This document shows positions 1-64,000 of a DNA stretch of 64,000 nt, piece after piece. The stretch comes from Acidimicrobiales bacterium (GTDB lineage: Bacteria > Actinomycetota > Acidimicrobiia > Acidimicrobiales > SHLQ01). Below the pieces are notes generated by a model. It was not told where the DNA came from. It made no database searches and saw nothing but the letters and a program-made list of their open reading frames with translations. A program made the position numbers and the translations under genes. The stretch covers positions 1 through 64,000 of the forward strand of contig JAHDCX010000009.1 in assembly GCA_020629635.1 (NCBI GenBank). Reading direction: 5' to 3'. How positions within the stretch are numbered: the stretch's first letter is position 1; the number at the start of each line of letters is the position of its first letter.

Positions 1-2
1 AA

Positions 3-452
3 CCGGGGTTGGAAACAAATGAGCTGAGCCTCCATCACACCCAGGGCGGTTCACAGATCGCCGACTTCGACCCGCTCAAACTCCCCGTCGACGCCCAAGA
101 CATCGACGGACGCTGCGAAACCATCCGCGGCACACCATTGGACCCTCGAAGTATCTGGCCGATCCTGTTGATCGGCCGGCTCCGCAGACAAATCATGACC
201 GCCGAATCACGGACCATCGACCTCGGCACCGACACCCGACTCTTCCCACCCGCCCTCAAACAGGCGCTACTCGTCGAATCCCGCGGACGATGCGTCATCC
301 CCGGCTGCCCCGCCACCCTCACCTGGCTCGTCGCCGACCACATCCACCCCGCCAGCAAACACGGCCCCACCTCACTCGAAAACGGCCAGATCCTCTGCAC
401 CTGCGACAACGGCTGCAAAGGGGATTGCACCAACTGGGATCCGTTCGGGTGA
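3..452 (+). CDS. HNH endonuclease-like protein, C-terminal part (5' end outside window)
   Basis: The frame is open to the left edge, so only about 149 C-terminal residues are seen; the first start-like codon inside the window is TTG at 9, which need not be the real start. The last 60 residues form a zinc/HNH module: a Cys pair (CVIPGC), the segment ADHIHPASKHGP with the catalytic-type Asp-His, an Asn in SLENG, and a Cys-rich end (LCTCDNGCKGDC). This is the layout of the DUF222/13E12-type HNH proteins that occur in many copies in actinobacterial genomes. Their biological role is unclear, possibly nuclease of a selfish or repeat-associated family. The terminal His of a classic HNH motif is replaced by the Cys/Asn-rich tail. 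The last codons are duplicated downstream (see the repeat at 423-544). Confidence 0.75.
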   Translation, partial: PGLETNELSLHHTQGGSQIADFDPLKLPVDAQDIDGRCETIRGTPLDPRSIWPILLIGRLRRQIMTAESRTIDLGTDTRLFPPALKQALLVESRGRCVIPGCPATLTWLVADHIHPASKHGPTSLENGQILCTCDNGCKGDCTNWDPFG

Positions 453-544
453 TCCCACTGCGAGTTTCGACTCGTCGAAACTCGGTAAGCGAACGAAGTG
501 AGCGACGGCGACTGCACCAACTGGAACCCATTCGAGTGATCCCA
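423..544 (+). repeat. Imperfect direct duplication of the HNH gene 3' end
   Basis: A 35-bp segment covering the last codons and stop of the HNH gene (423-457) recurs at 510-544 with a few substitutions. The second copy still reads DCTNWNPFE before a TGA in its own frame. Between the copies lies a strong hairpin (461-484). The arrangement suggests a past duplication or recombination between HNH-family gene tails. Confidence 0.75.
461..484. terminator. Perfect 10-bp stem hairpin after the HNH gene
   Basis: CGAGTTTCGA and TCGAAACTCG form a perfect 10-bp stem around the 4-nt loop CTCG, 8 nt after the HNH stop codon. There is no T-tract, so it would be an I-shaped (tail-less) actinobacterial terminator. 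It lies between convergent genes and could serve both strands. Confidence 0.6.
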
Positions 545-566
545 GCGCGGCGCGCGAATCGGGTTG

Positions 567-1751
567 TTACTTGTTGGGACTTGACCCCACGAATACTGAT
601 TGGGGTTTGCGGAAGATGAGGCCTCTTGGCGCAACGGACTCGCTTCCCAGGACGAACTGCACCCCGAGCTCGGCTTCGGCGTCGAGAAAGGCCTCGAGTG
701 CGGCACGGGTTTCAGCGCGGGCGACGTGGAGGCCGAGACACGTGTGGGGACCGACGGCCCAGGTCACGTGCTGGGCGAGGTTGGGGCGGTCGATGTCGAA
801 TCGGACCGGGTCGGCGAAGACCTCCGGGTCGCGGTTGGCGGCGAGCAGCGAGATCGTGACCAACTCGCCCGCCGGGATCGACACCCCACCGAGCTCGACA
901 TCCACGGTCGTGTAGCGGTCGACGACTGCCGCCGCAGGTTCGAGCCGGAGCGACTCGTCGATGGCCACCGCAATCAGCGAGCGGTCGGCACGCACCCGGT
1001 CAAGCGTCTCCGGATGCGAGAGCAGGTGCCAGAACGCATTGGCCGTCATGCCCTCCGACGTTTCGATCGCTCCGAACATCACCACCGCCACAGCGGCCGG
1101 GATCTCGTCGTCGCGCAACACCGCATCATCGACGAGCTGCCGTACGAGCGAGGGGTCGTCGCTCGCCATCGCATCACCGACGTGGCCGTAGAGCGACGAC
1201 AGGCAATCGCCGATCTCGGCGGGCATGTCCTCGCCGACGGTCAGGGCGACGATGGCGTCGCCGAACGCGCCGTACCAACGAAGCACGTCGTCGGCGTCGA
1301 CCTCGGGCAAGCCGAGCACGTCGAGGATCGTGGCGACGGCAAGCGGCCCGGCCACACTCGATCGGAGCTCGGGCTGGGCGGAATCACGCGTGGCCGTCAT
1401 CAACCGTCGAGCGTGTTCGACGATTCGAGCCTCGAGCTGCTCTCGCACCAGCTTCGGGCGAAACGGCTTGACGAACGCCTGCCGATGGCGGGCGTGCTCC
1501 GGTCCGTCGAGCGACAACATCGACGTGCCCAGAACCCGGGCCGTCGTGAAGCGTTCGTCGTCGACGGTGAATCGCTCGGTGTCCTTCATCGCCTTGATCG
1601 CGAGGTCACGACGGGTCACGAACCATGCGCCGGTCGCAGGTACCCACGACACGGGCTCGACTGCCCGGATCGAGGCAAGCACCTCGTATGGCGACTCGGT
1701 CAGCTGATCGACGGTCACCGACGCGCCGACTGGCCACTGCTCCTCACGCAT
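567..1751 (-). CDS. Cytochrome P450
   Basis: A 394-residue soluble cytochrome P450, normal length for a bacterial class I enzyme that takes electrons from a ferredoxin. The I-helix oxygen-activation motif reads GAIETS (about residues 227-232), the K-helix ExxR is E266-S-L-R269, and the heme loop is WAVGPHTCLG (331-340) with Cys338 as the proximal ligand. The usual Phe at the start of the heme loop is Trp. The substrate cannot be read from the sequence, and no ferredoxin or reductase gene lies beside it. The gene converges on the HNH gene and diverges from the secreted protein at 1875. Start ATG at 1751 gives MREEQWPVG, consistent with the family N-terminus. Confidence 0.93.
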   Translation of the reverse strand: MREEQWPVGASVTVDQLTESPYEVLASIRAVEPVSWVPATGAWFVTRRDLAIKAMKDTERFTVDDERFTTARVLGTSMLSLDGPEHARHRQAFVKPFRPKLVREQLEARIVEHARRLMTATRDSAQPELRSSVAGPLAVATILDVLGLPEVDADDVLRWYGAFGDAIVALTVGEDMPAEIGDCLSSLYGHVGDAMASDDPSLVRQLVDDAVLRDDEIPAAVAVVMFGAIETSEGMTANAFWHLLSHPETLDRVRADRSLIAVAIDESLRLEPAAAVVDRYTTVDVELGGVSIPAGELVTISLLAANRDPEVFADPVRFDIDRPNLAQHVTWAVGPHTCLGLHVARAETRAALEAFLDAEAELGVQFVLGSESVAPRGLIFRKPQSVFVGSSPNK

Positions 1752-1874
1752 GCGACCGGCAACCTACGACGCCCCGCAGAGATTCGCCATCGAACGACAG
1801 ATTCCCGCACGCCCCAACGATGAATGGGCGATGGCGAGGCGTCGACCGATGTCTCCACAAGAGAGGAACCAACC

Positions 1875-2492
1875 ATGCATCCATCACCCAGGCGACTCAC
1901 CCGACGACTGCTCACCGGTCTGGCGATCGTGATGGCGATGCTCGCAACGGCGACGTCGCCCGCGGCGGCAGCGCAATCGACCGAGCCCTATGACGTCGGC
2001 TTCTTCTACGGCACCTTCAACCCCACCGACAACCTGCTGTTGCTTGCCGGTGGCACGGCCGAAGACTTCTGCGAAGACAACGCCGAAGACCCGTTCGGCG
2101 CGGCGCCGGGCACGTCGACCGCGCGTATCCAGGAGCGCAAGGACGGCACGACCATCACGCGAGTCAATGACTCCCGCCAGCCGATCCATCTCTACGAGGT
2201 CGGTTCGCTCGACGGCCCGTCGTGGATCAACGGCGTCTGCCAGGACTGGCTCGCCGGCCATCCCGTTCCCGCGCCATATGCGAGTGGCCACGCGACGTTG
2301 AAGGTCCGCGAGACGCTGTCGTTTCCGACGCTCGACATCTTCAACCGGGTCAAGGGCGAGGTCACGACCGCCGACGGCACGCGCTATCGCGTGCGAGGCT
2401 CCGCGGACTTCTCGGTCAACCTGTTGACCGGCGAGCTGTCCGACATCCCACCGAACTTCGTCACGTTCGACCTCAAGAAGCGGGGCCGCTGA
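1875..2492 (+). CDS. Secreted protein of unknown function
   Basis: I do not recognise a family. The ATG at 1875 is preferred over the GTG at 1824 because GAGAGG lies about 8 nt upstream and the N-terminus then becomes a good signal peptide: MHPSPRRLTRRLL, a hydrophobic stretch, then TSPAAAAQ as a likely cleavage region. The mature part is about 170 residues with three Cys and a beta-rich look (repeated short strands with Asn, Gly and Thr), which suggests an exported single-domain protein. The 123-bp gap to the divergent P450 gene should hold both promoters. Confidence 0.8.
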   Translation: MHPSPRRLTRRLLTGLAIVMAMLATATSPAAAAQSTEPYDVGFFYGTFNPTDNLLLLAGGTAEDFCEDNAEDPFGAAPGTSTARIQERKDGTTITRVNDSRQPIHLYEVGSLDGPSWINGVCQDWLAGHPVPAPYASGHATLKVRETLSFPTLDIFNRVKGEVTTADGTRYRVRGSADFSVNLLTGELSDIPPNFVTFDLKKRGR

Positions 2493-2562
2493 CGCAGGGA
2501 GGCAATCGCGAACGGCGCGTGAACAGCTCGTCAGAGATTGTGTCCGGCTTCACTCGGGCACG

Positions 2563-2568
2563 TACCGT
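2563..2568 (+). promoter_or_regulatory. TANNNT box, possible -10 of the ATP-grasp operon
   Basis: TACCGT ends 8 nt before the ATG at 2577, with no Shine-Dalgarno sequence, as expected for a leaderless or near-leaderless transcript that would start the four-gene Anbu operon. Confidence 0.35.
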
Positions 2569-2576
2569 CGAGACAC

Positions 2577-4004
2577 ATGGATGTGCGGCCCGGCGTCTTC
2601 GACGAGATGGCCGACGACGGCACCCGGGTTCGCGCGCCGTACTCCCGCTACCGGGAGTGGTTCGATGACGAGAACCACCAGCGGCTGCTGTCCAAAGCCG
2701 CCGACGCCGAGGCGGCGTTTCGCCGGACCGGCATCACATTCAACGTCTACGGCGAAGACGATGCCACCGAGCGGCTGATCCCGTTCGACATCGTGCCCCG
2801 GGTCATCTCGGCCACGGAGTGGGCGCAGCTCGTGAAAGGCATCGAACAGCGCGTCGTCGCGATCAACGCTTTCCTCCACGACATCTATCACCGCCAGGAG
2901 ATCGTGCGAGCAGGCCGGGTGCCGGCTGAGCTGATCATCGACAACGCGGCGTTCCTGCCACAGATGGTCGGCGTCGACCCGCCCGGCGACATCTACACCC
3001 ACATCGTCGGGATCGATCTCGTGCGCACGAGCGAGAACGAGTTCGCCGTGCTCGAAGACAACGCCCGCACACCGTCGGGCGTGTCGTACATGCTCGAGAA
3101 CCGCGAGACGATGCTGCAGATGTTCCCCGAGCTGTTCGGCGACATCCGGGTCCGGCCGATCGAGGACTACCCGATGCATCTGCGTCGCACCCTCGGCGAC
3201 TGCCGGCCGCCCAACTCGTCGGGGCCGCCAACGATCGCCGTGCTCACGCCGGGCACGTTCAACTCGGCCTACTTCGAGCACGCGTTCCTCGCCGAACAGA
3301 TGGGCGCCGAACTCGTCGAAGGTCACGACCTCCGCGTGATCGGCGGTCGCGTGTGCATGCGCACCACGCAGGGCGACACACCGATCGACGTGCTCTACCG
3401 CCGCGTCGACGACGACTTCCTCGACCCGCTCAACTTCAACCCCGACTCGATGCTCGGCGTCCCGGGGATCCTCGACGTGTACCGGGCCGGCAACATTACC
3501 CTCGCCAACGCGCCCGGCACCGGCATCGCCGACGACAAGGCGATCTACTCGTACATGCCCGACATCATCGAGTTCTACACCGGTGCCAAGCCGATCCTGA
3601 ACAACGTGCACACGTGGCGCTGCGCCGAGCCCGATTCGCTCGCCTACGTCCTCGACAAGCTCGACGAACTCGTCGTCAAGGAGGTCCACGGTTCGGGCGG
3701 GTACGGCATGCTCATCGGCCCCACCTCGACCAAGGCCGAACGCTCCACGTTCGCCGAGAAGCTGCGAGCCCGACCCGACGCCTACATCGCCCAACCCACC
3801 CTCGCCCTGTCGTCGGTGCCGATCCTCACGGACGCCGGGCTGGCGCCGCGCCACGTCGACCTGCGACCGTTCGTGCTGGTCTCACCAAAGGGCGTGCACG
3901 TCACCCCGGGCGGGCTGACCCGCGTCGCCCTCACCGAAGGCTCGCTGGTCGTCAACTCGAGCCAGGGCGGCGGCACCAAAGACACCTGGGTGCTGGAGGA
4001 CTGA
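2577..4004 (+). CDS. Circularly permuted ATP-grasp protein (Anbu-system peptide ligase)
   Basis: A 475-residue member of the circularly permuted ATP-grasp family (formerly DUF404/DUF407). Diagnostic segments are LEDNARTPSGVSYMLENR (about residues 164-181), a central nucleotide-binding region, and VKEVHGSGGYGM, which is strongly conserved in this family. ATP-grasp enzymes join a carboxylate to an amine through an acyl-phosphate, so the expected role is amide or peptide bond formation on an unknown substrate. I take ATG at 2577, not the upstream GTG at 2538, because family members start with a similar short lead and a TACCGT box sits 8 nt before it. It overlaps the next gene by the TGATG at 4002-4006, so the two are translationally coupled. 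First gene of the Anbu cluster. Confidence 0.9.
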   Translation: MDVRPGVFDEMADDGTRVRAPYSRYREWFDDENHQRLLSKAADAEAAFRRTGITFNVYGEDDATERLIPFDIVPRVISATEWAQLVKGIEQRVVAINAFLHDIYHRQEIVRAGRVPAELIIDNAAFLPQMVGVDPPGDIYTHIVGIDLVRTSENEFAVLEDNARTPSGVSYMLENRETMLQMFPELFGDIRVRPIEDYPMHLRRTLGDCRPPNSSGPPTIAVLTPGTFNSAYFEHAFLAEQMGAELVEGHDLRVIGGRVCMRTTQGDTPIDVLYRRVDDDFLDPLNFNPDSMLGVPGILDVYRAGNITLANAPGTGIADDKAIYSYMPDIIEFYTGAKPILNNVHTWRCAEPDSLAYVLDKLDELVVKEVHGSGGYGMLIGPTSTKAERSTFAEKLRARPDAYIAQPTLALSSVPILTDAGLAPRHVDLRPFVLVSPKGVHVTPGGLTRVALTEGSLVVNSSQGGGTKDTWVLED

Positions 4005-4945
4005 TGCTCGGACGCACCGCCGGCGGCCTCTACTGGATGTTCCGCTACCTCGAACGCAGCGAGAACACCGCCCGACTCGTCGAGACGGCGCATCGAATCT
4101 CGCTCACCCGATCCACCGAGACGACCGACGAATGGACGTCGCTCGTCGACACCGCCGCCGCGCGAGACGCCTTCCTCGCCACCCACGACGACTTCGCCCG
4201 AGACGCCGTCGTCGATTTCCTGCTCCGGGATCCGCAAAACCCGTCGAGCGTTCGGTCGGTGATCGATGTCGCCCGCCACAATGCGCGAGAGGTCCGGACG
4301 GCGCTCACCCGCGAGGTGTGGGAGGCCACAAACGACTGTTGGCATCAGCTGAGCGACGCCTTGAGTCGGCCGATCCCCGAGACCGAACTTCCCCGGATCC
4401 TCGCGTTGATCCGCCAAGAGAGCGCACTCGTCCGAGGCGCGCTCCACGGCACGATGATGCGCAACGACATCTACAACTTCGCCAGGCTCGGCACCTTCGT
4501 CGAACGAGCCGACAACACGGCCCGCATCCTCGACGTCAAGTACTACGTCCTGTTGCCGTCACCCCTGCACGTCGGTTCACCGCTCGACAACGCCCAGTGG
4601 GAGACCATCCTGCGGTCGCTGTCGGCACAGCGTTCGTACCACTGGCAGAGCGGCGGAACCGTCGACGCCCAGTCGATCGCGCAGTTCATCATCCTCGACC
4701 CCCGAATGCCGCGGTCGCTCGCGTTCTGCCACAACCGCATCGCCTTCAACCTCGCCGAGCTCGCCTACGACTACGGCGAGAAGCCCCCGTCCACCGAGCA
4801 GGCCGAGCGCCTCCGCGACAAGATCGTCGGCCGCTCCATCGGCGACATTCTCCGCCACGGCCTGCACGACTTCCTTCGAGAGTGCATCGCCGAAACCAAC
4901 CACGTCGCCTCGCAGATCGAGATCGACTACCGGTTCACGGAGTGA
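4004..4945 (+). CDS. Alpha-E domain protein
   Basis: A 313-residue all-alpha protein of the alpha-E family (formerly DUF403). It opens with the family signature MLGRTAGGLYWMFRYLERSE followed by NTARL, and a second copy of the pattern occurs in the middle (FARLGTFVERADNTARILD). The family is helical, has conserved Glu and Arg, and is found almost only next to circularly permuted ATP-grasp genes; its biochemical role is unknown, perhaps a partner or a carrier for the peptide product. The start overlaps the ATP-grasp stop, and the next gene begins 4 nt after its stop, so it is the second gene of one operon. Confidence 0.88.
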   Translation: MLGRTAGGLYWMFRYLERSENTARLVETAHRISLTRSTETTDEWTSLVDTAAARDAFLATHDDFARDAVVDFLLRDPQNPSSVRSVIDVARHNAREVRTALTREVWEATNDCWHQLSDALSRPIPETELPRILALIRQESALVRGALHGTMMRNDIYNFARLGTFVERADNTARILDVKYYVLLPSPLHVGSPLDNAQWETILRSLSAQRSYHWQSGGTVDAQSIAQFIILDPRMPRSLAFCHNRIAFNLAELAYDYGEKPPSTEQAERLRDKIVGRSIGDILRHGLHDFLRECIAETNHVASQIEIDYRFTE

Positions 4946-4949
4946 TGCG

Positions 4950-5774
4950 ATGCGGCTGAGCCTCGACCACACGACGCACTATCTGTACTCCGAACCCGTT
5001 CCCCACGCGTTGCAACAGCTCCGCCTGCACCCGCGCAACGATCCCGGCCAGCGGATCGACGCCTGGTCGGTCGAGCTCGACGGCGCCACCGAGCAGGTCC
5101 GGTTCACCGATCATCACGGCAACGTCGTGTCGCTCGTGGCACTCCACGACCTCCAGAAGCATGTCCGGATCCAGGTTCGGGGCGACGTCACCACCACCGA
5201 CCTCCACGGCATCGTCGGCGCCGATCCGGGCCCGATGCCGCTGTGGGCGTACCTCCGCGACACGCCGCTGACCGCTCCGGGGGTCGGCATCGACGAGCTG
5301 GTCGACGGTCTCGACGAGAACGACGAGACCGGCCTTGATGAGCTGCACGATCTGGCCCAGCGAGTCGCCGACGCCGTCGCGTATGAGATCGGCACGACGA
5401 CCGCAGCGACGACGGCCGAGGAGGCCCTCGAAATCGGGTCAGGGGTCTGCCAGGACCACGCCCACGTGTTCGTTGCGGCGGCACGGCACCTCGGTGTCCC
5501 AGCCCGCTATGTGAGCGGCTACCTGCGGATGGACGACACGATCGACCAGGCGGCGACGCACGCCTGGGCGCAGGCGCACGTCGCGCATCTCGGGTGGATC
5601 GGCTTCGACATCTCGAACGGCATCAGCCCCGACGACCGCTACGTCCGACTCGCCACCGGACTCGACTATCGCGACGCTGCACCGATCTCGGGGGTCCGGC
5701 TCGGCGGTGGCGACGAAGATCTTTCGGTCAGCGTGCAGGTGGCCGACACGGACGACGTTCAGACCCAGCAGTAG
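4950..5774 (+). CDS. Transglutaminase-like protein with bacterial N-terminal domain
   Basis: A 274-residue protein. Residues 1-85 match the bacterial transglutaminase N-terminal domain (HTTHYLYSEPVPHALQQLRL, with LHPR after it); the core holds the complete triad: Cys167 in GSGVCQDHAH, His204 in ATHAWAQ and Asp220 in WIGFDISN. Such enzymes are Cys-type peptidases, amidases or acyltransferases; in this cluster it is expected to cut or modify the product made by the ATP-grasp protein. No signal peptide, so cytoplasmic. It starts 4 nt after the alpha-E gene and is followed 12 nt later by the Anbu gene. Confidence 0.92.
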   Translation: MRLSLDHTTHYLYSEPVPHALQQLRLHPRNDPGQRIDAWSVELDGATEQVRFTDHHGNVVSLVALHDLQKHVRIQVRGDVTTTDLHGIVGADPGPMPLWAYLRDTPLTAPGVGIDELVDGLDENDETGLDELHDLAQRVADAVAYEIGTTTAATTAEEALEIGSGVCQDHAHVFVAAARHLGVPARYVSGYLRMDDTIDQAATHAWAQAHVAHLGWIGFDISNGISPDDRYVRLATGLDYRDAAPISGVRLGGGDEDLSVSVQVADTDDVQTQQ

Positions 5775-5786
5775 GTTGACCCGGCA

Positions 5787-6527
5787 ATGACGTACTGCGT
5801 GGCGCTGCGCCTCGACCGCGGCCTGATCTTCATGTCCGACACCCGCACGAATGCCGGCGTCGACAACGTGTCGGCGACCCGCAAGATGAAGACGTGGACG
5901 GTGAAGGGCGAGCGGTTCATCACGCTGCTGTCGGCCGGGAATCTCGCCACCACCCAGGCCGTCGTGAGCCTCCTCGACGAACGGTCGTTGGCACCTGCCG
6001 AACGCGACCCGTCGATTCTGCAAGCCCCCACGATGTTCCAGGTCGCGCGCCTCGTCGGCCAGACCCTGCGAGAGGTGATCGCCGATTCGGCCGCCGACAA
6101 CGGACAGCAGGCCGACTCAGCGTTCAGCGGCACGCTCATCCTCGGCGGCCAGATCGCCGGGCAGGAGCCGAGGCTGTTTCTGATCTATCCGGAGGGCAAC
6201 TTCATCGAGGCGCTCGACGAGGCCCCCTTCGTGCAGATCGGCGAGACGAAATACGGCCGGCCGATCCTCGTTCGGGTGTTCGATCCGGCGATGTCGTTCG
6301 AGGACGCGGTGAAGCTGCTGTACGTGTCGATGGACTCGACCATCAAGGCCAACCTGTCGGTCGGCCCGCCCCTCGACCTCCAGATCTACGAGGCCGACAC
6401 CCTCGACCCGCCGAAGGCGCGACGCATCCCGGGCGACGATCCGACGTTCCGCGCGATCTCGACGGGATGGGGTGACGCCCTCCGCCAGGCCTTCGACGTG
6501 CTCCCCGACGTCGACCTCTCGGCGTGA
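5787..6527 (+). CDS. Anbu, ancestral beta-subunit proteasome-type peptidase
   Basis: A 246-residue proteasome-like Ntn hydrolase of the Anbu type (HslV and 20S beta-subunit relatives). Thr2, exposed after Met removal, is the expected nucleophile. MTYCVALRLDRGLIFMSDTR is followed by TNAGVDN with the conserved Asp and the Anbu TNAGVDN signature; a Lys in ATRKMKTW fits the catalytic Lys33 position. Ending residues (PTFRAISTGWGDALRQAFDVLPD) are also typical. Anbu assembles into ring or spiral oligomers in the cytoplasm; its substrate is unknown. It is the last gene of the cluster with ATP-grasp, alpha-E and transglutaminase genes, an arrangement conserved across bacteria that have Anbu, described mostly in proteobacteria and cyanobacteria. 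Confidence 0.92.
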   Translation: MTYCVALRLDRGLIFMSDTRTNAGVDNVSATRKMKTWTVKGERFITLLSAGNLATTQAVVSLLDERSLAPAERDPSILQAPTMFQVARLVGQTLREVIADSAADNGQQADSAFSGTLILGGQIAGQEPRLFLIYPEGNFIEALDEAPFVQIGETKYGRPILVRVFDPAMSFEDAVKLLYVSMDSTIKANLSVGPPLDLQIYEADTLDPPKARRIPGDDPTFRAISTGWGDALRQAFDVLPDVDLSA

Positions 6528-6560
6528 TCTCCTGCATCCGCTGATGCCGTTGATGGCGTA

Positions 6561-6598
6561 GAGGGAAGGTCGAGCCCATCCCGGCTCGGCTCCCCCTC
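6561..6598 (+). promoter_or_regulatory. Hairpin between Anbu and FAS1 genes
   Basis: GGTCGAGCC (6568-6576) pairs with GGCTCGGC (6583-6590), with one wobble pair, and GAGGG with CCCTC flanks it. It could end the Anbu operon or lie in the 5' leader of the FAS1 gene, whose AGGAGA ribosome site follows at about 6610. Confidence 0.4.
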
Positions 6599-6618
6599 CC
6601 CCACCTCACAGGAGAACC

Positions 6619-7731
6619 ATGATGCGTTCCTTCCGGACGGTCGCTGCCGCGGCCCTCACTGCGGGTGCCGTGTTCGGCGCCACCCTGACCCCGGCCGGTG
6701 CCCAAGACGCCCCCGGCATCGTCGACACGGTCATCGCCGTCTCCGGCGCTGAGGGTGTCGATGACAACCCCCGCGACTTCGACATCCTCCGGGAGGCGCT
6801 CGTCGCCACCGGTCTCGTCGATGCGGTCGCCGCTGCGCAGGACGTCTCGGTGTTCGCGCCGAACGACGCGGCGTTCATTCGCCTCGCCCAGGACCTCGGG
6901 TACTCCGGCGACGACGAGCAGGGTGCACTCGGCACGATCGTCGAGGCCACTGGCTTTGCGTCCGCCGAAGCACCTGGCCTGCTCGACGACGTGCTCCTCT
7001 ACCACGTCGCCCCCGGCTCTCAGACCATCGCCGAGTTCCGCGCGGCCGGCACGTTCCCGACGCTCCTCGAGGGCGCAGACCTGCGCATCCGCGGTAACCG
7101 CGTCCTCGACGGCGACCTCGACGACCAGAACGCGATCATCCGCCGCCCCCGCAACCTCGAAGTCGCCAACGGCACGATCCACACGATCAACCGCGTGCTT
7201 CGCCCGATCGACGTCGACGACAGCCAGCTGAGCATCGTGGAGATCGTGCTCGCCGTCTCCGGCGCCGAAGGCACCGACGACAACGGCGCCGACTTCGACC
7301 TCCTCCGCGAGGCCCTCGTGGCCACCGGCCTGGTGGACGCCGTCGCCGCAGCCGACGACATCAACGTGATGGCGCCGACCGACGCGGCATTCATCCAGCT
7401 CGCCCAGGACCTCGGCGCCGACGTGACCGACGAGGCAGGCGCACTGGCCGCCATCATCGCCGCCACCGGCTTCGAGTCCGCCGAGAACCCCGGCCTGCTC
7501 GACGACGTCCTGCTGTACCACGTCGCTCCCGGCGCGACCCGCGCTCCTGGCCTGCGCGGCGGTGAGAACGCAACGCTCCTCGACGGTGCAACCTTCCGAG
7601 TCCGCGGCAACGCCGTCGTCGACAACGACCTCGACGCTCGCAACCCGCGCCTGCGTGCACCGCGCAACATCATTGCGTCGGACGGATTCATCCACATCAT
7701 CGACCGGGTGATGCGCCCGATCGACCTCTAG
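6619..7731 (+). CDS. Secreted protein with two fasciclin (FAS1) domains
   Basis: A 370-residue exported protein. The start ATG at 6619 follows an AGGAGA site; the N-terminus is a signal peptide ending at TPAGAQ. Two FAS1 domains follow (about residues 33-195 and 205-370). They are near copies of each other: both contain DFD.LREALVATGLVDAVAAA, AP.DAAFI.LAQDLG, GLLDDVLLYHVAPG and end with HTI or HII, then R.LRPID. FAS1 domains mediate adhesion or matrix binding. The domain similarity points to internal duplication. The two FAS1 cores lack any membrane anchor, so the protein should be released or wall-associated. Confidence 0.92.
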   Translation: MMRSFRTVAAAALTAGAVFGATLTPAGAQDAPGIVDTVIAVSGAEGVDDNPRDFDILREALVATGLVDAVAAAQDVSVFAPNDAAFIRLAQDLGYSGDDEQGALGTIVEATGFASAEAPGLLDDVLLYHVAPGSQTIAEFRAAGTFPTLLEGADLRIRGNRVLDGDLDDQNAIIRRPRNLEVANGTIHTINRVLRPIDVDDSQLSIVEIVLAVSGAEGTDDNGADFDLLREALVATGLVDAVAAADDINVMAPTDAAFIQLAQDLGADVTDEAGALAAIIAATGFESAENPGLLDDVLLYHVAPGATRAPGLRGGENATLLDGATFRVRGNAVVDNDLDARNPRLRAPRNIIASDGFIHIIDRVMRPIDL

Positions 7732-7743
7732 CCCCGGCTGGAT

Positions 7744-7783
7744 CCGAACGGCCGTCCGCCCTGATGGGTGGGCGGCCGTTCGG
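7744..7783 (+). terminator. Long hairpin terminator after the FAS1 gene
   Basis: CCGAACGGCCGTCCGCC and GGTGGGCGGCCGTTCGG form a 17-bp stem with wobble pairs and a 6-nt loop, starting 13 nt after the FAS1 stop. No T-tract, so an I-shaped terminator. Confidence 0.7.
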
Positions 7784-7798
7784 CGTTCGGAGCACCGA

Positions 7799-7804
7799 TA
7801 GCCT
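7799..7804 (+). promoter_or_regulatory. TANNNT box before MFS gene
   Basis: TAGCCT ends exactly 6 nt before the GTG at 7811, placing the transcription start on or near the start codon (leaderless). Confidence 0.4.
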
Positions 7805-7810
7805 CGACCC

Positions 7811-9028
7811 GTGGGACTTATCGAGGCCGTCGTACCGGCGAGACTCGGTCCGGAGTTCCGCAAGGTCCTCGCCTCACAGTGGGCGACCAACCTGGGCGAC
7901 GGCATCAGCCTCGCCGCAGCTCCCCTCCTGATCGCCGGCGCCACCGACGACCCGCTGCTCGTCGCTGGGGCGGTCTTCGTCCAGCGAGCCCCGTGGCTGC
8001 TGATCGGATTGCAGGCAGGGGTCCTCGCCGACCGGCTCGACCGCCGGCGCCTGCTCGTCGCCGCCAACGCCGCGCGGGCCCTCGTGCTCGCCCTGTTGGT
8101 GGCCGCGGTTGCGAGCGACTCGATCAGCCCGGCGCTGATCCTCGTCACGTTCTTCGTTCTGGCCCTCGCCGAAGTCCTCGCCGACACCACCGCAGGCACG
8201 ATCCTGCCGATGGTCGTCAAACCCGACGACCTGACCGTCGGCAACGCACGACTGCAGTTCGGCTTCATGGCCCTCAACCAGCTCGCTGGTCCGGCGCTCG
8301 GTGGAGCGCTGTTCGCGATCGGTCGTGAGGTGCCGTTCCTCGCACAGGCCACGATCATGGCCTTCGGTGCGCTGGTCCTGGCCCGCCTGCGGCTTCCCGA
8401 CGCCGAACGCCCCGAACGTGGTCAGTCCATTCGTCGCGACATCGTCGACGGTGCCCGATGGATGTGGGGCCATGGCGCCATGCGCACCCTCGCGATCACG
8501 ATCATCGTGTTCAACGTGACGTTCGGCGCGTCATTTTCTCTCCTCGTCGTCTTGGCATCGGAGCGGCTCGACCTCGGTGAGCTCGGCTTCGGGATGCTCA
8601 CCGCGTCGACCGCCGTCGGCGGTGCGGTCGGGGCCGCGCTCTTCGGCTCACTCGAACGTCTGGCAGGACACACCTGGATCATGCGCATCGGCCTGATCAT
8701 CGAGTCACTCACCCACCTCGTCCTCGCAGTCACGACCACGGCATGGATCGCGTTCGCCGCACTTGTGGCCTTCGGGGTGCACATCGGGTGCTGGAGCACG
8801 ATCGTGCCGAGCGTGCGCCAGCGCGTCGTCCCCGAACCCCTGCAAGGCCGAGTGCACGCCGTCTACATGGTCGGGCTCAACCTCGGCCTGCTCATCGGTG
8901 CGGCGTTGGGCGGGCTGCTCGCTCGGATCGGCGACATCACCTGGCCCTACTGGTTCGCGTTCGGTGGATCGGCGGTCACGGTGGCACTCATCTGGAGACC
9001 GCTCCAAGAATTGTCTGCGCCCGCATGA
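7811..9028 (+). CDS. Major facilitator superfamily transporter
   Basis: A 405-residue MFS carrier of the MFS_3 (enterobactin-exporter-like) type, with about 12 hydrophobic segments and the loop 2-3 motif variant GVLADRLDRRRLL (about residues 71-83). MFS_3 members export drugs or siderophores; the substrate here is unknown. The GTG start has no ribosome site but a TAGCCT box 6 nt upstream. The stop overlaps the start of a second MFS gene (ATGA at 9025-9028), so the two are co-expressed, which is unusual for two carriers of different subfamilies. Confidence 0.9.
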   Translation: MGLIEAVVPARLGPEFRKVLASQWATNLGDGISLAAAPLLIAGATDDPLLVAGAVFVQRAPWLLIGLQAGVLADRLDRRRLLVAANAARALVLALLVAAVASDSISPALILVTFFVLALAEVLADTTAGTILPMVVKPDDLTVGNARLQFGFMALNQLAGPALGGALFAIGREVPFLAQATIMAFGALVLARLRLPDAERPERGQSIRRDIVDGARWMWGHGAMRTLAITIIVFNVTFGASFSLLVVLASERLDLGELGFGMLTASTAVGGAVGAALFGSLERLAGHTWIMRIGLIIESLTHLVLAVTTTAWIAFAALVAFGVHIGCWSTIVPSVRQRVVPEPLQGRVHAVYMVGLNLGLLIGAALGGLLARIGDITWPYWFAFGGSAVTVALIWRPLQELSAPA

Positions 9029-10197
9029 ACGCCATCACCCGCGTGACGCTCGTCGTCTTCGCCGTCGCCTGGGGCACGAACGTCTCGACGCCGTTCTTGT
9101 CGACCTACCGAGAACGCCTCGACCTCGGCGACTCCGCGACGATGGCGATCTTCACGGTCTACGTCATCGGCATCATGGGGTCGCTGCTGCTCGCCGGTCC
9201 ACTCTCCGATCGCATCGGACGCAAGGTGGTGGTCGCCTCCACGACGGCCGCTTCCGTCGTTGCCTCGCTGATCCTGATCTGGGGCCGAGATGCCTACGGA
9301 CTGTTGTTGCTCGGCCGCCTCCTGCTCGGCGTCGCCAGCGGTGCGGTGTTGAGTGTCTCCGCCGCGTGGTTGCAAGAGCTCTATCCCCCCGACCGGCAGC
9401 GAGACGCCGCGCTGCGCTCGACGGTCGTCTCGTTCGGTGGGTTCGGTATCGGGCCACCCATCAGTGCCCTGTTCGACGTCGCCGACGCTGCGCCGCTCGT
9501 CGCTCCCTTCGTTGTGCACGCCGTCGCCACCGCAGCCGCGCTCGCGCTGCTCAGCGCGGTGCCCGAGACCTCGCCGAAGATCCCCCGCTCGCTTCGTCCG
9601 TCGCTCGGCGTACCGGCGACGGCGCGGCGTCGGTTTGGTCGAGTGGTCGTGCCGGCCGCGATCTGGGTGTTTGCCTTCCCCTCGACGTCGTTCGCCTTGT
9701 TCCCGGTGCTCATCAGCGACGGGATCGATGCGAGCCCGGTGGTCGTGGCCGCGATCGCCGGCGCCATCACCGCATGGTCGGCCTTGTTGGCCCGACCGTT
9801 GGTCGCCAGAATCGGACTATCGGGCGGCGTGGTCGCCGGTATGGTCTCGGGCCTCTGCGGATGGGCGATCGGCGCGACCGCACTCGGTCAGGACATCTGG
9901 CCACTGGTCCTTCCCGCGGCCCTTCTGCTCGGTTGCGCGTCGGGACTGCTGACCGCTGGGGCGCTCGGGCTCCTCGCCGAGGTCGCGTCACCAGACGAAC
10001 GAGGCCGCATCAACTCGACCTTCTACCTTCTGGCGTACCCGGGCATGGCGATGCCCGTCCTCCTGACGACGCTTGCTCAGCCACTCGGTGTTGGCCGGGC
10101 GATTCTCGTCGTGTGGATCTTCGCCGCGACGGCGACCGTCGCCATCACCGCGGCCCTCCGGGGCGACCCGGCTCACGCCACGATTCGATCTCGGTGA
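9025..10197 (+). CDS. Major facilitator superfamily transporter
   Basis: A 390-residue, 12-helix MFS protein. The loop 2-3 motif is complete: GPLSDRIGRKVVV (about residues 58-70), as in MFS_1 drug and sugar carriers. Start ATG at 9025 lies in an ATGA overlap with the preceding MFS gene; upstream in-frame starts lie inside that gene and are not credible. The 3' end runs 53 bp into the convergent cyclotransferase-like gene at 10145-10627. Substrate unknown; as the partner of an exporter-like MFS it may share or complement its substrate (inference). Confidence 0.9.
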   Translation: MNAITRVTLVVFAVAWGTNVSTPFLSTYRERLDLGDSATMAIFTVYVIGIMGSLLLAGPLSDRIGRKVVVASTTAASVVASLILIWGRDAYGLLLLGRLLLGVASGAVLSVSAAWLQELYPPDRQRDAALRSTVVSFGGFGIGPPISALFDVADAAPLVAPFVVHAVATAAALALLSAVPETSPKIPRSLRPSLGVPATARRRFGRVVVPAAIWVFAFPSTSFALFPVLISDGIDASPVVVAAIAGAITAWSALLARPLVARIGLSGGVVAGMVSGLCGWAIGATALGQDIWPLVLPAALLLGCASGLLTAGALGLLAEVASPDERGRINSTFYLLAYPGMAMPVLLTTLAQPLGVGRAILVVWIFAATATVAITAALRGDPAHATIRSR

Positions 10198-10627
10198 TCG
10201 TCGCTGGAGGCAACCCGGATCCCACTGCACCGGCGAGCACCTTCTCGAGATAGCCGTTGCGGGGCGGGCCCGGCCGATCGTGACACGCGATGTAGACGAT
10301 CGCGTCCCGAGTCGGACCCGAGTCCGCCCATCGATTGTCGATTGGCTGCACGCCGATGACGGTTCGCTCGTAGTTGCCTTTCGCGACACCTTCGTAGCCG
10401 TCGAGGATCTCGATGTGCTCCGCAGTTGTGTCCCACAGGACACCGACGACCGTCGCATCCACATCGGGCACGATGGTGGCCACCCCGCGTTGATTGATCC
10501 GAAAGCGCCAACCGTCGAATCGCGCCAGCCCGATCGCCGTCGAACCCGGGCACCGTTGCTCCATCTGTACATCCCACATGTTCGACCCATAGGCGAAGTA
10601 CGGAAGTTGTGCACCTGGCGACGTCAT
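10145..10627 (-). CDS. Gamma-glutamylcyclotransferase-like protein
   Basis: A 160-residue protein of the GGCT/AIG2-like fold. The N-terminal substrate loop YFAYGSNM (residues 10-17) and the acidic catalytic position in LDGYEGV (Glu79) are present. Family members release 5-oxoproline from gamma-glutamyl amines or peptides; the exact substrate is uncertain. I choose ATG at 10627 because MTSPGAQLPYFAYGSN places the motif near the N-terminus as usual and a TAAGGT box lies 8 nt upstream; a GTG at 10657 would add ten residues. The 3' end overlaps the convergent MFS gene by 53 bp. Confidence 0.85.
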   Translation of the reverse strand: MTSPGAQLPYFAYGSNMWDVQMEQRCPGSTAIGLARFDGWRFRINQRGVATIVPDVDATVVGVLWDTTAEHIEILDGYEGVAKGNYERTVIGVQPIDNRWADSGPTRDAIVYIACHDRPGPPRNGYLEKVLAGAVGSGLPPATITEIESWREPGRPGGPR

Positions 10628-10635
10628 CGCCGCTG

Positions 10636-10641
10636 ACCTTA
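10636..10641 (-). promoter_or_regulatory. TANNNT box before the cyclotransferase-like gene
   Basis: On the minus strand TAAGGT ends 8 nt before the ATG at 10627; no Shine-Dalgarno sequence is visible. It is divergent from the box at 10680-10685. Confidence 0.35.
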
Positions 10642-10679
10642 CGGGAGCGCTCCCCACTGTGGTCGCCCCCGACGACTCC

Positions 10680-10685
10680 TACGTT
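10680..10685 (+). promoter_or_regulatory. TANNNT box before lipoprotein gene
   Basis: TACGTT ends exactly 6 nt before the GTG at 10692, consistent with a leaderless transcript. Confidence 0.4.
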
Positions 10686-10691
10686 GGGACC

Positions 10692-11678
10692 GTGCACTCC
10701 TCGATCCGACGGCTCAGCTGGATCTCCGTCTTCGTCGCGCTCGCGTCATGCGGCGTGTCCGAGGCCAGCGAGACAGCGCCGTCAACTGCGGCACCCACCA
10801 CAACGTCGCCGGTCGCGCCCCTGCTGTCCGAACCTTCGAACGAGATCACCGTCGCGCTGCCGAGTACCACCGCGGTGGACCACACCTCCCCGCCCATGAC
10901 CATCGCGCCAGCCGTTCCCACGACCACCTCTCCGACCACCTCGGCGGTCAATCCCCTTTTCGAACCGCTGGTGGAGACGCTCGCCGCCGAGGTCGGGCTT
11001 CGCGTCCGGCTCCCCAGCGTCGTCGATCCGCCCGCCTCGGTCGATGCACTTCCTCCAGCCGCCACACTCGTCAATGCGACCGACGACGACTACGAGATCG
11101 TGCTCGGGCACGGCGACTGCCCCGGGGGCGCCGCCTGTCGCTTCGGGGTGATCAGTGGCCGCCGGCTCGACCGCGAAGAAGGCGAGGCTCTGCTCACCGA
11201 AGGGACGCGAGTCCCACTTCCCCAAGGAGCGACCGGCGTCCTCACCCCATCGACGTGCGGGGCGACGTGCAGCGACACGACGATCTCCTGGCTCGAACCC
11301 GACGGCACGTCAGCCGACAGCCTCGTCGTCTACCGGATGGGGCTGACCGCCGCGAGCGGCCCGGAGATTCACGCCCTCGCGTGGAGTGCGCTCAGCACCG
11401 ACGACGCCCCGCCACCACCGATCTCGTGTGGGTTCGAGACCGTCGCGCTGGATGGGGCGGTCGCCACCATCCGAACGACGACCCTCGCCGACGGCCGCGG
11501 GCTCCATTGGCTCACCGCCTGCTCCGACGACGGCATCGCCATCGAGCTGCTCGACTCGCCGGGCACCGTGGAGTGGCTGGTCGACAACGATGACGTGTCG
11601 ATTGCGGTCGCCAGCGCTGTCGACGGATCGGTCGCCCGCTACTGGTTCAGCGGCGCCCGATTGACACCGGTCTCCTGA
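10692..11678 (+). CDS. Putative lipoprotein of unknown function
   Basis: A 328-residue protein. GTG at 10692 is chosen because it gives a short type II signal peptide, MHSSIRRLSWISVFVALASCG, with a lipobox-like LASC, and a TACGTT box 6 nt upstream. A Thr/Pro/Ser-rich spacer of about 80 residues follows, as in many surface lipoproteins of high-GC Gram-positive bacteria, then a globular part with paired Cys residues (GDCPGGAACRFG, STCGATCSD, SCGFE, TACSDD) that may form disulfides. I do not recognise the globular domain. It faces the convergent patatin gene. Confidence 0.75.
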   Translation: MHSSIRRLSWISVFVALASCGVSEASETAPSTAAPTTTSPVAPLLSEPSNEITVALPSTTAVDHTSPPMTIAPAVPTTTSPTTSAVNPLFEPLVETLAAEVGLRVRLPSVVDPPASVDALPPAATLVNATDDDYEIVLGHGDCPGGAACRFGVISGRRLDREEGEALLTEGTRVPLPQGATGVLTPSTCGATCSDTTISWLEPDGTSADSLVVYRMGLTAASGPEIHALAWSALSTDDAPPPPISCGFETVALDGAVATIRTTTLADGRGLHWLTACSDDGIAIELLDSPGTVEWLVDNDDVSIAVASAVDGSVARYWFSGARLTPVS

Positions 11679-11696
11679 GGCTCGATCGGCCCGACG

Positions 11697-12785
11697 TCAG
11701 GTCGAACGCGCCTTGGACCGCCGCGTCGCCACGATCGGTGCCAGGACGTCGGTGCGAATCCGACCGACCGGAGCACGCGGGTGGGTGATCAGCACGCGTT
11801 GCTCGACTTCGAATCCCTCGAGGTCGAGCCAGTCGAGCATCGCTTCGGCGCCGCCGGCGAGCGAGTCCATCAGCACATGCGTGTCGAGCTCGAGACGGTC
11901 GGGGAGATCGAGGTCCGCCGGTGGAACGACCGCCTCGATGACGACCTGGCCCTGCCGTAGACCGATCGGGGTCGCCTCGCCGTCGACCACGGCGCGCAGC
12001 GCGTCGGTGTTGTCCCAGAAGCGATGCGGCGCATCCTCGACGAGGTCGGCGACGTACTCCCCATTGATCCGCTTGACGAGGCGAGGGATCGTGGCCCGCT
12101 CGACGACATTGGGTAGTTCGGGCTCTCCCGTTCGGATGAAGTCGCGACTCCTGGCCACGAGCACGTGTGACGCACCCAGGCCGACGGCGCTCACCCATGG
12201 GACGGGCTCGAGCAATCCGCCATCGACGTAGGACACGTCGCCAATGGGTCGGGACGGTCCCGAGATCACCGGAAGCGACGCCGTCGCCGCCAGGACCTGC
12301 TTGGCCCGGTTCACGTCGTCGGACAGGCCGAACAGCGTCGGGTGGTCTCCTGGCTCGGCCGGGCTCGCCGTCGCCCAGACCGGAAGATCCGAGGCGACGA
12401 GCGCTTCCCAGTCGAACCCGTGACTGTCCATCGCCTCATCGATGAGATGATCGATGTCGAGGATCACCCCGCCGCGGAGCAGTCGACGCCGATCGACGAA
12501 CTGCTCCGAGTTGAGCACTCGGTAATAGAGCACCGAACCTTTGGTGCCCTGCCCGATCGAGAAGAACGCGCCGGCGATCGCCCCAGCGGACGTTCCGACG
12601 ATGGCGTCGAAGCAGTTGCGCATGCCGAGCTGTTCGAGCGCAAGCAACATCCCGGAGCTCACCGCGCCGCGCATTCCGCCACCCTCGACCGCAAGGATCA
12701 GCCGATGCTCGTCGTCGCGGTCACCGGGGGTCGTCCCGCGTGCCTGGCGGGCCAGGAGCAGCTCGCGGACCGACGGCGTCGTCAC
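11697..12785 (-). CDS. Patatin-like phospholipase
   Basis: A 362-residue patatin-family lipid acyl hydrolase with the full Ser-Asp dyad: oxyanion loop EGGGMRG (about 34-40), nucleophile elbow GTSAG (Ser66) and DGG (Asp188). No signal peptide is seen. The closest type is the bacterial YjjU/RssA-like patatins that act on phospholipids. I take GTG at 12785 because it gives a GTGA overlap with the DedA stop (12782-12784) and removes a 16-residue extension that would lie inside the DedA gene; an in-frame start exists at 12818. It follows the DedA gene in a two-gene operon, a membrane-lipid pairing. Confidence 0.9.
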   Translation of the reverse strand: MTTPSVRELLLARQARGTTPGDRDDEHRLILAVEGGGMRGAVSSGMLLALEQLGMRNCFDAIVGTSAGAIAGAFFSIGQGTKGSVLYYRVLNSEQFVDRRRLLRGGVILDIDHLIDEAMDSHGFDWEALVASDLPVWATASPAEPGDHPTLFGLSDDVNRAKQVLAATASLPVISGPSRPIGDVSYVDGGLLEPVPWVSAVGLGASHVLVARSRDFIRTGEPELPNVVERATIPRLVKRINGEYVADLVEDAPHRFWDNTDALRAVVDGEATPIGLRQGQVVIEAVVPPADLDLPDRLELDTHVLMDSLAGGAEAMLDWLDLEGFEVEQRVLITHPRAPVGRIRTDVLAPIVATRRSKARST

Positions 12786-13447
12786 GCCGTGGCGTTCCGG
12801 CGCCGGTCGCGCCACCATCGGATCGCTTCAACGCTCAAGGTGATCGACAGCGCCGTACCGAAGGCAAGCCACAGCGCTGTCGTCGTGCTCTCGACCTGCT
12901 CGGCCACGAAGAAGCCGAGAAGTGCGGCGTAGCTCGCCCACAAGGTCGTGGCGAGGAGATCCCACCGGGTGAACCACGACCAGAACGGCTGACCGGTCAG
13001 CCCGCAAGAGAACGTCATGGCCGTGCGGCCTCCGGGGATGAACCGAGCGGTGATCAGCAGCAACCCGCCGCGCTTTCGGATCTGTTCGCCGGTCGCGAAC
13101 AACCGCTTCTCGCCCTTCTCGCCACGGAAGAAGATCGATCGGAGCAAACGGTCTGAGCGGCTTCCGATCCAATAGCCGAGCGTGTCCCCGCAATAGGCGC
13201 CGAAAGCGCCGACCACGATCACGAGCACGAGGGGCAGCACGCGTTGGTCGTTGATGAGGACCGCGTCGCTCGCGGCGACACCACCAGCGATCACGGTGAA
13301 CTCGCTCGGCACCACCGGAAACACCGAGTCGAGAAGCGCAATCGAGAAGAGCACCGCGAAGAACCACGGATTCGACGAGATGTCGGTGATCAGTTCTTCC
13401 ATCTGATGGAACAGGTCGATCGCCCACTGGATCACGTGGAGCACCAT
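12782..13447 (-). CDS. DedA family membrane protein
   Basis: A 221-residue DedA/SNARE-associated (VTT domain) protein, a family now linked to phospholipid or undecaprenyl-phosphate flipping. Features: LDSVFPVVPSEF (near residue 35), the re-entrant loop region, GAYCGDTLGYWIGS, and RFIPGGRTAMTFSCGL with the conserved Arg and Gly. Four or more hydrophobic spans. ATG at 13447 gives MVLHVIQWAIDLF; the start at 13477 adds only an Arg/Pro-rich lead. It overlaps the patatin gene. Confidence 0.9.
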   Translation of the reverse strand: MVLHVIQWAIDLFHQMEELITDISSNPWFFAVLFSIALLDSVFPVVPSEFTVIAGGVAASDAVLINDQRVLPLVLVIVVGAFGAYCGDTLGYWIGSRSDRLLRSIFFRGEKGEKRLFATGEQIRKRGGLLLITARFIPGGRTAMTFSCGLTGQPFWSWFTRWDLLATTLWASYAALLGFFVAEQVESTTTALWLAFGTALSITLSVEAIRWWRDRRRNATA

Positions 13448-13559
13448 ACCGCCGCGCCTCGGGCGGCGTTCGGGCATTCACCCAATCGCGCCGAAGATCA
13501 TCCGTTGGGACGAGGAACAGGTGGACCTCTGGGAGGATGACGACACGGCGCGGGATTCC

Positions 13560-13565
13560 TACCAT
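13560..13565 (+). promoter_or_regulatory. TANNNT box before histidine kinase gene
   Basis: TACCAT ends 6 nt before ATG 13572, the geometry of a leaderless transcript; it supports this ATG over the GTG at 13521. Confidence 0.4.
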
Positions 13566-13571
13566 TGGACC

Positions 13572-14735
13572 ATGTCCGAGACGTCTGTCCGGCCTTCGCG
13601 CCGAGATGCAATGGCGATGGCCGCGATCACTGCCGCGCTGCTCATCGGCAACATCGGGCCGGCGGACACCGCGCAGACCGAACGAAACATCGACGCCTTT
13701 GCGATCGTGCTGATCCTGATCGCGGGTGGGGCGACCCTGTGGCGTCGGACGAATCCCGTTCCGGCGCTCGCGGTCGCGACGATCGCCAGCCTGACCTACT
13801 GGATCATGGACTATCCCCTGGCCGGCGGAGGGCTCGCCTTGCTCGTCCTGCTGTATTCGCTCGCGGCGCACGAACCCGAGCGAGCTCGAGCGGTCCGGGT
13901 GCTCGTCCTGTTCACGATCGTGATCTCGCTGGTCCTCATCGCCGGATGGCTTTCCCCAGAGGAGAACGGGGTGAGCGTCGGGTTGATCGTGCTCAACATC
14001 GTCTTGTTCCAACTCGCCTGGTTTGCCGGCGATGGGATCCGTGGTCGACGGGAGAACGTCGAACGACTGCAGGAGCAGATCGACGCCGCGCAGGCGGAGA
14101 AGGTGGCGGCGACCGAACGGGCGATCGAAGGCGAGCGCACGCGGATCGCTCGCGAGCTCCACGACATCGTCGCCCACTCGATGTCGGTCATCGTCGTGCA
14201 GTCCGAGGGGGCTCAACGCCTCGTCGGCCGCGACGATGAGGCCGTTGCCGAGGCACTTGCGGCCATCGAGGCGACGGCGAGAACAAACCTCAACGACATT
14301 CGCTCGACCATCGGCGGTCTCCGAAGCGACGCCGCCCGTACCCCGCTGCCCGAGTTGTCCCGGCTGCCGGAGCTCGTCGAGCAATGTGCCGAAGCCGGGC
14401 TCGACGTGTCGCTCGAAGTCAACGGCGAACAGCGTTCACTTCCCGCCATGATCGAACTCTCCGGCTACCGGGTCGTGCAGGAATCCCTGACGAACACGAT
14501 CAAGCACGGCGGTCCAACGGCATCGGCGGCTGTCACGGTCGACTACCGAGACGACGCCTTGGCGATCGAGGTGGTCGACGACGGTCGTGGCGCCGGGGCG
14601 ACACCCGAGACACCGGGTCATGGCTTGCTCGGCATGCGCGAGCGAATCGAAGCCGTTGGCGGTCAGCTCCGTACCGGGCCACGCCAAGGAGGCGGCTACA
14701 CCGTGCGCGCCGAGATTCCGGTGGGCGCCGAATGA
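13572..14735 (+). CDS. Two-component sensor histidine kinase (NarL-type, HisKA_3)
   Basis: A 387-residue membrane sensor. Four or five hydrophobic segments fill residues 15-155 with almost no extracytoplasmic loop, then a coiled-coil linker (ENVERLQEQIDAAQAEKVAA), the HisKA_3 dimer and phosphoacceptor motif RIARELHDIVAHS with His197, and a C-terminal HATPase_c domain (NTIKHGG N-box, DDGRGAG, HGLLGMRERIEAVGG). This is the common actinobacterial DesK/LiaS-like class, often responding to membrane or cell-wall stress. ATG 13572 has a TACCAT box 6 nt upstream; GTG 13521 would add 17 charged residues. It overlaps the response regulator start (ATGA). Confidence 0.92.
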   Translation: MSETSVRPSRRDAMAMAAITAALLIGNIGPADTAQTERNIDAFAIVLILIAGGATLWRRTNPVPALAVATIASLTYWIMDYPLAGGGLALLVLLYSLAAHEPERARAVRVLVLFTIVISLVLIAGWLSPEENGVSVGLIVLNIVLFQLAWFAGDGIRGRRENVERLQEQIDAAQAEKVAATERAIEGERTRIARELHDIVAHSMSVIVVQSEGAQRLVGRDDEAVAEALAAIEATARTNLNDIRSTIGGLRSDAARTPLPELSRLPELVEQCAEAGLDVSLEVNGEQRSLPAMIELSGYRVVQESLTNTIKHGGPTASAAVTVDYRDDALAIEVVDDGRGAGATPETPGHGLLGMRERIEAVGGQLRTGPRQGGGYTVRAEIPVGAE

Positions 14736-15388
14736 GCGCCGACGCCCCGATTCGCGTCCTCGTCGTCGACGATCAGCCCCTGCTGCGAGCCGGCTTCGGG
14801 ATGATCCTGCAGGGCGAGGACGACATGGACCTCGTCGGCGAGGCCTGCGACGGGATCGAGGCCGAGTCCCTGGCACGTTCGCTCAACCCCGATGTCGTAC
14901 TGATGGACATCCGGATGCCCGAACGTGACGGGATCGAGGCGACTCAGGTCCTCACGCAATTCGAGAATCCGCCAGCCGTGTTGATTCTCACCACCTTCGA
15001 TCTCGACGAATACGTCTACGCGGCGCTCCGAGCGGGTGCCTCGGGCTTCTTGTTGAAGGATGCGGGCGCCGACGAGCTCATCCGAGCGATTCGGGTGGTT
15101 GCCTCGGGCGAAGCCCTGCTTGCTCCCACGGTCACGCGCCGGTTGATCGGCGACTTCGCCCAGCGTCCGGCTTCGGTCGAGGTGGTTGGACTCGACGAGT
15201 TGACCGACCGCGAGAACGAGGTCCTTCAACTGATGGCGAAGGGCCTGTCCAACGGTGAGATCGCCGAGTCGCTGATCCTCGGCGAAACGACGATCAAGAC
15301 GCACGTCGGCCGCATCCTCATGAAGCTCGGCGCACGAGACCGCGTGCAAGCGGTCATCGCCGCCTACGAAGCGGGCATCGTCGGCTAA
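14732..15388 (+). CDS. Response regulator, NarL/LuxR type
   Basis: A 218-residue DNA-binding response regulator. The receiver domain has the acid pair Asp13/Asp14 (VVDDQ), phosphoacceptor Asp59 (VVLMDIRMP), Thr in LTTFD and Lys109 (GFLLKDAG). The C-terminal LuxR-type helix-turn-helix reads LTDRENEVLQLMAKGLSNGE, then TTIKTHVGRILMKLG. It forms the partner of the kinase encoded just upstream (ATGA overlap at 14732-14735). The divergent target could be the ABC exporter genes downstream on the other strand, a frequent partnership (inference). Confidence 0.95.
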   Translation: MSADAPIRVLVVDDQPLLRAGFGMILQGEDDMDLVGEACDGIEAESLARSLNPDVVLMDIRMPERDGIEATQVLTQFENPPAVLILTTFDLDEYVYAALRAGASGFLLKDAGADELIRAIRVVASGEALLAPTVTRRLIGDFAQRPASVEVVGLDELTDRENEVLQLMAKGLSNGEIAESLILGETTIKTHVGRILMKLGARDRVQAVIAAYEAGIVG

Positions 15389-15403
15389 CCAACCTGGCAG
15401 GGT

Positions 15404-17944
15404 TCAGCTGTGGCTGATTGCGTCGAGGACGTTGAGCTTCGAGGCCCGCTGCGCCGGGAAGTAGGCGGCGATGACACCGATGATCCCGCCCACGATCAGG
15501 TAGATGACGAGGCTGAGCCACGGGATGCCGACCTTGCTGATGAAGCTGTCGGGGATGGCGACAACCGCCGCCCATCCGAGGAGCAGTCCCATCAAGATTC
15601 CGAGCAGCGCTCCGAAGATCGACACGATCACCGCCTCCCAGCGGATCGTCGACTTGAGCTGGTTGCGCGTCATCCCTACGGCACGGAGCAGGCCGATCTC
15701 TCGGGTCCGCTCCAGCACGGAGAGCGCCATCGTGTTGATGATGCCGAAGAACGCCACGACGAGGCAGAGCACGAGCAGACCGTTGATCACGATCTGAATC
15801 TGGCCGATCTGGCCTTCGACGCCTTCCTGGAACTCGGTGTTGTCCTGAACGGTGAGCTGGGCGAAGTTGTCAGTGATCGTCTCAACCTCCGCACGGGCGA
15901 CCTCTGCGTCCACCCCATCGGCGATGGTGATCCCGACAAACCCGACCGCATCGATCTGGACGTGTTGTCGGCTCAGTCGGCGATCCACAATGAACGAGTT
16001 TTCGACGATCGACCGGTCGTCGTAGATCGCTTCGACGGTCAGATCGGTCACGAAGCCGTCTTCGAATTCGACAGGCACGGTCGTGCCGAGCCCCCACCCG
16101 CGTTCATCCGCGGTCTCATCGAAGACGGCGATACCGTTCTGGCTGAGCTCGGCGGTGCCGTCAAGGATGCCAGCGTTGATGACCGACGTACCGGTGGCCG
16201 TATCGAACCCGGTGACCGCCTCGACATCACCGTCGACGAGCATTTCGACACGGGCGAAGCCCGCCACGCTGTCGGTTGAGGGCAACGCATCGAGTTGTTC
16301 GACAACGCCAGAGGAGAAGTCCAGTCCCTGGTTCGCCTCATAGACGAAGAGATCAGCCGTGAGCGCGTCTTCGAGGAGGTCGTCGAACGTGGCGAGTAGC
16401 GAGGAGGCGAGCACCGCGACACCGGTGATCAGCGCCAATCCGATCATGAGCGCCGTCGCGGTGGCTGCGGTCCGCTGCGGATTGCGACTCGCGTTGTCAC
16501 GAGCAAGACGACCGTTGATGCCGCGCGTCGCCTCGACCGGACCACCGATCATCCCGGCAGCTCGGCCAGCGAACAACGCACTCATCATCGAGACTCCGAT
16601 GAACGTGAGGGCGGCACCGATACCGATCGCCGCCAACCGTGCTGCGGTGCCGTCCACATCGCCGAACATGCCGAGGGCGAGAAGGACAAGGCCAGGAATC
16701 AACACGACGGCGCCAGCGACGAGACGGAAGCTCACGCTGCGCTCTTTGCGTCCACCGTCTCGGACCGCTTCGAGCGGCGACACTCGAGACGCCCGGAACG
16801 CCGGGATGATGGCCGAGATGAGGGTGACGAAGAGCCCGACGGCCACGACGACAATGACCGTGCGGAGGCGAATCTCGAGTGGGCCGTCGGGGAACGAATT
16901 GCCGCCAGCGCTGAACAACAGTTTGAGCAGCCACGCAACGCCGATGCCCCCGAAGAGGCCGACGATCGACGCGAAGATGCCAATGATCAGCGCTTCGATC
17001 AGCACCATGAATCGGATCTGTCCGCCGCTCGCACCGATCGACCGGAGCAGGCCAAGCTGCTTGGTGCGCTGGCCGACGAGGATCGCAAAGGTGTTGTAGA
17101 TGATGAAGATCGAGACGAAGAGCACCACGAACGCAAAGCTCAACAAGATGTTGCCGAAGATGCCGATCACCGAACCGAAGTCCTCCTGAGACTCGCCGAT
17201 CACGGTTTCGCCGGACACGACTTCGACGTCGGCCGGAAGCAGCGGCTCGATGGCCGCAAGGAGTACGTCCGTGTCGGTGCCGCCGCCGTTGACCACGACC
17301 GAGTCGACGACGTCACCCGAGTCGAGAATCCGTTGGGTTGTGTCGAGGTCGAACAGGTTGAAGTAGGCGCCACCCGTGCCGCCGTCACCGAAGTCGATGA
17401 TGGCGCTGAGCTCGAACTGCTCGGGCTCACCGGTCGGTAGCGACATGGTGACCTGGTCGCCGACGGCGAACCCGCCTGCGTTCGCCTGCGCGGAGTCGAG
17501 CGCGACCTGTTGGCCGATCGGAGCGACACCCTCGACAACGGTGAAGCTCGAGACCGGGCTCGGCCCACCCCACGACGACGTGAAGACGGGTGGTCCGAGG
17601 GGTCGATTGACCTCGCCGTCGTCGAGGAGCGAATAGGTCTGCTCGAAGGCGAAGATTCCGCCCTCGGCATAGTCGACCTCGGGCAGCGCTGAGATCTCAT
17701 CGATGATCGACTCGTCGAAGCGAACCAGATTCTCGCCAGAAGAGTTGAGCTCTGGTTCGACCGCCCGAACCTGTGCGTCGACACCAGCGAAGGCGTCCTC
17801 GCTGATCTGGTCGAAGATCGAGCGGAGACTGTCGGCGAGTACGAACGACCCCGACACGAAGGCGACGCCGAGCACGACCGAGATGAGGGTGAGGACGAGT
17901 CGTCCGAGGTTGGCGCGAATTCCGCGCACCACCAGCTTGAGCAT
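15404..17944 (-). CDS. ABC transporter permease, duplicated FtsX/MacB type
   Basis: An 846-residue permease built of two MacB-type halves: each begins with a membrane helix, then an extracytoplasmic domain, then an FtsX core of three helices. Half one: VLGVAFVSGSFVLADSL at the N-terminus and FtsX near residues 275-400 (YNTFAILVGQRTKQLGLLRSIGA). Half two: FtsX near 715-840 (NTMALSVLERTREIGLLRAVGMT). This layout is that of actinobacterial exporters for antimicrobial peptides or lipoproteins. It follows its ATPase gene by 3 nt, so one operon. The opposite-strand two-component genes end 15 nt away; such pairs often sense and export the same agent. Confidence 0.93.
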   Translation of the reverse strand: MLKLVVRGIRANLGRLVLTLISVVLGVAFVSGSFVLADSLRSIFDQISEDAFAGVDAQVRAVEPELNSSGENLVRFDESIIDEISALPEVDYAEGGIFAFEQTYSLLDDGEVNRPLGPPVFTSSWGGPSPVSSFTVVEGVAPIGQQVALDSAQANAGGFAVGDQVTMSLPTGEPEQFELSAIIDFGDGGTGGAYFNLFDLDTTQRILDSGDVVDSVVVNGGGTDTDVLLAAIEPLLPADVEVVSGETVIGESQEDFGSVIGIFGNILLSFAFVVLFVSIFIIYNTFAILVGQRTKQLGLLRSIGASGGQIRFMVLIEALIIGIFASIVGLFGGIGVAWLLKLLFSAGGNSFPDGPLEIRLRTVIVVVAVGLFVTLISAIIPAFRASRVSPLEAVRDGGRKERSVSFRLVAGAVVLIPGLVLLALGMFGDVDGTAARLAAIGIGAALTFIGVSMMSALFAGRAAGMIGGPVEATRGINGRLARDNASRNPQRTAATATALMIGLALITGVAVLASSLLATFDDLLEDALTADLFVYEANQGLDFSSGVVEQLDALPSTDSVAGFARVEMLVDGDVEAVTGFDTATGTSVINAGILDGTAELSQNGIAVFDETADERGWGLGTTVPVEFEDGFVTDLTVEAIYDDRSIVENSFIVDRRLSRQHVQIDAVGFVGITIADGVDAEVARAEVETITDNFAQLTVQDNTEFQEGVEGQIGQIQIVINGLLVLCLVVAFFGIINTMALSVLERTREIGLLRAVGMTRNQLKSTIRWEAVIVSIFGALLGILMGLLLGWAAVVAIPDSFISKVGIPWLSLVIYLIVGGIIGVIAAYFPAQRASKLNVLDAISHS

Positions 17945-17947
17945 CGC

Positions 17948-18694
17948 TCAGTCCCCCAGGCTCTTGATCGTGTCGAGCACCGAGTCAGGTGTCGGGTCGT
18001 CCATCTGCTTGACGATCTGACCGTCCGCAAGGAACAGCACTCGGTCGCTGTACGACGCAGTGACCGGATCGTGGGTGACCATCACGATGGTCTGGCCGAG
18101 GTCCTTCACGGCCCGGCGCATGAACTCGAGGATCTCTGCGCTGGTCTTGGAGTCCAGGTTGCCGGTCGGCTCGTCACCAAAGACGATCTCGGGTCGGGTC
18201 GCGAGCGCCCGCGCCACCGCCACCCGCTGCTGCTGGCCGCCGGAGAGCTCGTTCGGTCGGTGCGAGATGCGGTCGCCCAGACCGACGGTCTGAATGACTT
18301 CGTCGACCCAGCCCATGTCGATCTTGCCGTCACCGAGGTCCGACGGCAGCGTGACGTTCTCGCGCACGTTCAGCGTGGGCACGAGGTTGAACGACTGGAA
18401 GATGAAGCCGACCTGCTCGCGACGCATCTTGGTGAGCTGCTTGTCGTTGAGGGTGCCGAGGTCGGTGCCGCCGATGAACGCACTGCCCGAGGTCAGGCGA
18501 TCGAGTCCGGCCATGCAATGCATCAACGTGGACTTGCCGGATCCCGACGGGCCCATGATCGCAGTGAATCGCCCGGCTTCGAAGCCGACCGAGACCTCAC
18601 GCAACGCGTGGACCTCCGTGTCACCCGATCCATAGATCTTCGAGGCACGATCCGCGCGCGCCGCCCATCGAACCGCTTCTTCGGTGACCGTCAT
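17948..18694 (-). CDS. ABC transporter ATP-binding protein (MacB/LolD type)
   Basis: A 248-residue ATPase of the LolD/MacB class: Walker A GPSGSGKST, Q-loop FIFQSFNLVPTL (the FQSFNL form typical for this class), signature LSGGQQQR, Walker B IVFGDEPTGNLD and H-loop VMVTHDP. ATG at 18694 is supported by GGGGAG about 9 nt upstream; an in-frame ATG at 18709 would add five residues (MGRNN). It pairs with the permease gene that begins 3 nt after its stop. The divergent gene at 18790 shares the 95-bp promoter gap. Confidence 0.95.
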   Translation of the reverse strand: MTVTEEAVRWAARADRASKIYGSGDTEVHALREVSVGFEAGRFTAIMGPSGSGKSTLMHCMAGLDRLTSGSAFIGGTDLGTLNDKQLTKMRREQVGFIFQSFNLVPTLNVRENVTLPSDLGDGKIDMGWVDEVIQTVGLGDRISHRPNELSGGQQQRVAVARALATRPEIVFGDEPTGNLDSKTSAEILEFMRRAVKDLGQTIVMVTHDPVTASYSDRVLFLADGQIVKQMDDPTPDSVLDTIKSLGD

Positions 18695-18789
18695 GTTGTT
18701 TCTCCCCAACTCGACTCTGCAGATGCACGCTACCGACCCAACGCCGCCCGGTCTTCGTCCCTGGGTCTGATGTCACCTCCACCGAAAGG

Positions 18790-20133
18790 ATGACCACCCA
18801 TGCGGCGCCGACAATGAGCCAGAAGTGCCTCAACGCGTCGGGTGGTTCAACCGATCTGGCGATGGTGACGAGTCCGACATCGACGATCGTTCCCGCCAAC
18901 CGCTTCGGTCAACTGCTCGCGGAGGCCCGACTTCGCTCGGGCGCCGACCTCGAAGAGCTGGCGAAACGCAGCCATGGTGAGTTCACCGTTGGCGAACTCC
19001 ACGATCTCGAAGCCGGACATCGCTCCCTCGACGATGCCCTCATCGAGACCATCACGACGCTGTACGAGGTCGACTGCGGCATCATCGTGCCCCAACGAGC
19101 CGAGCTGACCATCGACCTCGACATGCACGTCATGTCGGCCTCGGGTCGGGCGGTGCCGCTCGAGTCGCAGCAGCACGACCACATCCTCGACCGATACCTC
19201 TCTTTGGTCTACCTCCTGCGCAATCGCCAACCCGGCAGCTCGGTTCCGCTGCGCGACGAAGACGTCGCCATCCTCGCTGCTTCGCTCGCCGAGCGCAGCG
19301 AACTCATCGAGGAACAACTCCTCGCAGCCATGGCTGCGGACACCGCAGCGGTCCGTGGCCTCATCGGCTGGCTTCGCCAGCGACTGTGGGTCCCGGGTGC
19401 TGGTGCGCTGGTTGGTGCGGTTTCGATCGGCACCCTGGTCATGGTCACCGAGGGTCCGGCGGCACCCCCTTCGCCAGCGGGCCTGGACGGCGGGCTGCCT
19501 GATCTGCGCAGCAATGCCGCCGCACGAATCGGATTGCTGGGCGCGACGAGCGGCGCCACGAGCCAAGCCGGCGACGTTGGCTCGCCAACGACCACCGCGT
19601 CGGCTCCAGCGACGACGACGTCGACGGCTGCAGCGTCCCCGGCGGCGAGTGACGCTCCGACGACCACTCTGGCCGAGTCGGGCTGGACACCGGAGCAGAT
19701 GGGCGAAGCGGCAGAGGCGCTTCTGCCCTTTGACTGGGAGGCCGCGCTTCCGGGATGGCGGATCACGTACGCGGGATCGCACGACCGATTCCGCGGCCTC
19801 ACGTTTCCCTATGACCAGACGATCGAGATGTACGTCCGCGCCGACGACACGCCAGAGTCGCTCGCGGGGATCCTCGCCCACGAGCTCGGCCACGCCGTCG
19901 ACGTCACGCATTTCAAGGACGCCGATCGTGACGAGTGGCTCGAGGCGCGTGGTATCCCAGCGACGCAATGGTGGCCGGATGCCTATGCGAGCGACTTCGA
20001 GACCGGCGCCGGCGACTTTGCCGAAGCGTTCGCCTACTGGGCCCTCGGCGACCCCACCTCTTCTCGCGTCGGCGGCACACCCACGACCGGACAGCTACTG
20101 GTCCTCGAGGGGCTGATCGCCGGTCACCTCTGA
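18790..20133 (+). CDS. Membrane protein: HTH-like N-terminus, one TM helix, C-terminal HELGH metallopeptidase-like domain
   Basis: A 447-residue protein with an unusual order of parts. Residues about 38-96 look like a helix-turn-helix of the XRE type (FGQLLAEARLRSGADLEELA, then HDLEAGHRSLDDALIETI). Residues 200-220 are one hydrophobic helix, then a Thr/Ala/Ser-rich spacer (about 225-295), then a small domain with HELGH (His364, Glu365, His368) and downstream GAGDFAEAFAYW, which offers a Glu as third metal ligand, as in compact gluzincin-like peptidases. The HTH would be cytoplasmic and the peptidase outside. I know no named family with this design. Start uncertain: ATG 18790 overlaps GAAAGG; ATG 18814 and 18862 are alternatives and all keep the domains. 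Confidence 0.75.
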   Translation: MTTHAAPTMSQKCLNASGGSTDLAMVTSPTSTIVPANRFGQLLAEARLRSGADLEELAKRSHGEFTVGELHDLEAGHRSLDDALIETITTLYEVDCGIIVPQRAELTIDLDMHVMSASGRAVPLESQQHDHILDRYLSLVYLLRNRQPGSSVPLRDEDVAILAASLAERSELIEEQLLAAMAADTAAVRGLIGWLRQRLWVPGAGALVGAVSIGTLVMVTEGPAAPPSPAGLDGGLPDLRSNAAARIGLLGATSGATSQAGDVGSPTTTASAPATTTSTAAASPAASDAPTTTLAESGWTPEQMGEAAEALLPFDWEAALPGWRITYAGSHDRFRGLTFPYDQTIEMYVRADDTPESLAGILAHELGHAVDVTHFKDADRDEWLEARGIPATQWWPDAYASDFETGAGDFAEAFAYWALGDPTSSRVGGTPTTGQLLVLEGLIAGHL

Positions 20134-20463
20134 GACCGAACGGGAAAAATGGCTCGGCCCGGGTCGGTGGCGGGTATCCGACCCGGGCCGAACATCTCGG
20201 ACCCACGGAGGGGGGATCGTGGGTCCCAGCGCCCGGTCGATGCAACGTTGGATCGAGTGGGCACGTTCGTTTTCGTTCTATATCCGTCGCCGAGGCGGTG
20301 GCGGGAACCGCCCCAGCGACAGACACCTACATGACGACCGGGCCGCACGAAAGGTCGCGCCTTTTCGTGCGACGTCCGTCACATATCGCAGCAGGCACCG
20401 GTTCCGGAATGTTTGGCGAGTATGGGACGCTGTGTGAAGAGGCTCGAAGGGAGAATCGCCGCC
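20134..20463. other. 330-bp gap with four hairpins, no credible gene
   Basis: The only gene-free stretch above 300 bases. It holds four perfect or near-perfect inverted repeats: 20154-20191 (14 bp), 20199-20226 (9 bp, loop GAGGGGGGAT), 20286-20320 (5 bp outer plus 6 bp inner stem) and 20344-20371 (11 bp with one bulge). A TATATC at 20279-20284 could be a -10 for the gene at 20464, which would put the last two hairpins in its leader. Short ORFs here are Arg/Pro-rich and look like chance frames. I could not match the folds to a riboswitch class. Confidence 0.6.
20154..20191 (+). terminator. 14-bp stem hairpin after the HTH-peptidase gene
   Basis: TCGGCCCGGGTCGG and CCGACCCGGGCCGA pair perfectly around a 10-nt loop, 20 nt after the stop codon at 20133. 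No T-tract; best read as an I-shaped terminator. Confidence 0.6.
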
Positions 20464-21237
20464 GTGAGCAAGACCGCCGTCGCTTTCGCAACGATCGCTG
20501 GAGTGTTCGTGCTGGCACTCCTTCTCGTGATCGGCCTCTTCTCCTTCGGCTGGGTCGACATCAACTGGCCGTGGGAGGACATCGTCACCGAGGAGACGAC
20601 GATCGAGATTCCCGTCGAAGAGGCCGGACCCGCGCAGGTCGTGGCGATCGAACCACTCGCCCTCGATTGCCGCGCCCGGATCGTCGCCGAGGTGCCGGTC
20701 ATCGGCACCCAGCGGACCGAGGTCGCCGGTGCCACGGTCAGCACCGATACGGTCCGACTCCGTGCGGTCGGCGACGTCGACACGTGCGTCGCCTCGGATG
20801 GCGTCGAGATCATCGAGCGAGCCGACGGCACCTGGGGCGTCATCATCGACGCTGATGCCATCGAGTTCGTCCGGCCGCGCGTCGACGCCGTCGCCACGAT
20901 GAACTCGGTCGAGACCGACCGAGGGATCGTCAACCAGTTGGTCGAGGCACTTCCCTGGACAAACGAAGACGATCAACTCACCCCCGCCGCGTTCGCCTTC
21001 GCCCAGACCGTGATCGGGTCGTCCGAATGCATGATGGCTGCGTACGACCAGACGGCCGCAGCGCTCGAAGCCGCCTACCGTGACCAGCTCGCCGAGCAGG
21101 GCGGCAATCCCGCCGACATCGACGTCATCATCTCCGGTGTCCCGAACTTCGACCAGAACGAAATCGACGAGAAGGTGTTGGGTGACGTCGAGTTCGTCGA
21201 AGACGCCGGGACCTCATGCGTCGTCGCCACGCCCTGA
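20464..21237 (+). CDS. Membrane-anchored protein of unknown function (possibly DUF4230-like)
   Basis: A 257-residue protein with an N-terminal signal anchor (AFATIAGVFVLALLLVIGLFSF) and an extracytoplasmic domain. Segments such as TVRLRAVGDVDTCV and the alternating strands, followed by a helical part with ALEAAYRDQLAEQGGNP, resemble the general layout of DUF4230 proteins, but this is a weak match by eye. GTG at 20464 is chosen: GGGAGA lies about 9 nt upstream and the hydrophobic helix starts right after. In-frame starts at 20413 and 20422 would add an Arg-rich lead. It ends 16 nt before mshC, with a promoter box for mshC in the gap. Confidence 0.75.
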   Translation: MSKTAVAFATIAGVFVLALLLVIGLFSFGWVDINWPWEDIVTEETTIEIPVEEAGPAQVVAIEPLALDCRARIVAEVPVIGTQRTEVAGATVSTDTVRLRAVGDVDTCVASDGVEIIERADGTWGVIIDADAIEFVRPRVDAVATMNSVETDRGIVNQLVEALPWTNEDDQLTPAAFAFAQTVIGSSECMMAAYDQTAAALEAAYRDQLAEQGGNPADIDVIISGVPNFDQNEIDEKVLGDVEFVEDAGTSCVVATP

Positions 21238-21241
21238 CCCG

Positions 21242-21247
21242 TAGGCT
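21242..21247 (+). promoter_or_regulatory. TANNNT box before mshC
   Basis: TAGGCT ends 6 nt before the GTG start at 21254; consistent with leaderless expression of mshC. Confidence 0.45.
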
Positions 21248-21253
21248 TCGACC

Positions 21254-22423
21254 GTGATCCGGATCTTCGACACCGCCCAATCCATGGTCGTCCCGCTCGA
21301 GGTCGGATCCACGGTCCGGTTGTACGTCTGCGGCATCACGCCCTACGACTCAACCCACCTCGGCCACGCCAACACCTACCTCACCTACGACGTGTTGATT
21401 CGGCGGCTCGAAGACCTCGGACACCGCGTCGAGATGGTTCGCAACATCACCGACGTCGACGACTCGATCCTGCCGAAGGCCCGCGAGCTCGGCATCGATT
21501 TCCTCGAGCTCGCGGAGCGGGAAATGACCCGATTCGCCGCCGACATGGACGCGCTGAACATGCGTCCGGCTGTGGCCGAACCGCGGGCCACCGAGTCGAT
21601 CCCCGGCATGATCGATCTGATCTCCCGGCTCCAGGACGCCGGCCACACCTACGAAGTCGACGGCATCACCTACTTCGACGTCACGACCGCACCACGATTC
21701 GGACGTCTCTCGGGCTATGACCACACCACGATGGTCGCCCTGTCCGCCGAACGAGGCGGCAACCCCGCCGACGTCCGCCAACGCAACGAACTCGACTTCA
21801 TTCTCTGGCAGCCGTCCGCCGCGGACGAACCATCGTGGGAGTCGCCCTTCGGCGACGGTCGACCGGGCTGGCACATCGAATGCTCGGCCATGAGCTGGGC
21901 GCAGTTCGGGGAGACGCTCGACGTTCACGGTGGAGGGAGCGACCTGATCTTCCCCCATCACGAGTGCGAGCTCGCCCAGTCCGAACACGGGTATGGGCAA
22001 AGCTTTGCGCGCCACTGGATGCACACCGGGATGGTCGCCTACCAAGGCACCAAGATGTCGAAGTCGCTCGGCAACCTCGTCTTCGTCAGCGACCTGCGCG
22101 CGTCACACGACCCGGCGGCGATCCGGCTCGCGCTGCTCGGACACCACTATCGAGACGATTGGGAGTGGTTCGACGGCGACATCGAAGATGGCGAGGCACG
22201 CCTCGCTCGCATTCGACAGGCCATCGCTGTCCACACCGGACCCGACCCCACCGCAATGCTCGCCGCGGTCCGTGACGCGCTCGACGACGACCTCGACGCG
22301 CCGACGGCCCGAGACGCCATCGACCGCTTCGCCCGCCAGACCATCGACGGTCGCGGCGACGATCCGCGGGCCGGTGACGGACTCGCCGAAGCTGCCCAAC
22401 TCCTCGGCATCGCCGCTGCGTAA
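21254..22423 (+). CDS. mshC: L-cysteine:1D-myo-inositol 2-amino-2-deoxy-alpha-D-glucopyranoside ligase
   Basis: A 389-residue homologue of cysteinyl-tRNA synthetase that lacks the tRNA-binding C-terminus. It makes the Cys-GlcN-Ins intermediate of mycothiol, the main thiol of Actinobacteria, by ATP-dependent cysteine activation. MshC-specific motif: YVCGITPYDSTHLGHANTY with the HxGH box at residues 35-38 and zinc ligand Cys26; further WHIECSAMS, HHECELAQSE and the KMSKS loop near residue 270. CysS proteins instead read CGPTVYD. GTG start fixed by the length of the family N-terminus and a TAGGCT box 6 nt upstream. It sits 9 nt before cysS, its paralogue. Confidence 0.93.
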   Translation: MIRIFDTAQSMVVPLEVGSTVRLYVCGITPYDSTHLGHANTYLTYDVLIRRLEDLGHRVEMVRNITDVDDSILPKARELGIDFLELAEREMTRFAADMDALNMRPAVAEPRATESIPGMIDLISRLQDAGHTYEVDGITYFDVTTAPRFGRLSGYDHTTMVALSAERGGNPADVRQRNELDFILWQPSAADEPSWESPFGDGRPGWHIECSAMSWAQFGETLDVHGGGSDLIFPHHECELAQSEHGYGQSFARHWMHTGMVAYQGTKMSKSLGNLVFVSDLRASHDPAAIRLALLGHHYRDDWEWFDGDIEDGEARLARIRQAIAVHTGPDPTAMLAAVRDALDDDLDAPTARDAIDRFARQTIDGRGDDPRAGDGLAEAAQLLGIAAA

Positions 22424-22426
22424 CCT
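22421..22426 (+). promoter_or_regulatory. TANNNT box before cysS, made from the mshC stop codon
   Basis: TAACCT begins with the TAA stop of mshC and ends 6 nt before the GTG of cysS, so cysS may have its own leaderless promoter inside the apparent operon. Confidence 0.4.
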
Positions 22427-22432
22427 GTCGGG

Positions 22433-23821
22433 GTGCTTCGCATCCACGACACCCTGCGCGACGAACTCGTCGAACTCATCCCTCGCGTCGACGGGGAGAT
22501 TTCGCTCTATGCGTGCGGGCCGACGGTGTACGACCATCCCCACCTCGGGCACGCCCGCCAGGCGATGACCTACGACGTCGCTCGCCGCTATCTCGAATGG
22601 GCCGGCTGGCGAGTCCATCACGTCGCCAACATCACCGACATCGACGACAACATCATCAATCGGGCCAACCGTGAAGGCGTGAGCGACACCGAGATCGCCG
22701 AGACCTGGACCGCCGTCTACCTCGAGGTCATGGACGACCTCGGCATCCTGCCCCCGCACGATCGGCCGAAGGCGACCGAGTACGTCGACGAGATGATCGA
22801 GTTCATCAGCACCCTGATCGAGCGCGACACCGCCTATGTCACCGACTCGGGGGTCTATCTGCGAGTCCGCTCGGTCGAGGGCTACGGCGACCTCGTCCAC
22901 CGCACGGTCGACGAGTTGGCCGAGGGCGCCGGAACTCGGGTCGAGGTCGACGAAACCAAAGAGGACCCGCTCGACTTCGCGTTGTGGAAGGCTGCCAAGC
23001 CCAACGAGCCGACGTGGGACTCGCCGTGGGGTCCGGGCCGGCCGGGCTGGCACATCGAATGCGTTGCGATGAGCCTCGGCATTCTGGGCGACGACTTCGA
23101 CCTGCACGGCGGTGGCAACGACCTCGTCTTCCCGCACCACACGAACGAGCGAGCCGAAGCGATCGCGGCGGGCCGTTCGTTCAGCCGCTACTGGATGCAC
23201 AACGCGATGCTGAACATCGACGGCGAGAAGATGTCGAAGTCGCTCCAGAACTACACGACGGTTCGAGATCTGCTCGACGAAGACCCCCGCAACGCTCGGG
23301 CGCTTCGACTCGCGCTCCTCCAGACGCACTACCGCAAGATTCTCGAGATCAACCCGGAGATTTTGGAGACGGCCCGCGCCGGAATCGACCGCATGGACGC
23401 CATGGTCCGCAAGGCAACGGCAGCTGGCGTCGACATCGATGGCGCCGAGCTCGACGCCGACGCGGCCGAATCGTTCTCGGAGGCGATGGACCACGACTTC
23501 GGCACGCCAGAGGCGATGGCGATCGTCTTCGAGCAGGTGCGTCGGGCGAACGGTGCCATCGACGCAGGGGAGCCAGAGGCCGCCGTCGCGGCCAAGACGG
23601 CGATCGAGTTGGCAGGCGCCCTCGGACTCACGATCGGCGGCGACACTGGGGAGAACGACGGGGCAGAAGACGATGCCGAGATCGACTCGCTGGTCGCGGA
23701 GCGCACGGCGGCCAAGGCCGACCGCGACTTCGCCACAGCCGACCGGATCCGAGACGAGCTCGCCGCCCGAGGCGTCGTGATCGAGGACACGCCACACGGT
23801 CCGATCTGGCGCCGAGGCTGA
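22433..23821 (+). CDS. cysS: Cysteine--tRNA ligase
   Basis: A 462-residue class I aminoacyl-tRNA synthetase that charges tRNA-Cys. Motifs: YACGPTVYDHPHLGHA (Cys28 as zinc ligand, HxGH at 37-40), ANITDIDDNIINRA, WHIECVAMSLG, FPHHTNE and KMSKSL near residue 267. The C-terminal part (KADRDFATADRIRDELAARG, then VVIEDTPHG) is the normal DALR/anticodon-side ending. GTG start at 22433 with a TAACCT box 6 nt upstream. Directly follows mshC, from which it differs by its full C-terminal tRNA-binding region. Confidence 0.96.
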   Translation: MLRIHDTLRDELVELIPRVDGEISLYACGPTVYDHPHLGHARQAMTYDVARRYLEWAGWRVHHVANITDIDDNIINRANREGVSDTEIAETWTAVYLEVMDDLGILPPHDRPKATEYVDEMIEFISTLIERDTAYVTDSGVYLRVRSVEGYGDLVHRTVDELAEGAGTRVEVDETKEDPLDFALWKAAKPNEPTWDSPWGPGRPGWHIECVAMSLGILGDDFDLHGGGNDLVFPHHTNERAEAIAAGRSFSRYWMHNAMLNIDGEKMSKSLQNYTTVRDLLDEDPRNARALRLALLQTHYRKILEINPEILETARAGIDRMDAMVRKATAAGVDIDGAELDADAAESFSEAMDHDFGTPEAMAIVFEQVRRANGAIDAGEPEAAVAAKTAIELAGALGLTIGGDTGENDGAEDDAEIDSLVAERTAAKADRDFATADRIRDELAARGVVIEDTPHGPIWRRG

Positions 23822-23830
23822 GCCCCGGCA

Positions 23831-25492
23831 TCACTCGATGCCGTAGACCCCTCCCCTTCGGGTGCCGACCACGATCCGCCCACCCCAGACCGCAGGCGTC
23901 GACTCGATGCACCCGTCGTCGAGCGGCAGTGCCCACAGCTCGCCGGGCCTCGACCGGGGGTCGGACACATCGAACGCTCGGAGCACGCCAGAGCAGTTGC
24001 CCATCAACAAGACGTCGTCGACGACCACCGGTGACTGCCACAGGTGGAACCCAAGCCCGATCTCCCAGAGGTCTTCGCCAGTGGCTTGATCGACCGCCCG
24101 TAGTCGTCCGCCCTCACTCCCGAAGATCACGACGCCGCGGTGCAACGCGGGCGTGCCCCAGATCCCAGTGTTGATTCCTTGGTTCTCCTGGACCGACCAG
24201 ACGACGGCGTCATCACCCTCGCGTCGGGGATCGAGTTTGAGGAGTTGCCCGAGCTCGCGTGCTCGGGCGTTGCCCCGCTCGAACTCGGCGGCCACGTACA
24301 ACATGCCGTCAGCGTCGGCCACAACCGTGGCGTCGACGTCGTCGCCGACCCAGAACCGAAACACCCGAGTCGGATCCACACCCTCGCCGAGCTGTGCGAT
24401 GTCCCATCCCTGGACGAGACCGCCCGAGTTCGCGAAGTACAACGTGTCTCCGGAGATGGTCACCGAGTTCTCGATCGACACGTTCTCGCCGACGGCCGAC
24501 ACGAGTTCGGCGTCCCACCCGGGCGCAGAGAACACGACCTCGGGGTCGACCGTGACCGAGCCGTCGGCGCCGAAGCCACGTCGGAGCTCGATGATGTGCA
24601 GCCGACTGTTCTCCCCGCCAATGAACAGATGGTCGTCGAGCACGAGGGCGTTGCCGTCCCAGTCGTTGTTCCAGAGGGTCGGCCCACTGTCGTCGGCGTG
24701 GAGGCTCCACAATTCGCGGGCTTCACCGCCATCGAAGGCGATCACGCGGAACCGATCGTCGCGGGACCCGGTGTAGACGAGCGGGAAGCCATCTGGGTCG
24801 ATCGTGACCGACCCCTTGATGATGTCGTCGGTCTGGAAACGCTCGATGATCGGTTCGCCGGTCGTCGCGTCCAAGAAGTGCACCGCCCCGTCCAGAGCGC
24901 CGAAGACGGTCCACACTTGGCCATCCCGTTCGAAGATCGTCGGCTGCCCCGTCCAACCGGTGCCGCACCAGGTTCGGGTTTCGGCGCCGACCGTCGACTG
25001 ACGACAGAGTCCACCCTCTTCGGGGTAACGCCAGGCGACCACCGGGTCCTCGGGAATCGGCCCGCTGCCGTACCACGTACGCGTGGGCGACCCCCGAAAG
25101 CCCAGCAGACCGTCGATGGCCTGCGGCGGGGCCACGCCGACCATCAGAGGATCGACCCAGACCGTCGGGTCCCACGTCGTATCCACCGGCTCGTCGACGA
25201 TCGTCGTCGACGTGGGGGGAACCGTGGCCTGATCGGGCTCGTCCGTGTCGATCTGGAGGAAATCGAGGGTGGTGACTGCGATCTCGTCGGCGATCGGCAG
25301 TGCCGAAAACGTCGTGGCGACGACCATTGCGCCCATCAACATGAGCCCCCACCGGACTCGATCGATCGTCCGTTGGCGGCGCCGACGTCGACGACGTTCA
25401 ACGGTTCGGGTGATCAGTTCGTCGTACGGGTAGTCGGGAGCCCGATCACGCGGGTGCTGCGATGCGTCGTCCGCCAGGGCCTGATCGGCCAT
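23831..25492 (-). CDS. Membrane-anchored PQQ-like beta-propeller protein
   Basis: A 553-residue protein. After a charged cytoplasmic head (RTVERRRRRRRQRTIDRVRW) comes one hydrophobic helix (about 50-70), a Pro/Thr/Asp spacer, and a beta-propeller of PQQ-binding-like repeats: GAVHFLDATTGEPI, GGRLRAVDQATGEDLWEIG, SGVLRAFDVSD, each a Trp/Asp-docking blade. The repeats lack quinoprotein catalytic residues, so it likely binds or scaffolds at the cell surface. ATG at 25492 is chosen because longer in-frame starts run into the upstream DUF3499 gene, whose stop is 7 nt away. Second gene of a two-gene operon. Confidence 0.82.
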   Translation of the reverse strand: MADQALADDASQHPRDRAPDYPYDELITRTVERRRRRRRQRTIDRVRWGLMLMGAMVVATTFSALPIADEIAVTTLDFLQIDTDEPDQATVPPTSTTIVDEPVDTTWDPTVWVDPLMVGVAPPQAIDGLLGFRGSPTRTWYGSGPIPEDPVVAWRYPEEGGLCRQSTVGAETRTWCGTGWTGQPTIFERDGQVWTVFGALDGAVHFLDATTGEPIIERFQTDDIIKGSVTIDPDGFPLVYTGSRDDRFRVIAFDGGEARELWSLHADDSGPTLWNNDWDGNALVLDDHLFIGGENSRLHIIELRRGFGADGSVTVDPEVVFSAPGWDAELVSAVGENVSIENSVTISGDTLYFANSGGLVQGWDIAQLGEGVDPTRVFRFWVGDDVDATVVADADGMLYVAAEFERGNARARELGQLLKLDPRREGDDAVVWSVQENQGINTGIWGTPALHRGVVIFGSEGGRLRAVDQATGEDLWEIGLGFHLWQSPVVVDDVLLMGNCSGVLRAFDVSDPRSRPGELWALPLDDGCIESTPAVWGGRIVVGTRRGGVYGIE

Positions 25493-25499
25493 CGATGGT

Positions 25500-25979
25500 T
25501 CAGCCCGCTGCGGCAGGAGGGAACGGAAGCTGGATCGTCCCGTACTCGTCGAGGTCCACCTCATCGGGCCACCCCTCGGCGTCCGCCGACAACTCGGCGA
25601 TCTCCGCCTCAGGCTCCACGATCGGGCCGCGGAACGCACGGGCGAGCAGCCCGGTCGCCCGGAACTCCTCCACGGGATCGGCGTCGACGTCGGGGGCAAA
25701 CCAGGCCGATCGACGCGGCGCCGAGCGTTCTGGTGCAGGCGCTTCGGCGACCACGCCCTCCGTCACGACAGCAGGTTCCGAGTTGAGGTGCGCTCCGTCG
25801 TCGAATTGGTCGAGGGTCCATCCGGCGGGTACGGCGAAGCGGGCAGCATGCTCTGCGCAGAGCGCGACCGTCGACACGCCCGGCTCGCGGACGCGCCACA
25901 CTCGCTGTTCGGCCGGTGCGAACACGAACCAATCGGTGGCCCCTTCTGCACACCCCGGCTTTGCGCACAACGCCGACAT
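25500..25979 (-). CDS. DUF3499 family protein
   Basis: A 159-residue protein of the actinobacterial DUF3499 family. The conserved N-terminal half has a zinc-type pair in CAKPGC and a second pair in ALCAEHAARF, followed by PAGW, the family hallmark. The C-terminal half is acidic and low in complexity. The function is unknown; the Cys/His pattern suggests a small metal-binding regulator or adaptor. It diverges from the HAD gene across 62 bp that contain an 18-bp palindrome, and is followed 7 nt later by the propeller gene. Confidence 0.8.
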   Translation of the reverse strand: MSALCAKPGCAEGATDWFVFAPAEQRVWRVREPGVSTVALCAEHAARFAVPAGWTLDQFDDGAHLNSEPAVVTEGVVAEAPAPERSAPRRSAWFAPDVDADPVEEFRATGLLARAFRGPIVEPEAEIAELSADAEGWPDEVDLDEYGTIQLPFPPAAAG

Positions 25980-26010
25980 GGAACAGACCCTAGCGCTTGC
26001 GCCCCTCTCG

Positions 26011-26028
26011 AATCACATCGTTGTGATT
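26011..26028. promoter_or_regulatory. 18-bp palindrome, possible operator
   Basis: AATCACA and TGTGATT are perfect arms around TCGT, in the divergent gap between DUF3499 and HAD genes. The last T of the right arm is also the first base of TACGAT (26028-26033), a possible -10 ending 8 nt before ATG 26042, so a bound protein would cover that promoter. Confidence 0.45.
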
Positions 26029-26041
26029 ACGATCGTCGACG

Positions 26042-26749
26042 ATGCTCGACACGATCTGCTTCGATGCCGACGACACGCTGTGGGAAAGCCAGGCCTATTT
26101 CGACGCTGCCGAGCTCGAGATCGCCTCGTTGCTGGCCGACTGGGCGACACCAGAGACGGTCGACGAGCTGTTGCTCCAGACCGCCCGACGCAACCTCCCG
26201 CTCTACGGGTTCGGGGTGAAGAGCTTCGTGCTGACGTCGCTCGAGACGATCGACGAGGTGACCAACGGCGCCGCCCCACCCGAACTCGCACGCCGCGTTC
26301 GCGAGATCGGCAAGGAGCTCCTCGCACACCCAGTCGACCTCCTGCCCGACGTCACCGACGTCGTCGAACAACTTGCCGAGTCCCATCGGACACTCATCGT
26401 CACCAAGGGCGACAACGCCCATCAGCGGCGCAAGATCGCGGCATCCGGTCTCGAGCACGTCGTCGACGGATACGAGATTCTCGTCGACAAGACCGCCTCG
26501 TCGTACCGGGAGTTCCTCCACCGGCGTGACCTCGTCGCCCGTTCGACCCTCATGATCGGCAACTCGCTCGCCTCCGACGTCTTGCCACCGCTGGACCTCG
26601 GCATGCATGCGGTCCACCTGCCACACACGTCGATCTGGGCGCACGAAGACATGGCGAGCGATGATCCACGGATCCGCACGATCGCCTCGATCACCGAGCT
26701 CCCCGATCACGTACGATCGGTGACGGACCAACCACCTTCCTCGGACTGA
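26042..26749 (+). CDS. HAD family hydrolase
   Basis: A 235-residue haloacid dehalogenase-type phosphatase. Motif I is FDADDTLWE (Asp8 nucleophile, Asp10 acid/base; the family mostly has DxDGT), motif II is IVTKGD (Thr), motif III Lys lies in VDKTASSYREF and motif IV is IGNSLASDVLPPLDLG. A helical cap follows motif I. Substrate unknown; the DADDTLW type is common among YjjG-like nucleotidases. The stop is 1 nt before the next gene, so they are co-transcribed. Confidence 0.88.
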   Translation: MLDTICFDADDTLWESQAYFDAAELEIASLLADWATPETVDELLLQTARRNLPLYGFGVKSFVLTSLETIDEVTNGAAPPELARRVREIGKELLAHPVDLLPDVTDVVEQLAESHRTLIVTKGDNAHQRRKIAASGLEHVVDGYEILVDKTASSYREFLHRRDLVARSTLMIGNSLASDVLPPLDLGMHAVHLPHTSIWAHEDMASDDPRIRTIASITELPDHVRSVTDQPPSSD

Positions 26750-26750
26750 C

Positions 26751-27143
26751 ATGGCGCCCACCCCCACCCGTCGACGGACCCTCACGACCGCCGAAGTCGA
26801 CGACTACGACCATCTCGCCCGAGGACTACTCGAGCGGGTCCGGCTCGTCCGCACAAACCTGCTTCCACCCCAGGCGGACGGACTGACGATCGGTCGATGG
26901 GTGTTCTTGCGGGGTGACCGGATCCAACGCTCCGCGAACACGCTCCTCGCCCACGAGCTCGTGCATGTTCGCCAGTTCGCCGAGATGGGAGCGATCGCGT
27001 TCTTGTCGACGTACGTGCGGGAGTACCTCGTCAATCTCTGGCGTCTGCGGAACCACCATCAGGCCTACCTGGCCATCTCGCTCGAAGTCGAGGCGCGCGC
27101 GGTTGCTGCAGAGTGGGAGTCACGCCTGAACACGCGACGCTGA
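26751..27143 (+). CDS. Small HELVH metallopeptidase-like protein
   Basis: A 130-residue cytoplasmic protein with NTLLAHELVHVRQF: His68, Glu69, His72 form an HExxH zinc motif in the style of DUF4157-type minimal peptidases. A conserved Glu further on (ISLEVEARAVAAEW) can be the third ligand. No signal or membrane span is seen except a weakly hydrophobic helix after the motif. ATG 26751 lies 1 nt after the HAD stop. The partner role with the HAD phosphatase is unknown. Confidence 0.7.
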   Translation: MAPTPTRRRTLTTAEVDDYDHLARGLLERVRLVRTNLLPPQADGLTIGRWVFLRGDRIQRSANTLLAHELVHVRQFAEMGAIAFLSTYVREYLVNLWRLRNHHQAYLAISLEVEARAVAAEWESRLNTRR

Positions 27144-27187
27144 CTCGCGCCAGCAAAACACTCACGTTGCGCAGCCATCCGCCGATT

Positions 27188-27208
27188 GATTGGGGACCGC
27201 TCCCAATC
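27188..27208. promoter_or_regulatory. Inverted repeat upstream of zinc-ribbon membrane gene
   Basis: GATTGGG and CCCAATC are separated by 7 nt, 28 nt before the GTG at 27236; candidate operator or leader hairpin in the 92-bp gap. Confidence 0.3.
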
Positions 27209-27235
27209 GGTTTCTGGACCAAGGCGAACGTATCT

Positions 27236-28642
27236 GTGGACTGCTATCTCTGTGGCGCAACCAACAGCGCAGACGACGATTATTGCGCACAGTGCAATGG
27301 TCAGTTGTTTTCGCCGTCCACCGACGCAGGCGCGGACACGGGCGGTTCCATCGAACTTCCCCCGCTGACGCTCGCGCCAATCGAGCCACCGCCGATCGAT
27401 GTGGTCGACGACGCATCAGCAGCAGCAACCGATGAGGCCACACCCCCGCCCGTTCCCGAAGCCGGATCATCAGAAGACGTCGAGCAGACGGCGCCGCCAC
27501 CGGTCCCGACAGCGCCGCCTCCCGTCCCAGCGGACGTAACCACAGCCATTGCGCCCTCCGATGCTGATGCTGACCCCGACGATCTCGGTTTCGACTTCGG
27601 TGACGGTGGCATCTCCTTCGGTGTCGACCCCGACGAAGCTCGCGCCGAAATCGACGCGGAGTCCGAAGACGCCGACACACCACTGGCGAGCATCTCGAGC
27701 GTCGAACACGCTGCCCTGTCCTCCGCCCTCGGACTCGACGAGGACGCCCCCGCTCCTCGGCGGATCGCCACCGCGGCAAGTGCTCCGATTCCAGAGATCG
27801 GCACGCGGAAAGGCTCCAAGACCCTCTCATCGAATGACATGCGCGAAAAGCCGGTCGGGACCGTGAGCTACGTCCTGCTCGGCGTGCTCGCCCTCGCAGT
27901 CGCCTGGCTCGCCTACCTCACCATCACCCGCGGCCCGGCAACCCCCGACACGATCGCCTTCCAGGGTTCGACCACCACACTCCCTCCGTCGACCACGACC
28001 GAACCCGTGGTCAACCCATGGTCCGCCGAAGAGATCGAAGGTCGCCACGGGCCATCATTCGTGCGGGTGTTCCTTTACGCCTGCCCCACCATCCCCGGAA
28101 GTGAAAGCACCGAAGTCGACGTCGAACCCCTCGCCGAACATCTGACCGTCGGCGTCGCGGCTGACGCGCACAATGTGATCACCACGACCGCTGGACTTCC
28201 GTCAGCCAACGTCGCCGAGATTCGCAGCAGGTTCGGTTCTTCCACCATCGCCTTGCTCCACACCCTGCGCGGCGACCTCACCGTGGCGTCCGCCACGACC
28301 TCGTTCAACCGGAATCTCGACATCCCCGGGGACGCGCCGGGTGACGCCGCATGGTGGCTCCACCACGACATCGAATCGGTCCCGATCACCATCGTCTCGG
28401 ACGCCTCCGGCGATCACGAGCTCGAAGTCGTCGTCGACAAGTACGGCGAACTGGTCGAAGTCACCGCCGGCGCCGCAACCGCCCGCTTCGACGAACTCCG
28501 CGAACTCGACCAGCGGTCCGAGGTTGCCGACAATCCGTCGGCTGGTGCAGCCAAGACGGTCTGTGACCGGGCGAACTTCATTCTCGACACACGCGTGGTC
28601 GAAGCGGCAGAAGCAGCTGCCGATGACTCGGAAGGATCCTGA
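27236..28642 (+). CDS. Zinc-ribbon membrane protein of unknown function
   Basis: A 468-residue protein. N-terminus: MDCYLCGATNSADDDYCAQC, a double CxxC zinc ribbon. Then a Pro/Ala/Asp-rich disordered stretch (about 30-200), one TM helix (about 209-230, YVLLGVLALAVAWLAYLTI) and an extracytoplasmic domain. That domain has VGVAADAHNVITTTAGL and IALLHTLRGDLTVASA, faintly like the strands of a trypsin/HtrA-type fold but without a Ser motif; this is a guess. GTG 27236 is preferred since AAGGCG lies 9 nt upstream and the ribbon begins at once; starts further upstream overlap the HELVH gene. It overlaps the PAS gene by ATGA. Confidence 0.75.
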   Translation: MDCYLCGATNSADDDYCAQCNGQLFSPSTDAGADTGGSIELPPLTLAPIEPPPIDVVDDASAAATDEATPPPVPEAGSSEDVEQTAPPPVPTAPPPVPADVTTAIAPSDADADPDDLGFDFGDGGISFGVDPDEARAEIDAESEDADTPLASISSVEHAALSSALGLDEDAPAPRRIATAASAPIPEIGTRKGSKTLSSNDMREKPVGTVSYVLLGVLALAVAWLAYLTITRGPATPDTIAFQGSTTTLPPSTTTEPVVNPWSAEEIEGRHGPSFVRVFLYACPTIPGSESTEVDVEPLAEHLTVGVAADAHNVITTTAGLPSANVAEIRSRFGSSTIALLHTLRGDLTVASATTSFNRNLDIPGDAPGDAAWWLHHDIESVPITIVSDASGDHELEVVVDKYGELVEVTAGAATARFDELRELDQRSEVADNPSAGAAKTVCDRANFILDTRVVEAAEAAADDSEGS

Positions 28643-29409
28643 TGATCTCCAACTCGCCGAACTCGACCATCGCGTTGACCACCGTGATCAGCGATGCCGC
28701 CTTCGAAGCGGACCTCGACGGTCGGGTCCTCCACAGCAACTCGGCCTTCGTTCAACTGCTCCGGCTCGTGCCCGGTGACGACTGGCGATCAAGCGTGCAT
28801 GAACGAGACCGCACCCTCGTCGATTCCATCTGGAATCAGACCCTGAGCGATCCGACCGGCGCACCCCTCGAGGTCGACTTCAATGCTCGCGGAGGCGGCG
28901 TGTCGCTCCGAGTGCGGATCCATGCGGTCGTCGACGACGAGGGCACCGTGGCCGGCGCCGTCGGCATCGTGGTCCCGTCTGCGGTCACTCGGCCACCGAG
29001 TTGGGACAGCGACCCCGTCACGGGTCTTCCAGAACGCGGCGCCGCCATGGCCGACATCGCACAGCTCGTCGACCACGGAACCGGCGTCGTCGCCTACGTG
29101 AAGCTCGACCAGCCGACCGAGATCGTCCGCAAAGAAGCTGCACGCCGTCTGCTCGCGACGTTGCGTCCCGACGATGTGGTGGCGGTCGCCGGCGACGACG
29201 GCTTCTTGTTGAGCATGCACAACGTGGCGCAGCTCGCCGCGGCCGAACAGATCGGCACACGACTCACCGCTGCGCTGTCCGACGCAACGATCTCTGTACG
29301 CGTCGGACTTGCGCTTTGCGACGTCGACGTCGCCGCGGCCACGCTGGTGCGGGAGGCCGAGGCTGGCGCGTGGTCGGCAGATACTGGCGAGTGGGCGTTC
29401 GCCGACTGA
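28642..29409 (+). CDS. PAS domain protein with degenerate GGDEF-like domain
   Basis: A 255-residue protein. Residues about 15-115 fit a PAS sensor (AAFEADLDGRVLHSNSAF) with a later AGAVGIVV strand. Residues 125-255 fit the GGDEF fold: DPVTGLPERGAAMADIAQLV, LRPDDVVAVAGDDGFLL in place of R.GGDEF, and SVRVGLALCD as the SIGIA strand. The signature GGDEF is AGDDGF, so diguanylate cyclase activity is not expected; it could bind GTP or a partner. It overlaps the zinc-ribbon membrane gene (ATGA at 28642) and likely works with it. Confidence 0.72.
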   Translation: MISNSPNSTIALTTVISDAAFEADLDGRVLHSNSAFVQLLRLVPGDDWRSSVHERDRTLVDSIWNQTLSDPTGAPLEVDFNARGGGVSLRVRIHAVVDDEGTVAGAVGIVVPSAVTRPPSWDSDPVTGLPERGAAMADIAQLVDHGTGVVAYVKLDQPTEIVRKEAARRLLATLRPDDVVAVAGDDGFLLSMHNVAQLAAAEQIGTRLTAALSDATISVRVGLALCDVDVAAATLVREAEAGAWSADTGEWAFAD

Positions 29410-29427
29410 GCGAACGCCCCCAACGAC

Positions 29428-29985
29428 TCAGCTCTCGGTGATGGTCACCGAGTTGATCACGACGTCGGTGTGCGGCCGATCGTTGCGATCGGTCTCGACC
29501 TGCTGCATCGCATCGAGCACATCCAAGCCGTCGGTGATCTGACCGAACAGCGAGTACGACGGCGGAAGGCCCACGCCTGCCTGGCCGGACACGAGGAAGA
29601 ACTGGCTTCCGTTGGTGTTCGGGCCCGCATTGGCCATGGCAACCGATCCGATCCGATATTCGCCGGCGGCCGGGAGCTCATCGGCGAATCGGTAGCCCGG
29701 GCCGCCGCGGCCGGTGCCGGTCGGGTCACCGCCCTGACACATGAACGTGTTGATGATCCGGTGGAAGATGATTCCTTCGTAGTAGCGATAGCGGGCCAGC
29801 ACCACGAAGTTGTTGACCGTCTTGGGCGCCTTCGCCGCATCGAGCGCGATCGTCATCGACCCCATCGAGGTGTCGAGCACCGCGGTGTACGTCTTGGACG
29901 GGTCGATGCACATCGGCTGTTCGGTCGCGAACTCGGTGCGCCGCTCAGCGCTGCCGTCGGCGGGTGGGCATGGGGTGTCCGACAC
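29428..29985 (-). CDS. Cyclophilin-type peptidyl-prolyl isomerase
   Basis: A 185-residue PPIase that speeds proline cis-trans isomerisation in protein folding. Active-site segments: FHRIINTFMCQGGDPTGTG (catalytic Arg in FHR), GSVAMANAGPNTNGSQFFLV, and SLFGQITDGLDVLDAM. There is a lead of about 30 residues before the core (TYTAVLDTSMGSMTI), without a signal peptide, so cytoplasmic. Start GTG at 29985 is preceded by GAAGAGG. Converges with the PAS gene, 18 nt apart. Confidence 0.93.
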   Translation of the reverse strand: MSDTPCPPADGSAERRTEFATEQPMCIDPSKTYTAVLDTSMGSMTIALDAAKAPKTVNNFVVLARYRYYEGIIFHRIINTFMCQGGDPTGTGRGGPGYRFADELPAAGEYRIGSVAMANAGPNTNGSQFFLVSGQAGVGLPPSYSLFGQITDGLDVLDAMQQVETDRNDRPHTDVVINSVTITES

Positions 29986-30071
29986 GGGTACGTCCTCTTC
30001 TCGGGGTCGCTGGACCGTACCACCGCGCGGGCGGACTTCGGCCTATCACCCCCACCGAAGATGCGGAACGC

Positions 30072-30077
30072 TACGGT
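30072..30077 (+). promoter_or_regulatory. TANNNT box before small zinc-ribbon gene
   Basis: TACGGT ends 8 nt before the ATG at 30086; possible leaderless -10. Confidence 0.3.
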
Positions 30078-30085
30078 CGCCAGTG

Positions 30086-30250
30086 ATGCGTCGAGAACCC
30101 TCTACCCGCACTCGCCGACGCGAGCCGATCGCTGCCGTGTTGGCCTGCGACAAGTGCGACGTGACGTGGCGGGATCACGACGGAGCGCCGTGCTGGTTCT
30201 GCGGAGAGCCCGGCCACATCCGAAATCCCGAACGACTCGTCCTCGACTGA
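30086..30250 (+). CDS. Small zinc-ribbon protein (54 aa)
   Basis: A 54-residue protein with a basic head (MRREPSTRTRRREPI) and one treble-clef-like ribbon: CDKCDVTWRDHDGAPCWFCG, two CxxC pairs 14 residues apart, then EPGH. ATG at 30086 is chosen because longer in-frame starts lie in the divergent cyclophilin gene and its promoter, and TACGGT sits 8 nt upstream. Role unknown; such ribbons often act as protein or nucleic acid adaptors. Converges with the kinase gene, 12 nt apart. Confidence 0.65.
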   Translation: MRREPSTRTRRREPIAAVLACDKCDVTWRDHDGAPCWFCGEPGHIRNPERLVLD

Positions 30251-30262
30251 ACTCGGTCGTCC

Positions 30263-31120
30263 TCAGCGCCGGCGCCAGCGACTCCGACGACCAGCGAGGA
30301 GTTCGGGGTCGAGACCCCGCAATGCCGAGGCAAACTCCTCCGCGGTCTGATAGCGGTCATCCGGGTCCTTCTCGATCGCTCGAAGGGCAATCGCCGCCAG
30401 GGGCTCGGGCAGATGCTTGTTGTGCTGTCGGGGGTCGGCGGGTGCCTCCTCGACATGCATACGAAGCAGGTCCATTCGTTCGCCGTAGAAGGGAAGCTTG
30501 CCCGACACCAGCCGGTAGAAGGTCACCCCGAGCGCATAGAGGTCGGCGCGACCGTCGACGGGGCCCTCGGCCCGGACCTGCTCGGGCGACGCCGTCATCG
30601 GCGTGGCGTACAACCGACCCGGTTCGGCGTCAGGGTTGTCCGCATCCTGGGCCAGCCCGAAGTCGAACAGGACCGGCTCGCCATCTCGAAGCAGCACGTT
30701 CGACGGTTTGAGATCGCGGTGGACCACCCCCCGCTCGTGACAGTGCGCAAGCGCGTCGCAGAGCGCAATGACGATCGCAACCGCACGATCCAGATCCATC
30801 GGTTTGCCGGCTTCGAGCTCGGCATCGAGCGTCGGACCGTCGATCCATTCCATCTCGATGAACAACACGTCGGCGATCGTCCCCGTCTTGTGGACCGCAA
30901 TCACTCCCGGGTGATCCAACCGATCGAGAGCGCCGAACTCCCGCGGCACCGCTCGCCGAAAATCCGCGTTGCCCATCGCGAAGACCGACAGGACCTTCAC
31001 CGCGACGTCGACACCGTCGGAGCGTCGGCCGACGTACACCGTGGACGAGGCACCCTTGCCGAGCACCGTTCGGACCTCATAGGGGCCAAAGGGCCGGCCG
31101 ACGGCGATCGATGCGCTCAC
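30263..31120 (-). CDS. Serine/threonine protein kinase
   Basis: A 285-residue Hanks-type kinase domain without membrane helix or PASTA repeats, so a soluble enzyme. Motifs: Gly loop VLGKGASSTVYVG, Lys42 in VAVKVL, VVHRDLKPSNVLL (Asp136), DFG at 153-155, a SPEQV activation end (ATPMTASPEQVRAEG) and DGRADLYALG. It is the last gene of a minus-strand run and starts 12 nt after the SGNH-like lipoprotein gene. Confidence 0.95.
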   Translation of the reverse strand: MSASIAVGRPFGPYEVRTVLGKGASSTVYVGRRSDGVDVAVKVLSVFAMGNADFRRAVPREFGALDRLDHPGVIAVHKTGTIADVLFIEMEWIDGPTLDAELEAGKPMDLDRAVAIVIALCDALAHCHERGVVHRDLKPSNVLLRDGEPVLFDFGLAQDADNPDAEPGRLYATPMTASPEQVRAEGPVDGRADLYALGVTFYRLVSGKLPFYGERMDLLRMHVEEAPADPRQHNKHLPEPLAAIALRAIEKDPDDRYQTAEEFASALRGLDPELLAGRRSRWRRR

Positions 31121-31132
31121 GCTCCCACGTTC

Positions 31133-32491
31133 TCAGATCTCGGGCAGAACGTCGATGACTGCATCGGCGATCGCGCGATGACCGGCATCGTTCGGATACA
31201 CGCACGAAAGCGACGACACGTACGTCTCGTCCGGTTCGCGACCTGCTGCACAGGTGACACCACCACCCCCGGTCACGGTGTCGATCAGGTCCCGAAGCGG
31301 CCCGAACCCGTCCCGGAGCGCATCGGGGCCGGCGGCGTTCGGCGCCGCGTGATCTTCGAACACGTCTTCGAGGTCGACCACGGTCAGCCGCTCTGGGCGC
31401 TCCACTTCGGACAGCGCTCGCCGTAACGCGTCGTTGAGCGTCGCCCACGCCTGATCCATCACGATGGCGAAGCACACGCCGTCGCAATCGTCGACCCCGA
31501 CCGGGAGATCGGCGGTCGGGTCGCCATACGTCGTCACGAGGACCTGCGCGTCTGTCGTGCGATGGATCCCGTCGACGAACTCAGCCACGGCTCGTGCAGC
31601 CATCTCGGCGTCGGGTCCGAACGCGACGTCGACGTCCTCGGGTGGTTGCGCCACACGGGACACCGTCTGCGCCGCATCGAAGAGTCCGAGATCGTTCGCG
31701 CCGATCCCGACCACCACGAGGCGAGGATTGTTCGAGGTGACCAGATCGAGCGGAACGCCCTCGGCGACCACACGCCCAGAACGGTCAGTGACGGCGACGC
31801 TCCCCCCCATGAGGTCCTCCGTGGTGTGACCGACACATGCGGCGTTCCATCCCGTCGCTCCCTCGGGGAGTACGGCTGCATCGATCAGATCCTCGACGAG
31901 AAGGGACGGCCATGCGGAGTCCTCGGCACGGCCACAGGGGTCTCCTGCGACAAGATCGGTGCGGTCTCGGCCGACGCCAGCGACGACGCCGTCGCCGACC
32001 GTGATGACGAGCTCTTCACGGAACCGGTGGCGACTGATGAAGGACAACTCTGTCGATGCCTCGAGCCCATCGGGATCGGTTGCGGTGACCGAGGCGGTCC
32101 ACTCTCCCGGTTCAGAGGGCGCCCACTCGATGCCCGTGATCAACCCGCGGGCGTTGGTGATCGGTGCCAGTCCCGGGGCATCGTTCACGTCGATTCGAAC
32201 GACGAGAGGGTCACCGTCTGGGTCGGTCGCGATGAGGGGCTCCGTACGCCGTTCGCCGACGATCATCTCGAGCGGCGGGACCTCGCGAATCGTCGGCGGA
32301 CGATTCGCGATGGTGGTCGTCGTGACCACTGACGAGCCACCTGCTTCGCTCGTACGATCGGCCTCGGTCGTAGCTTCCTCGCGCTCGGAATCGGACAGAG
32401 CGTCGCCTGACGAACACCCCGCGGTGATCATCAACACTCCCACGACGAGCAACCTGACGGCGACCGACACGTGACTCGACCAAACCCTCAT
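31133..32491 (-). CDS. SGNH/GDSL-like lipoprotein lacking the catalytic serine
   Basis: A 452-residue lipoprotein. The signal peptide ends in a lipobox MITAGC (Cys26). A short cadherin-like or Ig-like part follows (PLIATDPDGDPLVVRIDVND, a tandem-95-type strand pattern, then VTATDPDG), then an SGNH-type domain: block I reads TVGDGVVAG (166-168 GDG where enzymes have GDS), block III is VGIGANDLGLF (Asn266), block V is YPNDAGHRAIADAV (Asp435, His438). So the Asp-His pair is kept but the Ser nucleophile is Gly. ATG 32491 overlaps the nei stop (ATGA); longer in-frame starts lie within nei. Located between nei and a Ser/Thr kinase gene. Confidence 0.8.
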   Translation of the reverse strand: MRVWSSHVSVAVRLLVVGVLMITAGCSSGDALSDSEREEATTEADRTSEAGGSSVVTTTTIANRPPTIREVPPLEMIVGERRTEPLIATDPDGDPLVVRIDVNDAPGLAPITNARGLITGIEWAPSEPGEWTASVTATDPDGLEASTELSFISRHRFREELVITVGDGVVAGVGRDRTDLVAGDPCGRAEDSAWPSLLVEDLIDAAVLPEGATGWNAACVGHTTEDLMGGSVAVTDRSGRVVAEGVPLDLVTSNNPRLVVVGIGANDLGLFDAAQTVSRVAQPPEDVDVAFGPDAEMAARAVAEFVDGIHRTTDAQVLVTTYGDPTADLPVGVDDCDGVCFAIVMDQAWATLNDALRRALSEVERPERLTVVDLEDVFEDHAAPNAAGPDALRDGFGPLRDLIDTVTGGGGVTCAAGREPDETYVSSLSCVYPNDAGHRAIADAVIDVLPEI

Positions 32492-33261
32492 CGCGGTCCC
32501 GCAGTCTGACAGCGTGGACACCAGTAGGTCGTGCGGGCGTGGGGCCCTTGTGCCCGACTTGAGATCCGCGTGCCACACCGTCGACAGGGTCGTCCACGGC
32601 GGTCGTAGACCGCCAGACCGCCCGGCACCGTTGTTCGAGTGGTGGTCTTCAGGTTGGCGAGGAGCAGTCGATTCGCTCGCCCGTAGAGCGCGGTCAACGT
32701 CGCATCGTCGATCTCGCCGATCGCGCAGAAGGGGTCGACCTGGAGTGCCCACAGCACTTCGGACTTGTACACGTTTCCGATCCCGGATGCCGCACGCTGA
32801 TCGAGCAGCACGTCCGCGACCTCGGCGGTCGGCTCGCTCACGTGGCGAGCCCGAGCGACGGCGCGGTCGATGTCCACATCCGGTGTGCACAGATCGGGGC
32901 CGAGGTCCTGACGGCCGGCGCGGCCCGACGGGGCGGTGCGGACGACCGGGGCGTTGAAACACACGGCGTCCCAACCTTCCACGCCGACGACGAGACGCGC
33001 CATCGCTGCGGGCTTGCGCCAGCGGTCGGTCTCTCGGTAGAGGTGCCACGAACCGGTCATCTTCAGGTGCGTCTCAACGGTCAGGCCACCCGAGAACGCA
33101 ATCAGTAGGTGTTTGCCCGCCGCCTCGACCGATTCGATTCGCTCGCCGATCCGTGGACGATCGCCGACGAGTCGGGGCGCCGTGAAGCGCTTCAGCTCCT
33201 GATCGACGAGCGCCGGACGGAGCCGGTTGGCTGCACGATGGATGGTGTCTCCCTCAGGCAT
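32488..33261 (-). CDS. nei: Endonuclease VIII-like DNA glycosylase (Fpg/Nei)
   Basis: A 257-residue bifunctional DNA glycosylase/AP lyase for oxidised bases. The N-terminus MPEGDTIHRAANRL supplies the catalytic Pro2 and Glu3 and reads as Nei rather than Fpg (MPELPEVE). Other motifs: KHLLIAFSGGLTVETHLKMTG, the H2TH region with ASGIGNVYKSEVLW, and the zinc finger CRRCGT...CPRCQ at the end. The start overlaps the upstream small ORF by 8 nt, and the stop overlaps the lipoprotein start. Confidence 0.93.
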   Translation of the reverse strand: MPEGDTIHRAANRLRPALVDQELKRFTAPRLVGDRPRIGERIESVEAAGKHLLIAFSGGLTVETHLKMTGSWHLYRETDRWRKPAAMARLVVGVEGWDAVCFNAPVVRTAPSGRAGRQDLGPDLCTPDVDIDRAVARARHVSEPTAEVADVLLDQRAASGIGNVYKSEVLWALQVDPFCAIGEIDDATLTALYGRANRLLLANLKTTTRTTVPGGLAVYDRRGRPCRRCGTRISSRAQGPHARTTYWCPRCQTAGPR

Positions 33262-33430
33262 CGACGCTCGGGGCTCGTCCTGCGACCACGAAGAAGACGA
33301 CGCCCACGAGCCAGGTGAGCGCGCTCCCGAGGACCGTCAGGTCCCCGGTCTGGATGGCGTCGCTCAAGAAGAACAGCCCGCTCAGGAAGAACATCACCCA
33401 GCCGTAGTCGGCCCATCGAGAGTTGCGCAT
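33254..33430 (-). CDS. Small two-helix membrane protein (58 aa)
   Basis: ATG at 33430 opens a 58-codon frame on the minus strand that ends 8 nt inside nei. It begins MRNSRWADYGWVMFFLSGLF and continues with a hydrophobic helix, a short polar turn (SDAIQTGDLTV) and a second helix (LTWLVGVVFFVVAGR). Two clear hydrophobic helices and tight packing against nei, in an otherwise unexplained 225-bp gap, argue for a real gene. I do not recognise a family. Confidence 0.5.
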   Translation of the reverse strand: MRNSRWADYGWVMFFLSGLFFLSDAIQTGDLTVLGSALTWLVGVVFFVVAGRAPSVDA

Positions 33431-33486
33431 CGCAGCATCCTGCCAGCCCGCCCCACCAACAAGCGAGCGGCACGGACCGCGCCAAA

Positions 33487-36400
33487 TCAGTCGTCCTCGT
33501 CTTGGTCAGGCTCTGGGTCCGGGCCCGGGTCGGGTTCGGGGTCCGGGTCGGGTTCGGCAACGGCGACGATCCGAACCGGAAGACGCGTCGAGTCGGTGCC
33601 ATTTGCGTCTCGGACGATCAGCGTCACGTTGTAGTTCCTCGTCGCGTTCGGGAACTGCAGGATCGCCCCGCCAGCGTCCGCCGAAATGACCTCTGCAGCG
33701 TCCGGGAAACGCCACTCGAACGTGGCCTCGGGCAGCGCCCTCGACTCATTGACGAGCTGCACACGTCCGGGCTGATCGAGCGTGCGCACGGTGAAGGCTG
33801 CCTCAGGCGAGATCGACTCGACGGTGATCCGGAACGTGACGGCTGCCGAGTCGCCCAATTCGTTGGACGCGATCACCGTGCCCTCGTAGACGCCGTTGCG
33901 CTCGAAGGTCAGGACGGGACGAGCGGTGTTTCCGTTCGCGATCGCGGCACCCGGGACCGTCCACGACCATCGGGTGGGAGAGCCGACGACCCGCGCGGTC
34001 AGCTCCACGACGCCGTTGGCGCCTTCGTCGACCGCCACGCTTCGCACGGTCGGTTCGACACCCGCAGCCACGCGGGGCGACCGGATGGTGACCTCGGCCC
34101 GCTCCCCCGCCGAATTGAATCCGACCAAGGTGATGTCGTATCGACCGGCGCGGTCGAAGATGAAGGTTGTCGTGGCCCGACCGGCGGTCGTGATGACCGC
34201 CGCGTCAGCAGCACGCCAACGGAATCGGACCACATTCTCCGATCGACTGCCGTCGCAGTTCAACCGGAACCCTTCGGCCACACAAACGATGACGGGTTCG
34301 GGCGTCGGAGCAACCGTCACCTGTTGAAGTGACACCTCGCTCTCGCCCACGGCATTCGAGACGATGAGGGTCACGTCGTAGGTTCCGGCGGCCTCATAGA
34401 CGTGGTCGGGGCTTCGTTGCGTCGAGGTGTTCCCGTCGCCGAAGTTCCATCGCCAGGACTCCGGACCATTCCAGGAGGTGTCGGTGAAATCGACCGCAAG
34501 TCCCGACGTCTCCCAGCGGAAGTTCGCCGACGGAATGTTTCGCACCGTGATGGTTCGCTCGGTCGACGACGACCCACCCTCGTTGGTCGCCGTCAGTCGC
34601 ACGACATAGTCACCGGGCTCCGTCCACGCATGAGCGGGACTCTGCGCCGAAGACGTCGTGCCGTCACCGAAGTTCCATGTCCAGCTCGTGGGATCGTTGC
34701 TCGATCGATCCGTGAACCGAACCGCCGTCCCCGGGCTCACCGCGTCGGCATCGACGCCGATGGCCGCAACGGGGGGATCGACCGGCTTGACGACAACGAT
34801 CGTCTTGGAGGCGATGTCGGCGCCCGCATCGTTGATTGCTCGAAGCGTGACCGTGTAGCTACCCGGCTCGGACCAGGACTTGCGGACCGACTCACCCCTG
34901 GTGTTGGTGCCATCACCGAATCTCCAGACGAGCCGGGTCGGGTCGTTGGTCGAAAGGCTCGTCAGCGTCACGGCTTCTCCGACCGAGACTTCAGTGGCCG
35001 AGACGGTGAAGTCGGCGACCGGCGGATCGATCGACGGCCCAACGACGACCTGGACCGAGGTCGAGTCACGCCCTGCGTCGTTCGCCACCGTGAGCGTCAC
35101 CCGATACGTCCCAGGCCGGGTCCACGAGTGCTGTGCCCGGGTGCCCGTCGCCTCGGCTCCGTCGCCGAAGCTCCACTGCACCGACGTCGGATCGTTCGTT
35201 GATCGGCTGACGAACGACACCGTCTGCCCGTCGACGATTCCTCCGGGCAGCGATCCAATGACCGCCCCTGGTGGCTCGACACGACTCAGCACCGTGATCA
35301 CGGTGCTCGTCGACGTCGAGCCGGCATCGTTGGAGGCGGTCAGAGTCACCACGAAGCGCCCGACATCGTCGAATGTGTGGGTGACGACGTCCCCGATCTC
35401 GCGTGCCCCATCGCCGAAGTCCCAGGCGAGCGCCACGACCTCACCGGTGGTTTGACTCTCGAAGGTGACGGATTCGCCTGCCTCGATCGTGCTGACGTCG
35501 AAGACGAAATCGGCCGTCGGTGGCAGCAGTACACTCTCGGCGACCACGGACACTTCGACGGCCTGGAGCGACTCACGGCCAGCCTCGTCACGGATGGTCA
35601 AGGTCACGATGTACACACCCTCCTCCGACCACGAGTGCGTCACGTTGGGCTCGGTGCTGCCGTTGCCGTCACCGAAGTCCCACGACCACGAGACCGGAGC
35701 TCCGGAGGAGAAGTCGGTGAGGACCACCTCCTCGTCGACCGTCACGGCAGTCGCCGAAATCGCGAAGTTGGCGATGAGCGAAGTCGGTGGAAGCGACGTC
35801 GTCGACGCTGGCGCTTCGAGGTCGGTCTCGCTCGTGGGCTCGGATACCTGCCGGCCGTCCACCTCGGGCGCCGCCTCGACGCCGACCGTCTCCACGGCGC
35901 TCGTGCCGTCGGCCGCCTGGGCATCTCCTTCTCCCTCGGATCCCTCACCCGCCGCGCCGTCGCCGACCGCATCTGCGGTGGCCGACACGACCTGATCGCC
36001 CGAATCACCGGCAATCCGCAAGCCCGTGTCGCCGATCGTGCTGGGCTGATCGTCCTCGTCGCTCTCGACGTCGAGGACTTCCGCCGCAACGACCGTTTCG
36101 ATCTTCGCGACCGGGATCAGGTCGGTCGCCTCGAGCACCGCAGCGAAAGGTCCGAGCGGCTGATTGACCCAGGCGCGACCACCGGCGAGCTCGAGTTCGA
36201 ATTCACTTCCCGCCGCGGCGAACGCCGCGCTCGCCACAACCTCGCCCGCCTCGATGTCGACGACCTCGACTTGGCCCGTGTCGTAGTCGGCCAGATACAC
36301 GAAGTTGTCGACGGCGACTGGTGCACCGAAGTTGGTTCCGTAGCCCGAGACGGTGATGTCGAAACAACGGTCGCGGTCGAGGTCGGCGATCGACAGTAGT

Positions 36401-37209
36401 TCGGCGTCCGGGTTGTGGATGACTACGCGGGAGCTGTCGCCGGACGAGTGGCCCACCACCCCACCGCGGGCACCACTGGTGAGGCACCGAGAGGTGCCGA
36501 GACCGACACCCTCGAGCACCTCACTGACCGCAAGCCGATCCGCGTCGAGCAGGTGAACAGCGTCCCCCAGCGCGACGAGTTGTCGGTCCGTCGAGGCGTC
36601 CGCCGCTGGTGCCGGCACCGCAACATGTGATTCGAGGCCGAGCCGGGTCAGGCGACGTACCTCTCGATCCTGCTCTCGGAACCCAAAGATCTCTCCGTCC
36701 GAGGTCTGGACCACCGAACCCCCACCGTTCTCGACGGCGATCGTCGCCGAAACCCCGGTTTCTGGATCGATCGTCACCAACCGATCGCTCGCCGCGACGA
36801 CGACATCGGACGTCGGAGACGATGTCGAGAAGAGTTCGAGCACCTCGGCGGCCGCTTCTTCGTCGGATGCCGAAATCGGGAAGACCCCGACCGTCTCGAA
36901 CGTCGCGCCATCGACGACGGTGACCGAACGATTCGTTCGATTGAGCACCGCCACACCCGCTCGATGCGCCCGTGCGACGAGGTCGTCACCCGGCTCGGCG
37001 ATCCGAAGCCGCGTCGTGACCTCGCCGTCGATACCGCTGACCCGCAACACCTCGCCGCGAATGCCGTGCTCAACCCAGCCGTGACCATCATCGAGTTCGA
37101 TCCCGGCAGAAGCCTCGTCGCCCGGCCGGAAGACCATCACGGCGAGCGCGACAACAACTGCGACCATGGTGAGGGCGCCAAGCATGCGGGAGCTCGATGC
37201 CCCGCTCAT
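33487..37209 (-). CDS. Large surface protein with PKD repeats
   Basis: A 1240-residue protein. An N-terminal signal anchor (MLGALTMVAVVVALAVMVF) is followed by a region of about 350 residues with propeller-like short repeats (VAVLNRTNRSVTVVDGATFE, DNFVYLADYDTGQVEVVDI), an acidic Ala/Gly/Glu stretch (about 385-460), six PKD repeats with the WxFGDG core (from about residue 508 to 923: WDFGDG twice, WSFGDG, WRFGDG, WNFGDG twice), three divergent Ig-like repeats, and a highly acidic Asp/Glu/Pro tail. PKD domains usually give long stalks for adhesion or glycan binding. It lacks an obvious sorting motif. It diverges from the SirB1-type gene at 37336. Confidence 0.9.
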   Translation of the reverse strand: MSGASSSRMLGALTMVAVVVALAVMVFRPGDEASAGIELDDGHGWVEHGIRGEVLRVSGIDGEVTTRLRIAEPGDDLVARAHRAGVAVLNRTNRSVTVVDGATFETVGVFPISASDEEAAAEVLELFSTSSPTSDVVVAASDRLVTIDPETGVSATIAVENGGGSVVQTSDGEIFGFREQDREVRRLTRLGLESHVAVPAPAADASTDRQLVALGDAVHLLDADRLAVSEVLEGVGLGTSRCLTSGARGGVVGHSSGDSSRVVIHNPDAELLSIADLDRDRCFDITVSGYGTNFGAPVAVDNFVYLADYDTGQVEVVDIEAGEVVASAAFAAAGSEFELELAGGRAWVNQPLGPFAAVLEATDLIPVAKIETVVAAEVLDVESDEDDQPSTIGDTGLRIAGDSGDQVVSATADAVGDGAAGEGSEGEGDAQAADGTSAVETVGVEAAPEVDGRQVSEPTSETDLEAPASTTSLPPTSLIANFAISATAVTVDEEVVLTDFSSGAPVSWSWDFGDGNGSTEPNVTHSWSEEGVYIVTLTIRDEAGRESLQAVEVSVVAESVLLPPTADFVFDVSTIEAGESVTFESQTTGEVVALAWDFGDGAREIGDVVTHTFDDVGRFVVTLTASNDAGSTSTSTVITVLSRVEPPGAVIGSLPGGIVDGQTVSFVSRSTNDPTSVQWSFGDGAEATGTRAQHSWTRPGTYRVTLTVANDAGRDSTSVQVVVGPSIDPPVADFTVSATEVSVGEAVTLTSLSTNDPTRLVWRFGDGTNTRGESVRKSWSEPGSYTVTLRAINDAGADIASKTIVVVKPVDPPVAAIGVDADAVSPGTAVRFTDRSSNDPTSWTWNFGDGTTSSAQSPAHAWTEPGDYVVRLTATNEGGSSSTERTITVRNIPSANFRWETSGLAVDFTDTSWNGPESWRWNFGDGNTSTQRSPDHVYEAAGTYDVTLIVSNAVGESEVSLQQVTVAPTPEPVIVCVAEGFRLNCDGSRSENVVRFRWRAADAAVITTAGRATTTFIFDRAGRYDITLVGFNSAGERAEVTIRSPRVAAGVEPTVRSVAVDEGANGVVELTARVVGSPTRWSWTVPGAAIANGNTARPVLTFERNGVYEGTVIASNELGDSAAVTFRITVESISPEAAFTVRTLDQPGRVQLVNESRALPEATFEWRFPDAAEVISADAGGAILQFPNATRNYNVTLIVRDANGTDSTRLPVRIVAVAEPDPDPEPDPGPDPEPDQDEDD

Positions 37210-37335
37210 GAAGACTCGTTCCGACGCATCGACGAAACCCGATGGTACCGCACGAAACCGTCACGCAAAGTGGCGAACATCCGGGCCGTGACCGCCGGTC
37301 CGTCACAGCCGTCCCAACCCTGCAACCATCGGAGG

Positions 37336-38076
37336 ATGTCGGGCAGCACACTCGCCGAAGAACTCGCCGGACCCGCACCGAGGCTCGACCGAGCGCTCCT
37401 CCTCGTCTCGGCGGTGATCAGCGATCGAGACGACGCGTCCGACGTCGGCGAGACGCTCCTGACCGAACTGGCATCCGCAGCGCCCGACGATCTGCCCGGC
37501 CTCGTCGAGTATCTGTTCGGCATCCACGGCTTCCACGGAGATGTCGACGACTACCACGCACTCGACAATTCGCTGTTCGACCGCGTCCTCGAACGTCGAC
37601 GCGGAATGCCCATCACCCTCGCGTCCGTGCTGATCTGCGTCGGACAACGCGTCGGCATCGAGCTGCACGGCATCGGTCTCCCCGGCCACTTCATGGTCGG
37701 GGTCGCAGGCGACGGCGATCAGTTCGTCGACCCGTTCGCCGGGGCCATCGTGGGCCGCGCCGCGGTCGCCGACCGGCTCCGATCCATGCTGGGACCGGGT
37801 GCCGAGCTCACCGATGACCTGCTCCAACCCGTCGACACGGTGCTGACGGTTCGCCGGGTCTGCAACAACCTGACCAACACCGTGCTCACCCGTGACCGTT
37901 CGCGTCTCGATCGCCTACTCGACGTGCGACTCGCACTCCCACCCCACCCTCGCGATGACCGCGTGCTCCGCGACCTCGCCCAGACACGAGCACGATGGGA
38001 CATCATCGCCGAACTCGACGCACGGCTTCTCCCGGACGGCAGCGACGTCGGTCATCTGTGGGCCCGCCTGAACTGA
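37336..38076 (+). CDS. SirB1-type transglutaminase-like protein
   Basis: A 246-residue protein of the SirB1/COG2912 family (transglutaminase-like fold). Family segments: FGIHGFHGDVDDYHALDNSL, LERRRGMPITLASVLICVGQ, GIELHGIGLPGHFMVGV and FVDPFAG. The catalytic Cys and His positions are met by Cys96 (LICVGQ) and His in LPGHFMV. Function not established. ATG 37336 (MSGSTLAEEL) has GGAGG directly adjacent, which is too close to be ideal; a GTG at 37288 is a possible alternative. It is followed by the flavin reductase-like gene 13 nt on. Confidence 0.82.
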   Translation: MSGSTLAEELAGPAPRLDRALLLVSAVISDRDDASDVGETLLTELASAAPDDLPGLVEYLFGIHGFHGDVDDYHALDNSLFDRVLERRRGMPITLASVLICVGQRVGIELHGIGLPGHFMVGVAGDGDQFVDPFAGAIVGRAAVADRLRSMLGPGAELTDDLLQPVDTVLTVRRVCNNLTNTVLTRDRSRLDRLLDVRLALPPHPRDDRVLRDLAQTRARWDIIAELDARLLPDGSDVGHLWARLN

Positions 38077-38089
38077 GAGACTGAGCGTC

Positions 38090-38638
38090 ATGGATCGAGA
38101 CCTCAAACGATGCCTGGGCCAGATGATGAAAGGCGTCCAGGTCGTCGCCGCAACTCACGACGGCAAGACGCGGGGGTACTGCAGCCACTGGGCGATGCAG
38201 GTCTCGTTCGAGGAGCCCATCATGCTCGTGTCGATCTCCCCGAAACATGACACCCACCCGCTCCTCGTGAACTCCGGCCGATTCGCCGTATCGAACCTGG
38301 CCGGAGACCAGGTCGACGTCGGCCAGTACTTCTCGTACCCGGGCCGAAAGTTCAAACACATTGCACCCGAGTACCTGACCGAGGCCGATGGCTGGCCGAT
38401 CGTCGTCGACTGCATCTCCTGGCTCGGTTGCGAGGTCTCGGAGAAGCTCGACACGGATCTCGACCACGACCTGTTCCTCGCCCGCGTCGTCGCATTCGGC
38501 GAAGGACGTCTGGGTGAAGACCCGCTGCTGTACTCGTCGCGACACGGTTGGCGCGTCGCGGGAGCGAAGGCCCGCGAACCCGGCCGGTCGATTCGCGACG
38601 AGCTGTTGGCTCGCCTCGAGGCGTCCGAATCTCCCTGA
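38090..38638 (+). CDS. Flavin reductase-like FMN-binding protein
   Basis: A 182-residue split-barrel protein of the flavin reductase-like domain family. Typical elements: GVQVVAATHDGKTRGYCSHW near the N-terminus, EEPIMLVSISPKHDTHPLLV, SGRFAVSNLAGDQ and the later IVVDCISWLGCEV. Family members bind FMN and act as NAD(P)H:flavin reductases or as binding partners of monooxygenases; the substrate is unknown here. No signal peptide. It sits between the SirB1-type gene and a secreted propeller gene. Confidence 0.88.
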   Translation: MDRDLKRCLGQMMKGVQVVAATHDGKTRGYCSHWAMQVSFEEPIMLVSISPKHDTHPLLVNSGRFAVSNLAGDQVDVGQYFSYPGRKFKHIAPEYLTEADGWPIVVDCISWLGCEVSEKLDTDLDHDLFLARVVAFGEGRLGEDPLLYSSRHGWRVAGAKAREPGRSIRDELLARLEASESP

Positions 38639-38693
38639 GCCACTGGCCCATCCGGCCCATGACCGGCGGCGTCGCATCGGTCGATGGATACGT

Positions 38694-41147
38694 ATGGCCA
38701 AGACGCGCACCTCCCGCTTCGTCGTGCCGGGCATCCTGCTCGCCTGCTTCGCCGCAAGCGTGGCGCTCCTCTCGACACTCCAAAACTCCGAGAGCGCATC
38801 GGCGCACCTGACGACCGTGCCGGAGAACCCTCGTCGGAATCTTCCCGTCGTTCTTGACGGAACGGTCTACGACATGACCCAGGTCGGGAATCGGGTCTAT
38901 GTCGTCGGCAACTTTCAGGAGATCCAGCTCCCCGACGGCACGGTCATCACCCAACCACACTTCTTCGCCTACGACCTCGATGACGGCACGCACTTGGCCG
39001 ACATTGCTCCGACCGTGGAGAACGGATCCATCCGAGCCATCGAGGCGACACCCGATGGCAGCCACCTCCTGATCGGTGGATCATTCACCCGGGTGGACGG
39101 ACGCTGGCGCAATCGACTCGCCAAACTGGACCTCGACGGAGAGGTCGACCGGCAGTTCGTCGCCGACGTCGACTCCGAGATCGAGACCCTCGATGTCAGC
39201 GAACAACACGTCTTCATCGGCGGGAACTTCGAGAACGTGGGCGGGCTCGAACGCCTGAAGCTCGCGGCCGTCGACGTCACCTCGGGACAGGTCGACGACG
39301 CGTTCGACTTTCCGATCACCCAACCCGCGGGGTGGACCGGTGTCGGCGCCGTGAAGCGGCTCGACCTCACACCCGATCTGAACACGTTGATCGTCGCGTA
39401 CAACGCGCTCCAGATCGGTGACACCGAACAAGTCGGTCTCGCGCTCATCGACGTCGAGGGCGCACCCGCGCTCCGCGACTGGCGGACCGACGTGTATGAC
39501 CGGGGCCGCGAAGAAGGCTGCATCGGCGGGCTCGTGTGGATGCGCGACATGGACATCGCTCCCAACGGCGAGTACTTCGTCGTGACGACCGCCGGGCACG
39601 ACGCACCGCCGGCGTGCGATACGGCCGTGGCCTTTCCGATCAATGCAACCGGCACCGTCGAGCCGCTCTGGGTGACCAGGAACTTCGACTCGACGTTCTC
39701 GGTCGGCATCAGCGACGCGGCCGTGTACATCGGTGGGCACTTCTGCTTCACCGAAGGTCCGGGCGCACCCGATTTCGGCTTCGAGACGATGCCTCTCCGG
39801 AGCAAGCCACAACCCTGCCAGACGGGCGAAGAAGGCGCGAACACCGATGTCGAGCCGTGGGTCGCTCGACGCCAGATCGCTGCGCTCGACCCGTCGACCG
39901 GTTGGGCACTCGACTGGAATCCCGGATCAAACGCGCAGGTTGCCGTCTACGCCCTCGAAGTCATCGATCGAGGCCTCCTGATCGGCCAGGACAACGACCG
40001 CATCAATCAGGTCAACACCGGACGCCACGCCTTCCTCGACTTCGGGCCGCTCGACGACGCGACTGCGCCGGAGGTCAAGATCACCTTCCCCGCACTCAAC
40101 AAGGACGTCGTCGACCCCACGTTGACGTTCGAAGGCATCGCGACCGATGCCCACCGGGTCGACGCCGTCACGATCCGACTCCACAACCGCGACGCCGACC
40201 TCTATCTCCAATCTGACGGTTCGTTCGGAGCGAACGCCGCCACGCTTCCCGCCGAGACGACTGCCAGCGACCGACAGGTGACCTGGAATCTCGACGTCGC
40301 CGACCTTCCGTCGGGCCGCTACACGCTCTCCGTCAAAGCGACCGACCGGACCGGCAACACCACGGAGGCATGGAAGAACCGCGTCTTCACCGTTCCGTTC
40401 GCCGACGCGTCCTGTTCGGTGTCGTTGACCCCCAACGGGAATCCGTCCCTCGAGTGGACACCAGTCGCCGGCGTGTCGAGCTGGCAGATCCGTCGCAACA
40501 ACGCGTGGAAGGCCACGGTCTCCAACGTGTTCTCGTGGGTCGATGAGGGCTCCGAGCCCGGCGCCTACACCTACTCGCTTCGCTTCCGTGCCGACGGCGA
40601 GACCATCGACCTGACGTGCGGCGCCGGCCCGATCGTCGTCGAAGAGCCCGAACCGGTCGAACCCACCACACAATGCTGGGTGAGCACTCGCGGCGACGAG
40701 GTCACACTCACGTGGACCGAGGTCAACAAGGCAAAGAACCAGTCGCTACGCCGGGACGACCGCTGGGTGGCAAGCCTCGAAGACGTGACAACCACGACCG
40801 ATGTCGTTCCGGACGGCACCTACACCTATGCGATCCGATACACGTTCGATGGCGCTCGCTTCGACATCGACTGCGGCACGGTCACCGTTGCGGACGACAC
40901 CCCGCCGGTCGCACTCGAGTGCACCGCCACCGTGAACGGGACCGATGTCGCCCTCTCGTGGACTGCGGTGGAGGGCGAGGACGCCTACACGCTGCGCCGA
41001 GACGGACGGTGGGTCGCTGCGCTCGGGAGCACGACCGCCCACGTCGACTCGGACGTCGCGCCCGGTGCGCACACGTACGCGATCCGCTTCAAACAAGACG
41101 GGATCAACACCGACATCGACTGCGGGTCCGTCACCGTCGGCGGGTGA
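38694..41147 (+). CDS. Large secreted beta-propeller protein with C-terminal Ig/FN3-like repeats
   Basis: An 817-residue exported protein. ATG 38694 gives a signal sequence (RFVVPGILLACFAASVALL). Residues 40-460 carry propeller-type repeats (YVVGNFQEIQLPDGTVI, LLIGGSFTRVDGRWRNRLAKLDLDGE, VFIGGNFENVGG), the style of actinobacterial delta-60-like repeat proteins. Next an Ig-like domain (about 460-565), then three repeats of about 85 residues with the shared core RRNNAWKATV, RRDDRWVASL, RRDGRWVAAL and paired Cys residues. No wall-sorting motif, so released or wall-bound. Longer in-frame starts run back into the flavin reductase-like gene. It converges with lhr at 17 nt. Confidence 0.85.
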   Translation: MAKTRTSRFVVPGILLACFAASVALLSTLQNSESASAHLTTVPENPRRNLPVVLDGTVYDMTQVGNRVYVVGNFQEIQLPDGTVITQPHFFAYDLDDGTHLADIAPTVENGSIRAIEATPDGSHLLIGGSFTRVDGRWRNRLAKLDLDGEVDRQFVADVDSEIETLDVSEQHVFIGGNFENVGGLERLKLAAVDVTSGQVDDAFDFPITQPAGWTGVGAVKRLDLTPDLNTLIVAYNALQIGDTEQVGLALIDVEGAPALRDWRTDVYDRGREEGCIGGLVWMRDMDIAPNGEYFVVTTAGHDAPPACDTAVAFPINATGTVEPLWVTRNFDSTFSVGISDAAVYIGGHFCFTEGPGAPDFGFETMPLRSKPQPCQTGEEGANTDVEPWVARRQIAALDPSTGWALDWNPGSNAQVAVYALEVIDRGLLIGQDNDRINQVNTGRHAFLDFGPLDDATAPEVKITFPALNKDVVDPTLTFEGIATDAHRVDAVTIRLHNRDADLYLQSDGSFGANAATLPAETTASDRQVTWNLDVADLPSGRYTLSVKATDRTGNTTEAWKNRVFTVPFADASCSVSLTPNGNPSLEWTPVAGVSSWQIRRNNAWKATVSNVFSWVDEGSEPGAYTYSLRFRADGETIDLTCGAGPIVVEEPEPVEPTTQCWVSTRGDEVTLTWTEVNKAKNQSLRRDDRWVASLEDVTTTTDVVPDGTYTYAIRYTFDGARFDIDCGTVTVADDTPPVALECTATVNGTDVALSWTAVEGEDAYTLRRDGRWVAALGSTTAHVDSDVAPGAHTYAIRFKQDGINTDIDCGSVTVGG

Positions 41148-41164
41148 GCGATCGGTGGTCGGCG

Positions 41165-44100
41165 TCAACGCCGGTTCCACGTGAGGCCCTTGTAGGCCTT
41201 CACGAAGCCGTGATCGACGAACACGTGCGCCAACGGTGAGGCCGACGACGGCTCGCCGTCGATCCGCCCGATTTCGAGCGCACGGAGTCGTCGATCGCTC
41301 ACGAGGGCTTTGAGGGGATCGATCCACCGATCCGATTCGAACGCAACGGGGAACGACACGAGGCTCTTGCCACCACGTTCCAAGAAGACGGCGGGCTCGC
41401 CGTCGACGAGGACGACCCACGCTCCGGCGACCCTGGCCGGACGTCCCGCCGTCTCTGGCCAACGCAACGAGGCACCGTAGGGCTGAGCCGGGTCCGTCGC
41501 AGCGAGGACGACCGTCTGCGGTTCGGCGTCGAGATCGTGGGACTCGGCGGCTGCGGTCCGGAGGCGGTCCACTGCGCCCGGAAGCGCGAACTGCGCCGCT
41601 CCGAGGCCTTCGACGAAGTAGCCACGTCGCACCTCGCCCCGCTCTTCGAGCAACTTCAGCATCGGGTAGACGCCGGCGAACCCGCCGCTGATCCCCTCGC
41701 CGAGCGCGGCTTCCCTCGTCAGAACGCCGTATCGCTCGACCAGCTGAAGCGCCCTCGCCGTCTGGCGTTGTGTCGCCGATGGTTCGGGCTGGAGCAACGG
41801 ACCAACGAGCGACCAGCGCCCGGCCGCCTGCGGCGGGCCCTGGGCTCGAAGCTGACCGACACGGGGACGACGACGCGAAGAACGTGAGGACGAGCCGACC
41901 GAGCCAGAACCGAGGAAGGCCCGAACGGGGGCGAGCGAATCGTTCGTGATCTCGCCCGCCCAGACCAGATCCCAGAGCGCCGCGAGCACGGCCTTGTCGC
42001 TCGGCGGAACGCCGTCTGCGTCGGCCACCGCGGCGACGACGTCGTGCCAGAAGGATGCGCCCATCGATGCGAGCCGCGCCCGAATCGCGTCGTGGATCGG
42101 CTCGTCGGGAGGCTCGGGATCCGGGCTGACCAGTAGCCCGAGCTGATCTCGGAACGCCAGACGAATCCGCCCGTCCTTTGCGCCGATGCCCCCGGCGCCC
42201 ACCCAGACGACCTCGCCGGAGGTCATGAGTAGGTCGAGATCGCTCGGGCGATACTCGATCATTCGGGACGGGAGAATGGCGGACTCGAGCACGGACGCCG
42301 GGAGCGCGGCTCCCTGGAGGATTCCGATCACTTCGGCGAGCCCGTCGGGTCCCCGACGACGAACACCGACGCCCTGCCATCCAGGGAGGAAGCGACCGAG
42401 CGCCGCCTGCTCCACGGGAGCCACCTCGGCTCGAAGCGCCGCCAACGACCGGCGGCGAAGTTGGCGGAGCACGCCATCGTCGACCCACTCGCGCCCCGAG
42501 CCCTCGGGTCTGAACTCGCCACGTACGAGGCGACCGTCCGCCGCCAGCCGCTCCAGGGCCTGTTCGGCACGATCGACCCCGACGCCGTAGCGATCGGCGA
42601 ACTGTCGAGTGACGAATGGACCGTGGGTTCGCGCAAAGCGCAGCACCAAATCGCCGAGCGGATCGTCGACAGAGTCCGAGAAGGCAGCGGGCAGGCCCAT
42701 CGGCACGGCGACGCCGAGCGCATCTCGCAGCCGACCGGCATCCTCTGCGGCGGCCAACCGGCGCTCGCCGCCGATCCCGACCTCGATCGCTCGCTGCTCG
42801 TCAACCAGCGCCACGATCGCCTGCGCGACGTCGAACTCGTCCGTCGTACGGGCCTCGATCTCGTGGCGGTCGAGCGGGCCGAGCACCCGCAGAAGGTCGT
42901 GGATCTCGTCGGCGTCGCGGGCCCGGCGGCCATCGACGAGTCGCTGGAGTTCGAGTTCGAGATCGGCCAGAACCCCCGGGTCCAGAAGTTCACGAAGCTC
43001 CTCTGCGCCAAGCAGATCCCGAAGGAGGTCGCGGTCGAGCGACAGCGCCGCCGCTCGCCGTTCGGCGAGCGGTGCATCGCCTTCGTACATGTACACCGCG
43101 ATCCACCCGAACAGCAGCGACTGGGCGAATGGCGACGCCTTGGGGGTCTCGACCGCGACCATCCGGATCGAGCGGTTGGCCAGGCCTTGCAGGAGTTCTC
43201 GCAGCGCCGGCACGTCGAAGACGTCGTTGAGGCATTCTCGGGTCGCCTCCAACAGGATCGGAAAACTCGGGTACTTCGACGCCACCCGCAAGAGATCGGC
43301 CGCGCGCTGGCGCTGCTGCCAGAGCGGCGTCCGCTGATCGGGACGGCGTCGCGGCAGCAGCAGCGAACGGCCGGCGCATTCACGAAACCTGCTGGCGAAC
43401 AGTGCCGAGCCGGGGAGTTCGTTGACGACGGCCTCATCGATCTGCTCGGGGGCGATGCGGAGCTCGTCGATGGCGAGGTCGTCCGCCGATTCGGGCAGTC
43501 GGATGACGATTCCGTCGTCGGACCACATCATCTCGACGTCCATGTCCCACTGCTCGGCGAGCCGGGCACGCAACGCCATTCCCCAGGGGGCGTGCACCTG
43601 GGCACCGAACGGCGACAGGATGCACACCCGCCAGTCACCGATCTCGTCACGGAACCGCTCGACGACGATGGTTCGGTCGTCGGGGACGACGCCGGTGGCC
43701 TCGACCTGATCCGTGACGTACTGGATCAGATTCTTCGCGGCCAGCTCGTCGAGTCCGTGCCGGTCCAGCAGTCGACGGATGGCGTCGGCCTCGGGGAGTG
43801 ACTGAAGCTCCCGAGTGAACGCGCCGAGCGCCCGACCGAGTTCGATCGGCCGCCCGGGACCGTCCCCATGCCAGAACGGCATCTTGCCGGGCTCACCGGG
43901 AGCAGGCGTGACGACCACCCGCTCGAATGTGATGTCCTCGATGCGCCACGTCGACGCGCCGAGCAGGAAGGTCTCGCCAGGTCGCGACTCGTACACCATC
44001 TCTTCGTCGAGCTCGCCGACCCGGGTCCCGTCCGGCAAGAACACCCCGTAGAGACCGCGATCCGGAATCGTGCCGGCGTTGGTCACCGCCAGGCGTTGGG

Positions 44101-45688
44101 CGCCCTTGCGACTGCGCACCATGCCACCGACGCGATCCCACACGATCCGAGGCCGGAGTTCGGAGAACTCCTCGGATGGGTAGCGGCCAGCGAGCAGGTC
44201 GAGCACACCTTCGATCACGTCGTCGGAGCACTCGGCGAAGTTCGCGGCACCACGAACGGTTCGGGTGAGGTCATCGAGCGCCCAGTCGTCGAGCGCCGTC
44301 ATTGCGACGACGTGTTGGGCGAGCACATCGAGGGGGTTCCGGGGGTAGCGGGTCTCCTCGATGAGGCCGTGTTGCATGCGATCGACGACCACGGCCGTCT
44401 CGAGCAGATCGGCGCGATGCTTCGGAAAGATCTTGCCGATGCTCGTCGCCCCGACCTGGTGCCCGGCACGCCCGACGCGTTGGAGCCCTCGACTGACCGC
44501 ACCCGGCGATTCGACCTGGATCACGAGGTCGACCGCTCCCATGTCGATCCCGAGCTCGAGCGAGCTCGTTGCGACGATCGCCCGAAGCCGTCCCTGTTTG
44601 AGCTCGTCTTCGATCTGGAGTCGCTTCTCCTTCGACAGGGAGCCGTGGTGAGAGGCGATGAGCGCCGGTGTCACGTTGGTGTCTGACCCCGAAGTGACCG
44701 CGTCGTCGGGGGTGTCGGACTCGGCGAGCTCGTCGAGCCACATGTCGTTCAGCTGCCCTGCCAGCCGTTCGGCGAGGCGACGACTGTTGACGAACACGAT
44801 CGTCGACCGATGTCGCTGGATCTGCTCGAGGATGCGGGGATGGACCGACGGCCAGATGCTTCGCCGTGCGGGGCCGGCCGCCGTGGGACCCGGCGATGGC
44901 TCCTCGACGATCTGTCCGAGGTCGGACATGTCCTCGACCGGCACCACGACTTCGAGATCCATGTTGGGCGCTGCGCCGGCATCGACGACTCGTACCGGTC
45001 GCCAAGCGGAGCCCTCGTCACTGACGTCGCGGCCCCCAAGGAAGCGGGCGATCTCCTCGAGCGGGCGTTGCGTCGCCGACAGGCCAATCCGCTGGACGCG
45101 ACGCCCCACGAGCTGCTCGAGACGTTCGAGGGTGAGCGCCATGTGCGCGCCGCGTTTGGTGGCCGCAACCGAATGAATCTCGTCGATGATCACGGCGTCC
45201 ACATTGCGCAACGTCTCGCGCGCCGCCGACGTCAACATCAGATAGAGCGACTCGGGGGTCGTGATCAGCAGGTCGGGAGGATTGCGAACCAATTGCCGCC
45301 GCTCGTCAGCGGGAGTGTCGCCCGTTCGCATCCCCACGACCGGCACGTGCACGTCCTCGCCGAGCCGTTCGGCGGCGAGGGTGATTCCGCGCAGCGGCGA
45401 CCGCAGGTTCTTCTCCACGTCGACGGCGAGCGCACGGAGTGGCGAGAGATAGAGCAGACGGGTGCGGGCCTCCTTCTCGGGCACCGGCTGCGTCATCAAG
45501 GCGTCGATACCCCACAAGAACGCCGCGAGCGTCTTGCCCGACCCCGTCGGCGAGAGGATCAGCGTGTGGTCGCCGTCGGCGATGGCCGGCCATCCGAGGC
45601 GTTGAGGAGGGGTCGGTTCGGCGAACGACGTCTCGAACCAGCTCCGAACCGGCGACGAGAAACGATCGAGGACGGCGTCGGAGGTCAT
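41165..45688 (-). CDS. lhr: Lhr-type ATP-dependent helicase
   Basis: A 1507-residue superfamily 2 helicase of the Lhr (large helicase-related) type, close to the length of full-length bacterial Lhr with core plus C-terminal domain. N-terminal core: Q-like PTPPQRLGWPAIADG, Walker A SPTGSGKT (about 46-53), TPESLYLMLTS, DEIH box (VDAVIIDEIHSV), SAT in GLSATQRPLEE, later EKRLQIEDELKQGRLRAIVA and QRVGRAGHQVG. Lhr unwinds RNA:DNA hybrids 3' to 5' and is linked to DNA repair. ATG 45688 is chosen; a start at 45751 would overlap helD. It begins 16 nt after helD, so they form one operon. Confidence 0.95.
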   Translation of the reverse strand: MTSDAVLDRFSSPVRSWFETSFAEPTPPQRLGWPAIADGDHTLILSPTGSGKTLAAFLWGIDALMTQPVPEKEARTRLLYLSPLRALAVDVEKNLRSPLRGITLAAERLGEDVHVPVVGMRTGDTPADERRQLVRNPPDLLITTPESLYLMLTSAARETLRNVDAVIIDEIHSVAATKRGAHMALTLERLEQLVGRRVQRIGLSATQRPLEEIARFLGGRDVSDEGSAWRPVRVVDAGAAPNMDLEVVVPVEDMSDLGQIVEEPSPGPTAAGPARRSIWPSVHPRILEQIQRHRSTIVFVNSRRLAERLAGQLNDMWLDELAESDTPDDAVTSGSDTNVTPALIASHHGSLSKEKRLQIEDELKQGRLRAIVATSSLELGIDMGAVDLVIQVESPGAVSRGLQRVGRAGHQVGATSIGKIFPKHRADLLETAVVVDRMQHGLIEETRYPRNPLDVLAQHVVAMTALDDWALDDLTRTVRGAANFAECSDDVIEGVLDLLAGRYPSEEFSELRPRIVWDRVGGMVRSRKGAQRLAVTNAGTIPDRGLYGVFLPDGTRVGELDEEMVYESRPGETFLLGASTWRIEDITFERVVVTPAPGEPGKMPFWHGDGPGRPIELGRALGAFTRELQSLPEADAIRRLLDRHGLDELAAKNLIQYVTDQVEATGVVPDDRTIVVERFRDEIGDWRVCILSPFGAQVHAPWGMALRARLAEQWDMDVEMMWSDDGIVIRLPESADDLAIDELRIAPEQIDEAVVNELPGSALFASRFRECAGRSLLLPRRRPDQRTPLWQQRQRAADLLRVASKYPSFPILLEATRECLNDVFDVPALRELLQGLANRSIRMVAVETPKASPFAQSLLFGWIAVYMYEGDAPLAERRAAALSLDRDLLRDLLGAEELRELLDPGVLADLELELQRLVDGRRARDADEIHDLLRVLGPLDRHEIEARTTDEFDVAQAIVALVDEQRAIEVGIGGERRLAAAEDAGRLRDALGVAVPMGLPAAFSDSVDDPLGDLVLRFARTHGPFVTRQFADRYGVGVDRAEQALERLAADGRLVRGEFRPEGSGREWVDDGVLRQLRRRSLAALRAEVAPVEQAALGRFLPGWQGVGVRRRGPDGLAEVIGILQGAALPASVLESAILPSRMIEYRPSDLDLLMTSGEVVWVGAGGIGAKDGRIRLAFRDQLGLLVSPDPEPPDEPIHDAIRARLASMGASFWHDVVAAVADADGVPPSDKAVLAALWDLVWAGEITNDSLAPVRAFLGSGSVGSSSRSSRRRPRVGQLRAQGPPQAAGRWSLVGPLLQPEPSATQRQTARALQLVERYGVLTREAALGEGISGGFAGVYPMLKLLEERGEVRRGYFVEGLGAAQFALPGAVDRLRTAAAESHDLDAEPQTVVLAATDPAQPYGASLRWPETAGRPARVAGAWVVLVDGEPAVFLERGGKSLVSFPVAFESDRWIDPLKALVSDRRLRALEIGRIDGEPSSASPLAHVFVDHGFVKAYKGLTWNRR

Positions 45689-45704
45689 GGCGATCGAACC
45701 GCCG

Positions 45705-47810
45705 CTACTCGCGCATGGCGGCCGGGAGCGGCTCGGCGTGCAGGACGCCAACTCGCTTGGTCGCTCTGGTCAGCGCGACGTAGAGCGCACGGACGCCCTG
45801 GCGCTCCTCGGACACGATTCGTGCCGGCTCGACGACGATGGCGGCGTCGACCTCGAGCCCTTTGACGAGCTGCACCGGAACGACCGTCACTTGAAGATCG
45901 AGCCCGGAGCGGGTCGCACCACCGTGGGCGATCCCCCCGGCCGTGAGCGCCGCCCGGACGTCGTCGGTGAGCGACCGCGGCGTGATGACCGCAACGTTGC
46001 CGGAACCGACACGGTCCCGTTCGTCGCGCACCATCGACGGAAGATCCGCGAGGAGATCGGTGCACTGGCGGACAATCGGCGCATCGCCGTCGGAACGGAT
46101 CGCGACCGGTGGGGTCAGATCCGGAGCCGCGTGGCGGAGGACTCGTGCGGCAAGGCTCATGGCCGGCGCCGGGATCCGGTACCCCGTCGTGAGCTCGCGA
46201 CGCTCCGGTGGACGCTTCTGCGGAAGATGTTCGATGACCTCTTCCCAGTCCTGGCGATCCCACGTGCCAGTCGCCTGTGCGATGTCGCCGACGATCGTCA
46301 TCGAGCCGTTGAGCGATCGACGGGCGACCATCCGGAGCGCCATCGGCGAGAGGTCTTGCGCCTCGTCGATCAGAATGTGCCCATAGGTCCGAACCTCGTC
46401 CTCGTCTCGTCGGCCCGGCCGGAATCCGAGGTTCGCCCGTGCTTCGTCGAGCACCGGCGCGTCGGCAAAGGTCCACAGGACGTCATCGACATGGCGGTCA
46501 CGCGGGCGATCCAGGTGCGCGACCTCCTCCGAGTCGAAGATCCCGCGACACGCCGCCCGTAGCAGCGAAGGACTCGTGTAGAGGTCGTGGACGAGGTGCG
46601 CCGGCGTCAGCACCGGCCACATCCACTCGAGCGTCTCACGGATCGGCAGCGTCCACCGGATGCGATCCCGCAACACCCGTCCATCGAGTTCGTCGCGAGC
46701 AGATTGGGCGAGCGTGGCGAAGATCTCGTCTTCGACGAAACGCCGCGCCGCGTTGTGCGTGCGGAACCGGCGCTTCGCCTCCTTGATGATGATCTCGCTC
46801 TCGGCGACGCTCACCCGCAGGTGCTGAAGCCCGTAGCCGATCACGAGGTCGTCACGGAGGGGGCGCTGACGGTGCGACACGGCCCGACGGATCACGTCGG
46901 CCATGCGCAGGTCGCCCTTCACGGACTGGGCGGCCTCGGTGTCGAGTCGATCCGTGCGCACCTTGGGCACGACCAGATCCGACAGTACGGACAGCCGGAC
47001 GCCGGCTTCGCCGAGCGATGGCAAGACCTGTTCGATGTACGCGAGAAACAGACGATTCGGGCCGACGACGAGCACGCCCTGATCAGCGAGCGGGAAGCGG
47101 TGGGTGTAGAGCAGGTACGCGGCGCGGTGGAGCGCGACCACGGTCTTGCCGGTTCCCGGTCCTCCCTGAACGACGATCAGACCCGGGAGCGGCGCACGGA
47201 TGATCTCGTCCTGTTCGCCCTGGATCGTTGCAACGATGTCGCCGAGGCGACCGGTCCGCGCCGTTTCGAGCGCGGTGATCAACGCCCCGTGACCCTGGAC
47301 CCCTCCCGTGTCGGCTCGCTCGGTGTCGAGCCGTCCGAGGTCGCCGAAGAACTCATCGTCGATGTCGAGGAGCACTCGCCCGCGCGTGGCGAAGTGACGG
47401 CGCCGTTCGAGACCGAACGAATCGATCCCCGTCGCTCGGTAGAACGGTTCGGCCGCGGGGGCACGCCAATCGACGACGACCGCATCCTGCTGGCGATCCC
47501 AGACCCCGATTCGCCCGATGTAGAGCGGCTCGTCGTGGACCGACTCCGGTGTCTGCTCGTGATCGATCCGACCAAAGACCAGGGACGCGTCACCGATGTC
47601 GAGCTGGTGCAGCCGATCGACGATGTTGTCGGTGAACGCCTCTCGCTCGAAGCGCGCCTGATTGGTCCCGCCGGCGCCGACTTCGAGGTTGTCCGAGAGC
47701 CGGCGAGCGAGGGCGCGGGCGTCTTCGAGGCACTGATGTGCACGATCGAGGTACGCCTGCTCGTCGCGGAGATCGGCGTGTCGGTTGGTCGCTGAAGAGC
47801 CGGTGGAAAT
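45705..47810 (-). CDS. helD: HelD-type RNA polymerase remodelling ATPase, probable ATT start
   Basis: A UvrD/Rep-like SF1 ATPase of the HelD class, which in Actinobacteria releases stalled RNA polymerase and can protect it from rifampicin. The full frame has about 701 residues: the N-terminal EQAYLDRAHQCLEDARAL coiled region, DASLVFGRIDHEQ, YIGRIGVWD, VVDWRAPAAEPFYRAT, then Walker A GGPGTGKT (about 216-223), DEAQ (about 482-485) and a C-terminal ALYVALTRATKRVGV. The first GTG is at 47375, but the frame reads HelD sequence for 145 codons before it, back to ATT at 47810, with GGAG at 47821-47818 (7 nt gap) and no ATG, GTG or TTG in between. Operon with lhr; diverges from hemE. Confidence 0.88.
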   Translation of the reverse strand: MSTGSSATNRHADLRDEQAYLDRAHQCLEDARALARRLSDNLEVGAGGTNQARFEREAFTDNIVDRLHQLDIGDASLVFGRIDHEQTPESVHDEPLYIGRIGVWDRQQDAVVVDWRAPAAEPFYRATGIDSFGLERRRHFATRGRVLLDIDDEFFGDLGRLDTERADTGGVQGHGALITALETARTGRLGDIVATIQGEQDEIIRAPLPGLIVVQGGPGTGKTVVALHRAAYLLYTHRFPLADQGVLVVGPNRLFLAYIEQVLPSLGEAGVRLSVLSDLVVPKVRTDRLDTEAAQSVKGDLRMADVIRRAVSHRQRPLRDDLVIGYGLQHLRVSVAESEIIIKEAKRRFRTHNAARRFVEDEIFATLAQSARDELDGRVLRDRIRWTLPIRETLEWMWPVLTPAHLVHDLYTSPSLLRAACRGIFDSEEVAHLDRPRDRHVDDVLWTFADAPVLDEARANLGFRPGRRDEDEVRTYGHILIDEAQDLSPMALRMVARRSLNGSMTIVGDIAQATGTWDRQDWEEVIEHLPQKRPPERRELTTGYRIPAPAMSLAARVLRHAAPDLTPPVAIRSDGDAPIVRQCTDLLADLPSMVRDERDRVGSGNVAVITPRSLTDDVRAALTAGGIAHGGATRSGLDLQVTVVPVQLVKGLEVDAAIVVEPARIVSEERQGVRALYVALTRATKRVGVLHAEPLPAAMRE

Positions 47811-47872
47811 GACGTCGCTCCGAGGTCTGGGGCCAATTGGGGGGAGACAATCTTATCGAGCCCCCGCGCCAA

Positions 47873-47878
47873 TACGCT
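47873..47878 (+). promoter_or_regulatory. TANNNT box before hemE
   Basis: TACGCT ends 8 nt before the ATG at 47887 in the 76-bp divergent gap with helD. Confidence 0.35.
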
Positions 47879-47886
47879 CGGGATCG

Positions 47887-48936
47887 ATGACCGCACGCCC
47901 CGACTCTCCGTTCTTGGCCGCCTGCCGATCCGAACCCCACGACGTCACCCCGGTCTGGTTCATGCGACAGGCCGGTCGGTCACTGCCCGAATACCGAGAG
48001 GTGCGCGGCGAGGGCTCGATCAACGACGCCATCGCGAACCCGGACCTCGCAACCGAGATCACCCTCCAACCCATTCGTCGATACGGCGTCGATGCGGCGA
48101 TCCTCTACTCCGACATCGTCACCCCAGCGCATGCGATCGGGTTCGGGCTCGACGTCGTCCCCGGCGTCGGACCCGTCGTCGAAAAACCCTTCAGCTCCTC
48201 GGACGATCTGCGCCGACTCCGCCCGCTCGACCCCGAGGCCGACACGCCCTACGTCCTGGAAACGATCGACAATCTGGTCGCCGAGCTCGACATCCCACTG
48301 ATCGGGTTCGCTGGCGCCCCGTTCACCGTCGCCTCCTATCTCGTCGAAGGTCGACCGTCGAGGACGTACCACCGCACCAAGACGATGATGAAGGCGACGC
48401 CGGACCTGTGGTTCGCGCTCACCGACCGTCTCGCCGACCTTGCGATCGCCTCGCTCGAATCCCAGGTCGCCCACGGCGCCGAAGCGATCCAGTTATTCGA
48501 CTCGTGGGCGGGCGCACTCAGCGTGGCCGACTACGAGCGGTACGCCATGCCTGCGTCGGCCAAGGTGCTCGACGCGATCGGTGCCGCCGGGGTCCCGCGC
48601 ATTCACTTTGGTGTGGGCACGGGCGAACTTCTCGGTTCGATGGCCGCCGCCGGCGCGGACGTCGTCGGAGTGGACTGGCGAATCCCGCTCGATGTCGCAC
48701 GCACGCGGGTGCCTGCAGATCGGGCCCTCCAAGGCAATCTCGACCCCGCGATCCTCGGCGCTCCGTGGGAGGTCGTTCGCGACGAAGTCGACGCGGTCCT
48801 CAACGCAAACGCCGGGCATCCGGGGCACATCTTCAATCTCGGACATGGGGTACCGCCCGACACCGACCCGACGGTGCTCGAACGAGTCGTCGAGCGCGTC
48901 CACGCACATCGGACAACACCCGCCGGCGCCTCGTGA
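47887..48936 (+). CDS. hemE: Uroporphyrinogen decarboxylase
   Basis: A 349-residue enzyme of heme synthesis that removes four acetate carboxyls from uroporphyrinogen III to give coproporphyrinogen III. N-terminal signature PVWFMRQAGRSLPEYR (about 25-40), GFAGAPFTVASYLVEG, QLFDSWAGALS, HFGVGTGELL and FNLGHGVPPDT all match. ATG 47887 fits the family N-terminus; the in-frame GTG at 47785 would lie inside the helD N-terminus and promoter. The stop is overlapped by the next heme gene (GTGA at 48933). Confidence 0.97.
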   Translation: MTARPDSPFLAACRSEPHDVTPVWFMRQAGRSLPEYREVRGEGSINDAIANPDLATEITLQPIRRYGVDAAILYSDIVTPAHAIGFGLDVVPGVGPVVEKPFSSSDDLRRLRPLDPEADTPYVLETIDNLVAELDIPLIGFAGAPFTVASYLVEGRPSRTYHRTKTMMKATPDLWFALTDRLADLAIASLESQVAHGAEAIQLFDSWAGALSVADYERYAMPASAKVLDAIGAAGVPRIHFGVGTGELLGSMAAAGADVVGVDWRIPLDVARTRVPADRALQGNLDPAILGAPWEVVRDEVDAVLNANAGHPGHIFNLGHGVPPDTDPTVLERVVERVHAHRTTPAGAS

Positions 48937-50306
48937 GCCTCCGCCGAGTCGGGGTCGTCGGCGGAGGCATCTCCGGCCTCACGGCAGCCCTCGACCTCGC
49001 CGAGGCGGGATGCGAGGTCACCGTCTTCGAACCCGCGTCGCTCGGAGGAAAGGTCGCCTTCGTCGAGCACGGCGTGTCACGACTGCCGACCGGACCCGAC
49101 GCCTTCCTGGCCCGCCGCCCCGAGATGATCGACCTCGCCGAGCGCCTCGGTCTGGGCGAGGAGCTCGTCGCCCCTCAGGCCGGGCAGGCCCGGATCTTCC
49201 GCGACGGGCGGCTTCATCCGATCCCACCGAGCGTGCTCGGGGTTCCGCGCGAGGTCGACTCGCTCCGGTCCAGTGACCTCCTCGATGATCGCGCCGTCAC
49301 TCGAGCGGCGGAGGACCTCGACGCCGCGGCGGATCGCCCCGCTCACGACGAGTCCGTCGGTGCCCTCGTCCGCCGACGGCTTGGCGACGATGTCCTTGAG
49401 TGGCTCGTCGATCCGCTCCTCGGAGGCATCAACGCAGGGGACAGCGACCGGTTGAGCGTTCGGTCCGGAGTGCCCCAGATCGACGCGCTGGCGTCACGCA
49501 ACGCGAGCTTGATCCGGTCGGCCGACGAGATGGGGTCGGCGGTCGCGACCGATGCGCCGGTGTTTCTCACCCCCGAGGGCGGTCTCCATCGCCTTCTCGA
49601 TGCGCTCGATCAACGGCTTCGGTCGCTCGGCGTCGGGTTCTCCCCCACCGGCGTGGATGCCTGCGTCCGAACCGGCGTCGGCTGGTCGATCGCCACGCCA
49701 CGTGGACGACACGACGTCGATGCGGTGCTCACCACGACGCCTGCACCAGTGACCGCCGGATTGTTCGACGAGGCCACTCTCGCCGATGCCGGCGCAGCGC
49801 TACGGGCGATCGAGTACTCCTCGGTCGCTCTCATCCTGCTCGAAGTCGACCTCGGGGAGGCGCCGGTCGAACCCTCGATGTCCGGGGTCCTGGTGCCCCG
49901 TCTCGCCGGACTCGACGTCACGGCCATCTCGTTCGCAGACCACAAGTGGCCGTGGCTACGACGCGAGTCCGGACGACGCCTCGTGCTTCGGGTCTCGGTC
50001 GGCCGTCGCACCAACACCAGCTGGATCGCCCTCGACGATCACTCGCTCCTCGATCGCGCCGTCGCAGACTGCAGCACCGTGCTCGGACTCGATCCCTCGC
50101 GATTCGACACGACCTCCGCAATCGTCACCCGGTGGCGCGACGCACTCCCCCAGTACGACGTCGGCCACCATGAACGCGTGTCGGTCGTCGAGTCCGCCGC
50201 AGAGCAAACCCCCGGATTGGCGATGACCGGAGCCTGGCATCGAGGCCTCGGACTGCCCGCCTGCGTGGGCGCGGCCCAGCGTGCCGCAGCTTCACTTTTG
50301 GATTGA
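48933..50306 (+). CDS. hemY: Protoporphyrinogen/coproporphyrinogen oxidase
   Basis: A 457-residue FAD oxidase. It starts with the dinucleotide fold GVVGGGISGLTAALDLAEAG, followed by VFEPASLGGKVAFVEHG; the end TGAWHRGLGLPACVGAAQRA is the FAD-binding C-terminal segment typical of HemY. In Actinobacteria the enzyme usually oxidises coproporphyrinogen III in the coproporphyrin-dependent route, the step after HemE. GTG 48933 overlaps the hemE stop. In-frame starts further upstream fall inside hemE. Confidence 0.93.
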   Translation: MSLRRVGVVGGGISGLTAALDLAEAGCEVTVFEPASLGGKVAFVEHGVSRLPTGPDAFLARRPEMIDLAERLGLGEELVAPQAGQARIFRDGRLHPIPPSVLGVPREVDSLRSSDLLDDRAVTRAAEDLDAAADRPAHDESVGALVRRRLGDDVLEWLVDPLLGGINAGDSDRLSVRSGVPQIDALASRNASLIRSADEMGSAVATDAPVFLTPEGGLHRLLDALDQRLRSLGVGFSPTGVDACVRTGVGWSIATPRGRHDVDAVLTTTPAPVTAGLFDEATLADAGAALRAIEYSSVALILLEVDLGEAPVEPSMSGVLVPRLAGLDVTAISFADHKWPWLRRESGRRLVLRVSVGRRTNTSWIALDDHSLLDRAVADCSTVLGLDPSRFDTTSAIVTRWRDALPQYDVGHHERVSVVESAAEQTPGLAMTGAWHRGLGLPACVGAAQRAAASLLD

Positions 50307-50322
50307 CCGGCCGACTCGGACA

Positions 50323-50355
50323 TCGAGATGACGGAATTTGGTCGTCGAGATGACG
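50323..50355. promoter_or_regulatory. Two TCGAGATGACG direct repeats 22 bp apart
   Basis: TCGAGATGACG at 50323-50333 and again at 50345-50355, spaced two helical turns, in an unusually AT-rich 215-bp gap after hemY; candidate protein-binding sites. Confidence 0.35.
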
Positions 50356-50439
50356 ATTCGGAGGACCCTGCGTCGAATCGTCGACCGCGATGGGTGAGTT
50401 TGGCCCAGAAAAGAAATTGACATTCTTACGACGCGCGAG

Positions 50440-50468
50440 GTGACATCACGCTTCGTGTCATTTATATT
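50440..50468 (+). promoter_or_regulatory. Candidate promoter of the DUF1996 operon
   Basis: GTGACA (50440-50445) and TATATT (50463-50468) are 17 bp apart, and the TTG start with its AGGAG site follows at 50522. A TTGACA also occurs at 50417-50422. Confidence 0.45.
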
Positions 50469-50521
50469 GCAATTGCGTGACGGCGGAGGCCAGCGGGCCG
50501 CATGGCAGGAGATTCACTCAC

Positions 50522-52300
50522 TTGACTTCCACTCATCGGTTGTTCCGAACGGTGCTCGTCGCCGTCGTGGCCATCCTGACGGCTGGCGCCCTCACCGCAA
50601 CCGCGTTCGGGACGACACCGCCAGATCTGATCGCCCGACTTCTGCAAGACCCGACCGCGGTCGAAACCAGCCGACTGGCGAGCGGCCCGGCACTGATTCC
50701 GACGTCGCCGAGCACCCAGGAGTCCGAGTCGGAGGTTCTGGAGACGCCCGAAGTCGACGAGGACGCTCCGGTCGCCCTCGCCCGCACGGCTGAGGAACCG
50801 GCACCCGCGGACGAGCCATCGAAGAGCCTGGCCGCAGACTCGCTCGAGACCACGACCTCGGAGTCGGCCGCCGACGATCGCCCGAGTGAGCCCGAACGCG
50901 ACACGTCGACCACCGAGGTCGCCGTCGAATCCCGCGAGACCACGACGACCGGCGGCAAAGCAGTCACGACGACCACGACCAAGCGGTCGAGCACGACAAA
51001 GGCGCCGACGAGCACCAAGTCACCGACGAGCACCAAGGCGACGACCAGCACTGGCAAGGCCACGACCACCACCACGAAGGCGACCACCACGACCCGGGTG
51101 ACGACAACCAAGGCGCCGACCACGACCAAGGCCACGACGACCACCAAGGCCACCACCACGACCCACGCACCGAGCACCACCATCCGGGTCACGACCACGA
51201 CCCGCAAAGCCACAACCACCACCAAGGCGCCGACCACGACCGCTGCCCCCGCCACCACCCAGGTCGTTCCGACGCCGCCAAAGGTGCCGGTCACCGGTTC
51301 GGGATTCCAAGGCATCCGCGTCGCCGACCATGTGACGAGCAATCCGCTCATCAAGCCCGACGGTCAGGTCGGCTCGTTCCGGACGGTCTGTCGAACCAGC
51401 CACTTCAACTTCGACGACCCGATCGTCTTCCCCGGCCGCGAAGATGCCACGCACCTCCACATGTACTTCGGCAACACCGGAGCCGACTACTCCTCGACTC
51501 CGGACTCGCTCGCAGCCAGCGGGGACGGTACCTGCCAGGGCGGTCCGCTGAACCGTTCGGCGTACTGGGTGCCGGCGATGTTCGACAGCAACGGTGACGT
51601 CCGTCCATCGCACTTCATGCTCGCCTACTACAAGCGTGCAGGCGACGAAGACGTCGTGCCCTGGCCCAACGGCATGAAGATCGTGGTCGGCAACGCAATG
51701 GCCGACGGCGTCCAGCCCGGACGCACGGCGGGAGGCGGGACCGGCGGCATCGACTACGAGTTCTATTGCGGGGCCACGTTCTTCTCGCTCGAAACCAAGA
51801 ACTCCAAGCTCATCCCCGACTGCGCTCCCGGAGAGTTCCTTACGCTTCGGCTCCACTTCCCTCAGTGCAGCGACGGCCGCCTCGACTCGCCCGACCATCG
51901 CAGCCATCTCGCCTATCCCGAGAAGTTCGGGCGCTCGTGCCCCGCATCGCACCCGATCCGGCACCCCGAACTCACCTACAACATCCAGTGGAACAACGGG
52001 GACATGAGCACCAAGGGCTGGTACCTCTCCTCAGATCTGCACAACGGCCATCTCAAGCCTGGTGGTACCACCGTTCACGCGGATTGGATTGCGGCGTGGC
52101 ACCCCGAGGTCATCAACATCCTCGATTCGGGATGCTGGAACGCCAATCACGATTGCAAGGGCGGCACGATTTCCCCCTCGATGCGGCTGACCTACCCGCC
52201 GAAGAACCAGCTGACGCCGGAGAACCTCTACAACCGATACCAGGCGCCGATCATCGTGCCGGGCTCACACTTCGGCCATGGAGGACACTCGGGCCATTGA
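50522..52300 (+). CDS. Secreted DUF1996 domain protein with long Thr/Lys-rich linker
   Basis: A 592-residue exported protein. TTG at 50522 is chosen because AGGAGA lies 9 nt upstream and a signal sequence follows at once (HRLFRTVLVAVVAILTAGAL); GTG 50477 is the alternative. Residues about 130-255 are a Thr/Lys/Ser-rich linker, mirrored in the repetitive DNA at 50935-51265. The C-terminal 330 residues match DUF1996: FRTVCRTSHFNFDDPIVFPG, HLHMYFGN, SAYWVPAMFD, and a His-rich end (HFGHGGHSGH). DUF1996 is common in fungi and scattered in bacteria; its function is unknown. First gene of an apparent run with a cyclase gene, HesB-like gene and lnt. Confidence 0.85.
   Translation: MTSTHRLFRTVLVAVVAILTAGALTATAFGTTPPDLIARLLQDPTAVETSRLASGPALIPTSPSTQESESEVLETPEVDEDAPVALARTAEEPAPADEPSKSLAADSLETTTSESAADDRPSEPERDTSTTEVAVESRETTTTGGKAVTTTTTKRSSTTKAPTSTKSPTSTKATTSTGKATTTTTKATTTTRVTTTKAPTTTKATTTTKATTTTHAPSTTIRVTTTTRKATTTTKAPTTTAAPATTQVVPTPPKVPVTGSGFQGIRVADHVTSNPLIKPDGQVGSFRTVCRTSHFNFDDPIVFPGREDATHLHMYFGNTGADYSSTPDSLAASGDGTCQGGPLNRSAYWVPAMFDSNGDVRPSHFMLAYYKRAGDEDVVPWPNGMKIVVGNAMADGVQPGRTAGGGTGGIDYEFYCGATFFSLETKNSKLIPDCAPGEFLTLRLHFPQCSDGRLDSPDHRSHLAYPEKFGRSCPASHPIRHPELTYNIQWNNGDMSTKGWYLSSDLHNGHLKPGGTTVHADWIAAWHPEVINILDSGCWNANHDCKGGTISPSMRLTYPPKNQLTPENLYNRYQAPIIVPGSHFGHGGHSGH
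50935..51265 (+). repeat. Low-complexity ACC/ACG/AAG-rich coding repeat
   Basis: The DNA is made of short runs such as ACCACGACC, ACCAAGGCG and ACGACCACC that encode the Thr/Lys/Pro linker of the DUF1996 protein. The order is irregular, with no conserved spacer, so it is simple codon-level repetition and may vary in length between strains. Confidence 0.75.
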
Positions 52301-52368
52301 GCCCCGGCGGGCAGGTCAACGCCGTACACTTGACGGTTCGCCCGGCGGAGCGTCAGGAGCACCCCGAG

Positions 52369-53019
52369 ATGGCATCCGAAGCCGAGGTCACGCCGCTCAG
52401 TGGCCGTATCGAACGACCGGATCCGGTCATCAAGCCGAGCCAAGCCGACCTGGGGCCGGCGCTCGACTGGTATGAGGCGCGGACGAGTTCGGGTGTCGAG
52501 CGCCCCGACATGCTTCCGGATGGCGACACCCACCTGAACGTCGAACGCACCTTCGTGTTCGCCGACCTGTCCGGATTCACCCAGTTCACCCGCGAGAACG
52601 GCCCACACGAAGCCGTCAAGCTCCTTGGAGAGTTCCGCCGGATGACCCGGAACGTCGCCGCAAAGCGCGGCGTCCGAGTAGCGAAGTGGCTGGGCGACGG
52701 CGTGATGATCGTCGCGGTCGACGCAACGGCCGCGGTCGCCTTCGGCGCCCACCTCATCCACCACTTCTCAAAGACCGACCTGCAAGTCCGGGTCGGTCTC
52801 GCGACCGGAATCGCGCTGCTCTTCGAAGGCGACGACTACATCGGCGAACCGGTCAACCTGGCCGCCAAACTCTGCGCCGCAGCCAAGCCGGACGAGATTC
52901 TCGCCGCCTGTCCCATCGACATCCTCCCGGATTGGGTCGACCCCGAGAGCGACGTGTCGGTGGAGATCAAGGGTGTCGGCCGAATCGGCGACATCCATCG
53001 ACTGATTCCGGTCCTGTGA
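52369..53019 (+). CDS. Class III adenylate/guanylate cyclase domain protein
   Basis: A 216-residue soluble protein with one class III nucleotidyl cyclase domain. Both metal-binding Asp residues are present: FVFADLSGFTQFT and KWLGDGVMI; the later LATGIALLFEGDDYIGEPVN and LAAKLCAAAKPDEIL match the usual GDYFGxxVN-AARL stretch. The product (cAMP or cGMP) is not predictable by eye. ATG 52369 has AGGAG about 9 nt upstream; in-frame starts earlier run into the DUF1996 gene. No sensor domain is attached. The HesB-like gene starts 50 nt after its stop. Confidence 0.9.
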   Translation: MASEAEVTPLSGRIERPDPVIKPSQADLGPALDWYEARTSSGVERPDMLPDGDTHLNVERTFVFADLSGFTQFTRENGPHEAVKLLGEFRRMTRNVAAKRGVRVAKWLGDGVMIVAVDATAAVAFGAHLIHHFSKTDLQVRVGLATGIALLFEGDDYIGEPVNLAAKLCAAAKPDEILAACPIDILPDWVDPESDVSVEIKGVGRIGDIHRLIPVL

Positions 53020-53068
53020 CGTCGACGAGGCCGGAACACCGCGCTGCGCTGGAGGGTTGACACTCGAC

Positions 53069-53374
53069 ATGGAACTCTTCGTCACCGAGGCCGCCGCCGC
53101 CCTCATCGCAAAGCGAGGCGGGGTCGCCGCAATCGACTTCATCCCGCCGATCGGTTGAGGTCGGACGAAGTTCGACGTGTCGGTCGACACGCATCTCAAA
53201 GGCAAGAACCTCGCCCCATACCGGGTGGTTCGGACCGACGGACTGAAGATTCACGTCTCCCCGAAGCTGGTCGGCTACGCGTCCACCGTGCAGCTCGACG
53301 TTCGTGGCACCGTGCGCAAGAAGATCGACATCGACATTCATCACGAACACGGACCGGGCTGCAATCACGCCTAG
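53069..53374 (+). CDS. HesB/IscA-like protein, candidate selenoprotein with in-frame UGA
   Basis: ATG 53069 (GGAGGG 12 nt upstream) opens a frame of 101 residues if the TGA at 53156-53158 is read as residue 30. Before it: MELFVTEAAAALIAKRGGVA and IDFIPPIG; after it GRTKFDVSVDTHLKGKNLAP, then DGLKIHVSPKLVGYASTVQL, ending HHEHGPGCNHA. The flow is that of the HesB/IscA fold: TxxA helix, strand, a Cys-x-G turn (here TGA-Gly), DGxxxxVSPK strand and a Cys near the end. The TGA falls exactly on the metal-binding Cys. A SECIS-like hairpin follows (53176-53191). HesB-like selenoproteins are a known Sec family. The alternative, a gene broken by one nonsense mutation, fits worse. It would bind or deliver iron-sulfur clusters or act in redox. 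Confidence 0.72.
53156..53194 (+). ncRNA. Putative bacterial SECIS element for the HesB-like gene
   Basis: Starting at the UGA codon (53156-53158), a hairpin follows: CGTGTC (53176-53181) pairs perfectly with GACACG (53186-53191) around the loop GGTC. The loop begins with G and lies 23 nt after the UGA; both fit the bacterial SECIS consensus (G in the first loop positions, loop 16-37 nt from UGA), and GGUC resembles the E. coli fdhF loop. SelB would bind this RNA. The stem is inside the coding sequence, as normal in bacteria. Confidence 0.6.
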
Positions 53375-53386
53375 GGTGACCCTCCG

Positions 53387-54865
53387 ATGAGGAGCCCCGT
53401 TCGAGCCGTCGCGATGGGCGCACTCGCCGGCTTTCTGATCGCCTTCTCGCTGCCCCCGTGGGGGTGGTGGCCACTCGGGTTGGTTGGATTCGCGCTCTTT
53501 GCCCACGGCTGCGACGGAGCGGCCGGTCGCCATCGGTTTGCGATGGGCTATGCGGCGGGTTTCGTGTGGCTCGCCATGGGCGAACTGTGGATGTTCGACC
53601 TGACCGCCCCCGGGTACGTGCTCGTCTTCGTGGTCTTCGGAGCCGGATACGGCGTGGTCGCCCTGGCCGCCGGATCCGGGGACGAACGCCTCGTGCTGCT
53701 TCCGGCGGGTTTCGTCCTCTACGAGTGGTTTCGATGGTCGTATCCCTTCGGGGGTGTGCCCCTCGCGACCGTGCCGATGACGCAGGTGGATTCGCCGCTC
53801 AACGCCACCCTTCCGCTACTCGGCGCCCTCCTCCTGACGGCCGTCGCCATCGCGACAGGGTCGGCGGTCCAGCTCCTTGCGACCCGACGTTTCGACATGG
53901 CCGCGATGACGATCGGTCCTGTCGTGGTCGCCGTGCTCGCCGGCACGCTGTGGCCCGGCGCTGAGCCGATCGGCAACATCGACGTCGCCGTGGTGCAAGG
54001 TGGTGGTCCGCAACGAACCCGCGCCGACACGTGCGAGAACCAGCGGGTCTTCGATCGCCACGCAGAGGCGACCGCCAGCATCGACCGAGCGGTCGACCTG
54101 GTGATGTGGCCCGAGAACGTCGTCAACCCGATCAGTGACGGCACCCCGCCCGGCCGCTGCGACGATCTGTTCTTCATGTCCGAGGCAATCGAGCAGACCG
54201 CCGCGATCGCCCGATCGCAGAATGCCGTGCTGATACCGGGCTGGTTCCATTCAGCCGGCTCGGTCTCGCCCGGCAACACGGTCAACTATTCGACCGCGAT
54301 CACCCCCCAAGGCGAGACCGTCAGCCGCTACGACAAGGTGCGGATCGTCCCCTTCGGCGAGTTCGTTCCACTTCGGAGCTTCATCGAGATCTTCAACGAT
54401 GAGATTCCGGGCAGGGACGTACTCCAGGGCACCGGGCCCGCCGTGCTCGAGTCGCCGGCCGCAACCCTCGGCATCTCGATCTCGTGGGAGATCTTCTTCG
54501 ACAGTCGAGGACGGGCAGCGATCCGCGACGGCGGCGAGATCCTCGTCAATCCGACCAACGGATCGAGCTACTGGCTGACGATCCTCCAGTCGCAGCAGGT
54601 CGCCTCGTCCCGGCTGCGGGCGATGGAGACCGACCGCTGGGTTCTCCAGGCTGCGCCCACGGGGTTCAGCGCAATCGTGTCTCCGGACGGTCAGGTCGTC
54701 GAACGGACCGGCATCTCCGAGCAGCGTGTGCTCTACGGCACCGTCGAGCGACGCAGCGGACTCACGCTCGCAACTCGCCTTGGCGCCTGGCCAATGCTGG
54801 TGCTGGCGACGGCGGCGTTCGTCGCGATCAGAGTTCGACCAGGACGGTGGCGGGACCGTCGTTGA
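53387..54865 (+). CDS. lnt: Apolipoprotein N-acyltransferase family protein with Ser at the catalytic Cys
   Basis: A 492-residue membrane protein: about seven hydrophobic segments ([20 protein letters not shown] near the start) enclose a nitrilase-like domain that adds the third acyl chain to lipoproteins. Glu243 in MWPENVV and Lys317 in [14 protein letters not shown] are present, but the third residue, the acyl-accepting Cys of ICYE, is Ser366 in [10 protein letters not shown]. In M. tuberculosis and E. coli that Cys is required for activity. Possibly a clade variant or an altered enzyme. ATG 53387 is 13 nt after the HesB-like stop. The 3' end overlaps dtd by 38 bp. Confidence 0.88.
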
Positions 54866-55265
54866 CCAGGCCGACCTGCATGTCGGTCCGGAACACCCCC
54901 GTTCCGACCGTTGCACCGAGCCCGCGCAGCGCCTCGACGAGGGCGTCGAAGAGCGGTTCGGCCTGTTCGGGGCGAGCCGCGTCGATCCAGCTCGGTCGGC
55001 GGCCCTTCCGGGTGTCGCCGTAGAGCGTGAACTGGCTGACCAACAAGAGCTCACCGGTGGTATCTGCGACGGATCGGTTCATGACCCCCTCGACGTCATC
55101 CATGATCCGAAGATTCCAGAGCTTGTCGGCGAGCTTCGGTATGGCAGCGGGCTCGTCGCTGTGGGTGAATCCGACGAGGCAGCACAAGCCTTGCCCGATC
55201 CGTCCGACTTCGGTGCCCTCCGAGGTCACCCACGCTTCGGCCACACGTTGCACCACAACTCGCAT
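54828..55265 (-). CDS. dtd: D-aminoacyl-tRNA deacylase
   Basis: A 145-residue enzyme that frees tRNAs mischarged with D-amino acids (D-Tyr and others) or Gly-tRNA-Ala. Motifs: [13 protein letters not shown] at the start, [17 protein letters not shown], and [12 protein letters not shown] in place of the usual NxGPVT (the Gly-cisPro motif region has GPAT). ATG 55265 is chosen since the family begins MRxVVQRV and a TACTGT box lies 6 nt upstream; ORF starts at 55286 add a short lead. It converges on lnt with a 38-bp overlap. Confidence 0.95.
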
Positions 55266-55271
55266 GGCCGA

Positions 55272-55277
55272 ACAGTA
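55272..55277 (-). promoter_or_regulatory. TANNNT box before dtd
   Basis: On the minus strand TACTGT ends 6 nt before the ATG at 55265, as for a leaderless transcript. Confidence 0.4.
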
Positions 55278-55322
55278 CCGCCCCAATAGCGGCCGTTATC
55301 GGCCGGTAGACTCCGACTCGCC

Positions 55323-56609
55323 ATGCCCGATCATCCCGCCTCGACCGATCGCCCCCTGCGAATCGCCTATCTGTCGTATCGAGGCAAACCTCACGTCGGC
55401 GGTCAGGGCGTGTACACCCGCCATCTCACGAAGGCCCTCGTCGATCTCGGGCACTCCGTGGAGGTGCTCGGTGGCCCGCCATACCCGATCCTCGATGATC
55501 GCGTTCCGCTCACCAAGCTGCCGAGCCTCGAGACGTTCAACGACCACTTCCCGATGCGCAAGCCACGGATGTTCGAGCTGAAGGACCGTTGGGACTGGCT
55601 CGAGAACACGTCGTTCAACACGGGCAACTTCCCCGAGCCCATGGCGTTCTCGTGGCGGGCCTGGGACGAACTTCGTCATCGTGCATCCGACTTTGATCTC
55701 GTCCACGACAACCAGACACTCGGGTGGGGGATCCTGGCCCTCCAGCGGCTGCTGCCCGTGCTGTCGACGATTCATCATCCGATCACCGTCGACCGTCGCT
55801 TGGAGATTGACCACGCCCGCGGCTGGAAAGAGGAGATCGGCAAGCGTCGCTGGTACGCGTTCACGAAAATGCAGACCCAGGTCGCAAAGCGCATGGACCG
55901 GGTCATGACTGTTTCGGAGAACTCGAAACAGGACATCCATCGCGACCATCAGGTTCCGATCGAGCGCATTCATGTCGTACCGGTCGGCGTTGACCCGGAG
56001 CTGTTCCGGCCGATCGAGGGTGTCGCCAAGGTGCCTGGACGGATCATCACGACGGCGAGCGCTGACGTCGCGATGAAGGGCCTGGTGCACCTGCTCGAGG
56101 CGGCCGCGAAGGTCCGCGCAGAACGACACGTCGAACTCGTGATCATCGGCAAGCCCAAGGAAGGCTCGAAGACGGCGGACACCCTCCGCAGACTCGGCTT
56201 GGAGGACGTCGTCACGTTCGTGTCTGGAGTCCCCGACGAACGCATCGTCGAGCTCTACTCCGAGGCCGAGTTGGCCTGCGTCCCATCGCTGTACGAGGGC
56301 TTCTCGCTTCCGGCGATCGAGGCGATGTCGTGCTCGACTCCGCTGATCGCGACGACGGGCGGCGCGCTACCGGAGGTGTGCGGCACACACGACGAGACGT
56401 GCTTCCTCGTCCCGCCCGGTGACTCCGATGCGCTCGCGGCGATGATCCTGCGCACGCTCGGCGATTCTGAGCTGCGTGCGCGCATCGGTCGGCAGGGGCG
56501 CCAACGGGTCATCGACCATTGGAGTTGGCGTCACACCGCACACAAGACGGTCGACCAGTATCACGCGTTGCTCGGCGAGACTGCGGCGCGCTACGGGAGC
56601 CGAGCATGA
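55323..56609 (+). CDS. GT4-family glycosyltransferase
   Basis: A 428-residue retaining glycosyltransferase with the GT-B fold. N-terminal domain: SYRGKPHVGGQGVYTRHLT with the GGxG loop. C-terminal donor-binding domain: VPVGVDPELFRP, VIIGKPKEGSK, FVSGVPDERIVELYSEAELA, and PSLYEGFSLPAIEAMSC, the E-x7-E motif of GT4. No membrane helix. Donor and acceptor unknown. It starts a run of coupled genes (43-codon ORF, methyltransferase, alpha/alpha-barrel protein). The stop overlaps the ATG at 56606. Confidence 0.92.
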   Translation: MPDHPASTDRPLRIAYLSYRGKPHVGGQGVYTRHLTKALVDLGHSVEVLGGPPYPILDDRVPLTKLPSLETFNDHFPMRKPRMFELKDRWDWLENTSFNTGNFPEPMAFSWRAWDELRHRASDFDLVHDNQTLGWGILALQRLLPVLSTIHHPITVDRRLEIDHARGWKEEIGKRRWYAFTKMQTQVAKRMDRVMTVSENSKQDIHRDHQVPIERIHVVPVGVDPELFRPIEGVAKVPGRIITTASADVAMKGLVHLLEAAAKVRAERHVELVIIGKPKEGSKTADTLRRLGLEDVVTFVSGVPDERIVELYSEAELACVPSLYEGFSLPAIEAMSCSTPLIATTGGALPEVCGTHDETCFLVPPGDSDALAAMILRTLGDSELRARIGRQGRQRVIDHWSWRHTAHKTVDQYHALLGETAARYGSRA

Positions 56610-56737
56610 TGGTCTCCCGGCCGCCCACGACAGCCCCCACCACCGGCCCGGCGACCATCAGAGGCGTGGAGCGGACCCAGCCGCCCACGACAGCCCCCAC
56701 CACCGGCCCGGCGACCATCAGAGGCGTGGAGCAATAG
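56606..56737 (+). CDS. 43-codon repeat ORF between glycosyltransferase and methyltransferase genes
   Basis: ATG 56606 overlaps the glycosyltransferase stop (ATGA), and the TAG at 56735-56737 overlaps the GTG of the methyltransferase, so all three frames are linked by stop-start overlaps. The 43-residue product is two copies of PPTTAPTTGPATIRGVE in a short frame, created by the 60-bp-period tandem repeat. It may be a leader that couples translation, or just a chance frame across a duplicated spacer. Confidence 0.35.
   Translation: MMVSRPPTTAPTTGPATIRGVERTQPPTTAPTTGPATIRGVEQ
56621..56732 (+). repeat. 52-bp perfect tandem repeat, period 60 bp
   Basis: 56621-56672 and 56681-56732 are identical over 52 bp. 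Each ends with GTGGAGC, whose GGAG serves as ribosome site for the GTG at 56737 in the second copy. The 60-bp period keeps reading frames intact. The perfect identity suggests a recent duplication or selection. Confidence 0.9.
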
Positions 56738-57483
56738 TGCTGACGGTGGACTACGAGACGCTCGGGTTGCACGCGGGCGATCGCTTGCTCGACATTGGCT
56801 GCGGCTTCGGCCGGCACAGCTACGAGGCGTTACGACGTGGCGCGACGGTGGTCTCGAGCGACTTCTCGATGCCCGAGCTCACCGAGGTCGACGGAACCGT
56901 CGAGGCGATGCGCATGGCGGGCGAGCTCCCGAGCGGCGCGAGCTCATCGTCGTGCAACGCCGACGTGACCCGACTCCCGTTTCCTGATGCGTCATTCGAC
57001 CGCATCATTGCCTCGGAGATCCTCGAACACATCGAGGACGACGTTGCGGCCCTGACCGAACTGGTGCGGGTGCTTCGTCCGGGCGGCACGTTCGCCGCGA
57101 CGGTCCCCGCTGCGTTACCGGAGCGCATCTGCTGGAAACTCTCTGACGAGTACTACGCGCCGAAGGCCGAGGGTGGCCACGTTCGGATCTATGCCCGGAA
57201 CGAGCTCGCACAGCGGATGTCGAACGCCGGACTCGAGGTCACGGACCAGCATCGAGCACACGCACTGCACAGTCCGTATTGGTGGTTGCGCTGCGCCGTG
57301 GGAGTGAATCGACCAACCGAAGAGCATCCGCTGACCGATGCCTACAACCGGTTCCTCACGTGGGACATCATGACGCAGCCGACTTCGACGAAAGTGGCTG
57401 ACCGGATCCTCAACCCGGTCCTCGGCAAAAGTCTCGTCGTCTATGGGACCAAGCCGGTCTCGGCTCTGGCAGCGGCGGCATGA
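56737..57483 (+). CDS. SAM-dependent methyltransferase (Methyltransf_11 type)
   Basis: A 248-residue class I methyltransferase. SAM-binding motif I is LLDIGCGFGRHS (residues 18-29), motif II VVSSDFSMPEL, post-motif RLPFPDASFDRIIASEILEH and ELVRVLRPGGTFAATVP, the standard Methyltransf_11 layout. GTG 56737 is chosen because GGAG lies 5 nt upstream and LTVDYETLG precedes motif I at normal distance; frames upstream run into the repeat. Likely modifies a glycan or lipid made with the neighbouring GT4 enzyme (inference). The stop overlaps the next start (ATGA at 57480). Confidence 0.88.
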   Translation: MLTVDYETLGLHAGDRLLDIGCGFGRHSYEALRRGATVVSSDFSMPELTEVDGTVEAMRMAGELPSGASSSSCNADVTRLPFPDASFDRIIASEILEHIEDDVAALTELVRVLRPGGTFAATVPAALPERICWKLSDEYYAPKAEGGHVRIYARNELAQRMSNAGLEVTDQHRAHALHSPYWWLRCAVGVNRPTEEHPLTDAYNRFLTWDIMTQPTSTKVADRILNPVLGKSLVVYGTKPVSALAAAA

Positions 57484-58493
57484 CGGCGCTGCTCTCTCCC
57501 GCGGAGATCTCGGCAACGGCGGACGGTCTGGCCGAATGGCAGCTGCCGTCAGGGATGATCCCGTGGTTTCCCGGGGGCCACGCTGACCCGTGGAATCACG
57601 TCGAGGCGGCGATGGCGCTCGCCGTCGCCGGCCGAGTGGCCGAGGCGGAGCGCGCCTACCAGTGGCTGGTCGACGTCCAGCACCCCGATGGGGCGTGGCA
57701 CCAGTATTACGTCGGTGACGAGGTCGAGCAGGACAAGTTCGACGCAAACGTGATTGCCTACATCGCGGCGGGCGTCTGGCACCACTGGCTCGTCACGGGT
57801 GATCGGGGATTCCTCGAAACGCTGTGGCCGGTGGTCGAGCGTGCCATCGATTGGGTCTTCGAACTCCAACAGCCCGGCGGAGAGATCCTGTGGGCCCGCC
57901 ACGGCGACGGCACTCCGTGGTCGTTCGCGCTGCTGACCGGCTCCTCCTCGATGTTTCACTCGACCCGTGCGGCGTTGGCGATCGCTCGGGAGGTCGGGGC
58001 AGATCGCAGCGATTGGCGTCCGAGAGTCGAGCGCCTCGGCGAGGCGATCCGGGACCGCCACGACGAGGCGTTCGCTCCCAAGAGCCGGTGGGCGATGGAC
58101 TGGTACTACCCGGTGCTCTGCGGTGCGATCACCGGCGACGCCGCAATCGAGCGTCTGTCCGCGCGCCGGGCAACCTTCGTCATGGAAGGCCTCGGTGTCC
58201 GCTGCGTCGGCGACCGACCGTGGGTGACAACCGCCGAGACCTGTGAATGTGCCATGGCCTATCTGGCCGCGGGCGACCGTCACGCGGCGTTGGAGCTTTT
58301 CTCCACCACCGGTGCGCTTCGCACCCCGGAGGGCCGTTACTGGACAGGTGAGGTCCACCCCGAGCGGGTGAACTTTCCCGGTGACGAGATGTCGACGTAC
58401 TCGGCAGCGGCCGTGATTCTGGCCGATGACGCGCTTGCCGGAACCTCCGCGGCGAGCGAACTGTTCGTCGATCACGATCTGCTTCCGGTCTGA
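57480..58493 (+). CDS. Alpha/alpha-barrel (six-hairpin/prenyltransferase-like) protein
   Basis: A 337-residue protein made of repeated helical hairpins, as in six-hairpin glycosidases and terpenoid cyclase-like folds. Indicators are GMIPWFPGGHADPWNHVEAAMAL, WLVDVQHPDGAWHQYYV (a QxPDGxW repeat), and GVWHHWLVTGDRGFLETLWP. Aromatic and Asp/His residues at hairpin turns suggest carbohydrate binding. I cannot name a substrate. The start overlaps the methyltransferase stop, so it belongs to the same operon as the GT4 gene. Tight packing suggests a role in a surface glycan. Confidence 0.75.
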   Translation: MTALLSPAEISATADGLAEWQLPSGMIPWFPGGHADPWNHVEAAMALAVAGRVAEAERAYQWLVDVQHPDGAWHQYYVGDEVEQDKFDANVIAYIAAGVWHHWLVTGDRGFLETLWPVVERAIDWVFELQQPGGEILWARHGDGTPWSFALLTGSSSMFHSTRAALAIAREVGADRSDWRPRVERLGEAIRDRHDEAFAPKSRWAMDWYYPVLCGAITGDAAIERLSARRATFVMEGLGVRCVGDRPWVTTAETCECAMAYLAAGDRHAALELFSTTGALRTPEGRYWTGEVHPERVNFPGDEMSTYSAAAVILADDALAGTSAASELFVDHDLLPV

Positions 58494-58511
58494 GTCGTCT
58501 CTTCGGGGGAC

Positions 58512-59126
58512 TCAGGGGGCGCGCAAGGCCCGAAGCGACCCGACGACGTCGACCTCGGCGAAGCCATCGTCGAGCGCCCGCAGGTAGATCTCATACGGCG
58601 GCCGACCGCCATCGGCGGGATCCGGGAACACATCGTGAATCAGGAGCGTCCCGCCGGACCGGATCTTTGGGGTCCACGATTCGTAGTCGGCGTGCGCCGG
58701 CTCCGTGCCGTGACCGCCGTCGATGAAGACCAGTGCAAGCGGCGTTTCCCACGACCTCGCGACGACGGGTGAGTCGCCGACCACCGCAACGACGGTTCCT
58801 TCGAGTTCGGCATCGTGAATCGTGCGCCGAAAGAACGGCAGGGTGTCCATCCGGCCAATCTCCGGGTCGACGAGCGCTGCGTCGTGATGTTCCCATCCCG
58901 CCTGGTTCTCCTCCGACCCGCGATGGTGATCGAGGGCGAACAGGACTCGTCCGTCGTCTCGGGCGGCCGAGCCGAGGTAGATCGCCGACTTGCCGCAGTA
59001 GCTGCCGATTTCGAGGAAGGGCCCGTCGACCGGACACGCACGTGCGTGACGATGGAGTGCGAGTCCTTCGTCCACGGGCATGAAACCCCGTGCGGCCTCC
59101 GCTCGGGATCGATCGAGTGGGGTCAC
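58512..59126 (-). CDS. SAM-dependent methyltransferase (Methyltransf_24-like)
   Basis: A 204-residue class I methyltransferase-like protein. Motif I is FLEIGSYCGKSAIYLG (about 38-53), the acidic end of strand 2 is LFALDHHRGSEEN, and strand 4 is LALVFIDGGHGTEPAHADYE, where FIDGGH is the hallmark of the CmcI/Methyltransf_24 group acting on small molecules or sugars. GTG 59126 is 4 nt after the GtrA stop, so it is the second gene of that operon. Substrate unknown; the location suggests glycan decoration. Confidence 0.8.
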   Translation of the reverse strand: MTPLDRSRAEAARGFMPVDEGLALHRHARACPVDGPFLEIGSYCGKSAIYLGSAARDDGRVLFALDHHRGSEENQAGWEHHDAALVDPEIGRMDTLPFFRRTIHDAELEGTVVAVVGDSPVVARSWETPLALVFIDGGHGTEPAHADYESWTPKIRSGGTLLIHDVFPDPADGGRPPYEIYLRALDDGFAEVDVVGSLRALRAP

Positions 59127-59130
59127 GACC

Positions 59131-59589
59131 TCAGACCCGCTCGGGGACGGCGCTGTCCTCGTTCGGCCACAGAACCTTCTCGAGGAAGGCGAACTTGAGC
59201 AGCCAGAGTGCGGCGAACGAACCGATCTGGGTCAGGAGCAGTATCGGTTTCGAGTCCGTGATGGTGTCCGCGACACCGATGGCGATCGTCGAGACGACAA
59301 AGCCGAAGAAGGTCATGATCCAGAACGGCGCGACCTCTCTGGAGGTGGAGTGATCGCCCTCACGACCCCAGACCCACTTTCGGTTGAGGAGGTAGGCGGG
59401 CGGCGTGCTCGCACAGACGGAGACGAAGTTGGCGAACACACCCGGCCAGTCGAAGACGAAGATGCCGATGGCGAGGGTGGTCAGACCGACCACGGTGGAG
59501 ACGACGGTGACTCCGCCGTAGCGGACAAGTCGTAGCCCGTACTGCTCCCAGAGGCGCGCCACGTCGAAGCGGCGCACGGGTCGGTCCAT
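59131..59589 (-). CDS. GtrA-like membrane protein
   Basis: A 152-residue protein with four hydrophobic helices and the GtrA signatures RYGGVTVVSTVVGLTTL, ANFVSVCASTPPAYLLNRKWVW and a late FLEKVLW end. GtrA-type proteins help move lipid-linked sugars across the membrane for O-antigen, teichoic acid or arabinogalactan work. ATG 59589 (MDRPVRRFDVARLW) has TACCCT 7 nt upstream; a start at 59646 would run into the divergent lipoprotein gene. First gene of a two-gene minus-strand operon. Confidence 0.88.
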   Translation of the reverse strand: MDRPVRRFDVARLWEQYGLRLVRYGGVTVVSTVVGLTTLAIGIFVFDWPGVFANFVSVCASTPPAYLLNRKWVWGREGDHSTSREVAPFWIMTFFGFVVSTIAIGVADTITDSKPILLLTQIGSFAALWLLKFAFLEKVLWPNEDSAVPERV

Positions 59590-59596
59590 CCGGACA

Positions 59597-59602
59597 AGGG
59601 TA
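59597..59602 (-). promoter_or_regulatory. TANNNT box before the GtrA gene
   Basis: On the minus strand TACCCT ends 7 nt before the ATG at 59589, with no Shine-Dalgarno site. Confidence 0.35.
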
Positions 59603-59646
59603 TTCGGCTCCGCGTCCCGCCGCGCATTGTGCACAAGACTCATCAC

Positions 59647-60744
59647 ATGTCACTCGTGTCCACCCGGCGCCTCGCAGTGGCCGCCATCGTCGTGATCGCG
59701 TCGTCGTGTGGGGGTACCGAGACCGCAGATTCGCGCCTGCTCACCGAGCCAACCGAGCCGCAAGCGCCCACATCGTCGACGACTGATGTCGAACCCCCCA
59801 CGTCGACCGAGGCAAGCACCACGCGCCCGGCGAGTTCGGTCGCCACCACGGCAACGACGACAGCGACGACAACGTCCTCGACAACGACAAGCGCACCGAG
59901 CTCGACGACGACGATCTCCCCGGTCGCGGACAACGGCCGGGTCGTTCCGGTCACGCCGACCGAGCCAGCAGCGATCGCGCTCGCCGTCGAGGAGGTCACG
60001 ACCGCGCTTCTCGACCCCGACACTCCTGCCGAGCAGCTTCCGGACCTCGGACATCGCGAGCAGCTGTTGGTGCGATCACTGGCGCGGCGCCCGGATATCC
60101 ACGACGATGTTCTCGGCCGGCTCAGCCAACGGACGAGGGCCGTGCTCGAGTTGCACTTGTCGGCCCGAGCGTCGCTCGGACGCCTGCACTCGGGGTGGTC
60201 CCCCGTCGAGCAGATTCCCGCGTGGGAGATCATCGAGCCCGAACCGCTCGACACGCTCATCGGCCACTATCGAGCTGCGGAGGACGCCACCGGGATCCGC
60301 TGGGAGATTCTCGCCGGCATCAACCTGATCGAGACCGGGATGGGTCGCATCGACGGCCTGAGCAGCGCCGGAGCACAAGGACCGATGCAGTTCCTCCCAA
60401 CCACGTGGGCCGAGGTGTCACAGGGCGGCGACATCGACGATCCCGCAGACGCGATTCCGGGCGCTGCCCGCTACCTCGTGCAACGGGGCGGCCTCGACGA
60501 CATCCGCCGTGGGTTGTGGGGCTACAACAACTCCGACCACTACGTCGACGCCGTACTCACCTATGCCGAGCTGCTCGAACGAGAGCCGCTCGCCATTCGA
60601 GGCTTCTACAACTGGGAGATCTACGTCGGGACCGTCGCCGGCACCCTGTGGCTCCCGGTCGGTTTCCGGGCCGAATCCCCGATCAGCGCCGCTGACTGGG
60701 CCTCGACACGACCATGGGCAGAAACGCTTCCCCGTTCGGGATGA
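59647..60744 (+). CDS. Lytic transglycosylase-like lipoprotein
   Basis: A 365-residue lipoprotein. ATG 59647 gives a short signal peptide with lipobox IASSC (Cys21). A Thr/Ser-rich spacer (about 30-95) leads to the SLT fold: EILAGINLIETGMGRIDGLS with Glu229 as the likely catalytic acid, then AGAQGPMQFLPTTW, the GPMQF motif of peptidoglycan transglycosylases, and a GYNNSDHYVDAVLTYAE tail as in MltB/Slt-type domains. It should cleave peptidoglycan glycan strands at the outer side of the membrane. It diverges from the GtrA gene. Confidence 0.9.
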   Translation: MSLVSTRRLAVAAIVVIASSCGGTETADSRLLTEPTEPQAPTSSTTDVEPPTSTEASTTRPASSVATTATTTATTTSSTTTSAPSSTTTISPVADNGRVVPVTPTEPAAIALAVEEVTTALLDPDTPAEQLPDLGHREQLLVRSLARRPDIHDDVLGRLSQRTRAVLELHLSARASLGRLHSGWSPVEQIPAWEIIEPEPLDTLIGHYRAAEDATGIRWEILAGINLIETGMGRIDGLSSAGAQGPMQFLPTTWAEVSQGGDIDDPADAIPGAARYLVQRGGLDDIRRGLWGYNNSDHYVDAVLTYAELLEREPLAIRGFYNWEIYVGTVAGTLWLPVGFRAESPISAADWASTRPWAETLPRSG

Positions 60745-60763
60745 CGAGCACCCCGCCCACAGG

Positions 60764-62086
60764 TCAGCACTCGACGATGACTCGAATCTGGTCCAGATGT
60801 GGACCGAATGCCATGTTCCAGGTGACCGTATTCGCCCCAGGGGTCAGGTCGAGCGTCATCTTGTCGGAGCCTTCCATCGGGCCGTAGACGTACGTGGCGT
60901 CGGGTCCTTCGAGGAAGGTCGAGTTCTTGAGCTCGTTGTTGCGGTAGACGAGCCCGAGGATCTTGCGATCGGTGAAGGTCATCGAGCCGGTCAGCTTCCC
61001 ACCGTCGTCAAGTCGGTCGCCGTGCGCCATGTAGCTGCACACCTGCGTGCCGGCCGGAATCTTCTTGTTCTCGTTGTCGCCGCCATCAAAGGCACCTGCC
61101 GAGGTCCGGTTGACCGTGAGGTCCGAGGTCAACACGTACGGGCCAGCCTCCTGGAGCACGTGCGTCTTGGTGTTGCTGTCGAGGATGCCGCCCTCGCCGG
61201 TCGACATCGTCGGTGCGGCGTAGAACGCGGTGTCATCGGTGATCGTCGGGACTGGTGGGGTGTCGGCGGGAGTTCCTCCCGTGTCGGTTCCACCCCCGTC
61301 GGTATCGCCGGTTCCGCCGCCACCAGCGGTGTCATCATCATCGTCATCGCCACCACCGGTGGTGTCGTCGTCATCGTCATCGTCAGGCGGATCAACGGGC
61401 GTCACATCATCGATCGTGACGCTTCCGGCGTTGATCGTTCCGTCGCCGAGCAAGGTCGACGAGACGGCGTATTCGGTGAAGGTCACACCGTCACCGGGCA
61501 AGATGCCGGTGAACCAGTCGTGATCAAACGACAGCGCCACCCCGACGAGGACGTCGTTGTCATCGACTCGGCGCTTGCCAGCACACCAGTTCGCATCGAC
61601 CGACGTGGTCTCACATGTGTAGCCCGTGTCGCTTCCGTTCAAGCCACTGTCGAAGTCCGACATCGTCAGCGTCGAGGACACGACGTCTTGGATCTGAGAC
61701 GGCGAGTAGGTGTTGCAGGTGTCGGCGATTCCGCCGCCGGCGATCGCTGCGGCGCAATCGGCAATGGTGCCGTCGTAGTCGGGATCGGTGGCGTCGAACA
61801 CGACGATCCACTCGATGTCACCCGCGTCATCGGCGCCAATCTCGCCGATGACCGATTGGAGGATGCGGAGATCGGTCTCTGGCTTGTCGCCGAGCGACGC
61901 GGCACGCAGCAGCCCGGTGCGGACTCCCGACGTGGTCGACGAGCGGGCGTCCCATGCCATGCCCGCTTCGACAGCGCCGAAGATGACGACGAGTAGCAGG
62001 GGGATGGCCAGCGCAGCTTCGACGAGGACAGCGCCGCGGTCGCGCGGTGGTCGACCAGATGAAGGGGTGAACAGGGAGCGGAGCAT
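60764..62086 (-). CDS. TadE-like pseudopilin protein with Asp-rich linker and C-terminal domain
   Basis: A 440-residue protein. The N-terminus has the TadE/TadG pseudopilin segment RGAVLVEAALAIPLLLVVIF with the conserved Glu. About 150 residues follow with paired Cys (DTCNTYS, ETTSVDANWCAGK), then a long Asp/Gly/Thr-rich linker with runs of seven and six Asp, then a beta-rich C-terminal domain ending VIVEC. TadE-like proteins belong to the Tad pilus system of surface fibres. ATG 62086 has GAGG 6 nt upstream; a GTG at 62098 would add MRFP. It follows the other TadE-like gene by 18 nt. The C-terminal part is not in common Tad proteins and is unrecognised. Confidence 0.8.
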   Translation of the reverse strand: MLRSLFTPSSGRPPRDRGAVLVEAALAIPLLLVVIFGAVEAGMAWDARSSTTSGVRTGLLRAASLGDKPETDLRILQSVIGEIGADDAGDIEWIVVFDATDPDYDGTIADCAAAIAGGGIADTCNTYSPSQIQDVVSSTLTMSDFDSGLNGSDTGYTCETTSVDANWCAGKRRVDDNDVLVGVALSFDHDWFTGILPGDGVTFTEYAVSSTLLGDGTINAGSVTIDDVTPVDPPDDDDDDDTTGGGDDDDDDTAGGGGTGDTDGGGTDTGGTPADTPPVPTITDDTAFYAAPTMSTGEGGILDSNTKTHVLQEAGPYVLTSDLTVNRTSAGAFDGGDNENKKIPAGTQVCSYMAHGDRLDDGGKLTGSMTFTDRKILGLVYRNNELKNSTFLEGPDATYVYGPMEGSDKMTLDLTPGANTVTWNMAFGPHLDQIRVIVEC

Positions 62087-62104
62087 GGGGAACCTCACAG
62101 GGCC

Positions 62105-62695
62105 TTACAGGTCGAGCTCGACGACTTCGACGGTCGATGCGGTCAGCGTGATGTCGCTGAAGAAGCCGGTGATGAACTCGTGCTCGTACTCGATGTACAC
62201 GCCGATGTTGTCCCACTGACTGCGTTGTTGAGGCTTCAAACCCTTCTGGAGGCCCGGAGGCTCGTCCGCAGGATTGGCCGGGTCGACTTCGTAGCTGGCG
62301 ACATCGAGGAACTCGGGTCCGTACGAGTTGCACAGGAAGTCCTGCGTCTTCGGGAGGTCGCCGTCGATACAGGTGGTCGGGAGCTCCGCGTCGAGCGACG
62401 TCGCGCTGAAGATGATGACCTTGCGGATCGGACGCTGGAGGCCTCGTGAGCGGGCGTCGATCTCCTGGAGGATGGCCTGATCGGCGAGTGGATCGTCTCG
62501 TTCGATCGAGGCGATGCGAGCTGCGCTTCGCGAGATGTCCTCGATGGCGAGGTTGCTACGGAACATGAGACCGAATTCGATCCCGCCGAACACCACAAAG
62601 AAGAACAGTGGCGCCACGAGTGCGAACTCGACCATGGCTGCGCCGCGATCACGCGGACGCCGCTCGCGAGGGTTTCGTCGAAGCCGTTCGAACAT
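62105..62695 (-). CDS. TadE-like pseudopilin protein
   Basis: A 196-residue protein. After a basic head (RRNPRERRPRDRGAAMVEFA) comes the hydrophobic pilin-like helix with Glu at position +5 (MVEFALVAPLFFFVVFGGIE). The rest is an extracytoplasmic domain with two Cys (TTCIDG, DFLCNS). This is a typical TadE-like minor pilin of the Tad/Flp system. It starts the two-gene operon with the larger TadE-like protein; no tadA/tadB/tadC or flp genes are in the window. Confidence 0.88.
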   Translation of the reverse strand: MFERLRRNPRERRPRDRGAAMVEFALVAPLFFFVVFGGIEFGLMFRSNLAIEDISRSAARIASIERDDPLADQAILQEIDARSRGLQRPIRKVIIFSATSLDAELPTTCIDGDLPKTQDFLCNSYGPEFLDVASYEVDPANPADEPPGLQKGLKPQQRSQWDNIGVYIEYEHEFITGFFSDITLTASTVEVVELDL

Positions 62696-62812
62696 GTTGC
62701 TGTCTTCGGCGCGTTCGGCTCAAAGATGTACACCCCGGGGACGGATTCGGTTCGATCGACCCAGATCCCCCCGAAGATGTGCCCGGTGGCCCGAGCGGCA
62801 ATCATTGGGGCC

Positions 62813-63256
62813 ATGCGCATCGCACTCGGCAGTGATCACGCCGGCTTCGACCTCAAACAGCACCTTCTCGCCCATCTCGGCGGACGCGGGTTCACGACCA
62901 TCGATCTCGGGACCGACTCGACCGAATCGGTCGACTATCCCGAGTTCTGCGCGGCGGTGGGCCGTGCGGTCGTTGCCGGGGAGGCCGACTGGGGCATCGT
63001 CCTCGGAGGTTCGGGTCAGGGCGAACAGTTGGCGGCCAACAAGGTGCGTGGCGTGCGTGCGGCGCTGTGCAACTGTCTCTACACGGCACGGATGGCGCGA
63101 GCACACAACGACGCCAACGTGCTGTCGATTGGCGCTCGCGTCGTGGGCATCGGCCTCGCCGAGGAGATCACCGATCTCTTCGCCGACACGGCCTTCGAAG
63201 GTGGCCGCCACCAGCGGCGCGTCGATCAGGTGATGGCGATCGAACACGAGGGCTGA
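62813..63256 (+). CDS. rpiB: Ribose-5-phosphate isomerase B
   Basis: A 147-residue RpiB/LacAB-family sugar isomerase that interconverts ribulose 5-phosphate and ribose 5-phosphate in the pentose phosphate pathway. Motifs: MRIALGSDHAGFDLK, SVDYPEFC, GGSGQGEQLAANKVRGVRAA and ARAHNDANVLSIGARVVG; the phosphate loop is GSGQG where most members have GTGIG. ATG 62813 is the family start; the start at 62726 would lie in the divergent TadE promoter. It converges with the partial gene at 63269, 12 nt apart. Confidence 0.95.
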   Translation: MRIALGSDHAGFDLKQHLLAHLGGRGFTTIDLGTDSTESVDYPEFCAAVGRAVVAGEADWGIVLGGSGQGEQLAANKVRGVRAALCNCLYTARMARAHNDANVLSIGARVVGIGLAEEITDLFADTAFEGGRHQRRVDQVMAIEHEG

Positions 63257-63268
63257 CGCCCCCGTCGA

Positions 63269-64000
63269 TCAGGAAACCGGCTGATCATCACGATCACGTG
63301 ACCCTCGTCGTCGCCGTCGCTCGCCGTGATCGGCACCTCGACGGAGTCGGCGCGGCGACGGTTGGTCGGTGACATCGACGACACCGTCGCGCAAGTCGAT
63401 CACGACCTCGTTCGGATCGCGACGAGGCCGGCTCGAACGGCGAACGTCACGCCACGTCCGATAGCGGCGCCAGCCCGTCCAGAGGCCGAGGAGCGCAAAG
63501 AGCACGAAGACCGCCGTGCCGAGGATGAGGAGGCGTTGCTCTTCCGTGGTTGCGCCGGCGAACGGGTTCAGGCTCGTTTGGCCGGTCCGAGACGCAAGCT
63601 CGACCGACGCCGTCGCCGAAACCAGTGCACTCGGGGCGATGTCGAGACGGCCTGCGATGGACCGAGCTTCGAACTCGACCGGGAACTCGAGCGCGTCTCC
63701 TCGCGGCGCGGGTGACGACACGACGAAGGTGAGCTCGGCCGACTCCCCGACACGGAGCACGTTCGACGCCCGGAGCAGACGAACGTCGCGCGAGCCGTCG
63801 AAGCTCGTGTTGACGGACAGCTCATCACTCGACAGGTCCCGGACCGTGAACGGAACGCTCCACGCGTCGTCGAGGTCGGCCACCACACGTGTCTGTGTGG
63901 CGTTGATGTCGCCAGCGTTGGTGAGCGTGATCTGCCACGTGACATCGAACCAGTCGTCGCGGGCCGCTTCGACGACGTCGATGGGCACCGCAACGATCTC
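63269..64000 (-). CDS. Membrane-anchored surface protein, C-terminal part (5' end outside window)
   Basis: The minus-strand frame is open to the right edge, so only the last 243 residues are seen; an internal GTG at 63988 need not be the start. TWQITLTNAGDINATQTRVV and the following strands resemble a DUF11-like or conserved-repeat Ig-type domain. A TM helix follows (LLILGTAVFVLFALLGLWTGW) and then a very basic cytoplasmic tail (RRYRTWRDVRRSSRPRRDP) with a positive end. This is a typical stalked surface protein with C-terminal anchor. Function unknown. Confidence 0.75.
   Translation of the reverse strand, partial: EIVAVPIDVVEAARDDWFDVTWQITLTNAGDINATQTRVVADLDDAWSVPFTVRDLSSDELSVNTSFDGSRDVRLLRASNVLRVGESAELTFVVSSPAPRGDALEFPVEFEARSIAGRLDIAPSALVSATASVELASRTGQTSLNPFAGATTEEQRLLILGTAVFVLFALLGLWTGWRRYRTWRDVRRSSRPRRDPNEVVIDLRDGVVDVTDQPSPRRLRRGADHGERRRRRGSRDRDDQPVS

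What the first reader, a model, noticed from the sequence alone, without database searches (positions are those of the whole stretch)
18790..20133. HTH, transmembrane helix and HELGH peptidase in one chain
Cytoplasmic XRE-like HTH, one TM helix, Thr-rich spacer and an outer HELGH metallopeptidase-like domain would let an extracellular event be passed to DNA or self-processing free the HTH. Order is reminiscent of anti-sigma or BlaR-type sensors but inside one protein. It is divergent from an ABC exporter of the antimicrobial-peptide type.
Basis: inference. Interest (0 to 1): 0.6.

Follow-up and report, generated by a model that had tools for sequence, protein, structure and literature searches.

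The report
Membrane-tethered BldD-like protein with surface peptidase
This gene makes a single protein whose inner half descends from BldD, a master gene regulator of actinobacteria that senses c-di-GMP, and whose outer half is a zinc protease on the cell surface; the combination is conserved in several families of Acidimicrobiia, is not described in any paper I could find, and suggests a direct link between an internal signal and surface protein cutting.

Summary
The ORF at 18790-20133 encodes an XRE-type HTH, one TM helix, an Ala/Thr/Ser/Pro-rich spacer and a HELGH zincin domain. Residues 103-181, between HTH and membrane, are homologous to the C-terminal, c-di-GMP-binding domain of BldD, and the HTH's closest solved relative is the BldD DNA-binding domain. 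So this is a membrane-tethered BldD paralogue fused to an extracytoplasmic peptidase. The genome also has a soluble BldD with the intact RXD-X8-RXXD signature. Tethered forms keep three of its four key residues in 55/55 proteins, appear never to keep the fourth (Asp116), and have an acidic HTH (mean net charge -3.5 against +5.2). Peptidase residues HExxH...E are invariant in 73/73. The inner module also occurs tethered without peptidase, and the peptidase occurs alone with its own signal anchor. Fusions occur in at least five families of one order. The ABC 'divergence' is peculiar to this genome: in seven sister genomes the ABC pair is co-directional just upstream, and one sister lacks it. Best mechanism (inferred): inside-out control of a surface peptidase by a BldD-like dimerisation module. 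BlaR-type outside-in signalling is less likely. New variant of a known kind.

The parts
18790..20133 (+). ORF of the finding (P0001, 447 aa); probable real start ATG 18862 (residue 25)
   Evidence: most relatives start at residue 25 in alignment A1; full-length relatives up to E 4.5e-162
18901..19074 (+). XRE-type HTH, BldD DNA-binding-domain-like (residues 38-95)
   Evidence: Pfam HTH_31 E 3.2e-6; PDB profile best hit BldD DBD 2ewt/4ob4 E 4e-6; Foldseek top hit 4ob4
19096..19332 (+). BldD C-terminal-domain-like part (residues 103-181)
   Evidence: PDB profile hits to BldD CTD 5tzf/4oay/2mc4 E 0.004-0.0085; Pfam BldD-like_C in 8/33; CTD-only profile hits 42/43 soluble BldDs and 0 of 2764 decoys
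19219..19263 (+). Degenerate c-di-GMP signature: R144-x-x-X8-R155-x-x-D158 (BldD RXD-X8-RXXD without the Asp of motif 1)
   Evidence: R144, R155, D158 in 55/55 tethered proteins; Asp116 position Asp in 43/43 soluble BldDs and absent from the tethered residue counts shown; signature from PMC4151990
19390..19446 (+). Single TM helix (residues 201-219) with G205-x-x-x-G209
   Evidence: hydropathy and positive-inside; invariant G205, V208, G214 and nearly invariant G209; 21/21 identical between window and G010
19447..19698 (+). Ala/Thr/Pro/Ser/Gly-rich spacer (residues 220-303)
   Evidence: composition; poorly conserved, 18-65% identity between orthologues
19699..20127 (+). Extracytoplasmic zincin-type metallopeptidase domain (residues 304-446)
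   Evidence: 73-sequence alignment A2; AF2 pLDDT 96.2, pTM 0.91
19879..19893 (+). HELGH zinc-binding/catalytic motif (residues 364-368)
   Evidence: H, E, G, H invariant in 73/73
20023..20025 (+). E412, presumed third zinc ligand, 44 residues after the second His, in the GDFAEAF helix
   Evidence: invariant; helix 113-126 of the model; ligand role inferred
17948..18694 (-). ABC ATPase; co-directional and upstream of this gene in sister genomes
   Evidence: Pfam ABC_tran; neighbourhoods
15404..17944 (-). FtsX/MacB-type permease of the same ABC pair
   Evidence: Pfam FtsX x2, MacB_PCD x2; neighbourhoods
13611..15388 (+). Histidine kinase and LuxR-type response regulator next to the ABC pair
   Evidence: Pfam HisKA_3, Response_reg, GerE

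Best explanation
A single-pass membrane protein made of a tethered BldD paralogue inside and a zinc peptidase outside. SHOWN by computation: homology of HTH and following domain to BldD, one TM helix with N-in/C-out charge bias, an intact peptidase active site, long-term conservation of the fusion. INFERRED: the inner module no longer works mainly as a free DNA-binding repressor. It acts as a dimerisation/ligand module (a cyclic dinucleotide or other anionic ligand at the retained Arg/Arg/Asp surface, or a protein partner). Its state is passed through the GxxxG transmembrane helix and the spacer to position or activate two peptidase domains at the cell surface (inside-out control), where they trim surface or secreted proteins. 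In principle this resembles LapD-LapG, but in one chain and from unrelated domains.
For: BldD homology over both domains: PDB profile hits to BldD DBD (E 4e-6) and CTD (E 0.004-0.0085); Pfam BldD-like_C in 8/33; profile hits soluble BldDs over columns 12-156, including this genome's own at E 3e-15; CTD-only profile 42/43 BldDs, 0/2764 decoys. Tethered forms are one clade apart from soluble BldD (SH-aLRT 99). Three of four key c-di-GMP residues invariant in 55/55 (signature from PMC4151990). The genome has 28 GGDEF and 20 EAL matches. N-in/C-out charge bias; stand-alone peptidases with signal anchors or lipobox-like starts (L136, L164) place the domain outside. HExxH...E invariant in 73/73, so a working enzyme rather than a sensor husk. 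TM is the most conserved segment and has GxxxG. Acidic HTH. The same BldD-like+TM module carries a repeat-rich, adhesin-like outer part in L256.
Against: Asp116, Asn118 and Arg130 of the BldD site are replaced in nearly all tethered forms, and both motifs were needed for c-di-GMP binding in BldD, so binding may be lost. The HTH is still folded and under purifying selection, so DNA binding is not excluded. No substrate, ligand or direction of signalling is shown. Forms without peptidase show that the inner module has a role independent of proteolysis. Genomic context varies too much to name a partner.
Confidence: 0.4

Rival explanations
1. Outside-in membrane-tethered transcription factor: an external event seen by, or self-cleavage by, the peptidase domain changes or releases the BldD-like HTH, which binds DNA.
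For: HTH fold intact and closest to a DNA-binding domain; HTH under purifying selection; BldD is a DNA-binding regulator.
Against: Acidic HTH, window -7 and fusion mean -3.5, against +5.2 in soluble BldD; the peptidase active site is complete in all, which a pure sensor would not need; no operator-like palindrome upstream.
Confidence: 0.22
2. Membrane scaffold or localiser, RodZ-like in principle: the HTH and CTD-like domains bind cytoplasmic proteins and place the peptidase at a cell site; no ligand switch.
For: XRE-HTH + TM + low-complexity outer part is RodZ-like in layout (general knowledge); acidic HTH; peptidase-less tethered forms exist.
Against: No RodZ homology: Pfam HTH_25 matched only 1/33 at E 0.025 and no RodZ C-terminal domain was found; the invariant Arg/Arg/Asp surface is unexplained.
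Confidence: 0.22
3. Accessory peptidase of the neighbouring HK-RR-ABC/FtsX locus: it removes or processes peptides handled by the MacB/FtsX-type permease; the inner module is only an anchor.
For: ABC ATPase-permease-fusion are adjacent and co-directional with 38-105 bp gaps in sister genomes, with HK-RR upstream in some.
Against: In the window the pair is inverted; G004/L102 has the fusion without the pair; other families have the fusion at unrelated loci such as PMM-Trm112-fusion-SahH. The BldD-like part is as constrained as the peptidase.
Confidence: 0.1

Closest known systems
BldD (Streptomyces; PDB 2ewt/4ob4 DBD, 4oay/5tzd/5tzf/2mc4 CTD)
   Same: Homologous HTH and C-terminal domain in the same order; R114/R125/D128 equivalents invariant
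   Different: Tethered to the membrane, fused to an outer peptidase, acidic HTH, motif-1 Asp and several other c-di-GMP contacts lost; a soluble canonical BldD is also present in the genome
LapD-LapG (c-di-GMP receptor controlling a periplasmic protease, PMC3032545, PMC3032553)
   Same: A cytoplasmic second-messenger-type module linked across the membrane to surface proteolysis (likeness of principle only)
   Different: LapD is a separate receptor of other domains and LapG a separate protease; here both halves are one chain; no ligand shown
HTH + ImmA/IrrE-type (M78) peptidases, e.g. IrrE-DdrO, RamB (6d2s; the name RamB is from memory)
   Same: XRE-type HTH and zincin together; weak Pfam M78 (best E 1.6e-4) and Foldseek IrrE hits
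   Different: Those are cytoplasmic, without TM or spacer (general knowledge); here the domains are on opposite sides of the membrane
ATLF/M34 gluzincins, including secreted Pro-Pro endopeptidases (PPEP)
   Same: Collinear match from HExxH to a downstream helix with the presumed third Glu ligand; weak Pfam ATLF matches (10/73, best E 0.0054) and weak Foldseek hits; PPEP-1 releases surface proteins that are under c-di-GMP riboswitch control (PMC6366702)
   Different: All matches below curated cut-offs; membership not established
BlaR1/MecR1
   Same: TM signalling protein with a zinc peptidase
   Different: Peptidase on the opposite side of the membrane and no HTH in the chain (general knowledge); no sequence match here

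Membership tests
BldD family | BldD-type DNA-binding HTH | tested here: met
   PDB profile E 4e-6 to 2ewt/4ob4; Foldseek top hit 4ob4; HTH-only profile hits 43/43 BldDs
BldD family | BldD C-terminal domain | tested here: met
   as a remote homologue (the window protein alone gave no Pfam BldD-like_C match)
BldD family | Soluble two-domain protein | tested here: not met
   TM helix and outer domain; separate clade
BldD c-di-GMP effectors | RXD-X8-RXXD signature (R114, D116, R125, D128) | tested here: not met
   Asp116 equivalent is Arg146 in the window and not Asp in the tethered counts shown; other three invariant
BldD c-di-GMP effectors | Binds c-di-GMP and dimerises | not testable with these tools
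   needs biochemistry
Gluzincin metallopeptidase | HExxH on a helix | tested here: met
   invariant, helix 62-81 of the model
Gluzincin metallopeptidase | Downstream Glu as third zinc ligand | tested here: inconclusive
   E412 invariant in helix 113-126, but D402 and D409 are invariant too and no metal was modelled
ATLF / M34 (incl. PPEP) | Pfam ATLF above gathering score | tested here: not met
   window domain 13.0 bits against 27.4; best member E 0.0054
ImmA/IrrE (Peptidase_M78) | Pfam M78 match with cytoplasmic HTH-linked peptidase | tested here: not met
   39/73 weak matches, best E 1.6e-4, not among those listed for the window domain; outer topology
RodZ | HTH_25 and RodZ C-terminal domain | tested here: not met
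   HTH_25 in 1/33 at E 0.025, no RodZ C-terminal domain
BlaR1/MecR1 | M56 peptidase and penicillin-binding sensor domain | tested here: not met
   no such Pfam match among those shown
LapD-LapG | Degenerate GGDEF-EAL receptor and LapG-type cysteine protease | tested here: not met
   neither domain in the chain

The most novel reading that the evidence does not exclude
A one-chain, BldD-derived analogue of LapD-LapG: a membrane-tethered BldD paralogue that still reads a cyclic dinucleotide (perhaps in another form, given the lost Asp116) and switches a fused surface peptidase from inside the cell, one of a wider Acidimicrobiia class of tethered BldD-like proteins with different outer parts.
Probability: 0.22. 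Interest if true: 0.82.

Novelty: new variant of a known kind. Interest (0 to 1): 0.57.

Why it matters
BldD is a central c-di-GMP-responsive developmental repressor of actinobacteria, known as a small soluble protein. A conserved class of BldD paralogues anchored in the membrane, some carrying an active-looking surface peptidase, would mean that this regulator was recruited for surface processes. It would also give a testable route from a cytoplasmic signal to surface proteolysis in a little-studied class (Acidimicrobiia) whose genomes, like this one, can be rich in c-di-GMP enzymes. The retained Arg/Arg/Asp set without the motif-1 Asp raises a sharp question: what ligand, if any, does it bind?

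Tried and rejected
BlaR/anti-sigma reading: no such domains. ABC exporter as fixed partner: linkage limited to one genus, orientation variable, absent in L102. BldD operator search (consensus from memory) in the window: 1 match at 1 mismatch against 5.7 expected, not upstream of the gene. Inverted repeats at 18680-18900: only 6-bp pairs, as chance would give. Rfam 10000-30000: nothing. phmmer of the single protein against the PDB: nothing useful. Foldseek of the peptidase domain: only weak hits (IrrE/PprI, anthrax lethal factor, selecase), best E 0.06, so no close solved relative. Defence library: capP E 0.042, taken as chance. PHROGs: HTH and generic metalloprotease only. Papers: no report of a membrane-tethered BldD-like protein in the PMC open-licence library; subscription papers were not searchable. 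My gene caller truncated some genes (e.g. L041/L100 from G088), so a few 'peptidase only' labels are wrong; counts of fusions are lower bounds.

Full report
WHAT IS THERE. The ORF at 18790-20133 (+) is a real gene: relatives of full length are found at up to E 4.5e-162 in sister genomes, and the alignment of 18 full-length relatives shows that most begin at residue 25, so the start is probably ATG 18862. The order is HTH (38-95), BldD-CTD-like domain (103-181), one TM helix (201-219), an Ala/Thr/Pro/Ser/Gly-rich spacer (220-303) and a zincin peptidase domain (304-446). Between orthologues the HTH, CTD-like, TM and peptidase parts are under purifying selection while the spacer drifts (18-65% identity); the TM is the most constant part, 21/21 identical between the window protein and G010, and holds a GxxxG pattern (G205, G209).

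THE INNER HALF IS BldD-LIKE. A profile of 33 inner modules finds the BldD DNA-binding domain (2ewt/4ob4, E 4e-6) as best PDB match and the BldD C-terminal domain (5tzf, 4oay, 2mc4, 5khd, 4oaz) at E 0.004-0.0085. Pfam BldD-like_C matches 8 of 33 members, best 6e-5. The same profile finds soluble BldD proteins across Actinomycetota over both domains (columns 12-156), among them this genome's own soluble BldD (G000:C31, E 3e-15), which independently passes Pfam BldD-like_C at 2.3e-18. To check that the HTH alone does not drive this, I built a CTD-only profile: it hits 42 of 43 soluble BldDs (40 below 1e-3, the genome's own at 8e-8) and none of 1382 other proteins or their 1382 reversals. The AF2 model of the inner module has a confident HTH and CTD-like part, and its best Foldseek PDB hit is the BldD DNA-binding domain 4ob4 (E 0.01, probability 1.0, TM-score 0.74 on the target). 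Foldseek did not list the BldD CTD among its top 50, so the CTD claim rests on sequence profiles.

WHAT WAS KEPT AND LOST. BldD binds tetrameric c-di-GMP through RXD-X8-RXXD (R114, D116, R125, D128), and both motifs are needed (PMC4151990). In the genome's own soluble BldD the signature reads RQD-X8-RRDD. In the window it reads R144-N-R146-X8-R155-D-E-D158. Over 34 distinct fusions and 21 peptidase-less proteins, R144, R155 and D158 are invariant (55/55); Asp does not appear at the Asp116 position in the residue counts shown (the seven commonest letters per group; it is Asp in 43/43 soluble BldDs); the Asn118 position is mostly Pro and the Arg130 position mostly Ala. The HTH is acidic: mean -3.5 in fusions, -3.0 in the peptidase-less forms, +5.2 in soluble BldDs, -7 in the window protein. 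So the tethered forms look like paralogues that changed ligand mode, DNA binding, or both. The genome has 28 GGDEF and 20 EAL matches, so c-di-GMP signalling is rich here.

THE OUTER HALF. The peptidase domain is predicted at pLDDT 96 and pTM 0.91. HExxH, D371, D402, D409 and E412 are invariant in 73 of 73. No curated family claims it: weak Pfam matches spread over many zincin families (M78 39/73, best 1.6e-4; ATLF 10/73, best 0.0054; the window domain reaches no cut-off) and Foldseek finds only weak IrrE, ATLF-type and selecase matches. The HExxH to Glu spacing and helix pattern resemble gluzincins of the ATLF/M34 and IrrE kinds; I infer E412 as third ligand. Location outside is supported by the charge bias around the TM and by stand-alone relatives that start with signal anchors or lipobox-like sequences (L136, L164).

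DISTRIBUTION AND MODULARITY. In 98 genomes (the window's own and its relatives), 42 have a match to some part. Fusions occur in families f1, f17, f18, f42 and f52 of the same order, and named hits are Acidimicrobiales/Acidimicrobiia or unplaced Actinomycetota MAGs, apart from a few records whose titles look mislabelled. The peptidase tree puts 32 of 34 fusions together, with two lying among stand-alone peptidases (L120, L044), so one old fusion plus possibly one or two more. The inner module alone with TM sits at a conserved locus between a glycosyltransferase gene of the dolichol-P-mannose-synthase type and NUDIX/DinB genes (gene names read from sequence), and in other genomes of the class the module carries other outer parts, for example a long repeat-rich, adhesin-like region in L256. 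Tethered forms and soluble BldDs separate on the tree (SH-aLRT 99; several long branches, so details inside are unsure; three peptidase-less rows, all from G074 (L063, L065, L066), may lack a TM).

SURROUNDINGS. In the window the gene is divergent from an ABC ATPase and a MacB/FtsX permease, with an HK-RR pair beyond. In seven sister genomes (L087-L093) the ABC pair, or in L091 what is left of it at a contig end, is upstream and co-directional, with 38-105 bp to the fusion gene, and in two of these HK-RR precede it. The simplest reading is that the window carries an inversion of the ABC pair. G004 (L102) has the fusion without the ABC pair. In other families the fusion sits elsewhere, several times between phosphomannomutase/Trm112 and SahH genes, or as tandem pairs of fusions. 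So the ABC link is not what defines the system.

HOW IT MOST LIKELY WORKS. Shown: the anatomy, the homologies, the conserved active site, the conserved TM. Inferred: inside-out control. A module derived from a ligand-driven dimeriser, kept at the membrane by a GxxxG helix and joined by a flexible stalk to an active peptidase, is best suited to control or place the enzyme. The precedent of principle is LapD-LapG (PMC3032545, PMC3032553), and in C. difficile a Pro-Pro endopeptidase frees surface proteins that are under c-di-GMP riboswitch control (PMC6366702). Against it: the lost Asp116 and other contacts, and the lack of any ligand or substrate evidence. Rivals are the outside-in tethered transcription factor, a RodZ-like scaffold and an accessory of the ABC locus; see those fields.

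NOVELTY. BldD, zincins and TM-signalled proteolysis are known; a membrane-tethered BldD paralogue, and its fusion to a surface peptidase, were not found in the open-licence literature. I call it a new variant of a known kind.

Noticed in passing
window 15404-18694 against L087-L093: The ABC ATPase + FtsX/MacB permease pair is inverted in this genome relative to sister loci, where it is co-directional and directly upstream of the fusion gene.
   Followed up: partly
L253:4670-5368 (G000:C19): A third BldD-like XRE protein of this genome (232 aa, no obvious TM) lies between a proteasome-subunit-like gene and a PafA-like Pup ligase gene.
   Followed up: no
L047-L059: Peptidase-less tethered BldD-like proteins sit at a conserved locus beside NUDIX and DinB genes; many end in short outer tails with an 'IG-[DE]-A-V...ER'-like motif.
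   Followed up: partly
L256 (G418), frame of 1158 aa: The BldD-like module plus TM is followed by a long DTGDQ-type repeat and near-identical repeated domains, adhesin-like in look.
   Followed up: partly
L254, L255, L263: BldD-like module without TM at the usual place, followed by a long Pro-rich linker and a conserved C-terminal domain that was not identified.
   Followed up: no
L094, L095, L097, L104, L107, L108: Tandem pairs of fusion genes; L109 and L113 have a peptidase-less tethered gene overlapping a fusion gene by 4 bp.
   Followed up: partly
window 21254-22423 and 22433-23821: Two adjacent CysS-like genes; the first lacks the DALR and C-terminal domains and may be an MshC-type ligase.
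   Followed up: no
L128, L130 (records titled Bifidobacterium breve): MAG contigs titled Bifidobacterium breve carry this acidimicrobial peptidase family; the titles look like mislabels.
   Followed up: no
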